Shown here: piece after piece, positions 1 to 45,727 of the stretch | How the letters are laid out: each line of letters opens with the position of its first letter | Position numbering within the stretch: position 1 is the stretch's first letter | Virus record (IMG/VR): IMGVR_UViG_3300024256_000018 | Coordinates: 1 to 45,727 of that record | DNA: 45,727 nucleotides | Reading direction: 5' to 3' (one strand) | From: a virus | The notes under the pieces: generated by a model | Databases searched by the model: none | What the model saw: only the letters and a program-made list of their open reading frames with translations | What the model was told of the DNA's origin: nothing | Position numbers and translations under genes: made by a program

Positions 1-2
1 AG

Positions 3-368
3 ATCTCAGGGAAATTCAAGATCGCGTCCACAGGCACGTCACTCCTGCTCATGTGCAACACAGGCACGTACGCGTATAAAGGCGCGTATGATATGCTCGG
101 GTGGGACACGGACAATGACGCGACAAACACCAATCCGGTTGAGGCTGATTTTGGTGTCTTGGGTATCCCTCAAGATTTGGTTAATGCTTGCAATCTCCTT
201 ACCCTCCGTTTGTATAATGACTCCGGTTTGGGTGGGGACAGATTTGATCTTGCAAAGAAGGATACTACCACGGGTTCATCCTCTGGTTCTACTACTGAAT
301 TTGTTGGTGGGGAAATGCCACCGGAGGTTGCTTCTATTCTATTAAAATACCTTAAGGAATTATCGTGA
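3..368 (+). CDS. Head-tail connector-like protein, 5' end missing
   Basis: This reading frame is open from the first bases of the window, so the N-terminus lies outside; the first internal ATG is at 51. About 121 residues are visible. The central part, with a proline followed by an alternating helical stretch (IPQDLVNACNLLTLRLYND), looks like the helix of gp6-type head-tail connectors that form a ring under the portal. The tail is Ser/Thr/Gly-rich and then amphipathic (PEVASILLKYLKEL). It overlaps the next gene by 4 bases and sits directly before neck and tail genes, which is the usual place of a connector. The family call is an inference from position and a short helical pattern. Confidence 0.5.
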   Translation: MSGKFKIASTGTSLLLMCNTGTYAYKGAYDMLGWDTDNDATNTNPVEADFGVLGIPQDLVNACNLLTLRLYNDSGLGGDRFDLAKKDTTTGSSSGSTTEFVGGEMPPEVASILLKYLKELS

Positions 369-913
369 GTGATTCTGTAAGAATTACGTCTAACTTCAAG
401 GAGAAATCCAAGCAGATAGACAAATATGCCAAGAGGCTGAAGAAGACCATTTTGCGGGATGCAGTGGCTGCATCTATGCAGGAAATAGCAAATGTGTCTG
501 CACAGGATTTTTTCAATCCCACATTCTCTCTTGAGGAGGCACGGACGGCCCCACCTTTAAGTGATATGATTACCTCACGATCGAACAGGCTCATATCGTC
601 CATACTGGGGTCCTTCAATTTCAATTCTACTGGATTACCTCCCAAGACGAAATCACTTCTCTCCACCCCTCCGAAAGCGGGAAAAGGGAAGAGCGAATCG
701 ATTCGTGAGATCAAGGTTACTCCTTTTGGATTTAGTGGCATAATGGGTTCGAAAGTTCCTTATGCAGCCATACATGAATTTGGTGGTGATACTGGTCGGG
801 CTACAATCCCGGCCAGACCCTATCTTCACCCGGCAATTGAAAAATCTCAGGAGCACGTATTTGATATTTTTAGGTCTGCTCTTATTAATAGTTTTGAACT
901 GGAGAATATCTAA
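365..913 (+). CDS. Neck/tail completion protein, HK97 gp10 / Mu gpG-like
   Basis: The protein has 182 residues. Its C-terminal half carries a YAAIHEFGG segment followed by IPARPYLHPAI. This arrangement (an 'A..HEFGG' turn and then 'IPARPFL') is characteristic of the HK97 gp10-like and phage virion morphogenesis (gpG) families, which act in joining or completing head and tail. The N-terminal half is helical and basic. The gene starts inside the stop region of the connector-like gene and its stop abuts the ATG of the next gene, so the three are translationally coupled. The family call rests on the motif and on its place between connector and tail tube genes. Confidence 0.65.
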   Translation: MSDSVRITSNFKEKSKQIDKYAKRLKKTILRDAVAASMQEIANVSAQDFFNPTFSLEEARTAPPLSDMITSRSNRLISSILGSFNFNSTGLPPKTKSLLSTPPKAGKGKSESIREIKVTPFGFSGIMGSKVPYAAIHEFGGDTGRATIPARPYLHPAIEKSQEHVFDIFRSALINSFELENI

Positions 914-1435
914 ATGACTGTCACTAGCAAAAGAGAAGACATCCTGGAATATCTCCTGGATACAGTCTCTCATTTACCAGACGGAACGGGGTTCTATAAT
1001 TTGGATATCAAATCCAGAGCTCGGATGTATAAAGATATTTCTACGATGAAAGATCATGAGTTTCCGGCATTGTTTATTTTGGATGATACTTCTACCCAAT
1101 ACAACCCTATGACAAATTGCGGATACACAACCGGGACGACCATCCAGGGCGTGACGGATGGGATGCCCGTGAATGTGGTTGGGGTAGTAAAAATCAACCG
1201 TAGAAATGACCCAGACAGCCTGGGAAGATTAAGCACGGAATTGAATAAGATTTTCTCTGATATTATTATAGCAATGTCTAGAGATTTAAGACAGGGTGGA
1301 AACTGTGAGGCCTCCGTTTTAGTAGGGGACAATCGAACAGTTGAGGTTGATGAATCACACGGATATGGTTTGGTGATTTGTACCTATATGATCAAATATG
1401 ATTTTAATCCACGGGCAACAACGCCGATAACATAA
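914..1435 (+). CDS. Putative tail terminator protein
   Basis: The protein has 173 residues and starts on the base after the preceding stop codon. No decisive motif is visible. It is a mixed alpha/beta protein with an N-terminal helix (REDILEYLLDTVSHL), a central stretch rich in Gly/Thr, and a C-terminal strand pair typical in outline of the gpU/tail-terminator fold. Gene order (connector, gp10-like, this gene, tail tube) matches siphophages in which the third gene is the tail terminator that caps the tube. The function is inferred from synteny only. Confidence 0.45.
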   Translation: MTVTSKREDILEYLLDTVSHLPDGTGFYNLDIKSRARMYKDISTMKDHEFPALFILDDTSTQYNPMTNCGYTTGTTIQGVTDGMPVNVVGVVKINRRNDPDSLGRLSTELNKIFSDIIIAMSRDLRQGGNCEASVLVGDNRTVEVDESHGYGLVICTYMIKYDFNPRATTPIT

Positions 1436-1447
1436 AGGAGTTAGAAA

Positions 1448-2536
1448 ATGAGTACAGCTTTAGGTGTAAAAGGGATTATGGGAGCGGCGCAACAGTCTGC
1501 ATATGAGACTCCAGTTAATGCCACCGATCTTGTTCCTTTCTTAAATGAAAGTATTAACATCGAACCAGCATTTGGCGATCATGATTATCTTCATGGTTCA
1601 GCCGGTATTCCTGGAACGGAAAAACTATTTGAGCCAGTTATTGGTTCAGTCGAATGTCGCATCCCATACACCCAGAAAGACGCTGGTGGTGATTTTACCA
1701 GTACTGATCTTTTGATCGCTCTGTCCATGGGAGTTTCGACCTGGGATGCAGGGACAACCGCAAACCAATTAACATTCACAAATGATTTAGAAGTGAATGG
1801 AACTCTTGCAGTTGATAAGGGTTATTCTACATCATCTTGGGAGACCGTTGGGGCCATGATTAATTCCATGACCATTAGTGGTAATTCAGCTGAATTTATC
1901 TCTGCCAATTTTGATGTAATTGGGAAGGACCAAACGAGGTCTGCTTCTGAGAATACTGCAGCTAAATTGCAAGCCCTTGTTTACAATCTTCCAAGCATCC
2001 TACATTTCTCTGATCTCACATTTCGTATTGGTGATCAGGCCAATGCTTTAGGGGCTGCAGATGAGGTTTGTATTACAGCCTTCAGTCTGGTTGTGAATAA
2101 CAACCTAACTGAGCCAACTCAGTCAACCCCATGTCCAGCTCAATTGGATTCTGGAGTGGATACATACGACCATGACGATACAATGGAAACAATCAAACCA
2201 AGAAGGAACGGATTCAGGGAATGTACGCTCGAGATTACCATCCCAAGATACACCAGTGATACCTTCCTTGATTGGAGAGATGCTGAAACGAAATTGATGG
2301 CCGATTTCCATTTCACAGATGGGACTCATAACTATTATATCTATCTCCCGAACATCCAGATTCCAACGGGTGTTGCACCAGTCACTGGACCTGAAGCTTT
2401 GACTCAAACAATATCCTTAAAATGCTTCACGTACAATGGTCATGGTTTTATGACTTTCTCAGATGCAGCAACAACCAGTCTGGGTGAGGTTTGGATAGAA
2501 TTGATCAGTGAACGTACAGCTGCGATTTTAAGCTAA
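1448..2536 (+). CDS. Major tail (tube) protein, copy A
   Basis: The protein has 362 residues and a good ribosome binding site (AAGGAG, about 8 bases before the ATG). It begins MSTALGVKGIMGAAQ, has DLVPFLNESI at about residues 27-36, and ends with a beta-rich domain containing CITAFSLVVNNNL, TIPRYTSDTFLDW and a PVTGPEALTQTISLKCF strand. This is the pattern of tail tube proteins, and the gene lies upstream of the chaperone and tape measure genes, where the tube gene is expected. The next gene encodes a paralogue with the same landmarks in the same order. Which of the two forms the bulk of the tube cannot be told from sequence. Confidence 0.7.
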   Translation: MSTALGVKGIMGAAQQSAYETPVNATDLVPFLNESINIEPAFGDHDYLHGSAGIPGTEKLFEPVIGSVECRIPYTQKDAGGDFTSTDLLIALSMGVSTWDAGTTANQLTFTNDLEVNGTLAVDKGYSTSSWETVGAMINSMTISGNSAEFISANFDVIGKDQTRSASENTAAKLQALVYNLPSILHFSDLTFRIGDQANALGAADEVCITAFSLVVNNNLTEPTQSTPCPAQLDSGVDTYDHDDTMETIKPRRNGFRECTLEITIPRYTSDTFLDWRDAETKLMADFHFTDGTHNYYIYLPNIQIPTGVAPVTGPEALTQTISLKCFTYNGHGFMTFSDAATTSLGEVWIELISERTAAILS

Positions 2537-2568
2537 CAATTAATCTTTTTAGATAGGAGTATTTTAAT

Positions 2569-4029
2569 ATGAGTACAGGATTAGGTGTTAATGCTAAACT
2601 CGCTTTTAGGGTTGAAGGGAGTGAACTCTCTGGCCGGGGTTTGGTCAATACTGCATACCCAACTGCACCGGATACAACGGTGCCAAATGCCGACGCAGAA
2701 GAGGTCCTTTTAGGTGTGAGTGATTTGGTTCCGTTTCTTTCTGAATCGATTGATGATGCAAGGACCCAAGAGAATGATGAAACCCTCCTCGGTCAAGCTG
2801 GCCTCCCAGGTATGGATGAGGTCAGTATTTTACCGGCTGGGAGTGTCGAGATTCCTATGTTTTACGATGGTCTGGATTCCATCATAGCTTGTGCCCTTGG
2901 ATTCGAACAACCACTGGCTACAAATAGCCCAGCCTTTGATGTCAAAACGGCCCTCACTTGTGGTTCGGCTGCGGCTGGCACATGGGTTGATGGGGCCGCA
3001 GTTTATACGGCCGCAGATATTGGAAAATATATCAGGACAACAAGCAGAACATCTCAAGGTCAAGTGAGGCGTGTTACGGGTGGGTCAGGAAACACCTACA
3101 ACATCACACCAAATTGGGATGTGACCCCCGATGCTACAACAACTGGAGAACTGGGAGCGCTTGAGTATACTCACACATTTGAATGCTCAAATCAATTGAT
3201 GACCGAGCTCTGGTCTGACTTCTATTCCAGTTATCCGACTGGTGGGGTTTTCACCTCCAATGATCAGATTGTTAGAAGGGGTACATTAGGGATTGAGAAG
3301 AGCCAGGCGAATCCATGGATTTTCAGGTCAGCTATGATCAACAGTTTTGGTATCTCAGCCACTCAAAAAGCGGGGCTGAAAGCCTCGGTCGCATTCCTCC
3401 CGTTCGACCTGGATAAGGACTCAGCTACGAACACTGGAAGCTCGACATGGGATTGGGACCAAGATTCACCCCTATTCGAAACGAATGAGAAGATTATGTT
3501 CTCAGACATTGATTACATTCGTGTGGCTGCATACAGTACTGGGACACCCCTAGATTCAGACGATAACAGGTGTATAAGCGCGTTTGACCTCACGATCAAT
3601 AATAACCTCCAAGGGGATGATCAAAGTGCTTGTACGGGCAAATACCGCGTCGAGCCAGCCCGCGGGGGTATGCGTGAAATCTCTGGGACTTTAACAGTGC
3701 CAAGATATACTGCAGACACCTGGTCAACTTGGGCCGATGCTGAGACAGTATTGATGGCCGAGATTGTCCTGAGTGGGTCAACCCTTTCATCAAATCCCAG
3801 GACCTTGAAAGTCTGGTTGAATAGCTTCAAGATTAAGAAGTTCACTGCACCGATTGCAGGTCCATCTGTTGTGACTCAAACAATAGAATTTACTTGTTTG
3901 ATTCCCACTGGACAAGCTTCTGGTTTCCCAACTCATACATCTGGATTATCTCCCAAATCTGAGATCTTTATCCAGACCACAAATCAGAATCCTTTTAATG
4001 CTTTCTTAGATCAGAATCAGGAGTATTAA
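2569..4029 (+). CDS. Tail tube protein paralogue, copy B
   Basis: The protein has 486 residues and a TAGGAG ribosome binding site. It shares with copy A the start MST-LGVNAK, the DLVPFLSESID motif, the 'G-AG-PG' turn (QAGLPGMDEV), and the C-terminal series CISAFDLTINNNL, TVPRYTADTWSTWADAET and a PIAGPSVVTQTIEFTC strand. It is about 120 residues longer. The extra length comes mainly from an N-terminal insertion after residue 10 and a central Thr/Gly-rich segment (about residues 125-190). The two genes are therefore a diverged tandem duplication. The second protein may be a minor tube component or a tube protein with a surface domain. Confidence 0.65.
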   Translation: MSTGLGVNAKLAFRVEGSELSGRGLVNTAYPTAPDTTVPNADAEEVLLGVSDLVPFLSESIDDARTQENDETLLGQAGLPGMDEVSILPAGSVEIPMFYDGLDSIIACALGFEQPLATNSPAFDVKTALTCGSAAAGTWVDGAAVYTAADIGKYIRTTSRTSQGQVRRVTGGSGNTYNITPNWDVTPDATTTGELGALEYTHTFECSNQLMTELWSDFYSSYPTGGVFTSNDQIVRRGTLGIEKSQANPWIFRSAMINSFGISATQKAGLKASVAFLPFDLDKDSATNTGSSTWDWDQDSPLFETNEKIMFSDIDYIRVAAYSTGTPLDSDDNRCISAFDLTINNNLQGDDQSACTGKYRVEPARGGMREISGTLTVPRYTADTWSTWADAETVLMAEIVLSGSTLSSNPRTLKVWLNSFKIKKFTAPIAGPSVVTQTIEFTCLIPTGQASGFPTHTSGLSPKSEIFIQTTNQNPFNAFLDQNQEY

Positions 4030-4030
4030 T

Positions 4031-4339
4031 ATGAAATCGATTGCAACGAAAGATGGGTTGTTTGTTTCCTTAAGGTTCGAGGGTTTATCCTGGAACGGGG
4101 GACGAAGAACCCACAGTGAAAAAGAGTTAAAGATTATCAAGAGAATCCCGCAATCAATGGCGGTGATCAAAGATAAGGCTGGGGTCATTCTCAACCCAGA
4201 GAAGAAAGCCCCAACCAAGCCCAAATTGAGTGCTAAGAAAGCACCGAAGAAACCCACCAAACCGAAGGAGAAGAAAGATGAAAAAATTAGCGATAACCAC
4301 GGGACTGGTCAAGAAGAAATTTCAGATACCGGAGACTGA
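4031..4339 (+). CDS. Small Lys/Pro-rich protein of unknown function
   Basis: The protein has 102 residues. It starts one base after the stop of the tail tube paralogue and has an AGGAG site. Residues 1-55 look like a small folded domain (IATKDGLFVSLRFEGLSWNG). Residues 56-90 are a disordered run of Lys, Pro and Ala with repeated APKKP-like units, followed by an acidic end. It overlaps the chaperone gene by 62 bases in another frame, which is long but seen in phages. I do not recognise the family. Its position suggests a tail-associated or assembly role. Confidence 0.6.
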   Translation: MKSIATKDGLFVSLRFEGLSWNGGRRTHSEKELKIIKRIPQSMAVIKDKAGVILNPEKKAPTKPKLSAKKAPKKPTKPKEKKDEKISDNHGTGQEEISDTGD

Positions 4340-4661
4340 TGTAATTCTCACTTATATTGAGTTACCCTACCTTGAGAGAAAGACGTTATTATACTCCCAT
4401 CTTGTTGAAGGGAAACTCAGTGTAGAAAAATCAGTTGACCTGGCTTTTGCCTTTATGGAAAAGATGATTGTTGGTTGGGAAAACGTCACTGATGAGGGTG
4501 GTGATGATATTGAGTTTGATAAGTCCCTAATTCGGAAAGTCAATGAAGATATCTATCTACCTTTCTTAGATGAGATTGTTGCCCAGGCCACACAAGAATT
4601 TTTTGATTCCGATGCTGGGGTCGAGAACCCAGAACCAGAGGATGAATCAAAAAACTCATAG
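4278..4661 (+). CDS. Tail assembly chaperone, short (gpG-like) form
   Basis: The protein has 127 residues. The start at 4278 (MKKLAITTGLVKKKF) is chosen because GGAGAAGAAAG lies directly upstream; an in-frame ATG at 4230 has no such site and would add a very basic stretch. It is small and acidic, with a helical middle (LPYLERKTLLYSHL) and an acidic, disordered end (residues about 110-127). It is placed between the tail tube and tape measure genes, as expected for the G chaperone that coats the tape measure protein. Two codons before its stop the sequence A AAA AAC occurs in the zero frame, allowing a -1 shift into the long overlapping frame that follows. Confidence 0.75.
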   Translation: MKKLAITTGLVKKKFQIPETDVILTYIELPYLERKTLLYSHLVEGKLSVEKSVDLAFAFMEKMIVGWENVTDEGGDDIEFDKSLIRKVNEDIYLPFLDEIVAQATQEFFDSDAGVENPEPEDESKNS

Positions 4662-5110
4662 CCTATGTAAAGGCCTCGATTCTCTGGGAGCTCGATCTTG
4701 ATTTTTGTCTTGCTTGTAGAGATTTACATAGGAAGCGATCGAGACCCGGAAAACCAGACCTACCGCTTTGTGAAAAGACCAGAGCAAAAGGGAATCCTCC
4801 CGAATGTGAATTCGTTCGGGAGTGGGAAGATTCGGAAGGAGAAAAGCGAACAGACCCATTACTTCTTTTGCCACAAAATTACAGAGTACTTGAACTCTAT
4901 GAAAGGATAACCAAACTCGGTAATTTACAAAAGTATAGATTCAAAAGGGGAGAGGAAATCTACACCACATATTTTCCGGACCTCAGTATGATGGAATTCG
5001 TCCTAAATCATTTCTTACCAGAAGGGACCACGTTGGATGAATACCATAAGTTAGTTGATCAGATTGGGACAGTACACAATCTGAAACTTAATAATATATT
5101 GGCGGGATAA
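4278..5110 (+). CDS. Tail assembly chaperone, long (gpGT-like) frameshift product
   Basis: Reading the short chaperone to the heptamer at 4649-4655 and slipping back one base gives 126 residues from the first frame plus 151 from the -1 frame, 277 in all. The -1 frame is open without interruption from the slip site to the TAA at 5108-5110, four bases before the tape measure ATG. It encodes a domain with several cysteines (DLDFCLACRDLH) and a helical end. No good start codon with a ribosome binding site precedes this frame; the first candidate inside it is a TTG at 4868. The same G/GT arrangement is known from lambda and most siphophages. The shift itself is inferred from sequence. Confidence 0.75.
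4649..4655 (+). promoter_or_regulatory. -1 programmed ribosomal frameshift site (A AAA AAC)
   Basis: The heptamer A AAA AAC is in the zero frame of the short chaperone (codons TCA AAA AAC TCA TAG), a canonical X XXY YYZ slippery site. A weak hairpin (GCCT at 4661-4664 pairing with AGGC at 4671-4674) begins six bases downstream and could act as a stimulator. The stop codon of the zero frame lies one codon after the heptamer. Confidence 0.75.
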
Positions 5111-5113
5111 ACC

Positions 5114-7717
5114 ATGGCCTTAAGAGTATCGATATTTCTAAAAGACGTTGCAAGTTCTAAACTCGGTAAGATTGCTGGGAAGGTTACAAATCTCGGTAAG
5201 AATTTTGTCAAGTTTGGTGCCCTTGCAGCCACAGCAATTGCCGGGATAAGTACCAAACTGGCCGGTGATTTTGATAAGGGTCTCAGGGAAGTTTCCACCC
5301 TGATGACCAAGGTCACCGAGAAAGATATTAAGACCATGGGAAAAGAACTGGAAGCCCTCTCAGGTAAAACTGGTCTTGCAATTAACTCCTTGGTGAAAGC
5401 CCGGTATGATATCGTGTCAGCCGGGTTTGCCGATGCAGCTCAGTCTGCTATAGTTTTGGGTGAAGCTTCTAAGCTTGCTGTTGGTGGTGTTACCACTGCG
5501 GCGGCTGCAGCTGATCTATTAACCACAGCTCTCAATGCTTATGATAAAACTGCGGAGGATGCAACCGATATTTCAGACATCCTTTTCACTACAGTTCGAT
5601 TAGGTAAAACTACCATGACAGAGCTCGCGGCATCCATGGGCAATATGTTACCCATAGCTAAGGCCGCAAACGTGCGTTTAGAGGATGCTGCGGCCTCCCT
5701 TGCACTGGTAACTGCAAATGGTATTGATACAGCCACAGCCAGTACATCACTTAAGAATGCATTTAAGAATTTAGCAGCCCCAACGGATGATGCCAAGGCT
5801 GCAATGGATGCAGCCGGGATAACTGTTAAGAAGTTTGAAGATGGGACAGTTGATCTTGTTTCCACTATGAAACAATTTAAAGGGCTACCCCTTGATGCTT
5901 TAAAGGAGTTCATCCCTGATATTCGGGCCATAAATGCTATCCAGATATTATCAGATAAGGTCGACGGATTAGCTGACAATATTGGGGCCATGGATGAGAG
6001 GGCAAATGCAGCTAAAATTGCTTTTGATAAAATGCAATTATCATTCAACACAAAACTCGATAGGCTAAAGAATAACTTTGCCAGAATCTTCCGTGAGATC
6101 GGACGACAGATTATGAGTGTGTTGTCACCCGTGGTTGATGAGGCCAATAAAATCCTGGAGGACCTGGGAGATATTGGGTGGGACCAAGTTGTTGCTACAA
6201 TAGGAAAATCTTGGGCTCAACTTAAACCGATCTTTGATCAGATACTAAAAGAGATTCTGAAACCCATCCCGGCCTTGTTTAGTGCAGTTATGAAAATGGC
6301 TGCGAAGGGTGCATTCATATCCTTTAAGCTTGCATGGGCTGCAATGGGGTCCGTGAAAGATCTATTATTCCCAGGGGATGAGGCCGAGAACTTAGCTTTA
6401 TTATTTGGTGCAGTTGGTGGTGAGGCTGCAAAGAAATTCCTTGAGACTGGGAAGTTTGAAGAACTGGGTCCAGAGATTGCAAAAGTATTCGCTGAGGGTA
6501 CCAGAGAAGAAATGTTAGCCCAGGCTGAGAAACTGGGAATCAAAGAGGCCGTTGATATTGCTTTAGGAAGTATTGGTTTTGTGGGTAAAGAAGAGGGTGC
6601 TCAGATTATGGAGAACCTAAAATCTGGTTTGGATACCACAGATATGGTCACAGCTTTTGGGGAAGACTTTAAAGGGAAGATTGCAGGACTCGATCTTTCA
6701 TCTATCAGTTTAGATCTTAACAATATCTTTGGTGACCCCGGTGCAGGTTTGGATGCAATTATAGCTAAGATAAATGAGGCTGTTAAGATAATCCAAGATG
6801 CCCAAGTTGCCATCACGGATAATGATGCTATTGAAAATGAAAAGCAACAAGCCATATTAGCTGCAGCCCATGAACAAAAACTTGCTTCTTGGGCAGCGTT
6901 CTTTGAAAGTCTTTATGGTGCAAAATCTGAATCAGAGATACAACTTTATGATGTTGAAAAGGAGAACTTTGTAAAACGTTTAGATGCTTTTAATCAATAT
7001 GCTGCAGTAAAGCAAGACGCATTTAAGGTCCTGTATAAAACTGAAATGGATTTGGGTAAAACAGTAGCCCAGGGCCTCGGGAATATTTCAACCGGTTTAA
7101 TGAATCTTGAGAAGGCAAACATCCAAAAGAAACTGGATGCTGATATTAATGCTGTCTTGGACAGTACGAAATCTGAAGAAGATAAAAATGCAGCCATAAA
7201 AATTCTCAAAGAAAAAGCATTGCAAGATGAGAAATCATATGCCAAGGAACTGAAACCCATCAGGATGGCCCAAGCCATTGCAAATGGGGCCTTAGCAATC
7301 ATCAATGCTCTTACAGCGAAACCCTTTATTCCCGTTGGTGTTGCGGCTGGTGCAATGGCTGCAGTTGCCACGGGGTTACAAATTGCTACGATAGCTGCAC
7401 AACCTTATGCACAGGGTGGTAAAGTTATGAGTTTTGCAAATGGTGGTGCTGTTCCTTCATCCGATACGGTTCCAGCCTTATTGACCCCTGGGGAGTTTGT
7501 TTCAACAAGGGCTGCGGCCCAACAGTTTGGCCCAGAATTGAATCGATTGAATCAGGAGGCCGATGGAGGTTCACCAGCTGGAGGAGGAGGAGACACATTC
7601 AATATTACTATCCCCGCTATAGATGGTGAATCCGTTTACAATATGATCATAAATAATAAAGAAGAAACAGCTGATGGACTCCGGGAACTTGCTAAGACCG
7701 GTCACATAGATAACTAG
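5114..7717 (+). CDS. Tail tape measure protein
   Basis: The protein has 867 residues. The N-terminal part (about 45-240) has the pattern of the TIGR01760/PhageMin_Tail family: a heptad-rich start, then GLAINSLVKARYDIVSAG, a TTAAAAADLLTTALNAY helix and a MGNMLPIAKAANVRLEDA region. Hydrophobic helices lie around residues 730-770. The C-terminus has the usual tape measure ending (SSDTVPALLTPGEFVSTRAA). It scaffolds tail tube polymerisation and sets tail length; by the rule of thumb of about 0.15 nm per residue the tail would be near 130 nm. It follows the chaperone pair directly. The ribosome binding site is weak (GGCGGGAT), so coupling to the frameshift product is likely. Confidence 0.9.
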   Translation: MALRVSIFLKDVASSKLGKIAGKVTNLGKNFVKFGALAATAIAGISTKLAGDFDKGLREVSTLMTKVTEKDIKTMGKELEALSGKTGLAINSLVKARYDIVSAGFADAAQSAIVLGEASKLAVGGVTTAAAAADLLTTALNAYDKTAEDATDISDILFTTVRLGKTTMTELAASMGNMLPIAKAANVRLEDAAASLALVTANGIDTATASTSLKNAFKNLAAPTDDAKAAMDAAGITVKKFEDGTVDLVSTMKQFKGLPLDALKEFIPDIRAINAIQILSDKVDGLADNIGAMDERANAAKIAFDKMQLSFNTKLDRLKNNFARIFREIGRQIMSVLSPVVDEANKILEDLGDIGWDQVVATIGKSWAQLKPIFDQILKEILKPIPALFSAVMKMAAKGAFISFKLAWAAMGSVKDLLFPGDEAENLALLFGAVGGEAAKKFLETGKFEELGPEIAKVFAEGTREEMLAQAEKLGIKEAVDIALGSIGFVGKEEGAQIMENLKSGLDTTDMVTAFGEDFKGKIAGLDLSSISLDLNNIFGDPGAGLDAIIAKINEAVKIIQDAQVAITDNDAIENEKQQAILAAAHEQKLASWAAFFESLYGAKSESEIQLYDVEKENFVKRLDAFNQYAAVKQDAFKVLYKTEMDLGKTVAQGLGNISTGLMNLEKANIQKKLDADINAVLDSTKSEEDKNAAIKILKEKALQDEKSYAKELKPIRMAQAIANGALAIINALTAKPFIPVGVAAGAMAAVATGLQIATIAAQPYAQGGKVMSFANGGAVPSSDTVPALLTPGEFVSTRAAAQQFGPELNRLNQEADGGSPAGGGGDTFNITIPAIDGESVYNMIINNKEETADGLRELAKTGHIDN

Positions 7718-7725
7718 GAGCAAAT

Positions 7726-8115
7726 ATGCCTTTTCCAATATTTACAAAAGCCGGTGCAACTGGGTCACCACTAACACTTCCCAAAGGTAGATTTCTACCA
7801 GCAAAGGACCCATGGAAACCAAGACAACTTCGTGGTATTGCCGGAGGTGGTCAAGTTAAGATTGCCGACCTGGGAACAGCTGATCATTTATTTGAGATTA
7901 GAATCAATAGAGTCAGTTCTTCAGATCGAGAAGCTATCATTGATTTTCTTCAACACGTAAACGTTAACTATGCTCAGAACTCATTCACATTTACTGATGA
8001 AGAATCAGTGGCCCACACCGTAAGATATTGGAACTCTTCTGGGTTGGATTTCCCGAGGGTACCAGGAAACCTTTACAATATTAAACTCTTACTGAAGGTC
8101 GAGATCACATCATGA
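7726..8115 (+). CDS. Small tail protein, distal-tail region
   Basis: The protein has 129 residues and a clear TAGGAG site. It is a beta-rich small protein with no cysteine and no recognisable catalytic motif. Its place between the tape measure gene and a large tail tip gene, with a 4-base overlap with the latter, is that of lambda gpM-like or distal tail proteins. The specific role is inferred from gene order. Confidence 0.5.
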   Translation: MPFPIFTKAGATGSPLTLPKGRFLPAKDPWKPRQLRGIAGGGQVKIADLGTADHLFEIRINRVSSSDREAIIDFLQHVNVNYAQNSFTFTDEESVAHTVRYWNSSGLDFPRVPGNLYNIKLLLKVEITS

Positions 8116-10856
8116 GTATAACTCTTGTTAATCAAATAAGGAAGCAAGCCAATCTTATCGGGTATAAACCCAGGCTCGGAGTTGAGATATTTGATCTTGG
8201 TTATTGTTTTTCTAGGTCTGCAGAGTTCGATGTTATTTTGTACTCCGGGGCAAATGGTGCTACGGATTCAGTAGCAGACGATACAATGTTTACTGTTGCT
8301 GGGGAAACATTTGATGATGATGGGTATATCGAGGATGATTATGATATACTTATTATTGATAGTGGGGTCAATGCCGGTGAGCATATAATCACAAGCGTAG
8401 ATTCGAACACTCAATTGGTTTGTTCAGGTAGTACTTTTGTCACAGCCACAGGACAAGAGTTTCGAGTTGTCAGAAGATACCATGATCTTCTATCGTCTTT
8501 TCCAGACTTTAAAACCTATACAGAACAGATGGGTGGTTATTCTCCACAAGGTGATCTTTCCCTGGGTGTTTTAAACCAGGAGCTTTTCTCTGATATATTT
8601 GCTACTTATGCTAATCCAGAAAACTCTGAGGTCAATTGCTATCTATACTTTGATGATGGTTCAGCTATGACATATTCTGAGAGGGTTTTGGTTTCATCCG
8701 GGAAGATTAAAACGTTTCCTAGGATTGATTATAATCGTGTTGGGTTTAGCGTGACAGATGATAATATTCTCCTTAATAAAAAGGTCGGTACTTTATTAGA
8801 AGGCTCTGACGGGGCAAATGGGGTCACCTTACCAGACACAGCCATTGGTAAAATAAAACCAATTATCTATGGTAGTCATTTGAATTATTGTGGTCGTGCT
8901 ACTGGTACATTATCAGGGATGACATGCGAGAGAGAAAACAACATGGTCCCGATGGTTTGGTTAGGTGTTGATGACAATAATTATTCTAAGTGGATGATAG
9001 CCGGTCACGCAATTAGCACAGCTATAGTTACAACTGATCTTGTTTGGGGTTTAGATTCATCTCTCGGTAGATTTGTTGAACTTGTTGCAACACCAGTAGC
9101 TATGACAAATGATAACACGAATGGGGCCACGATTAGCTACCAAGCGAATGATGCTTTATCTTATAGAGATATACTGTTTGGTGATGGTACAGTTTCTGGG
9201 GAAGCTAATATTTTAACTGGTGATTGGGTTAATGCAGAAAGGGCTGGAGATAATGACGAGGATACTACCGCAGTCAGTACTTTAGGACCAGCTGATCTTC
9301 AAGCTGCGACAGCTGTCATCTATATTGATTTTGACCCTACATATGAAAATAGTAGAACTATCGGAACCGTTGGTCTTTATATTAAATTCGAACTCACGAG
9401 GGGTTCTGGGTTATTAGATAGTGAGGTTCATTTCTTTGTTGATGGTACAGATTATGGACCAACGAAAGTCGGGACAGGGGTGGTTACTGTTTTTCTTCAT
9501 AATATTTCTGGTGGTGGTGTTGCAGGTATGCAGAAAGATATTCTTATCTCTCACTTCAGAGATCAAACTGGAGCAAACACAGATACAGTTTGTACGATCT
9601 ATGAAATCTGGAAGAAAGGAACCTATTCAACCCGTGATTTCATTCCACTATTCTCTGCAATAGAAGGTCGTGAATATGGTACATGGGTTGATGATCGTGA
9701 TGCAGCTGAAGGTTATACGGAGGACCATATTGATAATGATGGGAGTGGTAACCTGATTGAGAATGCAGCTGGGGTTGTGGAGAGTATTCTAAGGGATGAA
9801 TTGGATATGGGAAATGAGACTGACCCGGCCAGTTCTTTTGACACCGATTTGTATAGGGATAGTTTTAATATTGCATCTAATGACCTTTCAACCACTGAGA
9901 TGTCTTTATCTATTATTAAACAAGAAGATTGGATTCCATCATTATCTGGGATATGTGAAACTCTCAAATCAAATTTGGCTTTTAATAATGAGAACAGATT
10001 AAGGATGTTGATCTTTAATGGTCCAGCCGGGTTTAGTGCAAGTGGTTCTACAGCACCTTCAAGCTGGGATATTTATGAGGACAGCCCGGTACAAACCTTT
10101 AAGCTCATTGCTAGTTATAATGATCTCCTACATTTTAATCACACTGTACATGGGACCACTTTTATCTCTATCCCTGCCGGGGAATATACCGGAGCAACTT
10201 TAGCAGCTAGACTTCAATCTAGAATGATCTTAGTTGAGGCTGCAGCAACTTGCACATATAATTCTTCTACTGGAAAGTTCTCTCTATCATTCCCGAATGT
10301 TACTTTTTTCTTGTGGTACGCTACAAGTTCTAGACAGATTGGGAGATATATTGGATTTTATTCTTCCAAGCAATCCGGAACTACCACTACATCTGGTTTT
10401 GGTCTCTGGGCTGATTCCTGGAATGAGAATCCAATCATAGCTGGGTCATTCAGTTTATCTAAACAGAAGGAAGATATTGTTACAGACCTCACTGTTCTCT
10501 ACGGTTTAAATGATGGCACAGGTGAATACCAATATAAATCTAATGTAGTTGATAATACTTACCATGCCGAAACAATTGAGAATGCGTTCAAACATAATGG
10601 TACAAAAGACTCTACCACTGCTATTATTTATAGAGCTTTCTTGGCTGACCGTTTAGCAAAAAGACATTATGTTGCTACTTTCAAAACTTTTATGAATGCA
10701 ATACATTTGGAAACCTGGGATATAATTAACATCCGACACCCCATAATTGAGGGTATCTTTACGGCTGCCACCATGAATGCAAAGGAATGGTTGGTCCTTA
10801 GTATAACTATAAGTACATCAAACATGGAGATCACTGTAAAAGCGATCGAGGTCTAA
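8112..10856 (+). CDS. Large tail tip / baseplate hub-like protein
   Basis: The protein has 914 residues and overlaps the preceding gene by 4 bases (ATGA). It is acidic, beta-rich and low in Lys, as is common for tail tip or hub proteins. The N-terminal 200 residues include a series of strands with DDD/YYD turns. Residues about 235-420 contain a KIKPIIYGSH segment reminiscent of proteins that assemble on the distal tail. No hydrolase active site is visible. It ends the tail module; a 206-base non-coding stretch follows. It could also carry the receptor-binding function, since no separate receptor-binding gene follows. Confidence 0.55.
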   Translation: MSITLVNQIRKQANLIGYKPRLGVEIFDLGYCFSRSAEFDVILYSGANGATDSVADDTMFTVAGETFDDDGYIEDDYDILIIDSGVNAGEHIITSVDSNTQLVCSGSTFVTATGQEFRVVRRYHDLLSSFPDFKTYTEQMGGYSPQGDLSLGVLNQELFSDIFATYANPENSEVNCYLYFDDGSAMTYSERVLVSSGKIKTFPRIDYNRVGFSVTDDNILLNKKVGTLLEGSDGANGVTLPDTAIGKIKPIIYGSHLNYCGRATGTLSGMTCERENNMVPMVWLGVDDNNYSKWMIAGHAISTAIVTTDLVWGLDSSLGRFVELVATPVAMTNDNTNGATISYQANDALSYRDILFGDGTVSGEANILTGDWVNAERAGDNDEDTTAVSTLGPADLQAATAVIYIDFDPTYENSRTIGTVGLYIKFELTRGSGLLDSEVHFFVDGTDYGPTKVGTGVVTVFLHNISGGGVAGMQKDILISHFRDQTGANTDTVCTIYEIWKKGTYSTRDFIPLFSAIEGREYGTWVDDRDAAEGYTEDHIDNDGSGNLIENAAGVVESILRDELDMGNETDPASSFDTDLYRDSFNIASNDLSTTEMSLSIIKQEDWIPSLSGICETLKSNLAFNNENRLRMLIFNGPAGFSASGSTAPSSWDIYEDSPVQTFKLIASYNDLLHFNHTVHGTTFISIPAGEYTGATLAARLQSRMILVEAAATCTYNSSTGKFSLSFPNVTFFLWYATSSRQIGRYIGFYSSKQSGTTTTSGFGLWADSWNENPIIAGSFSLSKQKEDIVTDLTVLYGLNDGTGEYQYKSNVVDNTYHAETIENAFKHNGTKDSTTAIIYRAFLADRLAKRHYVATFKTFMNAIHLETWDIINIRHPIIEGIFTAATMNAKEWLVLSITISTSNMEITVKAIEV

Positions 10857-11062
10857 CCACGTAAGTCAAATATTCATAATCTGTTAAACTGCTTAAAAAA
10901 ACTATGTGTTTTATTTACTTCCCGCACAGTGTATATTGCGGCTGAAAAGAAAAAGGAGCGTCAAAAATATGTTTTAATTTCCCTTAGAAAAGTAGAAGAA
11001 TATAATACCCATATTGATGGGTGTTTGTCGTATCAAATAATAAATGAGAAAGGACCCACCGC
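10857..11062 (+). promoter_or_regulatory. Intergenic region between tail and replication modules
   Basis: This AT-rich stretch of 206 bases separates late and replication genes. It holds a hairpin (ACCCAT 11007-11012 with ATGGGT 11017-11022, 4-base loop) and a strong ribosome binding site (AAAGGAG) followed by the minimal frame ATG TTT TAA at 10969-10977. A promoter for the downstream genes probably lies here, but no consensus -35/-10 pair is clear. A GTG-initiated frame from 10929 lacks a ribosome binding site and runs into the next gene. Confidence 0.35.
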
Positions 11063-11440
11063 ATGTCTGACAAGAGATTTATCAATCGCTCAAACGTTAT
11101 TAAGGAGTTCCATAACGCCGGGTTTAAGATCAAACCTGACGCTATAGAATTCTTCATTGGATATTTGGAGAATTTCATTAGTGATTTCTCTCAGATGTTT
11201 GATGATGATTTTAAAGTATTGTCCATGGATGAAATCCAGGAAGGCTGGAATCTTTATTTCCCGGTAGAGGATGATGCAGAAGAGAATGGTGTTGATGAGG
11301 ATACACAAGAAGTTGATGAGCTCGATTATAATGAGTTCGTGAAATTCAAAATGCTTCCTCAGGAATTACGAACCCACATCTTTTCCCTGCATGAATTCAT
11401 TATCGAGGAGGCTAAGATTTATGCCAAACGTCTTAGGTAA
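11063..11440 (+). CDS. Small acidic protein, possible histone-fold-like N-terminus
   Basis: The protein has 125 residues; AAAGGACCC precedes the ATG. Residues 8-64 can be read as helix-strap-helix-strap-helix: RSNVIKEFHNAGF, KIK, then a 25-residue helix from PDAIEFF, then FKVLS and MDEIQEGW. This resembles the archaeal/bacterial histone fold, in which 'AGA-RVS-DA' precedes a long helix and 'TV-AEDI' starts the third. The classic Arg-Lys-Thr loop residues are not conserved. An acidic linker (about 69-90) and a helical end follow. It precedes and overlaps the SNF2 helicase gene. The histone-fold reading is tentative; otherwise the protein is unrecognised. Confidence 0.5.
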   Translation: MSDKRFINRSNVIKEFHNAGFKIKPDAIEFFIGYLENFISDFSQMFDDDFKVLSMDEIQEGWNLYFPVEDDAEENGVDEDTQEVDELDYNEFVKFKMLPQELRTHIFSLHEFIIEEAKIYAKRLR

Positions 11441-13121
11441 ACTTCAACAGAAACCACAGAACACTTTATGGTCCGATGGTGATCATTTATGGCTGAGAGT
11501 TCCATACGCCCAGAGGGGTCAAGCCCAAAGGATTAATGGAGCCCGGTACATGAAGAAACCCGGGGCGTGGAAGATACCCTTATTGCAGTTATGTTTTAAG
11601 ACTGCAGTGGCCCTGTTTCCTCAGATAACTATTGAGCCCGGTACACGGGAATCAATGGACCGATTAAGGACTAAATATCTGGATGTGATCGCAGCCAAGG
11701 ACAGGTCCATGAAGGAACCCAATGAGGGGCTAAGAGATTTCCTCGAACTCCCATTCTTCGATCACCAATTAAAGAACTTTACATTCTATAAGGACCAGAC
11801 CAATTGTGCAGACTTCTCCGAACCCGGGGCTGGAAAAACAATGGTGCAGATTGCCCTTATGAAACACAGGTGGATGACTAAGAAAGCTAATAAGTTTTTG
11901 ATTGTTTGTCCCCTTGCTACTATGTGGAAAGTTTGGGATAAGGATATTAGAAAATTTTGGGGTAAGAATCACCCCATAATTAATGTGTTGGACAAGTCCG
12001 TAAATTATGTTGAATCCGTTCTTACAGCTGGAATGACCGATGGGATTTTCATAATCAATTATGAGAAGACCTGGAGAGTTTTACCCTTGCTCTTAAAGGT
12101 GGGATTTGATATGGTTATCCTGGATGAATCCCAGAGGATTAAGAACCCAACCTCAAAACAAACCAAGGCTTGTTTGAAATTAAATGAGGCCCCGTTTAGA
12201 TCTATTCTCACGGGAACTCCCACCCCAAATAATGAGATGGAAATCTACCCCCAATGGAAGTTCTTAGAATGGCCAATGGTGGGAGATAATTTCTATGCAT
12301 TCCGTGATCGATATTTTGAGCGTGACCCTTACGTAGAATATGTATGGCATGCCCGGGATAACACCAATATTAAACTTAAAGCAATCATAGATGTGTATTC
12401 AGTATCCTGGAAGAAAAAGGATTGCTTGAGCCTCCCACCATTCACCAGTCAGCACCTTGAGTGTTTACCCAATGCCCAACAGAAAAAAACATATAATGAA
12501 ATGGCAAAAGAAATGGTAACCCTCCTGAATGAGGATGCCTATGATGCCAGTATCGTTCTCACCAAAATGTTAAGGTTGTCCCAAATCACATCGGGGTTTA
12601 TCCAGAATACGGATGGGGCTGACTTTCAGGAATTCACACCCAATGCAAAACTAAATCTTTTGATGGAAACCATTAAGGGTATTCCCAAAGATAAACAGAT
12701 TATTATTTGGGCTGTATTCCATAACGATTACCGAGTGATCTCCCAAGCTCTGGAACAGGCTGAAATAACTCACGCAATGTATTATGGTGGGGTATCAAAG
12801 AAGCTGCGCGAAACGGGCTTAAACGAGTTCCTAGCGGGCTCTAAAAGGGTGTTCATTGCAAACCCCAGGTCGGCTGGACTGGGAATCAATCTATCAAATT
12901 CTTCTTACTGCATTCGATACTCCATGAATTACTCTTATGAGGATTATGCACAGAGTGTAGAACGCTTCAATCGCACGGGTCAAAAGTTCCCCATGACAGA
13001 ATACATTTTGATCATGAAGGGGACTATCGATGAGGCCATAGCAAACTCTGTTCTTAAAGAGAAGAAATCAATTAATAATTTCATGACTTCATTCAAGGAG
13101 GTTTATTCTCATGTCCGATAA
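11421..13121 (+). CDS. SNF2-family DNA helicase/translocase with HARP-like N-terminus
   Basis: The protein has 566 residues. The start at 11421 is chosen because GAGGAGG lies about 10 bases upstream; an in-frame ATG at 11391 has no such site. Residues about 10-60 (DHLWLRVPYAQR through WKIPLLQL) resemble the HARP-like domain of SMARCAL1-type annealing helicases. Walker A is EPGAGKT (about 134-140), Walker B is VILDESQ (about 231-237), motif III is LTGTPTPNN (about 262) and motif VI is QSVERFNRTGQ (about 510-520). SNF2 translocases move on duplex DNA and remodel forks or displace proteins. It lies at the head of the replication module and overlaps its neighbours. Confidence 0.88.
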   Translation: MPNVLGKLQQKPQNTLWSDGDHLWLRVPYAQRGQAQRINGARYMKKPGAWKIPLLQLCFKTAVALFPQITIEPGTRESMDRLRTKYLDVIAAKDRSMKEPNEGLRDFLELPFFDHQLKNFTFYKDQTNCADFSEPGAGKTMVQIALMKHRWMTKKANKFLIVCPLATMWKVWDKDIRKFWGKNHPIINVLDKSVNYVESVLTAGMTDGIFIINYEKTWRVLPLLLKVGFDMVILDESQRIKNPTSKQTKACLKLNEAPFRSILTGTPTPNNEMEIYPQWKFLEWPMVGDNFYAFRDRYFERDPYVEYVWHARDNTNIKLKAIIDVYSVSWKKKDCLSLPPFTSQHLECLPNAQQKKTYNEMAKEMVTLLNEDAYDASIVLTKMLRLSQITSGFIQNTDGADFQEFTPNAKLNLLMETIKGIPKDKQIIIWAVFHNDYRVISQALEQAEITHAMYYGGVSKKLRETGLNEFLAGSKRVFIANPRSAGLGINLSNSSYCIRYSMNYSYEDYAQSVERFNRTGQKFPMTEYILIMKGTIDEAIANSVLKEKKSINNFMTSFKEVYSHVR

Positions 13122-13374
13122 AAAACCCAGACCACTCGTGGTTAATAAAGAGATGCGAACTGTGATCTATGAGGAGGATGAAAAATATAAGGTCGGGGTT
13201 TCTAGATCTTACACACCCACGGGGAGTTCAGTCTCTCTGGATATCACGGATAAGTCCAAGTTTAATAGGGCTAACGAAACGCTCACGTTAATCATCCAGG
13301 ACACCCAGGTGCTACCCTTATTGGGTAGGGCCATAGATTCATTTTTGAAATCAGAAGCAAGAAATAATAGCTAA
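13111..13374 (+). CDS. Hypothetical protein, 87 aa
   Basis: The protein has 87 residues and overlaps the helicase gene by 11 bases, with AAGGAGG in the helicase coding end as its ribosome binding site. It is basic at the N-terminus, with alternating strands in the middle and a helix at the end (PLLGRAIDSFLKSE). I do not recognise it. Its coupling to the SNF2 gene suggests a replication-associated accessory role. Confidence 0.65.
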   Translation: MSDKKPRPLVVNKEMRTVIYEEDEKYKVGVSRSYTPTGSSVSLDITDKSKFNRANETLTLIIQDTQVLPLLGRAIDSFLKSEARNNS

Positions 13375-13395
13375 TAATAAAAGAGGAAAAGAGAA

Positions 13396-13722
13396 ATGAA
13401 GAAAAGAAGCATTTTTGTTTCAAACTTCAGTGGGATTAATCTCAATGATGCCCTTCGCTATTTAGAAGGTGAGGGTGAAGTGGTTTACGTCACTGAAGGG
13501 AAGACCAGTATCTTCAATCATGATAGCTTGGTCAGACGTATACAGTTTGAACTAAAACCTATGACCAGTGATGATGTTATTCTCATCGCTGGGAATTCAG
13601 TGATTGCAGTATATGTGATCTCAGAAGTTATAAGTAGATTTGGTTTTGCCAATATACTTATCTGGGACCACAACAAGCCAGGGTATCGATTACGAACCCT
13701 AAATGAAAAGGAGAAAGTGTAA
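13396..13722 (+). CDS. Hypothetical protein, 108 aa
   Basis: The protein has 108 residues with a GAGGAAAAGAG ribosome binding site. It reads as alternating strands and helices: a first strand SIFVSNFSGIN, then DALRYL, a strand VVYVTE, a helix, DDVILIAGNSV and ILIWDHN. The overall order resembles a small Rossmann-like fold of the kind seen in phage proteins of unknown role near the replication genes. No catalytic motif is evident. Its stop overlaps the next ATG (TAATG). Confidence 0.65.
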   Translation: MKKRSIFVSNFSGINLNDALRYLEGEGEVVYVTEGKTSIFNHDSLVRRIQFELKPMTSDDVILIAGNSVIAVYVISEVISRFGFANILIWDHNKPGYRLRTLNEKEKV

Positions 13723-14138
13723 TGCCCAAAAAACCCATGGATAAGTTAAACGATTTGGCGAAGGAGTTTTTCACCAATCGGGCTCATGAGGCGAAGTTGG
13801 ATGCAGCCAAGAAGAAATTCACGGATGCAAATAAATCCTTAGCAATAAGGATACTCGAGATCTTGGAGAACCACGATATTGAGGGAGCCAAAACAGATTT
13901 TGGTTCAGTCAGTACCGAAACAAAACTCTATGCCAAAATTGAGAACTATCAGGAGTTCTTTAATTGGGTGGCCAAGACCAACTCAATTGAGTTCCTTCCC
14001 AAGTCTGTCAACATTGCTGTTGTCAGACAAATGATGGCTGAGCAAAATGTAGTCCCACCCGGATTAACATTGGCCCCAGTTACCAAACTGGCATCAAGAA
14101 TCAAATCATCATTCAAAGCCGAAGTACTGGCCGAATAA
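13722..14138 (+). CDS. Hypothetical replication-module protein, 138 aa
   Basis: The protein has 138 residues and is largely helical and basic at the N-terminus (a heptad-like stretch from residue 5 to about 50), followed by a compact domain and a Lys/Arg-containing end. It is coupled to the upstream gene by TAATG. It directly precedes the putative single-strand DNA-binding protein gene. I do not recognise the family. Confidence 0.65.
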   Translation: MPKKPMDKLNDLAKEFFTNRAHEAKLDAAKKKFTDANKSLAIRILEILENHDIEGAKTDFGSVSTETKLYAKIENYQEFFNWVAKTNSIEFLPKSVNIAVVRQMMAEQNVVPPGLTLAPVTKLASRIKSSFKAEVLAE

Positions 14139-14170
14139 TTAACCCACCAAATGGTATAAGGAGAAATCAA

Positions 14171-15055
14171 ATGCCAAGAACACCAGCTCCAAAAAAGAAG
14201 GTTGCAAAGAAGAAAGCTGCTCCAAAGAAACCAGCTGCAAAAGCACCAGTGAAACCCACGAAGGAAGTGGCTGTAGAAGCTCCGAAAAAGGCCCTTGTTC
14301 CACGCGAATCCAATCGGGCAGTCGCACCCAGGAACCAAGGGGTCGCAGGCGGTAAACGGGGATTAGAGCAGGTTGAAGAATCTGATCTTACAATTGCCTT
14401 TGCCAAACTGGTCCAGCCCTTATCTCCAGAGAATTTAGATAAGGAAGATGTTGCTGAGTTTGGTGACATCTGTAACAGCCTGACAGGATTCTGTTATGGT
14501 GATAAGATTCATTTCATTCCTCTCATGTTACGTAAGAGAAGAATCAAATGGATTCCCCGTGATGATGGCGGTGGTATTGATTGCATGTCCCAGAACTTTA
14601 AGAACCCAAGCACAGGTGCCAAATATGAATCATCCTGTGTCAATTGTGAGTTCAGTTCTTGGAACGGAGATGAACCACCTGGATGTGATTCAATCATCAC
14701 ATTCCCAGCCCTCATCTTAGGGTTAGATGATGAAGACCAATCCAATCGTTTGGTCGCCCTTAGCTTCACCCGTACATCCTTTAAGACAGGGAAGAAACTT
14801 ATCTCCCTTGCCAGCTATGCAGCTGGGGATGTATTCAACAACGTATACGAACTTTCAACTGAGGTGATCAATGGTGAGTATACCTATGCCAAGTTTAATG
14901 TTGAACCCGTTGGTGTGGTTGAAGAGGGTGAGTATGCTGAGGCTGAAGAACTGTTTGATGTTCTGAATAAAGAGCAGTTCAAAATCGATGATCGAGACCT
15001 TGCTGGTGACTTCACCGAGGCCGAGGTTGTTGATGAGGATGAATTACCAGTCTAA
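14171..15055 (+). CDS. Putative single-strand DNA-binding protein with histone H1-like N-terminus
   Basis: The protein has 294 residues with a TAAGGAG site. Residues 1-45 are a run of Lys, Ala and Pro (KKKVAKKKAAPKK and similar), as in histone H1 tails. A folded region follows with Cys at 138, 156, 159 and 172 (C-x17-C-x2-C-x12-C), which could bind zinc, and strands between 175 and 250. The C-terminus is strongly acidic (EAEVVDEDE), as in many SSBs where the acidic tip recruits partners. It sits upstream of primase-helicase and polymerase genes and ends at a terminator. The SSB role is inferred from architecture and location. Confidence 0.5.
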   Translation: MPRTPAPKKKVAKKKAAPKKPAAKAPVKPTKEVAVEAPKKALVPRESNRAVAPRNQGVAGGKRGLEQVEESDLTIAFAKLVQPLSPENLDKEDVAEFGDICNSLTGFCYGDKIHFIPLMLRKRRIKWIPRDDGGGIDCMSQNFKNPSTGAKYESSCVNCEFSSWNGDEPPGCDSIITFPALILGLDDEDQSNRLVALSFTRTSFKTGKKLISLASYAAGDVFNNVYELSTEVINGEYTYAKFNVEPVGVVEEGEYAEAEELFDVLNKEQFKIDDRDLAGDFTEAEVVDEDELPV

Positions 15056-15074
15056 GGTTTCCCCCGCAACCCAG

Positions 15075-15106
15075 GGGTGGTAAGGTTATCTACCACCCTA
15101 TTTTTT
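15075..15106 (+). terminator. Rho-independent terminator
   Basis: GGGTGGTA (15075-15082) pairs with TACCACCC (15091-15098) around an 8-base loop and is followed by TATTTTTT. An outer pair CCGCAA (15064-15069) with TTGCGG (15112-15117) could extend the structure. It lies 20 bases after the SSB-candidate stop. Confidence 0.8.
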
Positions 15107-15155
15107 AAAGATTGCGGCAATCCTTTCATTAGGTATTCAACTCTGTTACAAACCA

Positions 15156-15500
15156 ATGAAAATACTTATTGATTTATTCGATAGTATTAAAACCAGTGAA
15201 AGCCTGGTTGCTGGGTGGGGTGTGTTTGATGTTTTTCCAAAATGTGATTATTTGGATTCATATAAAACATACCCTCACTCAATTGAAAGAGATATTGATT
15301 TTATTACACTTATGTGCGTGGAAATAAAGAAAACGGGTAGGGTAGTATTGGTTGTTAGTGAAACAGTGGTAAAACAAGATGCACTGTTTTTTCCGAGAAA
15401 TTATTTACACCAACCCTTTTTCTTTATTTCTTCCCCACTTTTCTTCTGTAATAAAAACTTTATAATATTGTTAAAAATAACCGAACACTTATCTAGGTGA
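15156..15500 (+). CDS. Doubtful small ORF, 114 aa
   Basis: A frame of 114 codons lies between the terminator and the primase gene. Residues 1-75 look protein-like, but the last 35 are a low-complexity run of Phe, Leu and Ile. There is no Shine-Dalgarno sequence before the ATG. A TATAAT at 15461-15466, inside its 3' end, could be the -10 box of the primase promoter. It may be a real but weakly translated gene or simply a leader region. Confidence 0.3.
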   Translation: MKILIDLFDSIKTSESLVAGWGVFDVFPKCDYLDSYKTYPHSIERDIDFITLMCVEIKKTGRVVLVVSETVVKQDALFFPRNYLHQPFFFISSPLFFCNKNFIILLKITEHLSR

Positions 15501-15503
15501 GTT

Positions 15504-18422
15504 ATGTCTCGAAATATAATTGAAAAAATAGAATCTAAGATTGATTACCTTGCATTCTATAATGAATATGTTCAAGGGATAAAACCCCTCGGTGATGATC
15601 AGTATATTGGCCAATGTCCCCTACACGATGATGAGAACCCCAGCTTTGCTTTTAATGTAAAGGATGGGCTGTGGAATTGTTTCTCCAATTGCGGTGGTGG
15701 GAATGTTTTCTCATTTCTTGAGAAGAAAGAGAATTTAAGTTCGAAACAAGAACGTGTCCAGTTTCTCTGTAAGAAGTTAGGGATAGAACTAACAGAGGAT
15801 GATTATACACTTGAGGGAAAAATAGAAGAAGATATCTGGAAGAACTGGCACAAATCTTTGGTCGGGAATAAGGCCGTGCTAGATGTGCTTTTACAGAAGC
15901 GAGGTATCACCCTTGAAACCGTGAAGCAATTCAAGTTGGGTTTCTATCGGAATCGATTAACCATCCCAGTGTTTGACTCAGAAGGAGTTTGTAGAAATGT
16001 CCGGCAATATTCTTTCATAGGAAAGAAAGTTGCGAACAAACTTATAAACTATTCTGACGGGTCTGAATACAGTTTTGGGCGTATGAGATTATTCCCAATT
16101 GAAAACGTATTGACCCATAAAAAAATCCTATTGTGTGAAGGTGAACCTGATACCCTCCTAGCAAACCAAATGGGATTCAAAGCAATGACCGTGACCAGTG
16201 GGGCTGGTTCCTGGAACAAAGCCTGGAGTCATAAATATTTTAAAGGCAAACAAGTTTGGATTTGCTTTGATATTGATGCAGCTGGAATGAAGGGTGCGAT
16301 CAGGGTTGCTAAGGCCTTGGCCGGGCTGGCAGACTTCGTCAAGATTGTGGACCTGAAAAAGGTTATGACTTCCCCACCAAGTGGTGACTTCACAGACTTC
16401 TTTTTGACCAACAATAATGATATGGAAACCTTCAAAGAATTATTGGTGAATGCTAAGGAGTATTATGAGGCCCCAGAGATTGGGAAGGAGGTAAGAAATA
16501 AGGAGTTCCGGAAGGTATCCCTCTCGCAGGCGAGTCACGCGAAAAATGCTTTATGTAATATTGAAGTTAAGGCCCTGGTCTCGGGCAAGGATTTTCCACC
16601 ATTTGAAATCCCAAATAAACTCCATATAGAATGTGATGCAGCGGGTGGAGAAAAGATGTGCCCGTTCTGTCCGATGTATACTGTCCCGGGGAATAAGAAA
16701 GATATTTATCTTAAGGAAGAAACCGACCGGGGAAGTCTGCTAAATCTTATTGATATCAAAGATGAATTATTATTCAGGAATATGAGAAAGCAACTTGGGA
16801 TTCCATTCAAATGTGAACGGACCCAAATGAAGATCAAGGACTATATAAATATTGAGGAGTTGAGATTGATTCCTGAAATCGATTTCACCACAGATACCGA
16901 TTATGAATATGTCCAGCAGGTGGCCTATTACGCCGGTCACGGGATTAAGGCGAACCAGGTATATACACTCCAGGGTATGGCCTTGCCAAACCCTAAAACC
17001 CAACAGAGCACACAGATATTTTGGGATGCAGTACCGGCCGTAGATTCGATAGATCTTTTTAAGATGAATGATGAGATTCATGAGCGGTTGAAATTCTTCC
17101 AACCAGCCCCAGGTCAAACCCTTACAGAGAAGTACGATGAACGATATGCGGACATGGAATATGTGTCCGGGATTTACCAAAGAAAAGATATTGCTCTGAC
17201 CTATGATATCGTTCTTCATTCAGCCTTAGAAGTTATGTTTCAAAACAAAAAAGAAAAGGCTTGGATGGAAGCTTTATTGATCGGAGATTCTGGTTGCGGG
17301 AAAACAGAATTGGCCAAAGCAATGATAAGGCATTACGGGGTCGCAGAATTTGTGACTGGAGAATCTACATCGGTTGCAGGTTTGATCGGTGGGTTATCCC
17401 AAACAGCAAAAAGATGGCACATCAATTGGGGTAAGATTCCCCTTAATAATAGGCGTGCATTATTCATTGATGAGATCTCTGGAATGAGCATAGAAGATAT
17501 TGCTTTATTCTCAGGTGTGAGAAGTTCTGGGATTGCTGAATTGACTAAGATAAGGACTGAGAAAACACAAGCCCTTACGAGGAAGATTTGGGTCGGTAAT
17601 CCCAGGCGGAAAGGTAACCTTTCAAGGAACATGATGCAGTACCCTTATGGGATTGTAGCAATACAAGAATTGATCGGGAACTTGGAGGACATTCGCAGGT
17701 TTGATTTTGCCCTCACAGCCCACTCAGAAGAGGTTGACAAAAAGATCTATAATGCTTTAAAAGAACAAGGACGGATTATCGAATACACTGGGGCCTTATG
17801 CCACGAGTTGATCATGTGGTCGTGGTCCCGGAAACCCAATCAAATTATCTTCAGTGCAAAGGCCAATAAGGCCATCCTCAAATACGCCCAAGAGATGGGT
17901 GAGAAATACTATCACGGGATACCAATTGTGGAAGCAGCCGATCAGAGATTAAAGATCATGAGGGGGTCCATATCCGTGGCTGTGATGTTCTATTCTACAA
18001 AGGATGGAACGCAAATAAAAGTTGAGGAAGAACACGTGGAATTTTTCCATGATTGGCTGGAGGAAATTTACAATAAAGATTCCATGAGATACGGTGATTG
18101 GAGTTACCAAGAATTGAGTAAGAAAAAGCTCAAGGACCAGAGTGCAGTTGATCGATTAATCAGGGATGAATTTATTGAAATGCTTTTAGAAGACGATACA
18201 TTCAATCAGGCATCTATGATAGATCTAACCGGGTGGGAACGTGGCCCCGTGAAAGCCATGATCAGTACCTTAAGAAGGAACAATGCGATCAAACGATATG
18301 GGACTTCATTCTACATCAAAACTGATGCATTCATTGATTATCTAAACAGGAGGAAGACAGGTGAGATACAGGTCAACCAAGCGGGCTCAGGTCCAGAGGA
18401 AGAGGAGCCAGCCCCATGGTAA
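15504..18422 (+). CDS. Primase (CHC2 zinc finger + TOPRIM) fused to MCM-like AAA+ helicase
   Basis: The protein has 972 residues. Residues 38-63 hold a primase zinc finger (CPLH, then C59 and C63). The TOPRIM domain follows, with LLCEGEPDT (about 210) and FDIDAAGMKG (about 254). A middle region has a zinc-type CDAAGGEKMCPFC cluster (about 376). The C-terminal half is AAA+: Walker A GDSGCGKTEL (about 594), then TGESTSVAGLIGG as in MCM proteins ('TSG--SSAAGLT'), Walker B LFIDEISGMS (about 652), sensor WVGNP (about 697) and IRRFDFAL (about 730), matching the MCM 'LSRFDL' arginine finger. A winged-helix-like end follows. The protein should unwind the fork and lay primers. The DnaG-type/MCM combination is unusual. 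Confidence 0.85.
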   Translation: MSRNIIEKIESKIDYLAFYNEYVQGIKPLGDDQYIGQCPLHDDENPSFAFNVKDGLWNCFSNCGGGNVFSFLEKKENLSSKQERVQFLCKKLGIELTEDDYTLEGKIEEDIWKNWHKSLVGNKAVLDVLLQKRGITLETVKQFKLGFYRNRLTIPVFDSEGVCRNVRQYSFIGKKVANKLINYSDGSEYSFGRMRLFPIENVLTHKKILLCEGEPDTLLANQMGFKAMTVTSGAGSWNKAWSHKYFKGKQVWICFDIDAAGMKGAIRVAKALAGLADFVKIVDLKKVMTSPPSGDFTDFFLTNNNDMETFKELLVNAKEYYEAPEIGKEVRNKEFRKVSLSQASHAKNALCNIEVKALVSGKDFPPFEIPNKLHIECDAAGGEKMCPFCPMYTVPGNKKDIYLKEETDRGSLLNLIDIKDELLFRNMRKQLGIPFKCERTQMKIKDYINIEELRLIPEIDFTTDTDYEYVQQVAYYAGHGIKANQVYTLQGMALPNPKTQQSTQIFWDAVPAVDSIDLFKMNDEIHERLKFFQPAPGQTLTEKYDERYADMEYVSGIYQRKDIALTYDIVLHSALEVMFQNKKEKAWMEALLIGDSGCGKTELAKAMIRHYGVAEFVTGESTSVAGLIGGLSQTAKRWHINWGKIPLNNRRALFIDEISGMSIEDIALFSGVRSSGIAELTKIRTEKTQALTRKIWVGNPRRKGNLSRNMMQYPYGIVAIQELIGNLEDIRRFDFALTAHSEEVDKKIYNALKEQGRIIEYTGALCHELIMWSWSRKPNQIIFSAKANKAILKYAQEMGEKYYHGIPIVEAADQRLKIMRGSISVAVMFYSTKDGTQIKVEEEHVEFFHDWLEEIYNKDSMRYGDWSYQELSKKKLKDQSAVDRLIRDEFIEMLLEDDTFNQASMIDLTGWERGPVKAMISTLRRNNAIKRYGTSFYIKTDAFIDYLNRRKTGEIQVNQAGSGPEEEEPAPW

Positions 18423-20266
18423 ATATAATTGATATCCGTAAAGCAAATCAGCTCAAAGAAATGGTGGAGTTTTTCATCGGGTGTGGGGAATGCACAATGG
18501 ACCTGGAAACAGAATCTCTGGACTTCCATGATGAGATATTATCTCTGCAATTATTAGCAGCTGACCGGTGCTATTATGTCCCACTGGAATACCTAAATGT
18601 CTTAAGGGAACGGGACCAGGGTGACCAGTTGAATATGTTTGATGGAATCTACAAAGAATTTCTCCCATGGAAGAAAGTTCGGGCTGCAACAAAGAAAATT
18701 ATGGAGCATAAGGATATCAAGAAGATTGCCCATAATATGAAATTTGATTTCAGCTTTTTGATTCACCGAGATATCCATCCTCAAAACTGGTATTGGGATA
18801 CGATGTTAGCAGCTTGGCAACTGGATGAGAACCGCAGATATGGATTGAAAACTCTATATGATCAGGAGTTCCCAACACAAACCAAATCCAATACTTTTGC
18901 AGCCCTTACGAAGAATACAAAATACTGGTTATTGGATTATGAAGATCAGAAAACTTATGCTTGTGATGATGTCCTGAAAACCAGGAGGCTGTGCAGGAAA
19001 CAAGAACCAGAAATCATGGCCCAATCTGATAAGGGTATGGCCTTCTTCGAGCACCAAATGATGGACGTGTGTGAGGTCCTAACTTACATGGGCGATCACG
19101 GTGCATTTATTGATACCCCTTATGCTCTTAAGATGCAACATTTTTATCGGCACCAAACGGAACGATTGGAAAGAATTATTGATCAATATATTACGGCCTC
19201 TGGATATTATGAACCGATCAATATTGATTCAAATCCTCAGCTATGTTATTACTTCTATGATTTCTTAGGATACAAATATTCTGGGGGTAAGAAGGAAAAG
19301 AATATCGATAAGTTTGCACTGCAACATTGGGCCTCAAAAGGAAGCAAATTGGCCAGGGCATTTCTACTGTATAGAAAGACCACAGCACTGGGTAAATTTA
19401 TTGATGATACGAAACCCGGTTCTATCCTTTCAAACCTGAGAGCGGACACCTCGAGAATCCACCCCAATTACAATCAGCATCGTACTAAAGTCCACAGGTT
19501 AAGTGGGTCCAATCCCAACACCCAAAATTTCCCACGTAAAGGGGGTGCAGTGCGCGAGTGTTTCATTGCCCCACCAGGTATGAAGCTGTTGATCGCGGAT
19601 TACTCCCAGATAGAGTTACGGTGCTTTGCTCATTATTCAAAAGATGAAAGATTTAGGTCTGCTTATGTGGGAGATAATCAGATTGATCTCCATGAACAAA
19701 CCAGGGCAAATGTGATCGCATCTGTCTTTGCTCATTTGAATGGGACCGACCAGAGGACCAAGGCCAAGAATGTCAACTTTGGAATCTGGTACGGGTCCAG
19801 TGCTAAGGGGGTCGCATTCCTACTGGGTTGTTCAATTACCGAGGCCCAAATGATTATTGATAACACCGTGGGATACTACCACCAGAACAAGGCTTGGATT
19901 GAGAAGGTTGAGAGATTTGTTCTTAAGAATAAATACGTTAGAAATATGCATGGTGGCTACCGTGATTTCAAGGGAATGAATATCAGTAGCATCGGGATGA
20001 GAAATTTTATGTACCGGGAAGCAGTTCACTTTATTATCTGCTCAACTGCAGCCTGTATTCTTAAAGAGAAAATGATCGAGGTCAGTAGGAAATATCGGAA
20101 GGTCAATGATGTGAATATGTTCCTACAAATCCATGATGAAATTATTGTGGAAGTCCCCGAGAGTTTTGACCCAATGGAAATCGTTTCAATCATGGAAGAA
20201 CCCATCGAGGGTTTCACAATTCCTATGGTTGTGGATTATGATATGAAGGACAGGTGGACCAAATGA
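18416..20266 (+). CDS. polA-like: Family A DNA polymerase with 3'-5' exonuclease
   Basis: The protein has 616 residues and overlaps the primase-helicase gene by 7 bases. Proofreading motifs are DLETESLDF (Exo I, residues 29-31), IAHNMKFDFSF (Exo II) and YACDD (Exo III). Polymerase motif A is LLIADYSQIELR (about 392-403), motif B is RTKAKNVNFGIWYG (about 446) and motif C is IHDEIIVEVPE (about 571). The length fits an exonuclease-plus-polymerase protein without a 5'-3' nuclease domain. It is the replicative polymerase of the phage. Confidence 0.95.
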   Translation: MVNIIDIRKANQLKEMVEFFIGCGECTMDLETESLDFHDEILSLQLLAADRCYYVPLEYLNVLRERDQGDQLNMFDGIYKEFLPWKKVRAATKKIMEHKDIKKIAHNMKFDFSFLIHRDIHPQNWYWDTMLAAWQLDENRRYGLKTLYDQEFPTQTKSNTFAALTKNTKYWLLDYEDQKTYACDDVLKTRRLCRKQEPEIMAQSDKGMAFFEHQMMDVCEVLTYMGDHGAFIDTPYALKMQHFYRHQTERLERIIDQYITASGYYEPINIDSNPQLCYYFYDFLGYKYSGGKKEKNIDKFALQHWASKGSKLARAFLLYRKTTALGKFIDDTKPGSILSNLRADTSRIHPNYNQHRTKVHRLSGSNPNTQNFPRKGGAVRECFIAPPGMKLLIADYSQIELRCFAHYSKDERFRSAYVGDNQIDLHEQTRANVIASVFAHLNGTDQRTKAKNVNFGIWYGSSAKGVAFLLGCSITEAQMIIDNTVGYYHQNKAWIEKVERFVLKNKYVRNMHGGYRDFKGMNISSIGMRNFMYREAVHFIICSTAACILKEKMIEVSRKYRKVNDVNMFLQIHDEIIVEVPESFDPMEIVSIMEEPIEGFTIPMVVDYDMKDRWTK

Positions 20267-20442
20267 GAAGAATAATAATTAGGATTATTTTGGGATTATT
20301 TCTGACAGCCTTTGTGGTAATTGAAACTGGTCCTTGGACTGGGGCTGCAATTGCCTTCCTTTTAATCCGAGCGGAGTTAGTAGATTATTCAATTTATAGG
20401 TTCTACAAATCAATAAGGGATGCCGCAGAAGGGGATGCATGA
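20263..20442 (+). CDS. Small membrane protein, 59 aa
   Basis: The gene starts at the ATGA overlapping the polymerase stop and encodes 59 residues. Two hydrophobic segments (IIIRIILGLFLTAFVVI and WTGAAIAFLLIRAELV) follow a positively charged start, predicting one or two membrane spans. The role is unknown. It has the general shape of a small holin, but its place between replication genes does not support that. Confidence 0.55.
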   Translation: MRRIIIRIILGLFLTAFVVIETGPWTGAAIAFLLIRAELVDYSIYRFYKSIRDAAEGDA

Positions 20443-20786
20443 TGGAAAAATACTACGATAAGAATGGACATGCAGAGCACTATGATTCCCATAGAATTAA
20501 TGCTCTCATTCAGATGGAACAAATTTGGGGAACGGAAAAGCTCATGACCCATTATGAGATGACTGTTTTCGAATATAGATTCAGACTGGGTTTGAAAGAC
20601 CCGGACCTGGTTGATCAGGATTTGATTAAGATCAAATGGTTTGAAACTACTATCAAATATTTGAGGGACAAAATTGATAACGGGGATGAAGTTGATGGTC
20701 TGGATTTCGGACCCCACCCACTCCCCGGGAAACTGCAAGCAATGCAACTAAATAATAACAATGATAAAGGAGAAAAAGTCAAATGA
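20439..20786 (+). CDS. DUF3310-like protein
   Basis: The protein has 115 residues and overlaps both neighbours (ATGATG at the start, ATGA at the end). The central part, with FEYRFRLGLKDPDLVDQDL followed by IKIKWFETTIKYLRDKI, resembles the DUF3310 family of small phage proteins (a 'K-iiRwg-K-dp-eDl-KI-wfet' pattern), often found near nucleotide metabolism genes and sometimes annotated as nucleotide kinases without proof. It begins the modification operon. Confidence 0.55.
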   Translation: MMEKYYDKNGHAEHYDSHRINALIQMEQIWGTEKLMTHYEMTVFEYRFRLGLKDPDLVDQDLIKIKWFETTIKYLRDKIDNGDEVDGLDFGPHPLPGKLQAMQLNNNNDKGEKVK

Positions 20787-21700
20787 AGAAAGCGAAAGCT
20801 GGTTCCAAGTACGTGAATGAAATCACCCCAGGTGAAGTCCTTGAAGTGCGGAAGAAATTACCCATGGATTTTCACTGGAGGCATCTGAGAAAACAAATCC
20901 CATTTCTGGGTGAGATTTTCTGTGTTGCCCAGAAGAAATATTATTCAGCCTTGTGCTCCAAAAAGTACCGCTACAAGAATGCTGATAAATCAATCGCTCA
21001 TCTGGATGAAGGTCACTTCCAGGGATACTCATTTGCGATCGAAGAATTCACCAAACCCGGTGACTGGGTTCTTGACCCATTCGTGGGCTCGGGCACTGCA
21101 ATTATCGAGGCCCACCACAAGGGTAGGAATGCAGTGGGAATCGAGATCGAGTACAATGAATTAGTTGAACTGAATCTTAAGCACATGATGGAGGGATATC
21201 CTAAGAAAACCCGGCACAATATTCTGATCGGGGATGCACGAGATCAGATTAAGAAAATCCGTAGGAAATTTCCTCTGGTTGTGATGGGTTTCCCTTATCC
21301 GATCATAGCCGGTGGTATCACTTCCGATAAGCCGATGAGACCCAAGGGTGACCCTCGTGGGAATCAAGTTTATGATCACGTTGATTCATTTGGAAATATG
21401 AAATTGCCTCAGTTCTTAGATGAGATGGTTTCCCTGTTTGGGGACATCATTACAAAGACTGAAGTGGGTGGTCGGATTGTTACGATTATCAAGGACCCGA
21501 TCAACAACAAGGCCCCATTCATGCTTCAGAAGAAAGTGGTTGATGCTGTCCTGGAGAATCACCCTGGTCTGGAGATGGAATCATTCTTCATTCATCATCA
21601 CATTCCTGAGACCTTACGGATTAGATCTTACAGGAAAAGATGGCCAGAGGTTATGATTCCTGTGTACCAAGTTGGACTGGTTTTAAGGAGGACGAAATAA
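20783..21700 (+). CDS. Amino-methyltransferase-like protein with altered catalytic motif
   Basis: The protein has 305 residues. Residues 98-106 are DPFVGSGTA, the SAM-binding motif I of N4-cytosine/N6-adenine methyltransferases, followed by GIEIEYNE (motif II, acidic residue for the ribose) and GDARD (about 150-154). Motif IV, normally (D/N/S)PP(Y/F), reads here as GFPYP at about 169-173, with Gly and Phe in place of the catalytic Asp/Asn/Ser and first Pro. The protein may be a methyltransferase with changed chemistry, a DNA-binding relative, or one acting on an unusual base. It overlaps its neighbours by a few bases. Confidence 0.7.
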   Translation: MKKAKAGSKYVNEITPGEVLEVRKKLPMDFHWRHLRKQIPFLGEIFCVAQKKYYSALCSKKYRYKNADKSIAHLDEGHFQGYSFAIEEFTKPGDWVLDPFVGSGTAIIEAHHKGRNAVGIEIEYNELVELNLKHMMEGYPKKTRHNILIGDARDQIKKIRRKFPLVVMGFPYPIIAGGITSDKPMRPKGDPRGNQVYDHVDSFGNMKLPQFLDEMVSLFGDIITKTEVGGRIVTIIKDPINNKAPFMLQKKVVDAVLENHPGLEMESFFIHHHIPETLRIRSYRKRWPEVMIPVYQVGLVLRRTK

Positions 21701-22530
21701 TGAAAATCTACCCCAACGCTTCAGTTGCCATTCTTGAGAGTGGCAAGGCCCTAAATAATCTGGGCATGAAGACTGAATCTCAACAGTGGCAAGGGAAGGA
21801 TGGAACACCCGATACGATCGAGATTATGGGCCACTCATTCAAATGCCCTATGCCACAATTAGCAAAGAGTCTTGCGGTCCTTACTGAGGCCGATTTGCCC
21901 TGGGCTGAAGATCACTTCCAAGAACGGATATCTGGAGCCCCATCCAACCCAGGAGAATCATATAAGAGATGGCCCTATTATGTGAACAAGACCAGGGAAG
22001 ATGAAGCATACAAACCACAGGGAACTTTCACCCATACCTATATGGAACGCTATTGGCCCCGTGAAGCTCACGCTGAGGGCTGGCCTAATAACCATAAGGC
22101 CATAGGGGTAAGACGTGGCATACGGTATGAATACGGAGACCTAAACGATGTTGTGGCTCAGTTGCAGAGCAATCCCTCAACGCGCCAGGCGTACTTGCCC
22201 GTGTGGTTCCCAGAGGATACCGGTCAAATCCATGGGGGAAGATTACCGTGCAGCCTGGGTTATCTCTTTATGATTAGGGAGGGATTCATGCACGTTCATT
22301 ATTACATCCGTTCGTGTGATTTCATCCGCCATTTTCATAACGATATCTATCTTACTGTGAGACTGGTTCAACACATGATCGAATGTATTAACCCAGAGCT
22401 GTTCCCGGGATTCCTTCACATGCATATTGGGTCATTCCATGTCCTGGCCACAGACAGGGTTGCGATGAAGAAAAAGATAGCAGCATTTCAAGAAAAATAT
22501 AGCCGAAGAATTACGGAGGGATTATCATGA
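21700..22530 (+). CDS. Thymidylate synthase-family enzyme, dCMP hydroxymethylase-like
   Basis: The protein has 276 residues; the ATG at 21700 overlaps the upstream stop (TAATG) and follows AAGGAGG. The active-site Cys is C184 in RLPCSLGYLF. The phosphate-binding RSCD is at 204-207. The position of the pyrimidine-reading Asn of thymidylate synthases (eight residues after RSCD in 'GLPFNI') is D215 here (HFHNDI). In phage T4 dCMP hydroxymethylase an Asp at this position makes the enzyme prefer dCMP over dUMP. His247 matches the conserved 'G-THLY' His. The likely product is hydroxymethyl- or methyl-dCMP. The substrate is inferred from the residue change. Confidence 0.75.
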   Translation: MKIYPNASVAILESGKALNNLGMKTESQQWQGKDGTPDTIEIMGHSFKCPMPQLAKSLAVLTEADLPWAEDHFQERISGAPSNPGESYKRWPYYVNKTREDEAYKPQGTFTHTYMERYWPREAHAEGWPNNHKAIGVRRGIRYEYGDLNDVVAQLQSNPSTRQAYLPVWFPEDTGQIHGGRLPCSLGYLFMIREGFMHVHYYIRSCDFIRHFHNDIYLTVRLVQHMIECINPELFPGFLHMHIGSFHVLATDRVAMKKKIAAFQEKYSRRITEGLS

Positions 22531-23663
22531 AAATCTTAGGACTTACATCTGGTATCGGGTCCATGATGATTGGGGCTCGAGGCAAGCATAAAATCCTCGG
22601 GAATATTGAGTGGAGGAAATACTATCACACTGGTACTTTCGAAAACAATTTCCCAGGTTCATTTATGGTTCATAAGATGGAAGATGTGCCAGAGAAAATC
22701 AGACCGCAATTGGAAGGGGTTGATCTAATTATTGGTCACCCAGAATGTGGGAACTTCTCAAACCTGCACACAACTAAACCCTGCAACAATGCCATGGACA
22801 TTCCCTTGTTCATGGATGTGTGTAAAGAATTGAGGCCGAAGTTTTTCGTTCTGGATAATCTCCCAAAATCTTTGCTGGCTGTGCCAATGAAGAAATGGGT
22901 CCATGAGTTCCCAGATTACAATATCGAATTCCAATATATTTCTAATTTTCATTATGGAAATACTCAGAAGAATCGGAAACGATTATTCATCATTGCTTCC
23001 CTAAAAGAATTGAAATATTTATTCCGCCCCGGGGAAGTGGAACACGATATGAAATTTTGGGATGTGATTAAGGATTTACCCAACAAGGCAAACAGACCCG
23101 CGATCAATCACGACCACCTGAAACCAGAGGACCCCATGGTGAATTTCTCTCCTCATTATTTTGGATATGCCAGAGGGAAGACTATGACCTGGGCTCAGTT
23201 CACAAAACGGATAGAAAAGAATGTGGACAAAAGCAACAATATTATGTACACAAACTTAAAGGGAGAGAGGAGAATCAAGATCGGGTTTCGTGTGATCACA
23301 TTAGATAAATATGCCCCAACCTTAACAGGGCAATCGATGTGTTATAGGGCTGATACATTCCAGCCTTTCACGATACGTGAGCGTGCCCGTATACAAGGCG
23401 TGCCCGATGACTTCATTTTCTATCCCCTCAAACCGGATATTAGAGAGCGTGCTATCCTGGTCAAACAGACCGGGAAATGTATGCCCATTCAGTTCTGTAC
23501 TTTTCTTGTGAATCAGATTGCAGGTCACCTCAAAGGTGTGAAGACAAGGGCATCCGGGAAACGCTTTCTTAAGTACCCGGAATTTATGTTAGAACAATTC
23601 GATGAACTGGCACAGGAAGTTCTATTTTTAGATGAGGAGGAATCATCATGTGTGGGCTCTTAA
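22527..23663 (+). CDS. Divergent cytosine-C5 DNA methyltransferase
   Basis: The protein has 378 residues and overlaps the preceding gene (ATGA). Motif I is LTSGIGSM (about 6-13), motif II has E28 (NIEW), and motif VIII is QKNRKRLFIIA (about 147-157). Motif IX, RERARIQGVPDDF, lies in the C-terminal part. The catalytic Cys is C74, but motif IV is HPECGNFS instead of the usual 'PPCQ-FS', and motif VI is LDNL instead of 'ENV'. These changes touch residues that contact the flipped cytosine, so the substrate or the group transferred may differ from a standard methyltransferase. It could protect DNA or start a hypermodification. Confidence 0.75.
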   Translation: MKILGLTSGIGSMMIGARGKHKILGNIEWRKYYHTGTFENNFPGSFMVHKMEDVPEKIRPQLEGVDLIIGHPECGNFSNLHTTKPCNNAMDIPLFMDVCKELRPKFFVLDNLPKSLLAVPMKKWVHEFPDYNIEFQYISNFHYGNTQKNRKRLFIIASLKELKYLFRPGEVEHDMKFWDVIKDLPNKANRPAINHDHLKPEDPMVNFSPHYFGYARGKTMTWAQFTKRIEKNVDKSNNIMYTNLKGERRIKIGFRVITLDKYAPTLTGQSMCYRADTFQPFTIRERARIQGVPDDFIFYPLKPDIRERAILVKQTGKCMPIQFCTFLVNQIAGHLKGVKTRASGKRFLKYPEFMLEQFDELAQEVLFLDEEESSCVGS

Positions 23664-24979
23664 TGATCAGAGGAAATTCGATACCCGTTAAGGATTTTCT
23701 TATGAATCATCGTGGGATAGAAAGGAGGGGTTTTCAGGACGAAAATGTGGAGATGATTCACAACCGATTACCCTTGCAAACGAGGCTGGGTGATGAGTGG
23801 GGTGGACCAATTGAAATACAAGGTGGACATTTCCTTTTTGTTGGTGAGATTTTTAATCATCCACAAGAGTGGGAGAATGATGTTGAGTACCTTCAATATT
23901 TCTTTAATGACCCAGACTGGATGGACAAATTAGCCCATACAGATTGGGATGGATTCTGGGCGATTGTTGTTTATCAACATGGGGTCACTTATACCTTTAC
24001 CGACCCCTTAGGAAAGAAGCAATTGTACTACGATCATCATGGGAATCTTTGCTCTGAAATCAAACCACTTTTGAATGGGCAAGTACTCATCTCACAATTC
24101 GATTATGAGAACACCCAGGCTGGTCGCTTAACCCCATTCGATCGCATCTATAGAATTAAGCCAGGACAGCTGATGGTCATGACCCCGGATAAGGATTTCA
24201 AATCAATTGGAAACCTCTGGAACTTATATCAATTTCCAGAATCCGGGGTGACCCAGCACAGGACATTACGAGGGTTGATTAAAATATCTGTTCGTAGGAG
24301 GATGATCAACCTGCGAGACCGGAACACAGTCTTCGTTTCGGGTGGGTTGGATTCCACTATCATCATCCAGTGTTTGGCTGAGATGGACCACCTTGACAAA
24401 TGTGATTTCTTAACCATAAAGAATGGTGAGGATGATCAGTATATTGAGGCCGTGGAATCGCACTATGGAATACGTGTTCGAAGGATTGATTACAACCCCT
24501 TCATCAAGCCAGAAGATATCATGGAAATCTATGAGCATCCGATTGAACTCGGCAGCCTTATGGCCCAGGTGAATTTGGTAAGAGAAACCCAGGGCTCAGT
24601 GATCTATACTGGGGATGGGGCTGATGAATTATTCTCTGGATATTCAAGGGCACAGGAATGGGATTCACAGGAGTACGATGTGTTCACAGAAATACCCTAC
24701 TATCATATGATTCGATTAGATAGAATTGGGATGTCAGTGACCAAGGAAATACGATCACCATTCCTGGGTCACGAAGTTGTATGCAGAGCCCTCAACATGG
24801 GGTATGACGTTAGGAGGGGCAAGGCTTGTTTGAAAGACTCCTTCGCTGATATACCTGAGGTCATAATCAATCGTGCTAAGCGACCCCTTAGAGACCCAAA
24901 TATGGACAGTGATAGGGCACAGCATATCAAACATTGGGAGCAAACATTCAGGAGGGTTTTTTCAAATGCCAAAAACTAA
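23648..24979 (+). CDS. Asparagine synthetase-like glutamine amidotransferase
   Basis: The protein has 443 residues; GAGGAGG precedes the ATG inside the upstream gene, which it overlaps by 16 bases. Cys2 is the N-terminal nucleophile of a class II glutaminase. The ATP pyrophosphatase (PP-loop) is VSGGLDST (about 230-237), followed by YTGDGADELFSGY (about 320-332) and RSPFLGHEVV. Asparagine synthetases are usually 500-620 residues. The oxyanion-hole 'NGE' is VGE at 65-67, so glutamine hydrolysis may be altered. Such enzymes adenylate a carboxylate and convert it to an amide. In this operon the acceptor could be a base modification rather than free aspartate, which is inference. Confidence 0.8.
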   Translation: MCGLLMIRGNSIPVKDFLMNHRGIERRGFQDENVEMIHNRLPLQTRLGDEWGGPIEIQGGHFLFVGEIFNHPQEWENDVEYLQYFFNDPDWMDKLAHTDWDGFWAIVVYQHGVTYTFTDPLGKKQLYYDHHGNLCSEIKPLLNGQVLISQFDYENTQAGRLTPFDRIYRIKPGQLMVMTPDKDFKSIGNLWNLYQFPESGVTQHRTLRGLIKISVRRRMINLRDRNTVFVSGGLDSTIIIQCLAEMDHLDKCDFLTIKNGEDDQYIEAVESHYGIRVRRIDYNPFIKPEDIMEIYEHPIELGSLMAQVNLVRETQGSVIYTGDGADELFSGYSRAQEWDSQEYDVFTEIPYYHMIRLDRIGMSVTKEIRSPFLGHEVVCRALNMGYDVRRGKACLKDSFADIPEVIINRAKRPLRDPNMDSDRAQHIKHWEQTFRRVFSNAKN

Positions 24980-25394
24980 TATAGATAATGTGTTCATGGA
25001 AATCGCCCACTCAATTGGGAAGTTGAGTTATGCCAAAAGATTGCAGGTGGGCTGCATTGTTGTTAAGGATGGAAACATCTTATCCATGGGGTATAATGGA
25101 ATGCCCTATGGTTTTGAAAATGAATGTGAATTCGAGGGGACACCTGAGCATAAGAAGTTGAGGACGAAACCCGAGGTTCTTCATGCAGAATCAAATGCAA
25201 TATCCAAGTTAGCCCGGTCCACCCAATCATCAGATGGGGCTGATCTATATGTAACTGATAGCCCATGTTTCGATTGTGCAAAATTGATCATTCAATCGGG
25301 TATTAAAGCAGTCTATTACCGAGGAGAATATCGGATAAAAGATGGGCTGGTATTATTGGAAGATGCCGGCATAAAAGTTGAGAGGGTAGTATGA
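24966..25394 (+). CDS. dCMP deaminase
   Basis: The protein has 142 residues; an AGGAGG lies upstream of the ATG at 24966, which overlaps the preceding gene by 14 bases. MGYNGMPYG (41-49) is the substrate-loop signature of deoxycytidylate deaminases. The zinc site is H73-A-E75 plus C101 and C104 (SPCFDCAK). The enzyme converts dCMP to dUMP, supplying dTMP synthesis or removing unmodified dCMP. Placement next to the hydroxymethylase-like enzyme and dUTPase makes a nucleotide-pool module. Confidence 0.9.
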   Translation: MPKTNIDNVFMEIAHSIGKLSYAKRLQVGCIVVKDGNILSMGYNGMPYGFENECEFEGTPEHKKLRTKPEVLHAESNAISKLARSTQSSDGADLYVTDSPCFDCAKLIIQSGIKAVYYRGEYRIKDGLVLLEDAGIKVERVV

Positions 25395-25846
25395 TGAATA
25401 AGTTCCTAAAGTTCACCAAAACCAAACCAGTCAAAAGCCCTGATAGGGGAACAAAACTTTCGGCTGGAATCGATTTCTTTATCCCGGATGATTTTAAGGA
25501 AATGAATCTTGGACCTGGTTCATCTATCTTGATTCCCTTGGGCATACATGTCCTCCCACCCCAGGGTATGGCCTTGGTGTTTTTCAATAAGTCTGGGGTA
25601 AGCACAAAACTTAATCTGGATGTTGGTGCCTGTGTTATTGATGAGGATTATCAAGGAGAAATCCATGCACACCTATTCAATTACTCAAACGATTTTCTGG
25701 CTGAGCTGAGGCCGGGAATGAAGATTGTCCAAGGAGTATTGCTTGATGTAGGATACGGTGATGTGTTTGAAATGAAAACCCTTGCTAAGTTATACCCGAA
25801 AGAATCCAAAAGGGGTTCAGGAGGTTTCGGGAGTACAGGACAATGA
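25391..25846 (+). CDS. dut-like: dUTPase (trimeric Dut family)
   Basis: The protein has 151 residues and overlaps the deaminase gene by 4 bases. The five dUTPase motifs are visible: SAGIDFFIP (motif 1), NKSGVSTK (motif 2), GACVIDEDYQGEI (motif 3), MKIVQGV (motif 4) and RGSGGFGSTGQ (motif 5). The enzyme hydrolyses dUTP to dUMP and pyrophosphate, keeping uracil out of phage DNA. Motif 2 has Lys for the common Arg, which is seen in other family members. Confidence 0.92.
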   Translation: MMNKFLKFTKTKPVKSPDRGTKLSAGIDFFIPDDFKEMNLGPGSSILIPLGIHVLPPQGMALVFFNKSGVSTKLNLDVGACVIDEDYQGEIHAHLFNYSNDFLAELRPGMKIVQGVLLDVGYGDVFEMKTLAKLYPKESKRGSGGFGSTGQ

Positions 25847-26238
25847 ATGAAACTGTATTCAAAAACAGGTGGGTGAAATTAGCGAATGCCCTGGGTGGTT
25901 CTTATTTCTTTAAGTTTCATTCTAATATATACACCCAAGGGAAACCAGATGTGATCGGGGCCTATTGTGGCCGACCTTATGGTTTAGAGTTTAAGGTGGT
26001 GGATTTACCCAAAAGGGATTCCACGATCGTAGATTTGATGAAGGGTGTAACTGATTTACAAAAGCGTGAACTTAAAAGAATGAAAGAGGGTAGCTGGGAT
26101 GCATACGTGGTAGTTTTAGTGAGGCCCACGAATGATATCCTTTATTTGAAATGGGATTACGATCAGACCTTTAGAAGGGATAAGTACAACCCCATGTCAT
26201 TCCCTGTTCCTAAGCACTGGTTCCCAACTAATTTCTAA
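25843..26238 (+). CDS. VRR-NUC / PD-(D/E)xK-type nuclease
   Basis: The protein has 131 residues and overlaps dut by 4 bases. QGKPDVIGAY (D36) and GLEFKV (E49, K51) form a PD-(D/E)xK active site, and LQKRELKRM (Q73) supplies the QxxxL motif of VRR-NUC and Holliday-junction-resolvase-like nucleases. Such phage enzymes cut branched DNA during recombination or before packaging. It is the last gene of the operon. Confidence 0.75.
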   Translation: MNETVFKNRWVKLANALGGSYFFKFHSNIYTQGKPDVIGAYCGRPYGLEFKVVDLPKRDSTIVDLMKGVTDLQKRELKRMKEGSWDAYVVVLVRPTNDILYLKWDYDQTFRRDKYNPMSFPVPKHWFPTNF

Positions 26239-26244
26239 TGAAAT

Positions 26245-26308
26245 GGGAGGGCGAAATCGCACGCCAGGCGTGGGTGTATGAAAGGTGTACAAATCTGCTC
26301 GCCCTCCC
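26245..26308 (+). ncRNA. Candidate structured RNA E1 (three-way junction)
   Basis: GGGAGGGCGA (26245-26254) is perfectly complementary to TCGCCCTCCC (26299-26308). Inside, CACGC (26260-26264) pairs with GCGTG (26268-26272), and TGTA (26275-26278) with TACA (26288-26291). The GC-rich closing stem stands out in an AT-rich spacer. It lies 6 bases after the nuclease stop and has no T-run directly after, so it is not a simple terminator. It could be a 3'-end processing signal or a small RNA. Confidence 0.4.
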
Positions 26309-26374
26309 TCCTTCATAAAATTTTTGACGGTTTTTTTCAGAAAGAGGAGAAAAAAGATTTTCACTGAAACCACT

Positions 26375-26399
26375 TAAGTCTAATAAATACTAAGACTTA
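26375..26399. promoter_or_regulatory. Dyad, possible operator
   Basis: TAAGTCT (26375-26381) and AGACTTA (26393-26399) form a 7-base inverted repeat with an 11-base AT spacer. The half-site spacing fits a dimeric regulator. Confidence 0.35.
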
Positions 26400-26458
26400 G
26401 ACCCCGAAAAAAAACTGCATCTTTTTTGCGAAAAGGGGTTTACAAATAGCTCCTATCG

Positions 26459-26491
26459 GTTTAAGTTTCTCATGAAATGAGAAACTTAAAC
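26459..26491. promoter_or_regulatory. Perfect 15-base inverted repeat, operator or hairpin
   Basis: The arms GTTTAAGTTTCTCAT (26459-26473) and ATGAGAAACTTAAAC (26477-26491) are exact reverse complements around GAA. It lies about 65 bases before the first small gene. It may be an operator, an attenuator or an mRNA-stabilising hairpin. No T-run follows. Confidence 0.6.
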
Positions 26492-26557
26492 ACACGCACG
26501 CCCCACCTCGCTCTCCAAGAGAGTGTATCCATATGGGCTGGCGAAAAGGAGATGAAG

Positions 26558-26683
26558 ATGGAAATGAGAAAAGGAAGTTTTTTTGAAGTTAGAAGAGAAA
26601 AATTTGAGAGAGCCCTGGCTGGATTTATTTTAGCTGAAATTATTGGCCTGTTGATTTTTGGTTTAATGATAGGAGGTTTCTAA
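26558..26683 (+). CDS. Small membrane protein, 41 aa
   Basis: The start at 26558 is chosen because AAAGGAG lies about 7 bases upstream; an in-frame ATG at 26552 is also possible, and one at 26477 lies inside the inverted repeat without a ribosome binding site. The product has 41 residues, a short basic N-terminus (VRREKFERA) and a C-terminal hydrophobic segment of about 23 residues (ALAGFILAEIIGLLIF), predicting a single membrane span. It is unrecognised and leads the small-gene cluster. Confidence 0.55.
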   Translation: MEMRKGSFFEVRREKFERALAGFILAEIIGLLIFGLMIGGF

Positions 26684-26910
26684 TGATTTTATTAGAAGTG
26701 AAACCTGAGTTAAGAGATGTTTTGAAGTTTGGGGAATCTGTAATGGATGCTGGATTGTTTAAATGTTATAATGGCCATATGAGATATACTGATATTTTTT
26801 GTTTTAAGGTAGAAGATATGGATGACCTGGAAGATTTGGAATCCGTGATTGATGAGATTTGTTTGATTTTAGATATTGAAGTTGAGAAGAAGGGTTCTGA
26901 ATTATGTTAA
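26683..26910 (+). CDS. Hypothetical protein, 75 aa
   Basis: The protein has 75 residues and starts on the last base of the preceding stop codon (TAATG) with AGGAGG upstream. It is acidic, with helices around residues 8-25 and 45-65. The DNA is strikingly poor in cytosine on this strand. I do not recognise it. Confidence 0.6.
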   Translation: MILLEVKPELRDVLKFGESVMDAGLFKCYNGHMRYTDIFCFKVEDMDDLEDLESVIDEICLILDIEVEKKGSELC

Positions 26911-27419
26911 CCTGGAAAAATAAAACTGTTAGGAAAAGAGTTTATTTTAGACCTCTGGCTGAAGAGGGTTTTGAAATGGATGAAGAGTTAGGTTTGATTT
27001 TGTCTGACTGTAATGTTTTGGGAAATTCCTTGTATGCCTTTAGGGTTGCCAAAGAGTTTGTTTTGGAAATGTATGATATGAAAGAGTTTGAGAATCCTGA
27101 ATGGGTGGCTGAATGTTGGGTTAAGGAATCTTTTGATAAGTTTAGAGATGAATTTGTTGAGGAAATAGAACCCCATCCTGTTTCTGGAAAACCCAAAACC
27201 AAAATTCGGAGAGATGGAAAAAATTATACCAGGGCCAATGTTATAAAAATGATTGGTGCCTGCCCAAAGTGGAAGTTTAATTTACCTGGAGAAAACTGGG
27301 GCCACCCCAAAACCATAGTTAGTAAGGATGGGAGAGAATGGGAAGTTAGAATGGTTGAGTTTGAAAAGGGTATGGATGAGAATACTGAGAAAAGATTTAG
27401 GGTTAAGTTAATTAGTTAA
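26904..27419 (+). CDS. Hypothetical protein, 171 aa
   Basis: The protein has 171 residues and overlaps the preceding gene by 7 bases. It has an acidic N-terminal half with a helix (EFVLEMYDMKEF) and a central basic stretch followed by a strand-rich end (WEVRMVEFEKG). The codons strongly favour T and G and avoid C, as in the gene before. No family is recognised. Confidence 0.6.
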   Translation: MLTWKNKTVRKRVYFRPLAEEGFEMDEELGLILSDCNVLGNSLYAFRVAKEFVLEMYDMKEFENPEWVAECWVKESFDKFRDEFVEEIEPHPVSGKPKTKIRRDGKNYTRANVIKMIGACPKWKFNLPGENWGHPKTIVSKDGREWEVRMVEFEKGMDENTEKRFRVKLIS

Positions 27420-27486
27420 GTTTTAATTAGAAATAGTTTTAAAGGTTGTAAGCCCTGGGTGAGGGATTTTTAAGTTTTACCTGGTA

Positions 27487-27501
27487 GTTTAGAATCTAAA
27501 C
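27487..27501. promoter_or_regulatory. 7-base dyad upstream of the next gene
   Basis: GTTTAGA (27487-27493) and TCTAAAC (27495-27501) are exact reverse complements around a single base. It lies just before the AAAAAAGGAG ribosome binding site of the 27520 gene, where binding of a repressor would block initiation. Confidence 0.4.
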
Positions 27502-27519
27502 AAAAAAGGAGAATACACA

Positions 27520-28113
27520 ATGAGTTTAGAATTAGTTAGTTTGGACAGAAGGTTACATAAGGTTATTGAGAGCTTGGCCAATGATTGGGAGAATGCAAAG
27601 TCTGACACAGATGATATTGAATATGCACTGGACACAGTTATGAATGATTATTGTTTAGAATTCCCAGAATGGTCTGATGAGATTCTTAATTACATTAAAG
27701 AGGATAATGAAAAAACTCTTGAAGCAATTGAAGGACCGGAAATGAAAACAATCGATTGCACACCAGACTGGAAACAACTTTATAAGTATTTTATGCACAT
27801 CAAAGATACAGACCCAAAACAGTTTAAGATCATGAAAGAAAAAATGGGTGATGAGGAATGGGCCAAATTTGAAGCAGTTGGGAAACCCAAACTGAGATCG
27901 ATTGATGAGATCTCAGCACATCCCGAACATTATACGTCAGCCGCAGTTGGGGCCAACCATCCAGATGAAGTTAATTATTCCCATGGAGAACCATACAGCT
28001 TTTGTTCTATCGTTAGGGGTGGGTTCTGCCATATGTTTGAGATTGAAGAGAATAGGACTGATGGAAAACGAACACGGGTTCGTGAATTGATTGACTTTGT
28101 TGAGGGGTATTAA
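27520..28113 (+). CDS. Hypothetical protein, 197 aa
   Basis: The protein has 197 residues and a strong AAAAGGAG site. Residues 1-75 form an acidic helical segment with many Asp/Glu. Residues 90-150 contain HIKDTDPKQF and a compact middle. The end has SFCSIVRGGFCHMFE, with two cysteines that could form a small structural site. No family is recognised. Confidence 0.6.
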   Translation: MSLELVSLDRRLHKVIESLANDWENAKSDTDDIEYALDTVMNDYCLEFPEWSDEILNYIKEDNEKTLEAIEGPEMKTIDCTPDWKQLYKYFMHIKDTDPKQFKIMKEKMGDEEWAKFEAVGKPKLRSIDEISAHPEHYTSAAVGANHPDEVNYSHGEPYSFCSIVRGGFCHMFEIEENRTDGKRTRVRELIDFVEGY

Positions 28114-28115
28114 TC

Positions 28116-28334
28116 ATGGCCTGCAAATTTAGTTTGATTGATATTGAAAGATTGAAAGGTAGTCAGAAAGTTTTAAAAGAACAAATGGATTCGATGACCC
28201 AGATGATTGAATATTATGAGGCCAAGTATCCCCAGTGCAGTGATAATGATGTTATGATAGATCTTAGATGCAACAGGGATTCAATTGGAGATTCAATATT
28301 CTGGAATGATAAAGTTTTAAAGCAATTAAGTTAA
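28116..28334 (+). CDS. Hypothetical coiled-coil protein, 72 aa
   Basis: The protein has 72 residues and starts 3 bases after the preceding stop. Residues 8-40 form a likely amphipathic helix (IDIERLKGSQKVLKEQ). Unrecognised. Confidence 0.5.
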   Translation: MACKFSLIDIERLKGSQKVLKEQMDSMTQMIEYYEAKYPQCSDNDVMIDLRCNRDSIGDSIFWNDKVLKQLS

Positions 28335-28368
28335 GTAAAGATAAACCAAACGAAAAGGAAATGAGACC

Positions 28369-28968
28369 ATGAGTAACAATTACAGATTCACAGTAGAGAC
28401 ATTTAACAGTAGTTTTCAAATTAGTTTAGAAGGAAGTCAAACCAAGATCAATTTCAAACATATGGATGAGGAGGCCCTGGGTTATAAGTATGACTATATG
28501 GCCGACGAGGTATATGGTACATTGAAAGAGGCGAAGGCGGCCGTACGTACGTGGATTCGCGAAGAGAAGCTCAGGGATATGGACAGACGTTATATGTTGG
28601 ATGAATTAAAAGAAATGACCATGCAAACTTTGGTTGATGAATTAATTGATAACAATCGGTGTGCAGATAACAGAGTTGAGCATCTAGAAATGCTTGGTCA
28701 TGATATCAGTCTTAAAGCTTTTTCAAAAGTCCTTATGCAATGGACTGGGGATGAGTTTCATGATAGATTCCTGGAAGTTCATTTTGGTCATAATTATAAG
28801 AATGAAAATGATCAGTTGAATGAATATGCTATTGAGAAGTTTGAGATGTTCCGGGATAAGACCAGTTCATTCATCCATTGGTTAGATCATTCAGGTCGCA
28901 GAAGTTTTTCCCAGGCTGTAAACTCTTACTGGATGGAATATAAAGCTTCACATCCGGAGGTAGCCTAA
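28369..28968 (+). CDS. Hypothetical protein, 199 aa
   Basis: The protein has 199 residues; AAAAGGAAATGAG precedes the ATG. It begins with strands (YRFTVETF, FQISLEG), followed by a highly helical, charged body (about 55-199) with several His and Trp. A short DNA segment at 28530-28565 carries a cluster of CpG-containing words (CGGCCGTACGTACGTGG). No family is recognised. Confidence 0.6.
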   Translation: MSNNYRFTVETFNSSFQISLEGSQTKINFKHMDEEALGYKYDYMADEVYGTLKEAKAAVRTWIREEKLRDMDRRYMLDELKEMTMQTLVDELIDNNRCADNRVEHLEMLGHDISLKAFSKVLMQWTGDEFHDRFLEVHFGHNYKNENDQLNEYAIEKFEMFRDKTSSFIHWLDHSGRRSFSQAVNSYWMEYKASHPEVA

Positions 28969-28990
28969 GACAGTTGCTAACAGCTTAGGA

Positions 28991-29611
28991 ATGGATAACA
29001 ACTTTCAGGTTCGTAAAGCAGTAGGGGCTGGATGGGATGTTATTGATACTCGCTTAGGTGAGTTTGGTACATCAGTAGATTGGACAAATTTAAAACGAGA
29101 TGCGGTTGCCCGGTGTTCAAAGTGGAACAAGGTCAACCCACAACCTAAAACTAAGACAAGTACAACAACCAAACCGAAAGGGGCTAAAATGCCTATTAAG
29201 AAAGTAACAAAAAGACCAGTAGCAAAAAAAGTTGCAGCCAAAAAAGAAACAGCTGTAAAAGAAACACCAAAAGCAAAACTTCCTGCACGTAAAGAAGTCC
29301 CAGCCAAAAAGAAGGCTGCAGTGAAGAAAGCCGCAGCCAAAAAGGTTGCAGCCAAAAAAGCAGCCCCAAAGAAAAAGATCGCTGCAAAGAAAGCAGCTCC
29401 AAAGAAAGAAAAGGGTATCACCAAACATCAGTTTGTTATTGATCTCCTGAAACGTAAAGGCGGAGCAACCCGTCCACAGATTGAAGAAGCCATGATGAAG
29501 AAATTTGGTTCCTTCTCTGCTGGTTCTTTGAACATCGAATTCTCTACGATCGCCAAAGAGTTCAACCTGGAACGAATCAAGGCCGAGGTTATCTACAAGA
29601 TCACTGATTAA
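28991..29611 (+). CDS. Histone H1-like Lys/Ala/Pro-rich protein with C-terminal winged-helix-like domain
   Basis: The protein has 206 residues. Residues 1-45 form a small folded N-terminus. Residues about 60-145 are a run of KKAAPKK/KKVAAKK units like histone H1 or bacterial HctB/AlgP tails. Residues about 148-206 (KHQFVIDLLKRKGG through IYKITD) look like a small helical DNA-binding domain with a 'GGATRPQIEEAM' helix-turn-helix pattern. The ribosome binding site is weak (CTTAGGA); a later ATG at 29188 has a better one (AAGGGGC) and could give a shorter form. It probably binds or condenses DNA. Confidence 0.65.
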   Translation: MDNNFQVRKAVGAGWDVIDTRLGEFGTSVDWTNLKRDAVARCSKWNKVNPQPKTKTSTTTKPKGAKMPIKKVTKRPVAKKVAAKKETAVKETPKAKLPARKEVPAKKKAAVKKAAAKKVAAKKAAPKKKIAAKKAAPKKEKGITKHQFVIDLLKRKGGATRPQIEEAMMKKFGSFSAGSLNIEFSTIAKEFNLERIKAEVIYKITD

Positions 29612-29632
29612 GGTCTGATCGATCAATCACCG

Positions 29633-29660
29633 AAGGGTGGGGTTTTATTATCCCACCCTT
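29633..29660 (+). terminator. Hairpin, probable terminator without a strong T-run
   Basis: AAGGGTGGG (29633-29641) pairs with CCCACCCTT (29652-29660). It lies 21 bases after the H1-like gene. The following TAACTAAAAG is A-rich rather than T-rich, so it may be a weak terminator or an mRNA-protecting stem. Confidence 0.5.
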
Positions 29661-29694
29661 TAACTAAAAGAAAATGAAACTGGAGAATACGAAA

Positions 29695-30759
29695 ATGACT
29701 AATGAGAAAAGAATTTTAGAATTAACAGCCACACCAGAAACCGTAAGTGACTACCAAAACTATCTTGAGAAGCAACCCAGGTACAGAACAGTTCATGATT
29801 GCAATACTTATGGCTACTTAGAATTCACTGGACCAACTGGAATTAAAACGATCATATCCTTAGAGATCACGATCGGGTCCACCTGGGATACCACTTATAA
29901 GACTCATATGCTGGACGTTATAGCCCGTGCCCGGAACCGGGAAGGGGAATGGATGACCACATTGTTGAACACGCTCTACGGGGTTAATGCGTGGGAATTC
30001 GGGGTAGATAAGATCAAAGCAAAGATCATGAAGGATTATGAGGCCGATAAGAGGACCAGACTGCAAGCAACCCGGGATTCCTATTATGAGAGTTATGATC
30101 GTGACCCAATGGTGAAATTCGGCCAAGAGATTATGGGTGAAGAATTCGAGGGTCAGTGGTTTGTAGAACGGAACAAACCAGAATTCAAGGATATCAAGAT
30201 TGTGTTCCTTGGTGGTGACCGGGGTGAGTATATTGATCAACTTATGTCCGAACGAGGAATCAAATATCGTTCACCAAGTATTGAGATTGAGATCACATAC
30301 GCACATTCAGGTAATTCAATCCGTGCCCATATCAGATATGAGGGTGGTAATTTTATCTTTAAGCAATTCGGAACTTGGAAGGAAATCAGATACAAGAACA
30401 CGGATACTCTTAAGAAAAGAATCTTTGAGAAAATCCATGAGCTTGAGGCCCAGGTCAAGATGAGTAATTCGGTAGCAAAAATCAATTCCAGCCGCCATGC
30501 ATTATTGATCAAAGATGGGTGGTCAGTGAAAGAGATTGTTCAATTGAACGTAAGGCACAGGGGACAGGAATCCCCATTCCAGTGCAAACGAAGATTCTTC
30601 GGTACAGAATACATCATGACCCCCGTTTGGCTCAGGGATGAAAAGTACAAGACCTACGGGGTCAAAGGATATCGGATTAAGGGATTGAATTTCGTATTCT
30701 CTTATAATAATATCCAACAGGTTATTGATGCAATCGATCGTTATTCTTTAAAGGATTGA
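29695..30759 (+). CDS. Hypothetical protein, 354 aa
   Basis: I chose the ATG at 29695 because GGAG lies 9 bases upstream; an in-frame ATG at 29674 has no such site and would give 361 residues. The protein is soluble and mixed alpha/beta. It has an N-terminal helix, a central basic region (about 115-135) and a repeated pattern of aromatic-rich strands toward the end (RRFFGTEYIM, YRIKGLNFVFSY). No motif was recognised. It is the largest unknown protein of the small-gene cluster. Confidence 0.65.
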   Translation: MTNEKRILELTATPETVSDYQNYLEKQPRYRTVHDCNTYGYLEFTGPTGIKTIISLEITIGSTWDTTYKTHMLDVIARARNREGEWMTTLLNTLYGVNAWEFGVDKIKAKIMKDYEADKRTRLQATRDSYYESYDRDPMVKFGQEIMGEEFEGQWFVERNKPEFKDIKIVFLGGDRGEYIDQLMSERGIKYRSPSIEIEITYAHSGNSIRAHIRYEGGNFIFKQFGTWKEIRYKNTDTLKKRIFEKIHELEAQVKMSNSVAKINSSRHALLIKDGWSVKEIVQLNVRHRGQESPFQCKRRFFGTEYIMTPVWLRDEKYKTYGVKGYRIKGLNFVFSYNNIQQVIDAIDRYSLKD

Positions 30760-30771
30760 GGGAGGTATATT

Positions 30772-31071
30772 TTGAGAACTAAAAAACAGACTGCAGAGAT
30801 GAAAAAAGCAGAGGCCATGAGCAAGGGATTATCAGCCAAGGCCCCGAAATCTAAGTATGCACGTAAGTTCCGGGCAAAGACCAAAAGCCCTAACAGTCCT
30901 TTTAAGCCCGTAAAGGGGTCTGTAAGCACGCCGAAGGGGGTTGAGAAGGGTAACATATCACCAGACCCTTCCGAATTGCTTAAGACCATCCGTACGCAAG
31001 GTGGAAGGAAAGCACAGAGGGAATTGGAAGATCATCCAGACCTACACCCCGGGAGAGATGATGAGAAATAG
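30772..31071 (+). CDS. Basic small protein starting with TTG, 99 aa
   Basis: A GGGAGG lies 6-12 bases before TTG at 30772, the most plausible start; no ATG with a ribosome binding site is available upstream. The product is highly basic and rich in Lys, Ser and Pro in its first 65 residues, with an acidic end. It probably binds nucleic acid. The next gene overlaps its 3' end. Unrecognised. Confidence 0.5.
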   Translation: MRTKKQTAEMKKAEAMSKGLSAKAPKSKYARKFRAKTKSPNSPFKPVKGSVSTPKGVEKGNISPDPSELLKTIRTQGGRKAQRELEDHPDLHPGRDDEK

Positions 31072-31294
31072 TTCAAGATCAGTTGCCCTGCTATCACTTT
31101 ATATGATGGCAGGGATGGGTGGCATAGGCGGACTCGGGTCGTTAGGCCCGGGTGGACCCAGGCGCGACACACGTACACGTATAGGGTTTGATCTCAGGAA
31201 TGAACAACCGGGGAAACCAATTGGCGGAAATTCCAATAAGAAGAACCCCAAAAGAAAAGCTAATAAAAAGCGGAGAAAGAAACGCGGATACTGA
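31058..31294 (+). CDS. Small Gly-rich protein with very basic C-terminus, 78 aa
   Basis: The start is at ATGATG 31058/31061 with GGGAGAG just upstream. The N-terminal part has a hydrophobic stretch (VALLSLYMMAGMGG) that could be a short membrane or signal segment, then a Gly/Pro region, then KRKANKKRRKKRGY. The DNA around 31120-31195 is unusually GC- and CpG-rich for this genome. Unrecognised. Confidence 0.5.
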   Translation: MMRNSSRSVALLSLYMMAGMGGIGGLGSLGPGGPRRDTRTRIGFDLRNEQPGKPIGGNSNKKNPKRKANKKRRKKRGY

Positions 31295-31306
31295 TACAAA
31301 AAATTA

Positions 31307-31478
31307 GGGCTGGTTGCATGATGGATGCACTCCTTGTGTTTACGATTTCTCATTTCCTAAACACGTGTATTCTCCGATACACAACTGGCGGTTTCATAAG
31401 CTGTTCCGTTCCTCCTGGAAAACGCATCTCCAGGTGCAAAAAGACAAAACAGCCACGGGTTCGAATCCCACCAGCCCA
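31307..31478 (+). ncRNA. tRNA-like structured RNA (172 nt)
   Basis: GGGCTGG (31307-31313) pairs with CCAGCCC (31471-31477) like a tRNA acceptor stem. The 3' side carries GGGTTCGAATCCC (31457-31469), a canonical T-loop, although only three T-stem pairs form. A D-arm-like GCAT/ATGC follows the acceptor. About 125 bases lie between, with hairpins GTGTTTA/TAAACAC, GTGTAT/ATACAC, GCTGTT/AACAGC and CCTGGA/TCCAGG. No plausible anticodon arm was found. It could be an intron-bearing tRNA, a compact tmRNA-like molecule, a tRNA mimic, or a tRNA-derived attachment-site sequence. No CCA is encoded. Confidence 0.4.
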
Positions 31479-31504
31479 CTAGAATTAAAATAAAGGAAAA
31501 TGAA

Positions 31505-31867
31505 ATGGAAAAGTTGAAAGCTTTACAGACCGAAATCGTGGGGGTGAAGGCCCTCCGTGTGATGCTCAAAATGGATTTGAAATGTACTGAGGAAGAGGCT
31601 ATGGAAATGATCGGTCTTTATTGCCATTCGGAAACAGTATGCGATGCCCTTAAGAAAGTTGTTATGGACCTGGAAGGCCCCAAACGATTTCCCAATGCAC
31701 TCCCAGAAAAAACCTGTAAGAATTGTAAGAATTTTTCTACCTATGCCCAGTTGTATGAGGACTCTGAGGAAGATACTGAGATTGGGATTTGTACTATCGA
31801 TGGTGAAGCTGGGAATCAGACCGGGATGAATGATGGGTGTGTGGTGGATTTTAAGGTCAAGGGGTAG
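31505..31867 (+). CDS. Hypothetical zinc-binding-type protein, 120 aa
   Basis: The protein has 120 residues; AAAGGAAAATGAA precedes the start. Residues 1-60 are helical. The second half has KTCKNCKNFS followed by GICTIDGEA and DGCVVDF, a CxxC plus two further Cys that would suit a small zinc site. It overlaps no gene but is followed 4 bases later by the next ATG. Function unknown. Confidence 0.6.
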   Translation: MEKLKALQTEIVGVKALRVMLKMDLKCTEEEAMEMIGLYCHSETVCDALKKVVMDLEGPKRFPNALPEKTCKNCKNFSTYAQLYEDSEEDTEIGICTIDGEAGNQTGMNDGCVVDFKVKG

Positions 31868-31871
31868 GGTA

Positions 31872-32165
31872 ATGCCTAAGAGAAAGAACAAAATCACTCT
31901 GGATGTCCATTACAGCTGGATGACGGGGGAATATGCCACCCTTCAATACCATTTCGATTCAGAGCGATATGAGATCGAAGATCATAAGGATACAGAGGAA
32001 GCGATCATGTGGGCTATCGAGGCCTTCTATGATGAATTCGATTCTACTTATAAGATCTCAACAGTGGGGTCCAATAATCTCTTGCAGTGGGCCTCTCACT
32101 TTAAGGGGAAGGGTTGGGAAAAGCTTCGAAAATATTATCTCAAATTCCACGAGATCAAAATATGA
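31872..32165 (+). CDS. Hypothetical protein, 97 aa
   Basis: The start at 31872 (GTAATGCC) follows AAGGGGTAGGG and lies 4 bases after the preceding stop. The product has 97 residues with many aromatic residues (HYSWMTGEYATLQYHF) and ends with a basic stretch. Unrecognised. Confidence 0.55.
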   Translation: MPKRKNKITLDVHYSWMTGEYATLQYHFDSERYEIEDHKDTEEAIMWAIEAFYDEFDSTYKISTVGSNNLLQWASHFKGKGWEKLRKYYLKFHEIKI

Positions 32166-32419
32166 AAATCGAATTGATCGGGGGTCCAGCTGATGGGATG
32201 ATTGTGGAAGTCCCAAACACCTTCTTCCCGACTTATACGGTCCCTTGTGTGATCAGGAAACTTACAGCCATTGATGACAATATTTTGGATGGCAGTGTTG
32301 ATACACATATAGGTGAATACAGATACAGAATTAGACCCGGTGAGGAATTGATGTCCGGCATTGACGTAACCCATATCGTAAGGTATGATTATCAGAAAGA
32401 AAGGCAAATCCCAAAATGA
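32162..32419 (+). CDS. Hypothetical protein, 85 aa
   Basis: It starts with the ATGA overlap of the preceding stop. The product of 85 residues begins MKIELIGGPADGMIVEVP, a beta-rich pattern (GGPADG followed by strands and a late HIGEYRYRI) found in small phage proteins of unknown role. It overlaps the next gene by 4 bases. Confidence 0.6.
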   Translation: MKIELIGGPADGMIVEVPNTFFPTYTVPCVIRKLTAIDDNILDGSVDTHIGEYRYRIRPGEELMSGIDVTHIVRYDYQKERQIPK

Positions 32420-32694
32420 AATGTAGTCAGGTAACATGTGAAGAAACAGCCACCCATCAAATCCGGTTTAATATCCTGGCGAAGGTTGGGGATGAACCGG
32501 CCATAGCAGAGCCAGAAATATATTGCTGTGATGAACATGCAACAGAGGAAGCTGCAAGGGAATTACTCAATGATAATGAGGCTGGAAAGAAACAGATTGA
32601 ACACATGATGGCCGGGGCACATAAGGCCCCACCAGATTGGACCCGTTCATATGCTGAATGGTTTAAGGTTTGGCATAAGGTAGATGGGTCATGA
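32416..32694 (+). CDS. Hypothetical Cys-rich protein, 92 aa
   Basis: The protein has 92 residues. It begins MKCSQVTCEETATHQIRF and has YCCDEHA at about 38-44, giving C-x4-C and CC-x2-H, a likely zinc-binding fold similar in outline to small phage zinc ribbons. It is translationally coupled to both neighbours. Unrecognised. Confidence 0.55.
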   Translation: MKCSQVTCEETATHQIRFNILAKVGDEPAIAEPEIYCCDEHATEEAARELLNDNEAGKKQIEHMMAGAHKAPPDWTRSYAEWFKVWHKVDGS

Positions 32695-32915
32695 AAAATT
32701 TCTATGTGTGTGGGATTGTGATCGACCAAGCCACATTTGAATTGGTCGAATATGAGGATGATAATGGTGACCCCATTCTGGAGAATCTGGATTTGATTCT
32801 TGCTCCAGGTTCGATCGGGGTCTTGCCCATTTTTACAAATAAGAAACAGGCCGATGCATATTCTAAAAAGAATGATGCAAAGACTTATAAATTAAGAGGA
32901 GATTTACTGCTATGA
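32691..32915 (+). CDS. Hypothetical protein, 74 aa
   Basis: The protein has 74 residues and overlaps the previous and next genes by 4 bases. It is acidic in the middle (YEDDNGDP) with a strand-rich start and a basic end. Unrecognised. Confidence 0.55.
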   Translation: MKNFYVCGIVIDQATFELVEYEDDNGDPILENLDLILAPGSIGVLPIFTNKKQADAYSKKNDAKTYKLRGDLLL

Positions 32916-33163
32916 AATTGATTAAAGAACAGATGTACATGGTCATCGACCCAGTCACGTACACGTGTACGTCCGGGACGCTCAAGGGCCAAACCAGATA
33001 TATGATCAGACTGGAAGTCAAACACGGGGATGGTGTCAAAGAAATCCAATTGGTCAAGGTCAAATATCTGATCAGGGATTATGAAGAACAATCATTCCAA
33101 ACTCTTATGCAGGCCAGCGTTGAAGTCAGACAAGCAATGCTGAGATTTACGAAATTAATCTAA
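32912..33163 (+). CDS. Hypothetical protein, 83 aa
   Basis: The protein has 83 residues with an AGAGGAG site. A perfect 16-base palindrome (32957-32972) lies within its coding sequence at residues VTYTCT. The second half is helical. Unrecognised. Confidence 0.5.
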   Translation: MKLIKEQMYMVIDPVTYTCTSGTLKGQTRYMIRLEVKHGDGVKEIQLVKVKYLIRDYEEQSFQTLMQASVEVRQAMLRFTKLI

Positions 33164-33220
33164 GATGGGAGGTGGTTAATATGACCGTGGCCTTCTAAGG
33201 TCGTCCTGCACATCCAGCAC

Positions 33221-33291
33221 GAGGCCGGGGTATGTTTTTTCACAATAAAAATATACGATACGATTCACATCCATTACGAATCCCCGGCCTC
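33221..33291 (+). ncRNA. Candidate structured RNA E2 (three-way junction)
   Basis: GAGGCCGGGG (33221-33230) is exactly complementary to CCCCGGCCTC (33282-33291). Inside it TATGTTTTT (33231-33239) pairs with AAAAATATA (33247-33255, one wobble) and ATTC (33263-33266) with GAAT (33278-33281), making a three-way junction of 71 bases. A further hairpin, CGT-C-CTG with CAG-C-ACG, lies just upstream at 33202-33221. TATAAT follows at 33294-33299. It may be a small RNA or a leader structure for the 33325 gene. Confidence 0.45.
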
Positions 33292-33324
33292 ACTATAATT
33301 AAACAACGAAAAAGGAGAAATAAG

Positions 33325-33486
33325 ATGGGTAAAATTTATTGGAAATTAGAAGCAGAAGGAAAATTGAAAACAGGTAAAGCCTGTGCCGAAGCTGACTATG
33401 CTGACAAAGCAAAAACAGCCCTCAAGAATGCTGGGTGGAAGGTAACAAAGATCTCAAAGACTGCTTACGATAAGATTGCAGGATAA
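33325..33486 (+). CDS. Small hypothetical protein, 53 aa
   Basis: The start at 33325 follows AAAAAGGAG. The product has 53 residues, basic, with two helix-like segments and a strand (KAKTALKNAGWKVTKISK). The upstream in-frame codons back to 33232 fall in the structured element, so the shorter start is preferred. Unrecognised. Confidence 0.6.
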   Translation: MGKIYWKLEAEGKLKTGKACAEADYADKAKTALKNAGWKVTKISKTAYDKIAG

Positions 33487-33491
33487 GTCCA

Positions 33492-33809
33492 ATGGATATG
33501 ACAAAAAATAAATTGATACAACTGATCTTTGGAATAGAAGAAAAGTTGGCCCAGGGTGAGGAGGTTGGACCAGAGCATTTTGCTGAATTAAGAACTGGAA
33601 TAACCCAGTCAGAAATGAAGAATGAAATTCAGCTTTTCACTATTGGTGTTTTGGTGAAATGGATTCAGGTAAGAGCACGTGGGGTTGCTAAGGATAAGTT
33701 TAACGGGTCCAATGCAGATGAAATTTCTACCTGTGCTATGGAAGAAGCTTTGAAGCATTTAAGGGCGGACGTATCCAGCCCAGTAACTGGAAAAGAAAAA
33801 GGAGATTGA
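33492..33809 (+). CDS. Hypothetical protein, 105 aa
   Basis: The protein has 105 residues; an alternative ATG lies two codons later. It is largely helical and acidic, with a middle helix (FTIGVLVKWIQVRARG). It precedes a small membrane protein gene by a few bases. Unrecognised. Confidence 0.5.
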   Translation: MDMTKNKLIQLIFGIEEKLAQGEEVGPEHFAELRTGITQSEMKNEIQLFTIGVLVKWIQVRARGVAKDKFNGSNADEISTCAMEEALKHLRADVSSPVTGKEKGD

Positions 33810-33812
33810 ACC

Positions 33813-34106
33813 ATGATATGGTTATTGAAAAAAGAACATTGCGAACACCCAACAAATCCCAGTTGGAATCTCAAATGGTATCATATGATGAATAGTATTC
33901 TCAGGTGGTTGTTTGGGTTGGTCGGCCTGGTCTGCATCCCTGCTGGGTTGTATGTGATCAATATGGGGTCTGAGAGCACGTTTGATCGGCTTATGGTATG
34001 TTTGATTGTCTGTGTTATCTTGGGAGCTCTAACGGACAAATACAGCTGCACCAAATCCGAAAGGAATAACAAAAGAGTGCTAAGAGAAATGAATAGGGGT
34101 TGGTGA
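33813..34106 (+). CDS. Small membrane protein, 97 aa
   Basis: The protein has 97 residues and an AAAAGGAG site. Two hydrophobic segments (WLFGLVGLVCIPAGLYVI and LMVCLIVCVILGAL) predict two membrane spans, with a basic C-terminus. The function is unknown; it could be a superinfection-exclusion or holin-type protein. Confidence 0.5.
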   Translation: MIWLLKKEHCEHPTNPSWNLKWYHMMNSILRWLFGLVGLVCIPAGLYVINMGSESTFDRLMVCLIVCVILGALTDKYSCTKSERNNKRVLREMNRGW

Positions 34107-34113
34107 TCAAATA

Positions 34114-34269
34114 ATGAAATTGATTTCAATCGAATCCACCTACCGGAAATATTGGGACCGGGTTGAAGAATGCTACATATATAGATGTGCATTCTGTGAG
34201 AAGGATTCCTATTCAAAACCGAAATGCTGTTTGGATAAAAAGGAGGATGAAAAATGTTCTGGGAAATAA
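34114..34269 (+). CDS. Cys-rich mini-protein, 51 aa
   Basis: A frame of 51 codons beginning ATGAAATTGATT encodes a protein with CYIYRCAFC (about 25-33) and KCC (about 43-45), giving CxxxxCxxC plus CC. It reads like a minimal zinc ribbon. The ribosome binding site is poor (GGGGTTGGTG), and the next gene overlaps its last 16 bases. Confidence 0.4.
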   Translation: MKLISIESTYRKYWDRVEECYIYRCAFCEKDSYSKPKCCLDKKEDEKCSGK

Positions 34270-34682
34270 TGTATGAACCGAGCATCTATTTGATTGCAAT
34301 CCTGGCCTTATTAATATTCTGGGAAGTGTTCTCTCGCAGTGATCAATTCATCTATTTGATAACGTTTTTCTATAAGCCCGTATGGGGCCGGATTAGGGTG
34401 GAGGGATACGACCAATCATCTATATGGTGGGTCAGTAAGATCTCCCATGGAATTACGCTTAAACAGTGTATCACAGCAATGGGAACTTTGACCCTCGGGA
34501 TGAAGTCATTTGCAGAGGCCAGCAGGGCCATGAATAAATCCCTTTATGAATTACAAAAGGCTGCAATGCATTGGTACTGGACAACCAGGTCACCCCACGC
34601 CCTTATCTCCCAGTCATTCTATTACCGAAGGAATAGATTCGTGAATTCCCCAGGATGGGGTGAGGAGCACGTCCCTCGGTAA
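34254..34682 (+). CDS. Membrane-anchored hypothetical protein, 142 aa
   Basis: The protein has 142 residues and a GGAGGATG site. The N-terminal segment IYLIAILALLIFWEVF is a likely membrane span. The remainder is a soluble, aromatic-rich domain. It is the last gene before the long intergenic region. Unrecognised. Confidence 0.5.
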   Translation: MFWEIMYEPSIYLIAILALLIFWEVFSRSDQFIYLITFFYKPVWGRIRVEGYDQSSIWWVSKISHGITLKQCITAMGTLTLGMKSFAEASRAMNKSLYELQKAAMHWYWTTRSPHALISQSFYYRRNRFVNSPGWGEEHVPR

Positions 34683-34720
34683 GTCTATATGTTACCATAA
34701 GAAACGTATTAAGCACGCTT

Positions 34721-34742
34721 AGAGCCCCATTTACGGGGCTCT
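34721..34742 (+). terminator. Terminator-like hairpin
   Basis: AGAGCCCC (34721-34728) pairs with GGGGCTCT (34735-34742) around ATTTAC and is followed by ATTTGTGTG. It lies 39 bases after the last small gene. The T-run is weak. Confidence 0.6.
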
Positions 34743-34791
34743 ATTTGTGTGTATAAACAGTATGAAAAGACCGTAAACACCCAAAAAATGA

Positions 34792-34867
34792 ATTCTACCG
34801 TATAAATGAGAAATGGGGGTCCAGTATCCATTCCTTGAAATTGGGCTGTTCTAAGAGGGGGTAGAAT
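34792..34867 (+). ncRNA. Candidate structured RNA E3 (three-way junction)
   Basis: ATTCTACC (34792-34799) pairs with GGTAGAAT (34860-34867). Inside, AATGGG (34812-34817) pairs with TCCATT (34827-34832, one wobble) and CTTGAA (34834-34839) with TTC-T-AAG (34849-34855, one bulge). The layout resembles E1 and E2. It is located between the early-type and late genes, and may be a small RNA or leader. Confidence 0.35.
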
Positions 34868-35255
34868 CCCAGCTAGATGGGGTGAAAATGGGCCTTAGAA
34901 TAAGGAAAATCAAAATACGATATTTTAGGAATTCAAGAACGTGAGGTCCTCTTAAAAGAAGAGATATTGTTTATATTGAATTTATGGTCTTAGAAATAAA
35001 GAACGCAAGGAGGGGTAAGTCGAAAAACTTCAAAAACACCCCAATTGCAATTTAGGTGTGTTTCTCTAGCAAAACATTTTTGGGAGGTCGTTTTCTTTAT
35101 TTCTAGCGGATGATTTATTTTTTTATTATTTTTTTGTTTTTTATCCAAACTATTCTTATGCTCTTTTTTCCTGTTATATGGGGTTCTTTATGTGGTACAT
35201 TTCACTCAGTATTGCCCCTCATGAATGGGGCTTATGTCGTTATATGGAGAAGAAT

Positions 35256-35789
35256 ATGGACCGGAAAAAACCGAAGGATGCAAAGAAGAAAACACCTGTA
35301 AGAAAATCCACCACCAGCAGCCGGGGTGCAAAGAAGAATACAAAGACTGAACCCGGGGGTGATATTAAGCTCTATAAGAAAGAAGATGATAGCACTGTTG
35401 TCCAGATTACTGGGGCTGATGGGACAGTTGTAGAATATAGTGCCGGGTTACTATCTGCCGATCAGAAATCAGTACCAGCAATGCTAAGAGAAATCATGCA
35501 GCTGGAAGACCCCAAAACAAAGCAAAGAAATATCATGGCCATCCTGATCAGAGCAACTGAAGATGCTAAGGACGGAAACCCCTCCGCCAGGGACTTCATT
35601 GTTGATAGGCTGGAAGGGAAAGCAGTCATACGTCAGACAGTACAAAATCTTGATGTGCTAAATAGAATTATAGAGATATTATCAAGGCTGATTGTTGACC
35701 CATTACCCAAGGCAGATGTGTTAATGACTCAGATAATTTTTGAGTTCCGCAAATTATCCAAACTGCAAGAAGATTCTTTAATGGGTTAA
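35256..35789 (+). CDS. Terminase small subunit-like protein
   Basis: The start at 35256 is chosen because GGAG lies 6-10 bases upstream; upstream in-frame ATGs at 35178 and 35244 would add an implausible stretch. The product has 177 residues. It has a basic N-terminus, then MLREIMQLEDP and AILIRATEDAKDGNPSARDFIVDRLEGK, a pattern found in small terminase-like proteins ('A-GN-A---i-dR-eGK'). A helical tail follows. It precedes the large terminase by two small genes and a set of repeats that might be the packaging recognition site. Confidence 0.6.
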   Translation: MDRKKPKDAKKKTPVRKSTTSSRGAKKNTKTEPGGDIKLYKKEDDSTVVQITGADGTVVEYSAGLLSADQKSVPAMLREIMQLEDPKTKQRNIMAILIRATEDAKDGNPSARDFIVDRLEGKAVIRQTVQNLDVLNRIIEILSRLIVDPLPKADVLMTQIIFEFRKLSKLQEDSLMG

Positions 35790-35833
35790 GGGGGTATAAT
35801 CACATTGAATACACTGAGCACACCGGAGGAAAA

Positions 35834-35905
35834 ATGAGGACATTGCCTCCAATGTCTGGGATATCAAGGGCATTGCCTCCAATGTTCAAAGAAAACAGAC
35901 AATGA
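35834..35905 (+). CDS. Possible 23-aa ORF with strong RBS inside the repeats
   Basis: CCGGAGGAAAAATG gives a good ribosome binding site for a frame of 23 codons ending TGA at 35903-35905. Its product repeats LPPM twice (TLPPMSG and ALPPMFK), because the frame runs through two dyad repeats 30 bases apart. It may be a real leader peptide or a by-product of the repeats. Confidence 0.3.
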   Translation: MRTLPPMSGISRALPPMFKENRQ

Positions 35906-35925
35906 CCGGGACATTGCCCCAATGT
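35838..35925. repeat. Three dyad repeats (ACATTG-N-CAATGT type)
   Basis: ACATTGCCTCCAATGT (35840-35855), GCATTGCCTCCAATGT (35870-35885) and ACATTGCCCCAATGT (35911-35925) are near-identical and each is an inverted repeat. The first two are exactly 30 bases apart, about three helical turns. They lie between the small and large terminase genes, where packaging or regulatory sites are commonly found. Confidence 0.75.
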
Positions 35926-35944
35926 AAATGAGGAGAAATCTACC

Positions 35945-36184
35945 ATGAAAAAGTATATAAAGCAGTCTAAATGTCCCAAATGTGGGATTGATATGAACCT
36001 CCACCCACACGTGTGTGACGCGTGTAAGAAAAATTTGGTTGTAGATTTTGTTGATACCCGATTTATTTCTAAGGATAGGGCTGACAGGATTCACGTCAAT
36101 GGGCAGTGGATTGAACTTGAATCAGATGTGATGCTTAGGACCTGTACTGGATGTGGATTCCAGTGGCTGGAGAAACCCTTATGA
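35945..36184 (+). CDS. Zinc-ribbon-like protein, 79 aa
   Basis: The protein has 79 residues and a GAGGAG site. Cys pairs occur in SKCPKCGID and VCDACKKN, and a further pair in RTCTGCGFQW, giving enough ligands for one or two zinc sites. It ends at the ATGA overlap with the next gene. It probably binds nucleic acid or protein; the function is unknown. Confidence 0.55.
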   Translation: MKKYIKQSKCPKCGIDMNLHPHVCDACKKNLVVDFVDTRFISKDRADRIHVNGQWIELESDVMLRTCTGCGFQWLEKPL

Positions 36185-36354
36185 CAGATGAAATGATTTG
36201 TCCAAAAAGGAAATCGGGATTGCATTTAATTGAGAAGCAGGACCGGATGAAATTATCAGACCCACCCCAGGAGATTTGGATGTGTATTGAATGCAAGAAA
36301 GAATGGACGATTCCCCTTAAAGGGACGGTTAAGGAACTAAAGGAGGTTAAGTAA
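36181..36354 (+). CDS. Small zinc-ribbon-like protein, 57 aa
   Basis: It starts at the ATGA overlapping the preceding stop and encodes 57 residues. EMICPKRK and MCIECKKEW supply Cys ligands. It ends directly before the terminase ATG, with AAGGAGG inside its coding end serving as the terminase ribosome binding site. Confidence 0.55.
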   Translation: MTDEMICPKRKSGLHLIEKQDRMKLSDPPQEIWMCIECKKEWTIPLKGTVKELKEVK

Positions 36355-38076
36355 ATGGGAAGACCCACACAGAAAAAGAATTGGGAAGAACTGAACAAAA
36401 CCTCTGGCCAGATTATTGGTGAGATAGCCGATCAATTATCCTTAAGAAACGATCGGGATTATTATGAATTGAATCCAGCCAAATATCTTGACCTGTTTCC
36501 CTTCATCCCATGGAGCAAACAGAAAGAGATATTTCTATCTGTGATTGAGAATAAGGTCACATTAGTTAGGGCCTCAAATGACCTGGGGAAGACTCACACA
36601 GAAGGCCAGCTGGTTAACTTCTGGATGGACATCTATCGACCCAGGGGAAGGGATACCAAAACCAAAGTTATCTCTACAGCCCAGACTTATGATCACACAA
36701 GGTTTATGCTCTGGACCCGAATCCGGGAAATGTATAAACACGTGGCCCATAGATTTGCAAATGCCCATATGAATCAAACAGACTTTCAACCGGACCCCGA
36801 TAACTATGCAGAGTGGTTTGCACTGGGTCTTAATCCCAGGATAGAGGGAGAGGAGGCAGTATCATTCCAAGGGCACCATGGCCAACACGTTCTATTCATG
36901 GTTGACGAAGCTATTACAACCCCTAGAGCTATCTTCAAAGCGATCGAAGGTTCCCTCCTTGATTATGGTTCAAGAGCAATCTATGTTTACAATCCCACAA
37001 CCACCATTGGCTCTGAGGTTTATCAGATGGAACAGGACCTTCATCTATACGATAATAAAGAAGGCCCCGATTACAAAAAGTATATGAATCTGATCACAAT
37101 GAATTGTGAGGACCTATTTGCTTCTCCTGAATGGATAGCTAACCCAGAGAGATTCCGGGAATTAGTTTCACCAGATGCCAGAGATAGATTGATACAGAAG
37201 TACGGGAGAAAACATCCAGTAGTTAAGGCCAGACTATTTGCAGAGTGGCCTGATCAAGATGAAGAGGCTGCCATCAATAATGAGGGACTGCAGTTCTGCT
37301 TTAAGAGATACAAGGAGGAGATGGAAGAGATTGGAATCATCAAAAGGATTTGTTATGGTTGGGATGTGGCTGGAGAGGGCTCAGATACCAATGTGCTATA
37401 TAGAATCTTGGTTGGGGATAACCGAAAGAACTATCTCCCGGGAGATGAGGCTACATCCGATCGGGATATCCTGAAGATAGAAAAGATCAGGCAGTGGAAT
37501 TCATCCCACCCGAAATCCATAAGGGATGTATACGCCCAGTGTGTGGATGATTACCATGAGACCCTCCGATACAACCAGGACTTTTGTGAGGAATTCAAAC
37601 TACAATTCAATGTAGAACTATCAGCCTGTTTGGTTGTGGATGCAATTGGTGAAGGTTCCCATGTCCCTTCAACCATGGAAGAAATGGATGAAGAGAATGA
37701 GATCTTAGAAGTGTTCTCCTTTAAGGCTGGTGAAAGGGATTCCCCAAACCCAATTGAGGAAAGAGAAGAGATAGTTATTATGAACAAGATCTCTGAATGT
37801 TGGTACCGAGCTAATATGGTGTTTGGTGAATTGATACCAGAGTGGCCCATTTGTATGATCGAACCCAACAAAGATCTTGAACATGAACTGAAAGATCGAA
37901 AGTACTTCTATCAAAAGAAGGGGAAAGAACCTTTGGTGTATTACATCGAACCAAAAGATGAATACAAAAAGAGAAATAGGAACCGATCTCCAGACCATGC
38001 CGATGCATTTTTGATGGCATTATTCGGGTATTTTTATGAGATAGTGAACACACCCAGAATCGAATCTATTGGCTGA
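36355..38076 (+). CDS. terL-like: Terminase large subunit
   Basis: The protein has 573 residues. The ATPase shows LVRASNDLGKTH (about 67-78, divergent Walker A) and VLFMVDEA (about 177-184, Walker B). The C-terminal nuclease begins at CYGWDVAGEGSDTN (about 340-353), with an early Asp and later Asp/Glu in ACLVVDAIGEG and HADAFLMA. It packages DNA into proheads with the small subunit and portal. Length and order fit the family. Confidence 0.88.
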   Translation: MGRPTQKKNWEELNKTSGQIIGEIADQLSLRNDRDYYELNPAKYLDLFPFIPWSKQKEIFLSVIENKVTLVRASNDLGKTHTEGQLVNFWMDIYRPRGRDTKTKVISTAQTYDHTRFMLWTRIREMYKHVAHRFANAHMNQTDFQPDPDNYAEWFALGLNPRIEGEEAVSFQGHHGQHVLFMVDEAITTPRAIFKAIEGSLLDYGSRAIYVYNPTTTIGSEVYQMEQDLHLYDNKEGPDYKKYMNLITMNCEDLFASPEWIANPERFRELVSPDARDRLIQKYGRKHPVVKARLFAEWPDQDEEAAINNEGLQFCFKRYKEEMEEIGIIKRICYGWDVAGEGSDTNVLYRILVGDNRKNYLPGDEATSDRDILKIEKIRQWNSSHPKSIRDVYAQCVDDYHETLRYNQDFCEEFKLQFNVELSACLVVDAIGEGSHVPSTMEEMDEENEILEVFSFKAGERDSPNPIEEREEIVIMNKISECWYRANMVFGELIPEWPICMIEPNKDLEHELKDRKYFYQKKGKEPLVYYIEPKDEYKKRNRNRSPDHADAFLMALFGYFYEIVNTPRIESIG

Positions 38077-38106
38077 CAAAAGAGATTATGGATTACAGTG
38101 GTTAAG

Positions 38107-38112
38107 TATAAT
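38107..38112 (+). promoter_or_regulatory. TATAAT box, possible -10 of a late promoter
   Basis: An exact TATAAT lies at 38107-38112 in the 110-base gap after the terminase gene. No matching -35 box is clear at 17 bases. Confidence 0.3.
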
Positions 38113-38186
38113 ATTATTAATCCCTTATGTCCGCATAGCTATATAGAAATTAACTTGTACCCCCGCGAAAAAGGAGTTTACGCCGT

Positions 38187-38399
38187 ATGATTTTGTTATT
38201 TAAGTTGTGGTCGATCGGATATTTGGTCTTTGGGTTTGTGTCCTTTGCATTTACCCTTACAACGATAAAGGAAAAAGGATTTGATAAGGCTGGATTCCCT
38301 GCTAGGTTGTTTTACTGGCATGGGATTTTCTTTGTGTGCCTTTTTATAATTGTTTCACTAACCTTTATTGGGGTAGAGTTTTATGAATATGTTAGGTGA
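38187..38399 (+). CDS. Small membrane protein, 70 aa
   Basis: The protein has 70 residues with an AAAAAGGAG site. Two hydrophobic segments (LLFKLWSIGYLVFGFVSFAF and FFVCLFIIVSLTFIGV) predict two membrane spans. It overlaps the portal gene by 17 bases. It has the shape of a small holin, but its place in the head module gives no support for that. Confidence 0.55.
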   Translation: MILLFKLWSIGYLVFGFVSFAFTLTTIKEKGFDKAGFPARLFYWHGIFFVCLFIIVSLTFIGVEFYEYVR

Positions 38400-40563
38400 T
38401 TTCTTTCAGAACATTAGAATTGCTAATGGGATGAAAACATTTATAACAGACCCAGATGAATTGCATAAGATAGCAACTGTTGAATCTTATGGTGGGTTAG
38501 GGATAGCACCGGAACCACACAGTGCTGACTATGAAGAAACTTACAAGACCGTATCATATGTTTATAGGGCCGCAGGTATTGTGGCCCGTTCCATTGCTCA
38601 GCTCCCAGTTGTGATCGAAAGAAAAGTCGGTGATGAATATCTGGATGTGACTGACCAACCTGATTTTAGTATCTTCAAAACTTATAATGAATTTCAAACC
38701 TCTTATGATTTCTGGGAGGCTGCTTTGTTGTACCTCCTTCTTACAGGGGAATCACCCTGGCTGAAACAGATGACAGCCGGGGGAATGATTGAAGCTATGT
38801 ATCCCATAAGCCCTTCATTCTTAGATATTGTTCCAGTGAATGATTTCCAGATTGATCACTTCATCTTTGTAGGTGGCTCAGGAAAACGAATTCACATCCC
38901 TGCAGATGACATTTCTTTCTTTAAGTTTTTCAACCCAAACAATCCGGTCCGGGGTTTGAGTCCACTCTCAGCCGCTAGAGAAGATATCATCCTGGACCTG
39001 GATGCAGTTCAAACTAACAAAACCACATATCGCCAAGGGATGAAACCCTCTGGTGTTTTTAGTACTGATCAAGCCTTGGGAGATAAACCTTGGAAGAGAA
39101 TTAAGGACCACCTCACTCAACAATATACTGGGGTCCATAATGCAGGTAAGCCCATCATGTTAGATCACGGGATGGACTTCAAAAAGATTGCTTTATCAAA
39201 TCAAGATATGCAGTACCTTGAACAGCGCCAATGGTCCAAAGATACAGTGGCCGAAGTTTATGGTGTCCCACCCATCTTCATGATGGACTTTAAAGAAGCA
39301 TCTGTCCTTGCCAATGCAGGAGTTCAAGAGAAATTATTCTGGTCAACTACGATCACATCACTGACCATGAAATTGAATATGATGTTCACTGAGTTTCTCC
39401 TTCCAGAGATTACCAAACAGAAGGATGTCCGATTTAGATTTGACCTGGATGATGTTCCAGCCTTACAACCTGATAAGACAGAGCTATCCGAGAGATATGA
39501 ACGAGGGCTCAAGAATGGGGCGTCAACCCCGAATGAATACCGAACAGTGGTATTGGGCTTAGAGGAACATTCAGACCCGTTAGCAGACCAGCTATGGGTT
39601 CCGATGAATATGATTCCCATGGGTACAGAGATTGATGACCCGGGGAAGGGTGATGATTCTAAATCAGCCTTAGCGGATTACGCCCAGGCAATTGCAAAAG
39701 CATCAGGTGTACCCCTTGCTGAAGCAACGGGTTTACTACTGGACAAGACTACCAGAAATGTAGAAATACAAATGATGAAAGCTTCGGCTATATCTTCTAT
39801 TTATAGATTGGTGACGAAGCTCGGCCCCAAGTTTGCAAAGGACTTACATAAAGCATTTAAGAAACAAGAGAAAGAAGTCTTGTCCAATATCAATTCCAAT
39901 AAATCACTCACCATGGAAGCTTACCTCAGGGAGCTCGGTATTCATTATGAAGAGATTGAACCGGGGTCCAAAAAATATACAGTGACCGGGGTCCAGTTTA
40001 ATATGGATGAATGGAATGCCATCATGCAAAAGATTGGTGAGCCCTATATTGCGGATGCCCTCTATATTGCAGGTGGGGAATTGTCTGAAGAGCTTGGTGA
40101 AAAGTTTGCTGAGAATCCAGCCTCAACAGCCTGGGTGGAAGGTCGATCAATCCAGTATGCCGAACTAATAAATACAACAACAGCCGATGCAATCAATGCA
40201 CTGGTTGCAGAGGGATTAGCTGAGGGTCTCTCAGTAGAAGAAATGGCTGCAAGATTGACTACATATTTTAATAATAATTCTTTGATGAGAGCTACCAGGA
40301 TTGCAAGGACAGAAATGGTCATGGCCGGGAATAAGGGTCGACTGGATTCTATGAAACAATCAAAGGTAGTTAAGAGTCACATGTGGGCCACACAGAGGGA
40401 TGGTGATGTTCGCGATTCCCATCAGGATATGGATGGCACTGTTGTTAAGGTTGGGGCCTCATTCCCAGGTAATGACGGAGCTGATTCTTCATTCCCATCC
40501 TCGGTCAATGAGAGATGCTTTACAATCCCGATTAAGGAAAAAAAGAAACCGAAAAAAGGATAA
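38383..40563 (+). CDS. Portal protein fused to MuF / SPP1 gp7-like head morphogenesis domain
   Basis: The protein has 726 residues. Residues 1-400 are an HK97-like portal: VYRAAGIVARSIAQLPVVI near the start, then RGLSPLSAAREDI, and EVYGVPPIFMMDF, the motif that usually ends the crown region. Residues about 600-720 contain AELINTTTADAINALV, ATRIARTEMVMAGN and WATQRDGDVRDSHQDMDGT, which is the Phage_Mu_F / SPP1 gp7 domain. Portal and MuF are separate genes in most phages. The fusion sits directly before the prohead protease. Confidence 0.85.
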   Translation: MNMLGDFFQNIRIANGMKTFITDPDELHKIATVESYGGLGIAPEPHSADYEETYKTVSYVYRAAGIVARSIAQLPVVIERKVGDEYLDVTDQPDFSIFKTYNEFQTSYDFWEAALLYLLLTGESPWLKQMTAGGMIEAMYPISPSFLDIVPVNDFQIDHFIFVGGSGKRIHIPADDISFFKFFNPNNPVRGLSPLSAAREDIILDLDAVQTNKTTYRQGMKPSGVFSTDQALGDKPWKRIKDHLTQQYTGVHNAGKPIMLDHGMDFKKIALSNQDMQYLEQRQWSKDTVAEVYGVPPIFMMDFKEASVLANAGVQEKLFWSTTITSLTMKLNMMFTEFLLPEITKQKDVRFRFDLDDVPALQPDKTELSERYERGLKNGASTPNEYRTVVLGLEEHSDPLADQLWVPMNMIPMGTEIDDPGKGDDSKSALADYAQAIAKASGVPLAEATGLLLDKTTRNVEIQMMKASAISSIYRLVTKLGPKFAKDLHKAFKKQEKEVLSNINSNKSLTMEAYLRELGIHYEEIEPGSKKYTVTGVQFNMDEWNAIMQKIGEPYIADALYIAGGELSEELGEKFAENPASTAWVEGRSIQYAELINTTTADAINALVAEGLAEGLSVEEMAARLTTYFNNNSLMRATRIARTEMVMAGNKGRLDSMKQSKVVKSHMWATQRDGDVRDSHQDMDGTVVKVGASFPGNDGADSSFPSSVNERCFTIPIKEKKKPKKG

Positions 40564-40569
40564 GAAATT

Positions 40570-41373
40570 ATGATCACGAAAAATGGACATGCTCAGGTAT
40601 TAAAAGCGAAGGCTGACGATGGTTCAGTCATGTTTCGTCTTACAGAAAAGAAGATTGATCGGTATGGTGAAGTTGTACTCCCGGACGGGGCCGTACTCGA
40701 TCACTATAAGACGAATCCGATCGTTCTTATTCAGCATGGCTTCTTACCTGGTCGAGGTCAAATCCCGATCGGGAAACTGGCCACTGATAGGATTAAGATC
40801 ACCAGCAAAGCTTTTGATGCTCCAGTGATATTTGATGAGGGTGGTTCAGACCCCTTTGCAATCATGATTGCAGATAAGGTTCGTGGTGGATTTTTGAATG
40901 CTGGCTCGATTGGTTTTAATCCAATTGAGATTTCAAAAGAAGCAGTGATGAAAGGCCAGACTGGACCCACCCACAAGAAATGGGAACTACTGGAATTTTC
41001 AGTGGTTGCGATTGGTGCTTTACCTTCCTCATTAGCAAAGAGAGATTACCAAGATATTTTGGAAGGCGTCCTGGAGAACTTCGGTGAGACTGCACTGGAA
41101 GAATTTGAGGGATATGTGAATAAGTTTTATGGGTTCGATGAGCAGGCTTTGAGGGCCTTCCAGGACCATTCCCCCGAACTGGGTGAACTGGGTTCCGAGA
41201 TGAAGGAAATCAAGGGTCGCTTAAAATCCTTAGAAGGTCAAATCCAGATGGACCGGGAAACCCCGCCACCGGATGAAGAGGGAATTGTTATTGTCTCTGA
41301 AGAGACCTTAAAATCAATAGATGAAACGATGGGTCGGATTAATGAAATAGCTAACAGTCTGATTAACTCCTAA
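40570..41373 (+). CDS. HK97-type prohead protease with C-terminal scaffold-like region
   Basis: The protein has 267 residues. The serine-protease triad of the family is visible as His in IVLIQHGF, Ser in LNAGSIGFNP and Glu in ELLEFSVV. Residues about 175-267 form an acidic helical extension (SEMKEIKGRLKSLEGQI) that could act as scaffold. It processes the capsid protein N-terminus and sits between portal and capsid genes. Confidence 0.85.
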   Translation: MITKNGHAQVLKAKADDGSVMFRLTEKKIDRYGEVVLPDGAVLDHYKTNPIVLIQHGFLPGRGQIPIGKLATDRIKITSKAFDAPVIFDEGGSDPFAIMIADKVRGGFLNAGSIGFNPIEISKEAVMKGQTGPTHKKWELLEFSVVAIGALPSSLAKRDYQDILEGVLENFGETALEEFEGYVNKFYGFDEQALRAFQDHSPELGELGSEMKEIKGRLKSLEGQIQMDRETPPPDEEGIVIVSEETLKSIDETMGRINEIANSLINS

Positions 41374-41406
41374 GCCCGAAACTCAAACAAAGAAAGGAAG
41401 TCAAAA

Positions 41407-42927
41407 ATGACTCCAGAAGAACAAGCTCAAAAGATGGATGAAATCCTGGAGATTTCCGTCAAAGGACAGAAAGCTATTCAGGCTGTTGCAGATAACCAGA
41501 GCACCCAGCAAGGTGTGATGGATAAGGTCCAAGCCGACCTTGAAGCTGTGATGGGAAAACAGAGTGCTTTTGAACAGACCACCAATGATTCATTGGCTCT
41601 GATTCAGAAACAGAATGAAGCTGAAACCAAGACAGCATTTGATGTTGTTTTGAATGACCCAGGTATCCGTGCAATGCATGGTTACAATACTGACCCAGTT
41701 ACCCGGGCTCTGTATAAACCTCACGTGGAATTTGATCGCCGTAAGGGTTGGACTCCAGACCGTGAAGGCTATGAGATTTCAAAGTCGATTGCTGACTTGA
41801 ATGATCAGGTCTATCTCCTGGGAATGTTCAAAGCTCTTGCCTCTGTTCGTAATGGGGAGCCACAGAGATATTCTGAGGTTGTAAAGGGTTTGGATACATA
41901 CAAACTTCTGATGTTTGAGTTGGGTCGGAATCCAGAGTATGCAAAAGCCCTGAATACCGAAACATCTGGTCAGGGTTTGGAATGGGTACCAACCCAAATG
42001 TCAAATCAGATTACTGATGACATTCGTTTGGAATTGAAGATCGCAGGTCTATTTCCTTTCCTTACAATTCCCATGGGCACGGGCCAGTTCAAACTTCCCA
42101 AAAAGGGAACGCGTCAAACTGCTTATCTTGTTGGTGAACCAGTTTCTGATTCTCCTTCAAAAGTTCCAACCGCAACCCCTCCTTCCGGGAATACGGTATT
42201 TGACCCAGTGACCTTCGCTCTGCGAATGTTATGGTCAGATGATATCACAGAGGATGCAGCCATTGCGATGTTCCCTCTGGTTCGTGAAGAACTTCTACAA
42301 TCGATCGTGGATGCCAAAGAGAATTCCATTCTGAATGGGGACATCTCCGACAGTACTCACTTTGATGCTGACGTCACATCCGCGCAGGACGTGCGTAAGG
42401 CCTATGACGGGCTCCGTTATATGTCAGGCAACAGTGCAGGTGAAGCTGCAGTCGATTGCTCTACATACAGCCTCGCCAATCTGAGGGCCATCCGTAAAAA
42501 AATGGGTCGCTTTGGTGTAAATCCTATGGACCTGAATTATGCCATGGGAATCAAATCATATGTTTCAGCTTTGAGTATTGATGAAGTTGAAACTCTTGAA
42601 AAATTCGGTCCAGCCTTTACAGCCAAAAATGGTGTACTTGCTGTCCTGGATGGTTGTGGAATTTCAGTATCCGAATTCATTCGTGACGATCTAAATGCCT
42701 CTGGTGTTTATGATGGCGTTACAATGACCAAGACTGAGGTCTTGCTTATCAATACCAAAGCTCATTATGCAGCTGAGAAAGCTGGTGGGATGAAAGTTGA
42801 ATCAGCCCGTGATATTGAAACCCTTCAGAATGTGGCAGTTGCCTCTGTACGATCGGATTTCAAACGGGTCAACACTCCTGGGTCCGGTGAAGCTTCAGTT
42901 GGTATTGGTTACAATATCGCTAGCTAA
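41407..42927 (+). CDS. HK97-fold major capsid protein
   Basis: The protein has 506 residues and an AAAGGAAG site. Residues 1-110 form a helical, Gln/Glu-rich N-terminal segment like the delta domain that is cleaved by the protease. The mature part shows the TSGQGLEWVPTQMSNQI strand region, LFPFLTIPMGTGQFKLP and an EAAVDCSTYSLANLRAIRKK stretch typical of HK97-fold capsid proteins, ending with an EVLLINTKAHYAAEK strand pair. The role follows from the order protease-capsid-decoration. Confidence 0.85.
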   Translation: MTPEEQAQKMDEILEISVKGQKAIQAVADNQSTQQGVMDKVQADLEAVMGKQSAFEQTTNDSLALIQKQNEAETKTAFDVVLNDPGIRAMHGYNTDPVTRALYKPHVEFDRRKGWTPDREGYEISKSIADLNDQVYLLGMFKALASVRNGEPQRYSEVVKGLDTYKLLMFELGRNPEYAKALNTETSGQGLEWVPTQMSNQITDDIRLELKIAGLFPFLTIPMGTGQFKLPKKGTRQTAYLVGEPVSDSPSKVPTATPPSGNTVFDPVTFALRMLWSDDITEDAAIAMFPLVREELLQSIVDAKENSILNGDISDSTHFDADVTSAQDVRKAYDGLRYMSGNSAGEAAVDCSTYSLANLRAIRKKMGRFGVNPMDLNYAMGIKSYVSALSIDEVETLEKFGPAFTAKNGVLAVLDGCGISVSEFIRDDLNASGVYDGVTMTKTEVLLINTKAHYAAEKAGGMKVESARDIETLQNVAVASVRSDFKRVNTPGSGEASVGIGYNIAS

Positions 42928-42932
42928 TTAAA

Positions 42933-42950
42933 CTTCGCAAAAAGACGAAG
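42933..42950 (+). terminator. Short hairpin between capsid and decoration genes
   Basis: CTTCG (42933-42937) pairs with CGAAG (42946-42950) around an 8-base loop. No T-run follows. It may tune expression of the decoration gene. Confidence 0.35.
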
Positions 42951-42985
42951 AAAACAATAACACAAAAAAGTGAAAGGGTTTTCTA

Positions 42986-44029
42986 ATGAAACCTTACAAA
43001 CAAGATAGACCCGGTCCTGGATTAGCTGTACTCGAACAGATTGGTGTTCCAGCCATGAACAACAATCAGAGTGCTAACCAGTCATTCTCAACCTGGATGA
43101 AGCAGGTGATGTTTGGTGCAGGTATCAATCACATGGCCCAGGTATTCGATTGTGAATCCGTGGATGGTGTGACTGAATCTGATTCAGGTACTTTCGATAT
43201 TGCTGCGGCAGCCGCAGCTGGCAAACGTGTAGGAACGAACTGCATGAAACTCGTGGCAACTGCAGCCTGTGACGGAACTCAGTATGTTGATCTAGCATAC
43301 ATTGATGAATCCCTTCCAGCTGCAAAGATCAACGGTATCAAACAGTTGGATTGGACAGACACTGCTTATCTGGGTTTCTGGAATTCAACAGCCAGTTCTG
43401 GCGACTTTGGTACAGCTGGTGAGATGCTGATTGCCCTGGTTTATGATGGTGGTCAAATCTCAACAAAGGTCAATGTCCCAGCGACTGTGACCACAGTTCA
43501 TCAATGGGCAGAGTTTGCCCTTGAGGATTTTGGTTGCCCTCTCGATAAAATAGAATCAGTTCGGTTCTATTGTAACAATGCAAATGTGGGCGAGTATGTC
43601 CAGTATGATGACATCATTCGTTATCTCATTTCATATAATGGCGCACCCCTTTATGGTGCCGCTGCTCCGATCAAATCTGCTGAGGCTTTGGTCAACGGTG
43701 ATACAGTGGGTTGGACCATTGATGGTCTGGTCAAAGCAACTGGGGCTGGAGATAACTTCAACCTCGGTCCAGTCGAACTTTTTGCAGCCTCCCTTACAGG
43801 TGATGCTAAGAGAAGTAAATGGGGTATGTTCAAAGGTGCCCAGATTGGTATCGTCCGTGCAGGAACTGGCGTCACAGCCGGTGATTTCCTTGAGTGGGAA
43901 TCGAATGGTGTTTACAATGATGTCACAACTACTGCCATTGCAGAGGGAGTTTGTGTAGCCCTTGAATCGGCTGGTGCAGCTAGTGATGATATCTTTGTAC
44001 TGTTCCAGAAGGGTGCAGCAGTAGGTTAA
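42986..44029 (+). CDS. Capsid decoration-like protein with an added beta-sandwich domain
   Basis: The protein has 347 residues. The last 110 residues, with GMFKGAQIGIVRAGTGVTAG, GDFLEWES and AEGVCVALESAGA, match the small cement or head-decoration fold. The region about 40-220 is beta-rich and may form a carbohydrate-binding-like sandwich (KVNVPATVTTVHQWAEFALE; ESVRFYCNNANVGEYVQYDD). It follows the capsid gene as expected for a decoration protein that is unusually long. Confidence 0.6.
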   Translation: MKPYKQDRPGPGLAVLEQIGVPAMNNNQSANQSFSTWMKQVMFGAGINHMAQVFDCESVDGVTESDSGTFDIAAAAAAGKRVGTNCMKLVATAACDGTQYVDLAYIDESLPAAKINGIKQLDWTDTAYLGFWNSTASSGDFGTAGEMLIALVYDGGQISTKVNVPATVTTVHQWAEFALEDFGCPLDKIESVRFYCNNANVGEYVQYDDIIRYLISYNGAPLYGAAAPIKSAEALVNGDTVGWTIDGLVKATGAGDNFNLGPVELFAASLTGDAKRSKWGMFKGAQIGIVRAGTGVTAGDFLEWESNGVYNDVTTTAIAEGVCVALESAGAASDDIFVLFQKGAAVG

Positions 44030-44084
44030 TCAATCTGAAACCTAAACTTCACTGAATGATTCCGCGTGGTTCCTTCGGTGGGTG

Positions 44085-44123
44085 TGAGCGGGGTTGGTCA
44101 AGCAATTGATCGGCCCTCGCTCA
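44085..44123 (+). terminator. Hairpin after decoration gene
   Basis: TGAGCG (44085-44090) pairs with CGCTCA (44118-44123), and GGG (44091-44093) with CCC (44114-44116) around one bulged T. It lies in the 114-base gap and is followed by TTTAAAG, so it may be a weak terminator. Confidence 0.45.
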
Positions 44124-44143
44124 TTTAAAGTTTTGAAAGGAAA

Positions 44144-44617
44144 ATGAATATGAGCGAAGAAACAAAAATGATCACATTGACCTATAAGGGCGGTAAGGGT
44201 CGCCATATCATCCAACGTTATTCTGGGATGGACCCCGTGACAAATGAACCCATCGATTGTGATGTAGATTCTCCGCAATCTTGTGTTGTTGAGATCTCTG
44301 AAAAGAAGGCCTTCCAATTGCTTACAGATTTCCCTGAGAATTGGTCTGGCAAAATTCCAGTGGAGTTGGAAGATAAAGTGGAAGCATATCAAACTAAAGT
44401 TATTGAGGCCGGTCGTAAATTACCCGAACCCACCAAATCGGAAAAGAAAAAATTGAAGGGTGGTAACCCATCCTGGAACTGGGCTTTTGAAAAACTTTAT
44501 GCTTGGGCAAAATCGAATGACCCAGGAATGACATGGGAACCGATTGAAGACGCCAACAAGATGGTGAACAAAAAATCCCTATGGGAATACATTAACGAGT
44601 TCATCCTTAAGAAATGA
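44144..44617 (+). CDS. Hypothetical virion-module protein, 157 aa
   Basis: The protein has 157 residues with an AAAGGAAAATG site; a second ATG lies two codons later. It begins with strands (ITLTYKGGKG), has a Cys in DCDVDSPQSC, and a long helical C-terminal half. The last part (WNWAFEKLYAWAKSND) is aromatic-rich. Unrecognised. It lies between decoration and later head/fibre genes. Confidence 0.55.
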   Translation: MNMSEETKMITLTYKGGKGRHIIQRYSGMDPVTNEPIDCDVDSPQSCVVEISEKKAFQLLTDFPENWSGKIPVELEDKVEAYQTKVIEAGRKLPEPTKSEKKKLKGGNPSWNWAFEKLYAWAKSNDPGMTWEPIEDANKMVNKKSLWEYINEFILKK

Positions 44618-44692
44618 GCTTAACCGAAACCACACCGAGGGATTAGGTTTTAAAAACGTAACAAGAATCGTAATTGTTAACAGGAGGATACG

Positions 44693-45058
44693 ATGAGTTT
44701 AAAGAAACATTTGTTCAGTACACAGCAGGGCGTAACACTCGGTGTTTCCGGAAATGATTGGTCGGAAGTAGCAGCCTTAGATATTTCCTTAGGCGCTCAA
44801 GATAACCTTGCCCTGGATACTAACACAACCGTGCTCATGATCAGACCCGACACAGACATCTATATTCTTATAGATGATGCTGCAGCCACAGCGATCACAA
44901 CTGCCAATGCTATGATCTTAAATGGTGGTGGTGGAGAAGTTTATAACATCAGCCTTCCAAAGGGTATTCAAGAGGGTGACCCATCCGTGGGTTTACACCT
45001 TCATGTTAAGGCTGTTTCTAGTATTGCAGCCCAGGCTGTTCGCGTAATTGAATCCTAA
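44693..45058 (+). CDS. Hypothetical virion protein, 121 aa
   Basis: The protein has 121 residues with an AGGAGG site. It is beta-rich, with Thr/Ala/Asp patterns similar to capsid-surface or fibre-associated proteins (LDTNTTVLMIRPDTDIYI). Unrecognised. Confidence 0.55.
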   Translation: MSLKKHLFSTQQGVTLGVSGNDWSEVAALDISLGAQDNLALDTNTTVLMIRPDTDIYILIDDAAATAITTANAMILNGGGGEVYNISLPKGIQEGDPSVGLHLHVKAVSSIAAQAVRVIES

Positions 45059-45076
45059 GGTAAGGAGATTAGAATT

Positions 45077-45727
45077 ATGTTAGGAACAATCGTAGAACAA
45101 GTTGTACAAAACACCCGAACCTTAGGGGCCAAATCCGGGTCCGCTTTGGGGTCGTGGGTCATCGGTCAATATTACATCATTGGTGATATTGTAAACTACC
45201 AAGGTCAACTGTATACAGCCCTTGCTAATGGGGCTGGAAGTGCTCCATCATCTTCCCCCGGTTCATGGGGACTTACAATGGCCAGCCTCCCAATGACAAC
45301 AGCAACTGACCCCGCCATCAATGCGGCGGTAAGTACTGCTTTGATTGATTCATTCTCAGGGGTGATAATCACATTAGGTGCTGCAGGGAATGATCAAACA
45401 TTACAAGACCCTACAGTAACCACTGCAGGGCGCGTGTATTGGGTCGTTAACGACGATCTATCCACAGACCCAATTGATATCATTGGGGCAAGCTATACGA
45501 TCACATTACAGCCAGGTGAGAGCTCCAAATGGATATATGATGGGAGTGGGTGGATTCATGCTTCCGGGGCTGATGCAAATGATATCGATTTCAACCCCTC
45601 GTCTGGTTTTCTTACAGCCACAAATGTTCAGGCTGCATTTGATGAACTTCTCAACGCTGCTGGTTTGGTTATCCCGCAGGGATTATCATTATTTTTAGAT
45701 GGTGGTGGGGATACACATATCATCTCA
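45077..45727 (+). CDS. Fibre-like virion protein, C-terminus beyond the window
   Basis: The gene starts at 45077 with TAAGGAG upstream and runs off the right edge; 217 residues are visible. Residues about 28-65 (WVIGQYYIIGDIVNYQGQLY through SPGSW) look like a small carbohydrate-binding repeat of the CBM5/12 type. The segment NDIDFNPSSGFLTATNVQAA (about 178-197) is a form common at the shaft of phage fibres and decorations. It may be a head fibre, since it lies in the head module. Direct joining to base 1 would enter a different frame from the first gene. Confidence 0.6.
   Translation, partial: MLGTIVEQVVQNTRTLGAKSGSALGSWVIGQYYIIGDIVNYQGQLYTALANGAGSAPSSSPGSWGLTMASLPMTTATDPAINAAVSTALIDSFSGVIITLGAAGNDQTLQDPTVTTAGRVYWVVNDDLSTDPIDIIGASYTITLQPGESSKWIYDGSGWIHASGADANDIDFNPSSGFLTATNVQAAFDELLNAAGLVIPQGLSLFLDGGGDTHIIS

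Follow-up and report, generated by a model that had tools for sequence, protein, structure and literature searches.

Do the two overlapping reading frames ahead of the tape measure gene in a metagenomic phage represent two genes, one broken gene, or one gene whose product is completed by a change of frame? The question was addressed in the window, which is the whole stretch of DNA analysed (IMG/VR record IMGVR_UViG_3300024256_000018, 45,727 nucleotides). G and T follow the Phage_tube_2 (tail tube) genes, in that order, and precede the tape measure gene; the features discussed below are collected in the table. Judged from the sequence, it is highly probable that a tail-assembly-chaperone gene at this locus is subject to programmed −1 ribosomal frameshifting of the lambda type. 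The observation itself is confirmed and is ordinary in kind, the phage very probably using the same trick as lambda and many other tailed phages.

Table. Features of the G/T locus and of the neighbouring tail genes, in window coordinates.
Feature	Position	Strand	Evidence or remark
Tail completion gene	365-913		PHROG/Pfam scans
Tail terminator, weak match	914-1435		PHROG/Pfam scans
Tail tube protein	1448-2536		Phage_tube_2 match
Tail tube protein	2569-4029	+	Pfam PF18906 Phage_tube_2, E 2.2e-13
G ORF, predicted tail assembly chaperone, short product of 127 aa	4278-4661	+	Shine-Dalgarno AAGGAG; family profile match; GWENVxDE
Shine-Dalgarno-like AGAGGA, weak candidate upstream stimulator, may reflect Glu/Asp codons	4637-4642	+	6 nt 5′ of heptamer; best anti-Shine-Dalgarno duplex −7.7 kcal/mol
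Slippery heptamer A_AAA_AAC, zero frame of G	4649-4655	+	Sole in-frame copy; kept in relatives
T ORF, −1 frame, 151 codons plus TAA, expected solely within a 277-aa G-T fusion	4655-5110	+	
5′ arm of predicted 10-bp stem, CCUAUGUAAA	4662-4671	+	Fold; starts 6 nt after heptamer
3′ arm of predicted 10-bp stem, UUUACAUAGG	4723-4732	+	Fold; pairs perfectly with 4662-4671
Tape measure protein	5114-7717	+	PHROG 991, E 1.1e-48; Pfam PF10145, E 7.9e-30

The reading of the sequence is unambiguous as to the layout. G starts at the ATG at 4278, shortly downstream of its Shine-Dalgarno sequence, and ends at the TAG at 4659-4661 with the codons TCA AAA AAC TCA TAG, so that a single TCA separates the heptamer from the stop. 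A first-pass annotation had placed A AAA AAC in the zero frame one codon before the stop, and these coordinates are exact. It had also described the −1 frame as open for 151 codons up to the tape measure ATG; indeed, this frame has no stop from 4646 until the TAA at 5108-5110, its codons after the slip would be CTC ATA GCC TAT and so on, and T ends 3 nt upstream of the ATG of the tape measure gene. Over the T region the −1 frame is the only one of six free of stops and ranks first in codon usage (+0.06 per codon versus −0.09 to −0.50), a score slightly under that of typical genes in the window (0.09-0.28). The heptamer A_AAA_AAC occurs in frame once in the 9,648 codons of 23 window genes. Looser heptamers of the form X_XXY_YYZ are frequent in the same codons (34), and it is therefore the position and the conservation of the heptamer that carry weight.

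The G half is, by its sequence, a divergent member of a known family of tail assembly chaperones (PHROG 8233/313). A family profile built without the window matched the predicted fusion with an E-value of 3.6e-8 and a probability of 95% (hhalign), and the alignment passes through the slip junction (EEDAKNLIAVL in the family, EDESKNLIAYV in the window). PHROG assigns all 11 members of this profile to tail assembly chaperones. The motif GWENVxDE is common to G of the window and its relatives, while overall identity to the relatives is approximately 15-32%. When the G protein alone was scanned directly against Pfam, PHROG and NCBIfam, no significant match was obtained; searching PDB sequences with the profile of G gave no relevant match, and a scan of genome contigs for G identified no relatives. 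A nucleotide search of phage records found no match. When the predicted fusion was compared with cultured phages by tblastn, three weak matches were obtained (E 3-6). Annotated tail assembly chaperones account for two of these, and all three carry A_AAA_AAC in frame right at the end of the first ORF. The AlphaFold models of G and T were of low confidence (pLDDT 57 and 56), and PDB fold searches returned no usable match.

For the T half, no homologue was detected outside a near-identical contig. Compared with the family T profile, from which the window was excluded, T of the window gave an E-value of 0.56, and no alignment to the family T domain (PF23812) was obtained. Pfam, PHROG and NCBIfam scans of T were without significant match; a scan of viral contigs matched only the near-identical contig, and a scan of genome contigs identified no relatives. 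The window may carry a T domain that has diverged, or one of another kind.

Conservation of the slippery site was assessed in two sets of relatives. The first (n=31), gathered starting from the tblastn matches, comprised 27 IMG/VR contigs, which were fetched by peptide patterns outside the heptamer, a relative nearer to the window (L009) and three isolates (L005-L007), and the second comprised 15 more cultured phages. In 46 of 46 relatives (28 metagenomic loci and 18 cultured phages), the G ORF carries, close to its end and in the zero frame, either A_AAA_AAC or G_GGA_AAC, which is its shift-preserving equivalent. This is not a count of independent events, as many of the IMG/VR loci are close relatives of one another: at 80% protein identity, the window, the relatives from IMG/VR and the first three isolates fall into 18 clusters. 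The distance from the heptamer to the G stop is 0-21 nt in the first set; in the second, it is longest in phages M6 and MW2, at 39 nt. The cultured relatives have the same two-frame layout as the window, and in AH03 and RcRudolph the frames are annotated as joined frameshift products. The same motif beside the stop codon has already been reported for the Acinetobacter phages Loki (gp12/gp13) and IME_AB3 (PMC5313236). Gene order, homology of G and this conservation together support the classic G/GT arrangement proposed in the first-pass annotation.

The explanation that survives best next to frameshifting, while itself highly unlikely, is that T is a separate gene with a non-standard or internal start and that the heptamer is incidental. 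It had been noted earlier that the second frame lacks a good start of its own, and this holds: the −1 frame offers no ATG, GTG or TTG ahead of the TTG at 4868, 71 codons in, and its earliest ATG is at 4988. These two codons, and an ATT at 4679 with a purine-rich AAAGG upstream, are the candidates that such a gene would have. Starts at ATT are, however, very rare, initiation at the TTG would lose 71 codons of open frame, the slippery site is kept throughout the relatives, and homology spans the junction.

Even less probable is a fusion made by slippage of the transcribing polymerase, rather than of the ribosome, on the heptamer. The site does contain a run of six A, but six is short for slippage by bacterial polymerases, and some relatives have G_GGA_AAC, which is devoid of a long homopolymer. 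Comparably improbable is a pseudogene, or an assembly or sequencing error breaking one gene, as could be suspected of a metagenomic assembly in which a single expected product is spread over two frames, since 871 bases are identical in a second IMG/VR contig (L002, possibly the same virus), which makes an assembly error unlikely, the break falls exactly at the conserved heptamer and cultured relatives share the two-frame layout.

Programmed ribosomal frameshifting thus remains the preferred reading, and it would proceed as follows. The majority of ribosomes would read G and terminate at the TAG at 4659. A minority, in which AAA occupies the P site and AAC the A site, would slip back by one base on A_AAA_AAC, perhaps aided by the 10-bp stem downstream, and continue in the −1 frame to 5110, yielding the G-T fusion. 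By analogy with lambda, the tape measure protein would be coated by many copies of G and few of GT, which would recruit tail tube subunits. We infer production of the fusion, the efficiency of the slip, the part played by the stem and what T does from the sequence and from this analogy. In E. coli, A_AAA_AAC is far less shifty than A_AAA_AAG (PMC5009743), and the efficiency of slippage in the window may therefore be low or host-dependent.

The stem is an addition to what the first-pass annotation had observed, and it encloses a smaller hairpin. A perfect stem of at least 10 bp whose 5′ arm falls inside the same tight distance interval occurred in 2 of 3,000 synonymous recodings and at 3 of 8,414 real genic positions, corresponding to a chance of about 4-7e-4 for a test that was picked after the stem had been seen, with a distance range that is the one expected from known sites. 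The total fold energy after the site is unremarkable in the window, 65 of 200 synonymous recodings being equally good.

Across the family, a signal of structure is concentrated immediately after the heptamer. In a set of 38 sequences that includes the window, the 126 nt following the site fold more stably than synonymous recodings, with a mean z of −3.0, and 27 of the 38 were significant at p ≤0.025. Three stretches that begin a further 126, 168 and 198 nt downstream yielded just 1 to 4 significant cases of 36-38, and G-coding stretches upstream of the site were intermediate (7-13 of 38 significant, mean z −1.1 to −1.7). In the relatives, the structure in excess of what the protein sequence demands lies about 5-120 nt after the heptamer. 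Some of them have a basal stem, in which the first part of T is paired with bases approximately 100 nt downstream. Counted over 21 relatives, this basal stem comprises 214 pairs where 173.5 ± 5.4 are expected from synonymous recoding, and none of 2,000 recodings reached as high. Pair counting and recoding place it in only part of the family; other relatives have a local hairpin in its place, and RNAalifold on the 21 relatives produced no meaningful consensus structure. No description of downstream structure in this chaperone family was found in the open-access literature.

These RNA structures may stimulate shifting. The wider proposal, that many phages of the family carry a selected RNA structure just after the site, be it the basal stem, a local hairpin or the 10-bp stem of the window, which boosts slippage at the weak A_AAA_AAC, and that in the window a conserved G is fused to a T domain of unrelated or strongly diverged sequence, is tentative and in our judgement falls somewhat short of an even chance.

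The family to which G is assigned (PHROG 8233/313/3817 and Pfam PF23812, Phage_TAC_18) includes Pseudomonas phage 73-like and YuA-like phages, Lokivirus (Loki, Halfdan and AB_SZL7) and Erwinia phage AH03. Family and window alike have a G domain with GWENVxDE, A_AAA_AAC (or G_GGA_AAC) at the G stop or just ahead of it, a T that is read in the −1 frame and a G/T pair located after the tail tube gene and ahead of the tape measure gene; structured RNA follows the site in most members. The window deviates in its 151-aa T, which is without match to the family T profile. Furthermore, in most annotated relatives T and the tape measure gene are separated by an extra gene of the tail completion type, whereas the window has none there and its own is located at 365-913.

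Compared with gpG/gpGT of lambda, the slippery site differs, being G_GGA_AAG in lambda. Layout and proposed mechanism are alike in that a −1 shift occurs near the end of G and the fusion acts with the tape measure protein, lambda G and GT working in a set ratio with it (PMC5009743). The g-t site of the haloarchaeal virus HCTV-2 is the very same heptamer, A_AAA_AAC (PMC5009743); its host is archaeal, and the likeness to the window lies in the heptamer and the G/T frameshift. The finding allows two proteins from a metagenomic phage that is otherwise unplaced to be named and joined correctly in annotation. The family could also serve to examine how bacterial ribosomes shift on A_AAA_AAC, which is weak in E. 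coli, and whether a downstream stem provides the missing stimulation.

Several other features of the window were observed. The two genes with Phage_tube_2 matches (1448-2536 and 2569-4029) are tandem tail tube paralogues in one phage. Between the second of these and G, a Lys/Pro-rich ORF of 102 aa (4031-4339) lies in a different frame and shares 62 nt with the beginning of G. Elsewhere, a 726-aa ORF at 38383-40563 is a portal fused to a minor capsid protein, with a C-terminal SPP1 gp7-like minor capsid domain, and a 443-aa ORF at 23648-24979 resembles, as judged by eye, an asparagine-synthase/glutamine-amidotransferase protein.

Follow-up and report, generated by a model that had tools for sequence, protein, structure and literature searches.

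An operon of an uncultured tailed phage probably encodes cytosine hypermodification, in which a 5-hydroxymethyl-dCMP route would be combined with glutamine-dependent amination or amidation and, in some phages, with tailoring by methyltransferase (MTase)-like enzymes, as judged from the genes and their residues. The core of the system is a thymidylate synthase (TS)-like gene together with an asparagine synthetase (AsnB)-like gene, and a C5-MTase-like gene is an optional cassette. Modifying DNA bases is one of the usual ways in which phages hide from bacterial defences, and evasion of host nucleases is the likely purpose of the modification. The operon lies in a viral stretch of 45,727 nt, the whole of which was analysed and is called the window here. 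The gene set was not found in print in a literature search within open-licence papers.

The operon and its TS-like enzyme

The earlier note had described seven overlapping genes as one operon. All seven are present at 20783-26238, arranged head to tail on the + strand and overlapping slightly, and the last of them, the nuclease, lies just past the end given to the operon in that note.

20783..21700, +, amino-MTase-like protein (N6_N4_Mtase 4e-12); motif I DPFVGSGT kept, GFPY(P) replaces the catalytic tetrapeptide
21700..22530, +, TS-like protein, probable dCMP 5-hydroxymethylase (Thymidylat_synt 1.2e-7; phrog_160 4e-29)
22527..23663, +, variant C5-MTase-like protein (DNA_methylase 6e-24)
22737-22748, +, its HPEC (residues 71-74), in motif GHPECGNFS
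22854-22856, +, its motif VI Asp110, in motif LDNLPK
23475-23477, +, its motif X Lys317
23648..24979, +, AsnB-like glutamine-dependent amidotransferase (Asn_synthase 6e-24)
23651-23653, +, its Cys2, N-terminal glutaminase
24338-24355, +, its PP-loop SGGLDS
24966..25394, +, dCMP deaminase (phrog_174 9e-52); zinc motifs HAE and PCxxC intact
25391..25846, +, dUTPase (phrog_135 2.5e-29)
25843..26238, +, small endonuclease-like protein (phrog_2165 2e-6; phrog_93 3e-6), probably a neighbour outside the pathway

Megablast of 15504-26238 against cultured phages gave no match. The earlier observation that no nucleotide kinase is seen holds for the window, in which seven queries made from kinase-like proteins of relatives had no match at E up to 1, and the P-loop text pattern occurs in one window ORF of more than 100 aa, the primase/helicase. 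In some relatives, weakly kinase-like P-loop genes overlap or abut the AsnB-like gene.

The TS-like gene starts with the ATG at 21700, which is preceded by AAGGAGG; the longest ORF begins at 21640. Its catalytic Cys is encoded at 22249-22251, and Asp is encoded at 22342-22344, the position equivalent to N177 of E. coli TS. This Asp and the Cys were found in 77/77 TS-like rows from the loci, with some contigs repeated, and in 9/9 cultured-phage relatives, and Asn was found only in the ThyA control. Excerpts of PMC5175136 and PMC6400193 state that Asp marks enzymes with cytosine substrates (T4 dCH, MilA, BcmA), whereas Asn marks TS and SPO1 dUMP hydroxymethylase; in excerpts of PMC8670742, TS of phage contigs with modified C mostly carries Asp177. 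Compared with solved structures, the TS profile matched CMP 5-hydroxymethylase at 5.6e-12 and an entry labelled simply as thymidylate synthase at 6e-14. In one relative (L061), ThyX is encoded separately (Thy1 3e-49), so that its TS-like enzyme need not make dTMP. By these residues, it is quite likely that the TS-like enzyme is a dCMP 5-hydroxymethylase converting dCMP into 5-hydroxymethyl-dCMP, and the sequences support a route that would modify cytosine, not thymine.

Cultured phages also carry matches to this protein, in 172 records, 70 of which match over at least 80% of it and some of which may be plain TS. Muddy, PMBT14 and Gordonia phages share the TS-like family, with the same Asp and 36-45% identity among the matches listed. 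In 9/9 of the cultured-phage loci examined, a second conserved gene lies beside or near TS, which AsnB loci do not show. By eye this partner seemed TS-like, but profile comparison, with a profile built from eight of the nine loci, gave a probability of 1.3%, and the assignment was rejected. No Asn_synthase gene was found in the nine records, and tblastn of the cultured-phage collection with four AsnB queries gave only matches of 22-28% identity. Since cultured phages match the TS-like protein and match AsnB only at this level, TS works without AsnB elsewhere. PF00303 was too weak for the family in big phages, where its curated cut-off was reached only by other, ThyA-like or cut genes; the TS-like genes that it missed were found with a family-member query.

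Linkage of the TS-like and AsnB-like genes

A search for the same gene set in other phages, which the earlier note had proposed as a check, revealed that it recurs in uncultured phages, and is thus more than chance. The MTase motif search alone found 17 contigs, with AsnB visible in 16 loci; in the 17th (L016), the locus ends inside the MTase gene, and AsnB is present in a fuller stretch (L064). Loci found with the MTase profile contain AsnB in 27/27 and TS in 24/27, and the three TS misses are on contigs of 5.2-10.4 kb. Among the matches listed, control loci with ordinary C5-MTases contain AsnB in 0/80 and this TS in 0/80; these controls are shorter, with a mean of 8.8 kb (8 kb or more in 48/80) against 13.5 kb for the 27 test loci. 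Relatives in viral contigs were missed by a query with a single MTase protein and came from the motif and profile searches. In a scan of genomes, one locus was found, on a Myxococcaceae MAG contig equal in length to one of the viral contigs, and we therefore infer no host from it. Contigs are often fragments, some are repeated among the loci, and near copies occur, for example five loci of one type around L013/L014.

Among 92 distinct AsnB-like proteins (the best 80 of 283 relatives plus those of MTase-linked loci), TS is nearby for 50, TS but no MTase for 22, and neither for 40. The 22 types with TS and no MTase indicate that AsnB is independent of the MTase product. Among the 27 big-phage contigs in which TS is not nearby, it lies elsewhere in 7, including 5/5 contigs >240 kb; the TS-like gene was not found in the other 20, all of which are <165 kb and may be fragments. 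We rejected the idea that big-phage AsnB is an ordinary asparagine synthetase, as it has the same acceptor signature as the rest and TS is present in the largest contigs. AsnB is present and a PF00145 gene absent in 32/32 whole contigs chosen for lacking a nearby MTase. The AsnB tree implies that the MTase was gained or lost at least eight times, and loci with and without the cassette were compared in L013/L073 and L121/L122/L124. A cassette that changes so often cannot supply a carboxylate for every AsnB-like enzyme. The earlier note had also proposed a modified cytosine made partly as nucleotide and partly on DNA. This reading holds in large part: the nucleotide step is supported by Asp177, dCMP deaminase and dUTPase, and DNA-level steps are probably carried out by the C5-MTase-like and amino-MTase-like proteins, but the C5-MTase lies outside the core.

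Cys2 and SGGLDS are invariant in 14/14 aligned AsnB-like proteins. In the above 92 (best 80 of 283 relatives plus MTase-linked loci), 86 rows start with MCG, the other six being frames not trimmed to the start, and SGGLDS is found in 88, the PP-loop departing in 4. The acceptor site has a signature of its own (ELGS..AQ and DSQ..D), and within its pattern xGS....Q the same set has GS in 92/92 and Gln in 90/92, with Asn in 2. This pattern stands in place of the T..R..TP segment of E. coli AsnB, which we take to be Asp-binding, and the CmoX-linked AsnB of phage TurkishDelight has a different site as well. PDB matches of the AsnB-like protein are 1ct9 and 6gq3.

The variant methyltransferases

Altered motifs had been noted before in the first three enzymes, and they are indeed there: GFPYP in the amino-MTase, Asp in TS, and GHPECGNFS and LDNLPK in the C5-MTase. 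The C5-MTase-like protein shows two further changes: Thr replaces the motif I Phe, and motif X carries Lys. In 30/30 variant enzymes, the catalytic Cys is kept, Glu/Asp precedes it, motif VI has Asp for Glu, motif X has Lys and the motif I Phe is missing, and none of the four ordinary residues (motif I Phe, Pro before Cys, motif VI Glu, motif X Asn) occurs in any of them. The count follows removal of five rows as duplicates, and the L168 enzyme spans two frames. In 77 aligned ordinary C5-MTases, Phe was found in 75, Pro in 77 (as the search pattern required), Glu in 77 and Asn in 59, the other 18 being gapped or unaligned at the motif X place. A text pattern had placed Lys in motif X of 12/79 ordinary enzymes; this was rejected, as the alignment of 77 has no Lys in real motif X. 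One Lys row among the 77 is a C-terminal misalignment. The predicted model of the window enzyme (mean pLDDT 80) had 3g7u as best VIA match (Z 24.7, rmsd 2.7, 287 aligned). By predicted model and alignment, the variant enzyme has the C5-MTase fold and its catalytic Cys.

N6/N4 amino-methyltransferases have motif I plus a catalytic [NDS]PP[YFW]. The amino-MTase-like protein has motif I and departs from the catalytic pattern, with GFPYP in the window (TGFPYP in the relative L066) versus NNPPY in many relatives and NGTPYP in others. In L131, the amino-MTase-like and C5-MTase-like parts form a single fusion protein. Amino-MTase-like matches also occur in 9/80 control loci, so the presence of this gene alone says little.

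Proposed pathway and rival readings

In the proposed pathway, the TS-like enzyme would turn dCMP into 5-hydroxymethyl-dCMP, and, as happens in T4, dCMP deaminase and dUTPase would divert unmodified dCMP and dUTP into the route to dTMP. The AsnB-like enzyme, whose linkage makes it likely to act in the same base pathway, would use ATP and glutamine-derived ammonia to add a nitrogen group to this product. The simplest result would be 5-aminomethyl-cytosine, because no carboxylate is in sight; the hydroxymethyl oxygen would be activated and then displaced by ammonia. To our knowledge, PP-loop/AsnB-type enzymes act on a carbonyl or carboxyl carbon, and such activation would therefore be new chemistry. 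Alternatively, an amide may be formed on a carboxylate of unstated origin, and 5-aminomethyl as the exact product is a doubtful assignment. In some phages, including this one, the variant C5-MTase-like and amino-MTase-like proteins would tailor the 5-substituted cytosine in DNA, the former keeping the C6-attacking Cys within a changed charge pattern around the base. It is possible that the base is an undescribed one, a cytosine with a C5 amine or amide made by hydroxymethylase and Asn-synthetase-type amidotransferase, and that a C5-MTase-fold enzyme, no longer methylating, acts on 5-substituted cytosine through the C6-attacking Cys and the new Lys.

The motif X Lys is more in keeping with a carboxymethyl donor than with a hydroxymethyl substrate, which counts against the hydroxymethyl route. 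With AsnB, Lys317 makes it tempting to think of CmoA/CmoX/CmoY, the 5-carboxymethylcytosine system of Synechococcus phage S-B43 (PMC12783734). The variant C5-MTase would then carboxymethylate C5 of DNA cytosine with host-made carboxy-SAM, the AsnB-like enzyme would amidate the product to 5-carbamoylmethyl-cytosine, and the TS-like enzyme would serve another purpose. Both systems have a C5-MTase fold with a charged residue replacing the motif X Asn, a linked Asn-synthetase homologue and a modified cytosine in phage DNA, here a predicted one. CmoX Arg350 is at the position of HhaI Asn304 (PMC12783734), Lys aligns with it in 30/30 variant enzymes, and the engineered carboxymethyltransferase M.MpeI N374K carries Lys there, according to excerpts of that paper. 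Carboxy-SAM could come from E. coli CmoA alone, and the AsnB class with a glutaminase domain, which the window protein keeps, is predicted to use ammonia, soluble protein not having been obtained (PMC12783734). However, CmoA (TIGR00740) was found in 0/18 and 0/32 phage contigs (0/50, many of them fragments), with the positive controls S-B43 and TurkishDelight detected, and AsnB occurs without any PF00145 gene in the 32 whole contigs described above. CmoX has SPPC, Arg350 and motif VI Glu, whereas the window enzyme has HPEC, Lys317 and motif VI Asp, besides lacking the motif I Phe. SpCmoY is without the glutaminase domain, the acceptor site here is another one and is unlike that of the TurkishDelight AsnB, and the constant partner is the TS-like gene. 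A C5 bearing hydroxymethyl should also be closed to carboxymethylation. Because AsnB occurs without MTase and CmoA was not found in these 50 contigs, we regard this system as an unlikely direct explanation. The published CmoX survey required SPPC and Arg350 (PMC12783734), and would thus pass over the variant enzymes.

Phages often carry metabolic and nucleotide-pool genes, and the operon might hold unrelated housekeeping genes expressed early, with AsnB making asparagine or another metabolite, the C5-MTase serving anti-restriction and the TS-like enzyme the dNTP pool. The 40 of 92 AsnB types with neither partner nearby, found in big phages, agree with this. The 0/80 counts of AsnB and TS in control loci among the matches listed, the acceptor site without the asparagine-synthetase pattern and the joint MTase changes in 30/30 proteins make it quite improbable. 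By analogy with MnmE/MnmG on tRNA, where methylene-folate chemistry is joined to ammonia trapping, AsnB might mainly feed ammonia to the TS-like enzyme, so that the exocyclic methylene is trapped by ammonia, not water, giving 5-aminomethyl-dCMP directly. The two genes often overlap or abut, and T4 dCMP hydroxymethylase proceeds via an exocyclic methylene, as excerpts of PMC8670742 describe. We consider this very unlikely, as the ATP-binding PP-loop, unneeded for pure ammonia delivery, is kept (SGGLDS in 88 of the 92 from the best 80 of 283 relatives plus MTase-linked loci).

The preferred hydroxymethyl route with nitrogen transfer resembles T4, which has a TS-superfamily Asp enzyme, dCMP deaminase, dUTPase/MazG-type pyrophosphohydrolase and kinase. 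A TS-superfamily enzyme with Asp, dCMP deaminase and dUTPase or MazG-type pyrophosphohydrolase are shared, as is a kinase-like gene in some relatives. Unlike in T4, the amidotransferase adjoins the hydroxymethylase, and no glycosyltransferase was found among the window proteins searched (part of the ORFs). The dCMP hydroxymethylase and carbamoyltransferase that make 5-carbamoyloxymethyl-dC, in excerpts of PMC8670742, likewise join a TS-like Asp177 enzyme to a nitrogen-group transferase in uncultured phages; that transferase is TobZ-type, whereas here it is AsnB-type.

In summary, a probable cytosine modification marks a wide group of uncultured phages, with 92 distinct AsnB-like proteins in the best 80 of 283 relatives plus MTase-linked loci, and its enzymes are open to expression and assay now. 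The variants keep the MTase fold, and their active site has been rebuilt in the same way throughout the set. Their Lys, in place of Arg, suggests that nature has a second way of adapting C5-MTases to another group donor through this residue. New base chemistries of this kind could be used to label DNA and could reveal how phages evade nucleases.

Overlapping gene chain and its TS-like and AsnB-like enzymes

The 45.7-kb virus record carries its large genes on the plus strand, among them genes for replication, packaging, the head and the tail. Downstream of a family-A DNA polymerase gene, successive genes overlap in one chain. The earlier note had listed seven genes in 20783-25846 with remarks on altered motifs, and both were correct according to open reading frames, family matches and motif alignments.

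18416-20266, +, family-A DNA polymerase, upstream of the chain
20783-21700, +, amino-MTase-like
21700-22530, +, TS-like (thymidylate synthase family)
22527-23663, +, C5-MTase-like
23648-24979, +, AsnB-like (asparagine synthetase type)
24966-25394, +, dCMP deaminase
25391-25846, +, dUTPase
25843-26238, +, small endonuclease-like

The window also encodes a histone H1-like protein at 28991-29611 (NF038053 match at 5e-8, below the NF038053 cut-off).

The TS-like protein is a member of phrog_160, and its profile best matches two PDB records, one titled thymidylate synthase (6e-14) and the other a CMP 5-hydroxymethylase (6e-12). Asp at E. coli position 177 and the catalytic Cys were found in 77/77 locus rows, among which contigs are repeated, and in 9/9 cultured relatives. 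At position 147 the same alignment shows Ser or Thr; in the ThyA control, positions 177 and 147 are Asn and His, respectively. PMC5175136 and PMC6400193 give Asp177 as the mark of cytosine substrates (T4 dCMP hydroxymethylase, MilA, BcmA) and Asn177 as that of TS and SPO1 dUMP hydroxymethylase. When phage DNA was selected for modified C, residues 177 and 147 were the two most informative and the modified contigs mostly had Asp177 (PMC8670742). By tblastn, 172 cultured-phage records matched; in 70 the match spanned at least 80% of the protein, and the best identities were 44-45%. The weaker matches may be plain TS. ThyX adjoins the gene set in one relative (L061), which therefore has another source of dTMP.

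The N-terminal Cys and the PP-loop are invariant in the AsnB-like alignment (n=14). We collected 92 distinct proteins over the assembled loci, namely the best 80 of 283 relatives from a profile search plus the MTase-linked loci. Exact SGGLDS occurs in 88 of the 92 and an MCG start in 86, the remaining six frames being untrimmed to the start. The predicted structure (mean pLDDT 77) is closest in fold to the asparagine synthetases of humans and E. coli. At the acceptor site, E. coli DVTTIRASTP gives way to a segment with GS (92/92) and then Gln (90/92) or Asn (2), followed by GDG[AS]DE and then a stretch containing DSQxSD.

Linkage of AsnB and TS, and the C5-MTase as a cassette

A search blind to AsnB, using a DNA pattern of the GHPECGN-type motif of the MTase, matched 17 contigs, and AsnB was present in 16 of these loci. 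The 17th (L016) stops within the MTase gene, and a fuller stretch (L064) has AsnB next. Searching with a profile of the MTase family gave 27 loci, partly the same contigs, with AsnB in 27/27 and TS in 24/27; the three misses are contigs of 5.2-10.4 kb. Among the 80 ordinary PPCQGF loci listed, neither AsnB (0/80) nor a TS-like gene (0/80) was found and an amino-MTase matched in nine, the control loci averaging 8.8 kb versus 13.5 kb for the profile loci.

Seen from AsnB, the MTase lies near 30 of the 92 proteins; TS is close by as well for 28 of these, and the other two come from short contigs (5 and 10 kb). For 22 more, TS is nearby and the MTase is not. The remaining 40 have neither nearby, and all 40 loci contain a P-loop gene with weak resemblance to kinases (phrog_761, thymidylate kinase, at 2e-5 in L086 and 4e-9 in L058; no PHROG match in L067). 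Such genes overlap or abut the AsnB-like start in L058 (5982-6554), L067 (7474-8016) and L109 (7446-7997); they are of more than one sequence type, in phages of varied size. A TS-like gene lies elsewhere in 7/27 contigs of this group, including 5/5 contigs above 240 kb. PF00145 was found in 0/32 whole contigs picked for AsnB without nearby MTase (23 with TS, 9 from big phages), and the same search recovered the gene in 19/19 records that carry one.

As read from the sequences, the C5-MTase is a cassette gene. When the MTase label is mapped onto a tree of 71 AsnB proteins plus an outgroup, it must change 10 times, and well-supported branches force at least eight of these changes. L013 reads TS, deaminase, MTase, AsnB, and its close relative L073 TS, deaminase, AsnB; L121 reads TS, MTase, AsnB, and its close relatives L122 and L124 TS, AsnB. 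L066 has the AsnB nearest to that of the window; its 22-kb contig, possibly a fragment, carries TS and an amino-MTase of the window's GFPYP type but lacks a C5-MTase. AsnB is therefore independent of the MTase product.

The predicted model of the C5-MTase-like protein (mean pLDDT 80) has the C5-MTase fold and the catalytic Cys. By alignment, the surroundings of this Cys are rebuilt across the family of 30 distinct proteins: Glu (25) or Asp (5) precedes it, motif VI is Asp (30/30), Phe of motif I is Thr, Ile or His (30/30), and Lys aligns with CmoX Arg350 (30/30). The 77 ordinary viral enzymes, aligned by the same procedure, have Glu in motif VI (77), Phe in motif I (75) and Asn in motif X (59, the other 18 rows being gapped or unaligned there); their Pro before Cys (77/77) was imposed by the search pattern. 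In L131, one 755-residue open frame (10022-12289) joins an N-terminal variant C5-MTase to a C-terminal NNPPY amino-MTase. This fusion suggests that the two enzymes probably act together.

Proposed pathway and cultured relatives

The sequences themselves show the Asp177-type TS, the motifs of the glutaminase and the PP-loop, the altered MTase site and the linkage. The first product would be 5-hydroxymethyl-dCMP (hmdCMP), and the AsnB-like enzyme would act on the product of this step using glutamine-derived ammonia. The MTase and amino-MTase would perform later, optional steps on DNA. Our first choice for the group itself is 5-aminomethyl, a tentative assignment that we regard as rather unlikely to be right. 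No published description of TS and AsnB pairing in phages was found in open-licence literature, searched mostly by entry descriptions.

A conserved partner gene adjoins or neighbours the Asp177 TS-like gene in 9/9 cultured-phage loci examined, for example:

L007, 6042-6935, partner gene
L008, 6144-6932, partner gene

A profile built from eight of these loci (L002 left out) had 0 matches at E up to 1 among the ORFs of 132 sequences, the window and the AsnB loci included, which are stretches rather than whole contigs. An Asn_synthase gene was found in 0/9 cultured-phage records with the TS-like gene; a tenth record searched, S-B43, has one. The AsnB-like gene seems to replace the partner gene, which may be an alternative second step.

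Comparison with the CmoX/CmoY system

The gene set could instead be a direct member of the CmoX/CmoY system. According to PMC12783734, CmoX forms 5-carboxymethyl-dC with the carboxy-SAM that CmoA supplies, and the Asn-synthetase homologue CmoY attaches glycine; for a glutaminase-bearing cluster ammonia use was predicted and the protein was not obtained soluble. The same text gives SPPC and Arg350 as survey criteria, and Lys317 of the window enzyme resembles its engineered M.MpeI N374K. Against prophage MTase 3g7u the window model has a VIA Z score of 24.7; M.HaeIII (1dct) and CmoX (8yf3) each score 23.0, so CmoX is one near match among many, not the nearest. We weigh against membership because CmoA was found in 0/18 and 0/32 phage contigs with both positive controls detected, AsnB occurs without the MTase, its signature differs, and C5 should be substituted already.

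Achromobacter phage Motura (L187, MN094788.1 4395-9146) has a 7-deazaguanine cluster in which an AsnB-like gene stands between a gene annotated as queC and one for a tRNA guanine transglycosylase. This may be a third case of AsnB being recruited to modify phage DNA.

The full CmoX set is found in the Streptomyces phage TurkishDelight:

L186, NC_073473.1 5137-9155, gp122-125: ParB-like, CmoX homologue, AsnB with glutaminase domain, CmoA homologue

Its CmoX homologue has 37% identity to SpCmoX, SPPC and Arg at the 350 position, and its AsnB has EIGWACLQ and GEGSDELW, unlike the acceptor signature of the window family. Thus, gp123-125 give a picture of a true member of the CmoX system and, in a named phage with a host, suit testing of its glutaminase-type branch.
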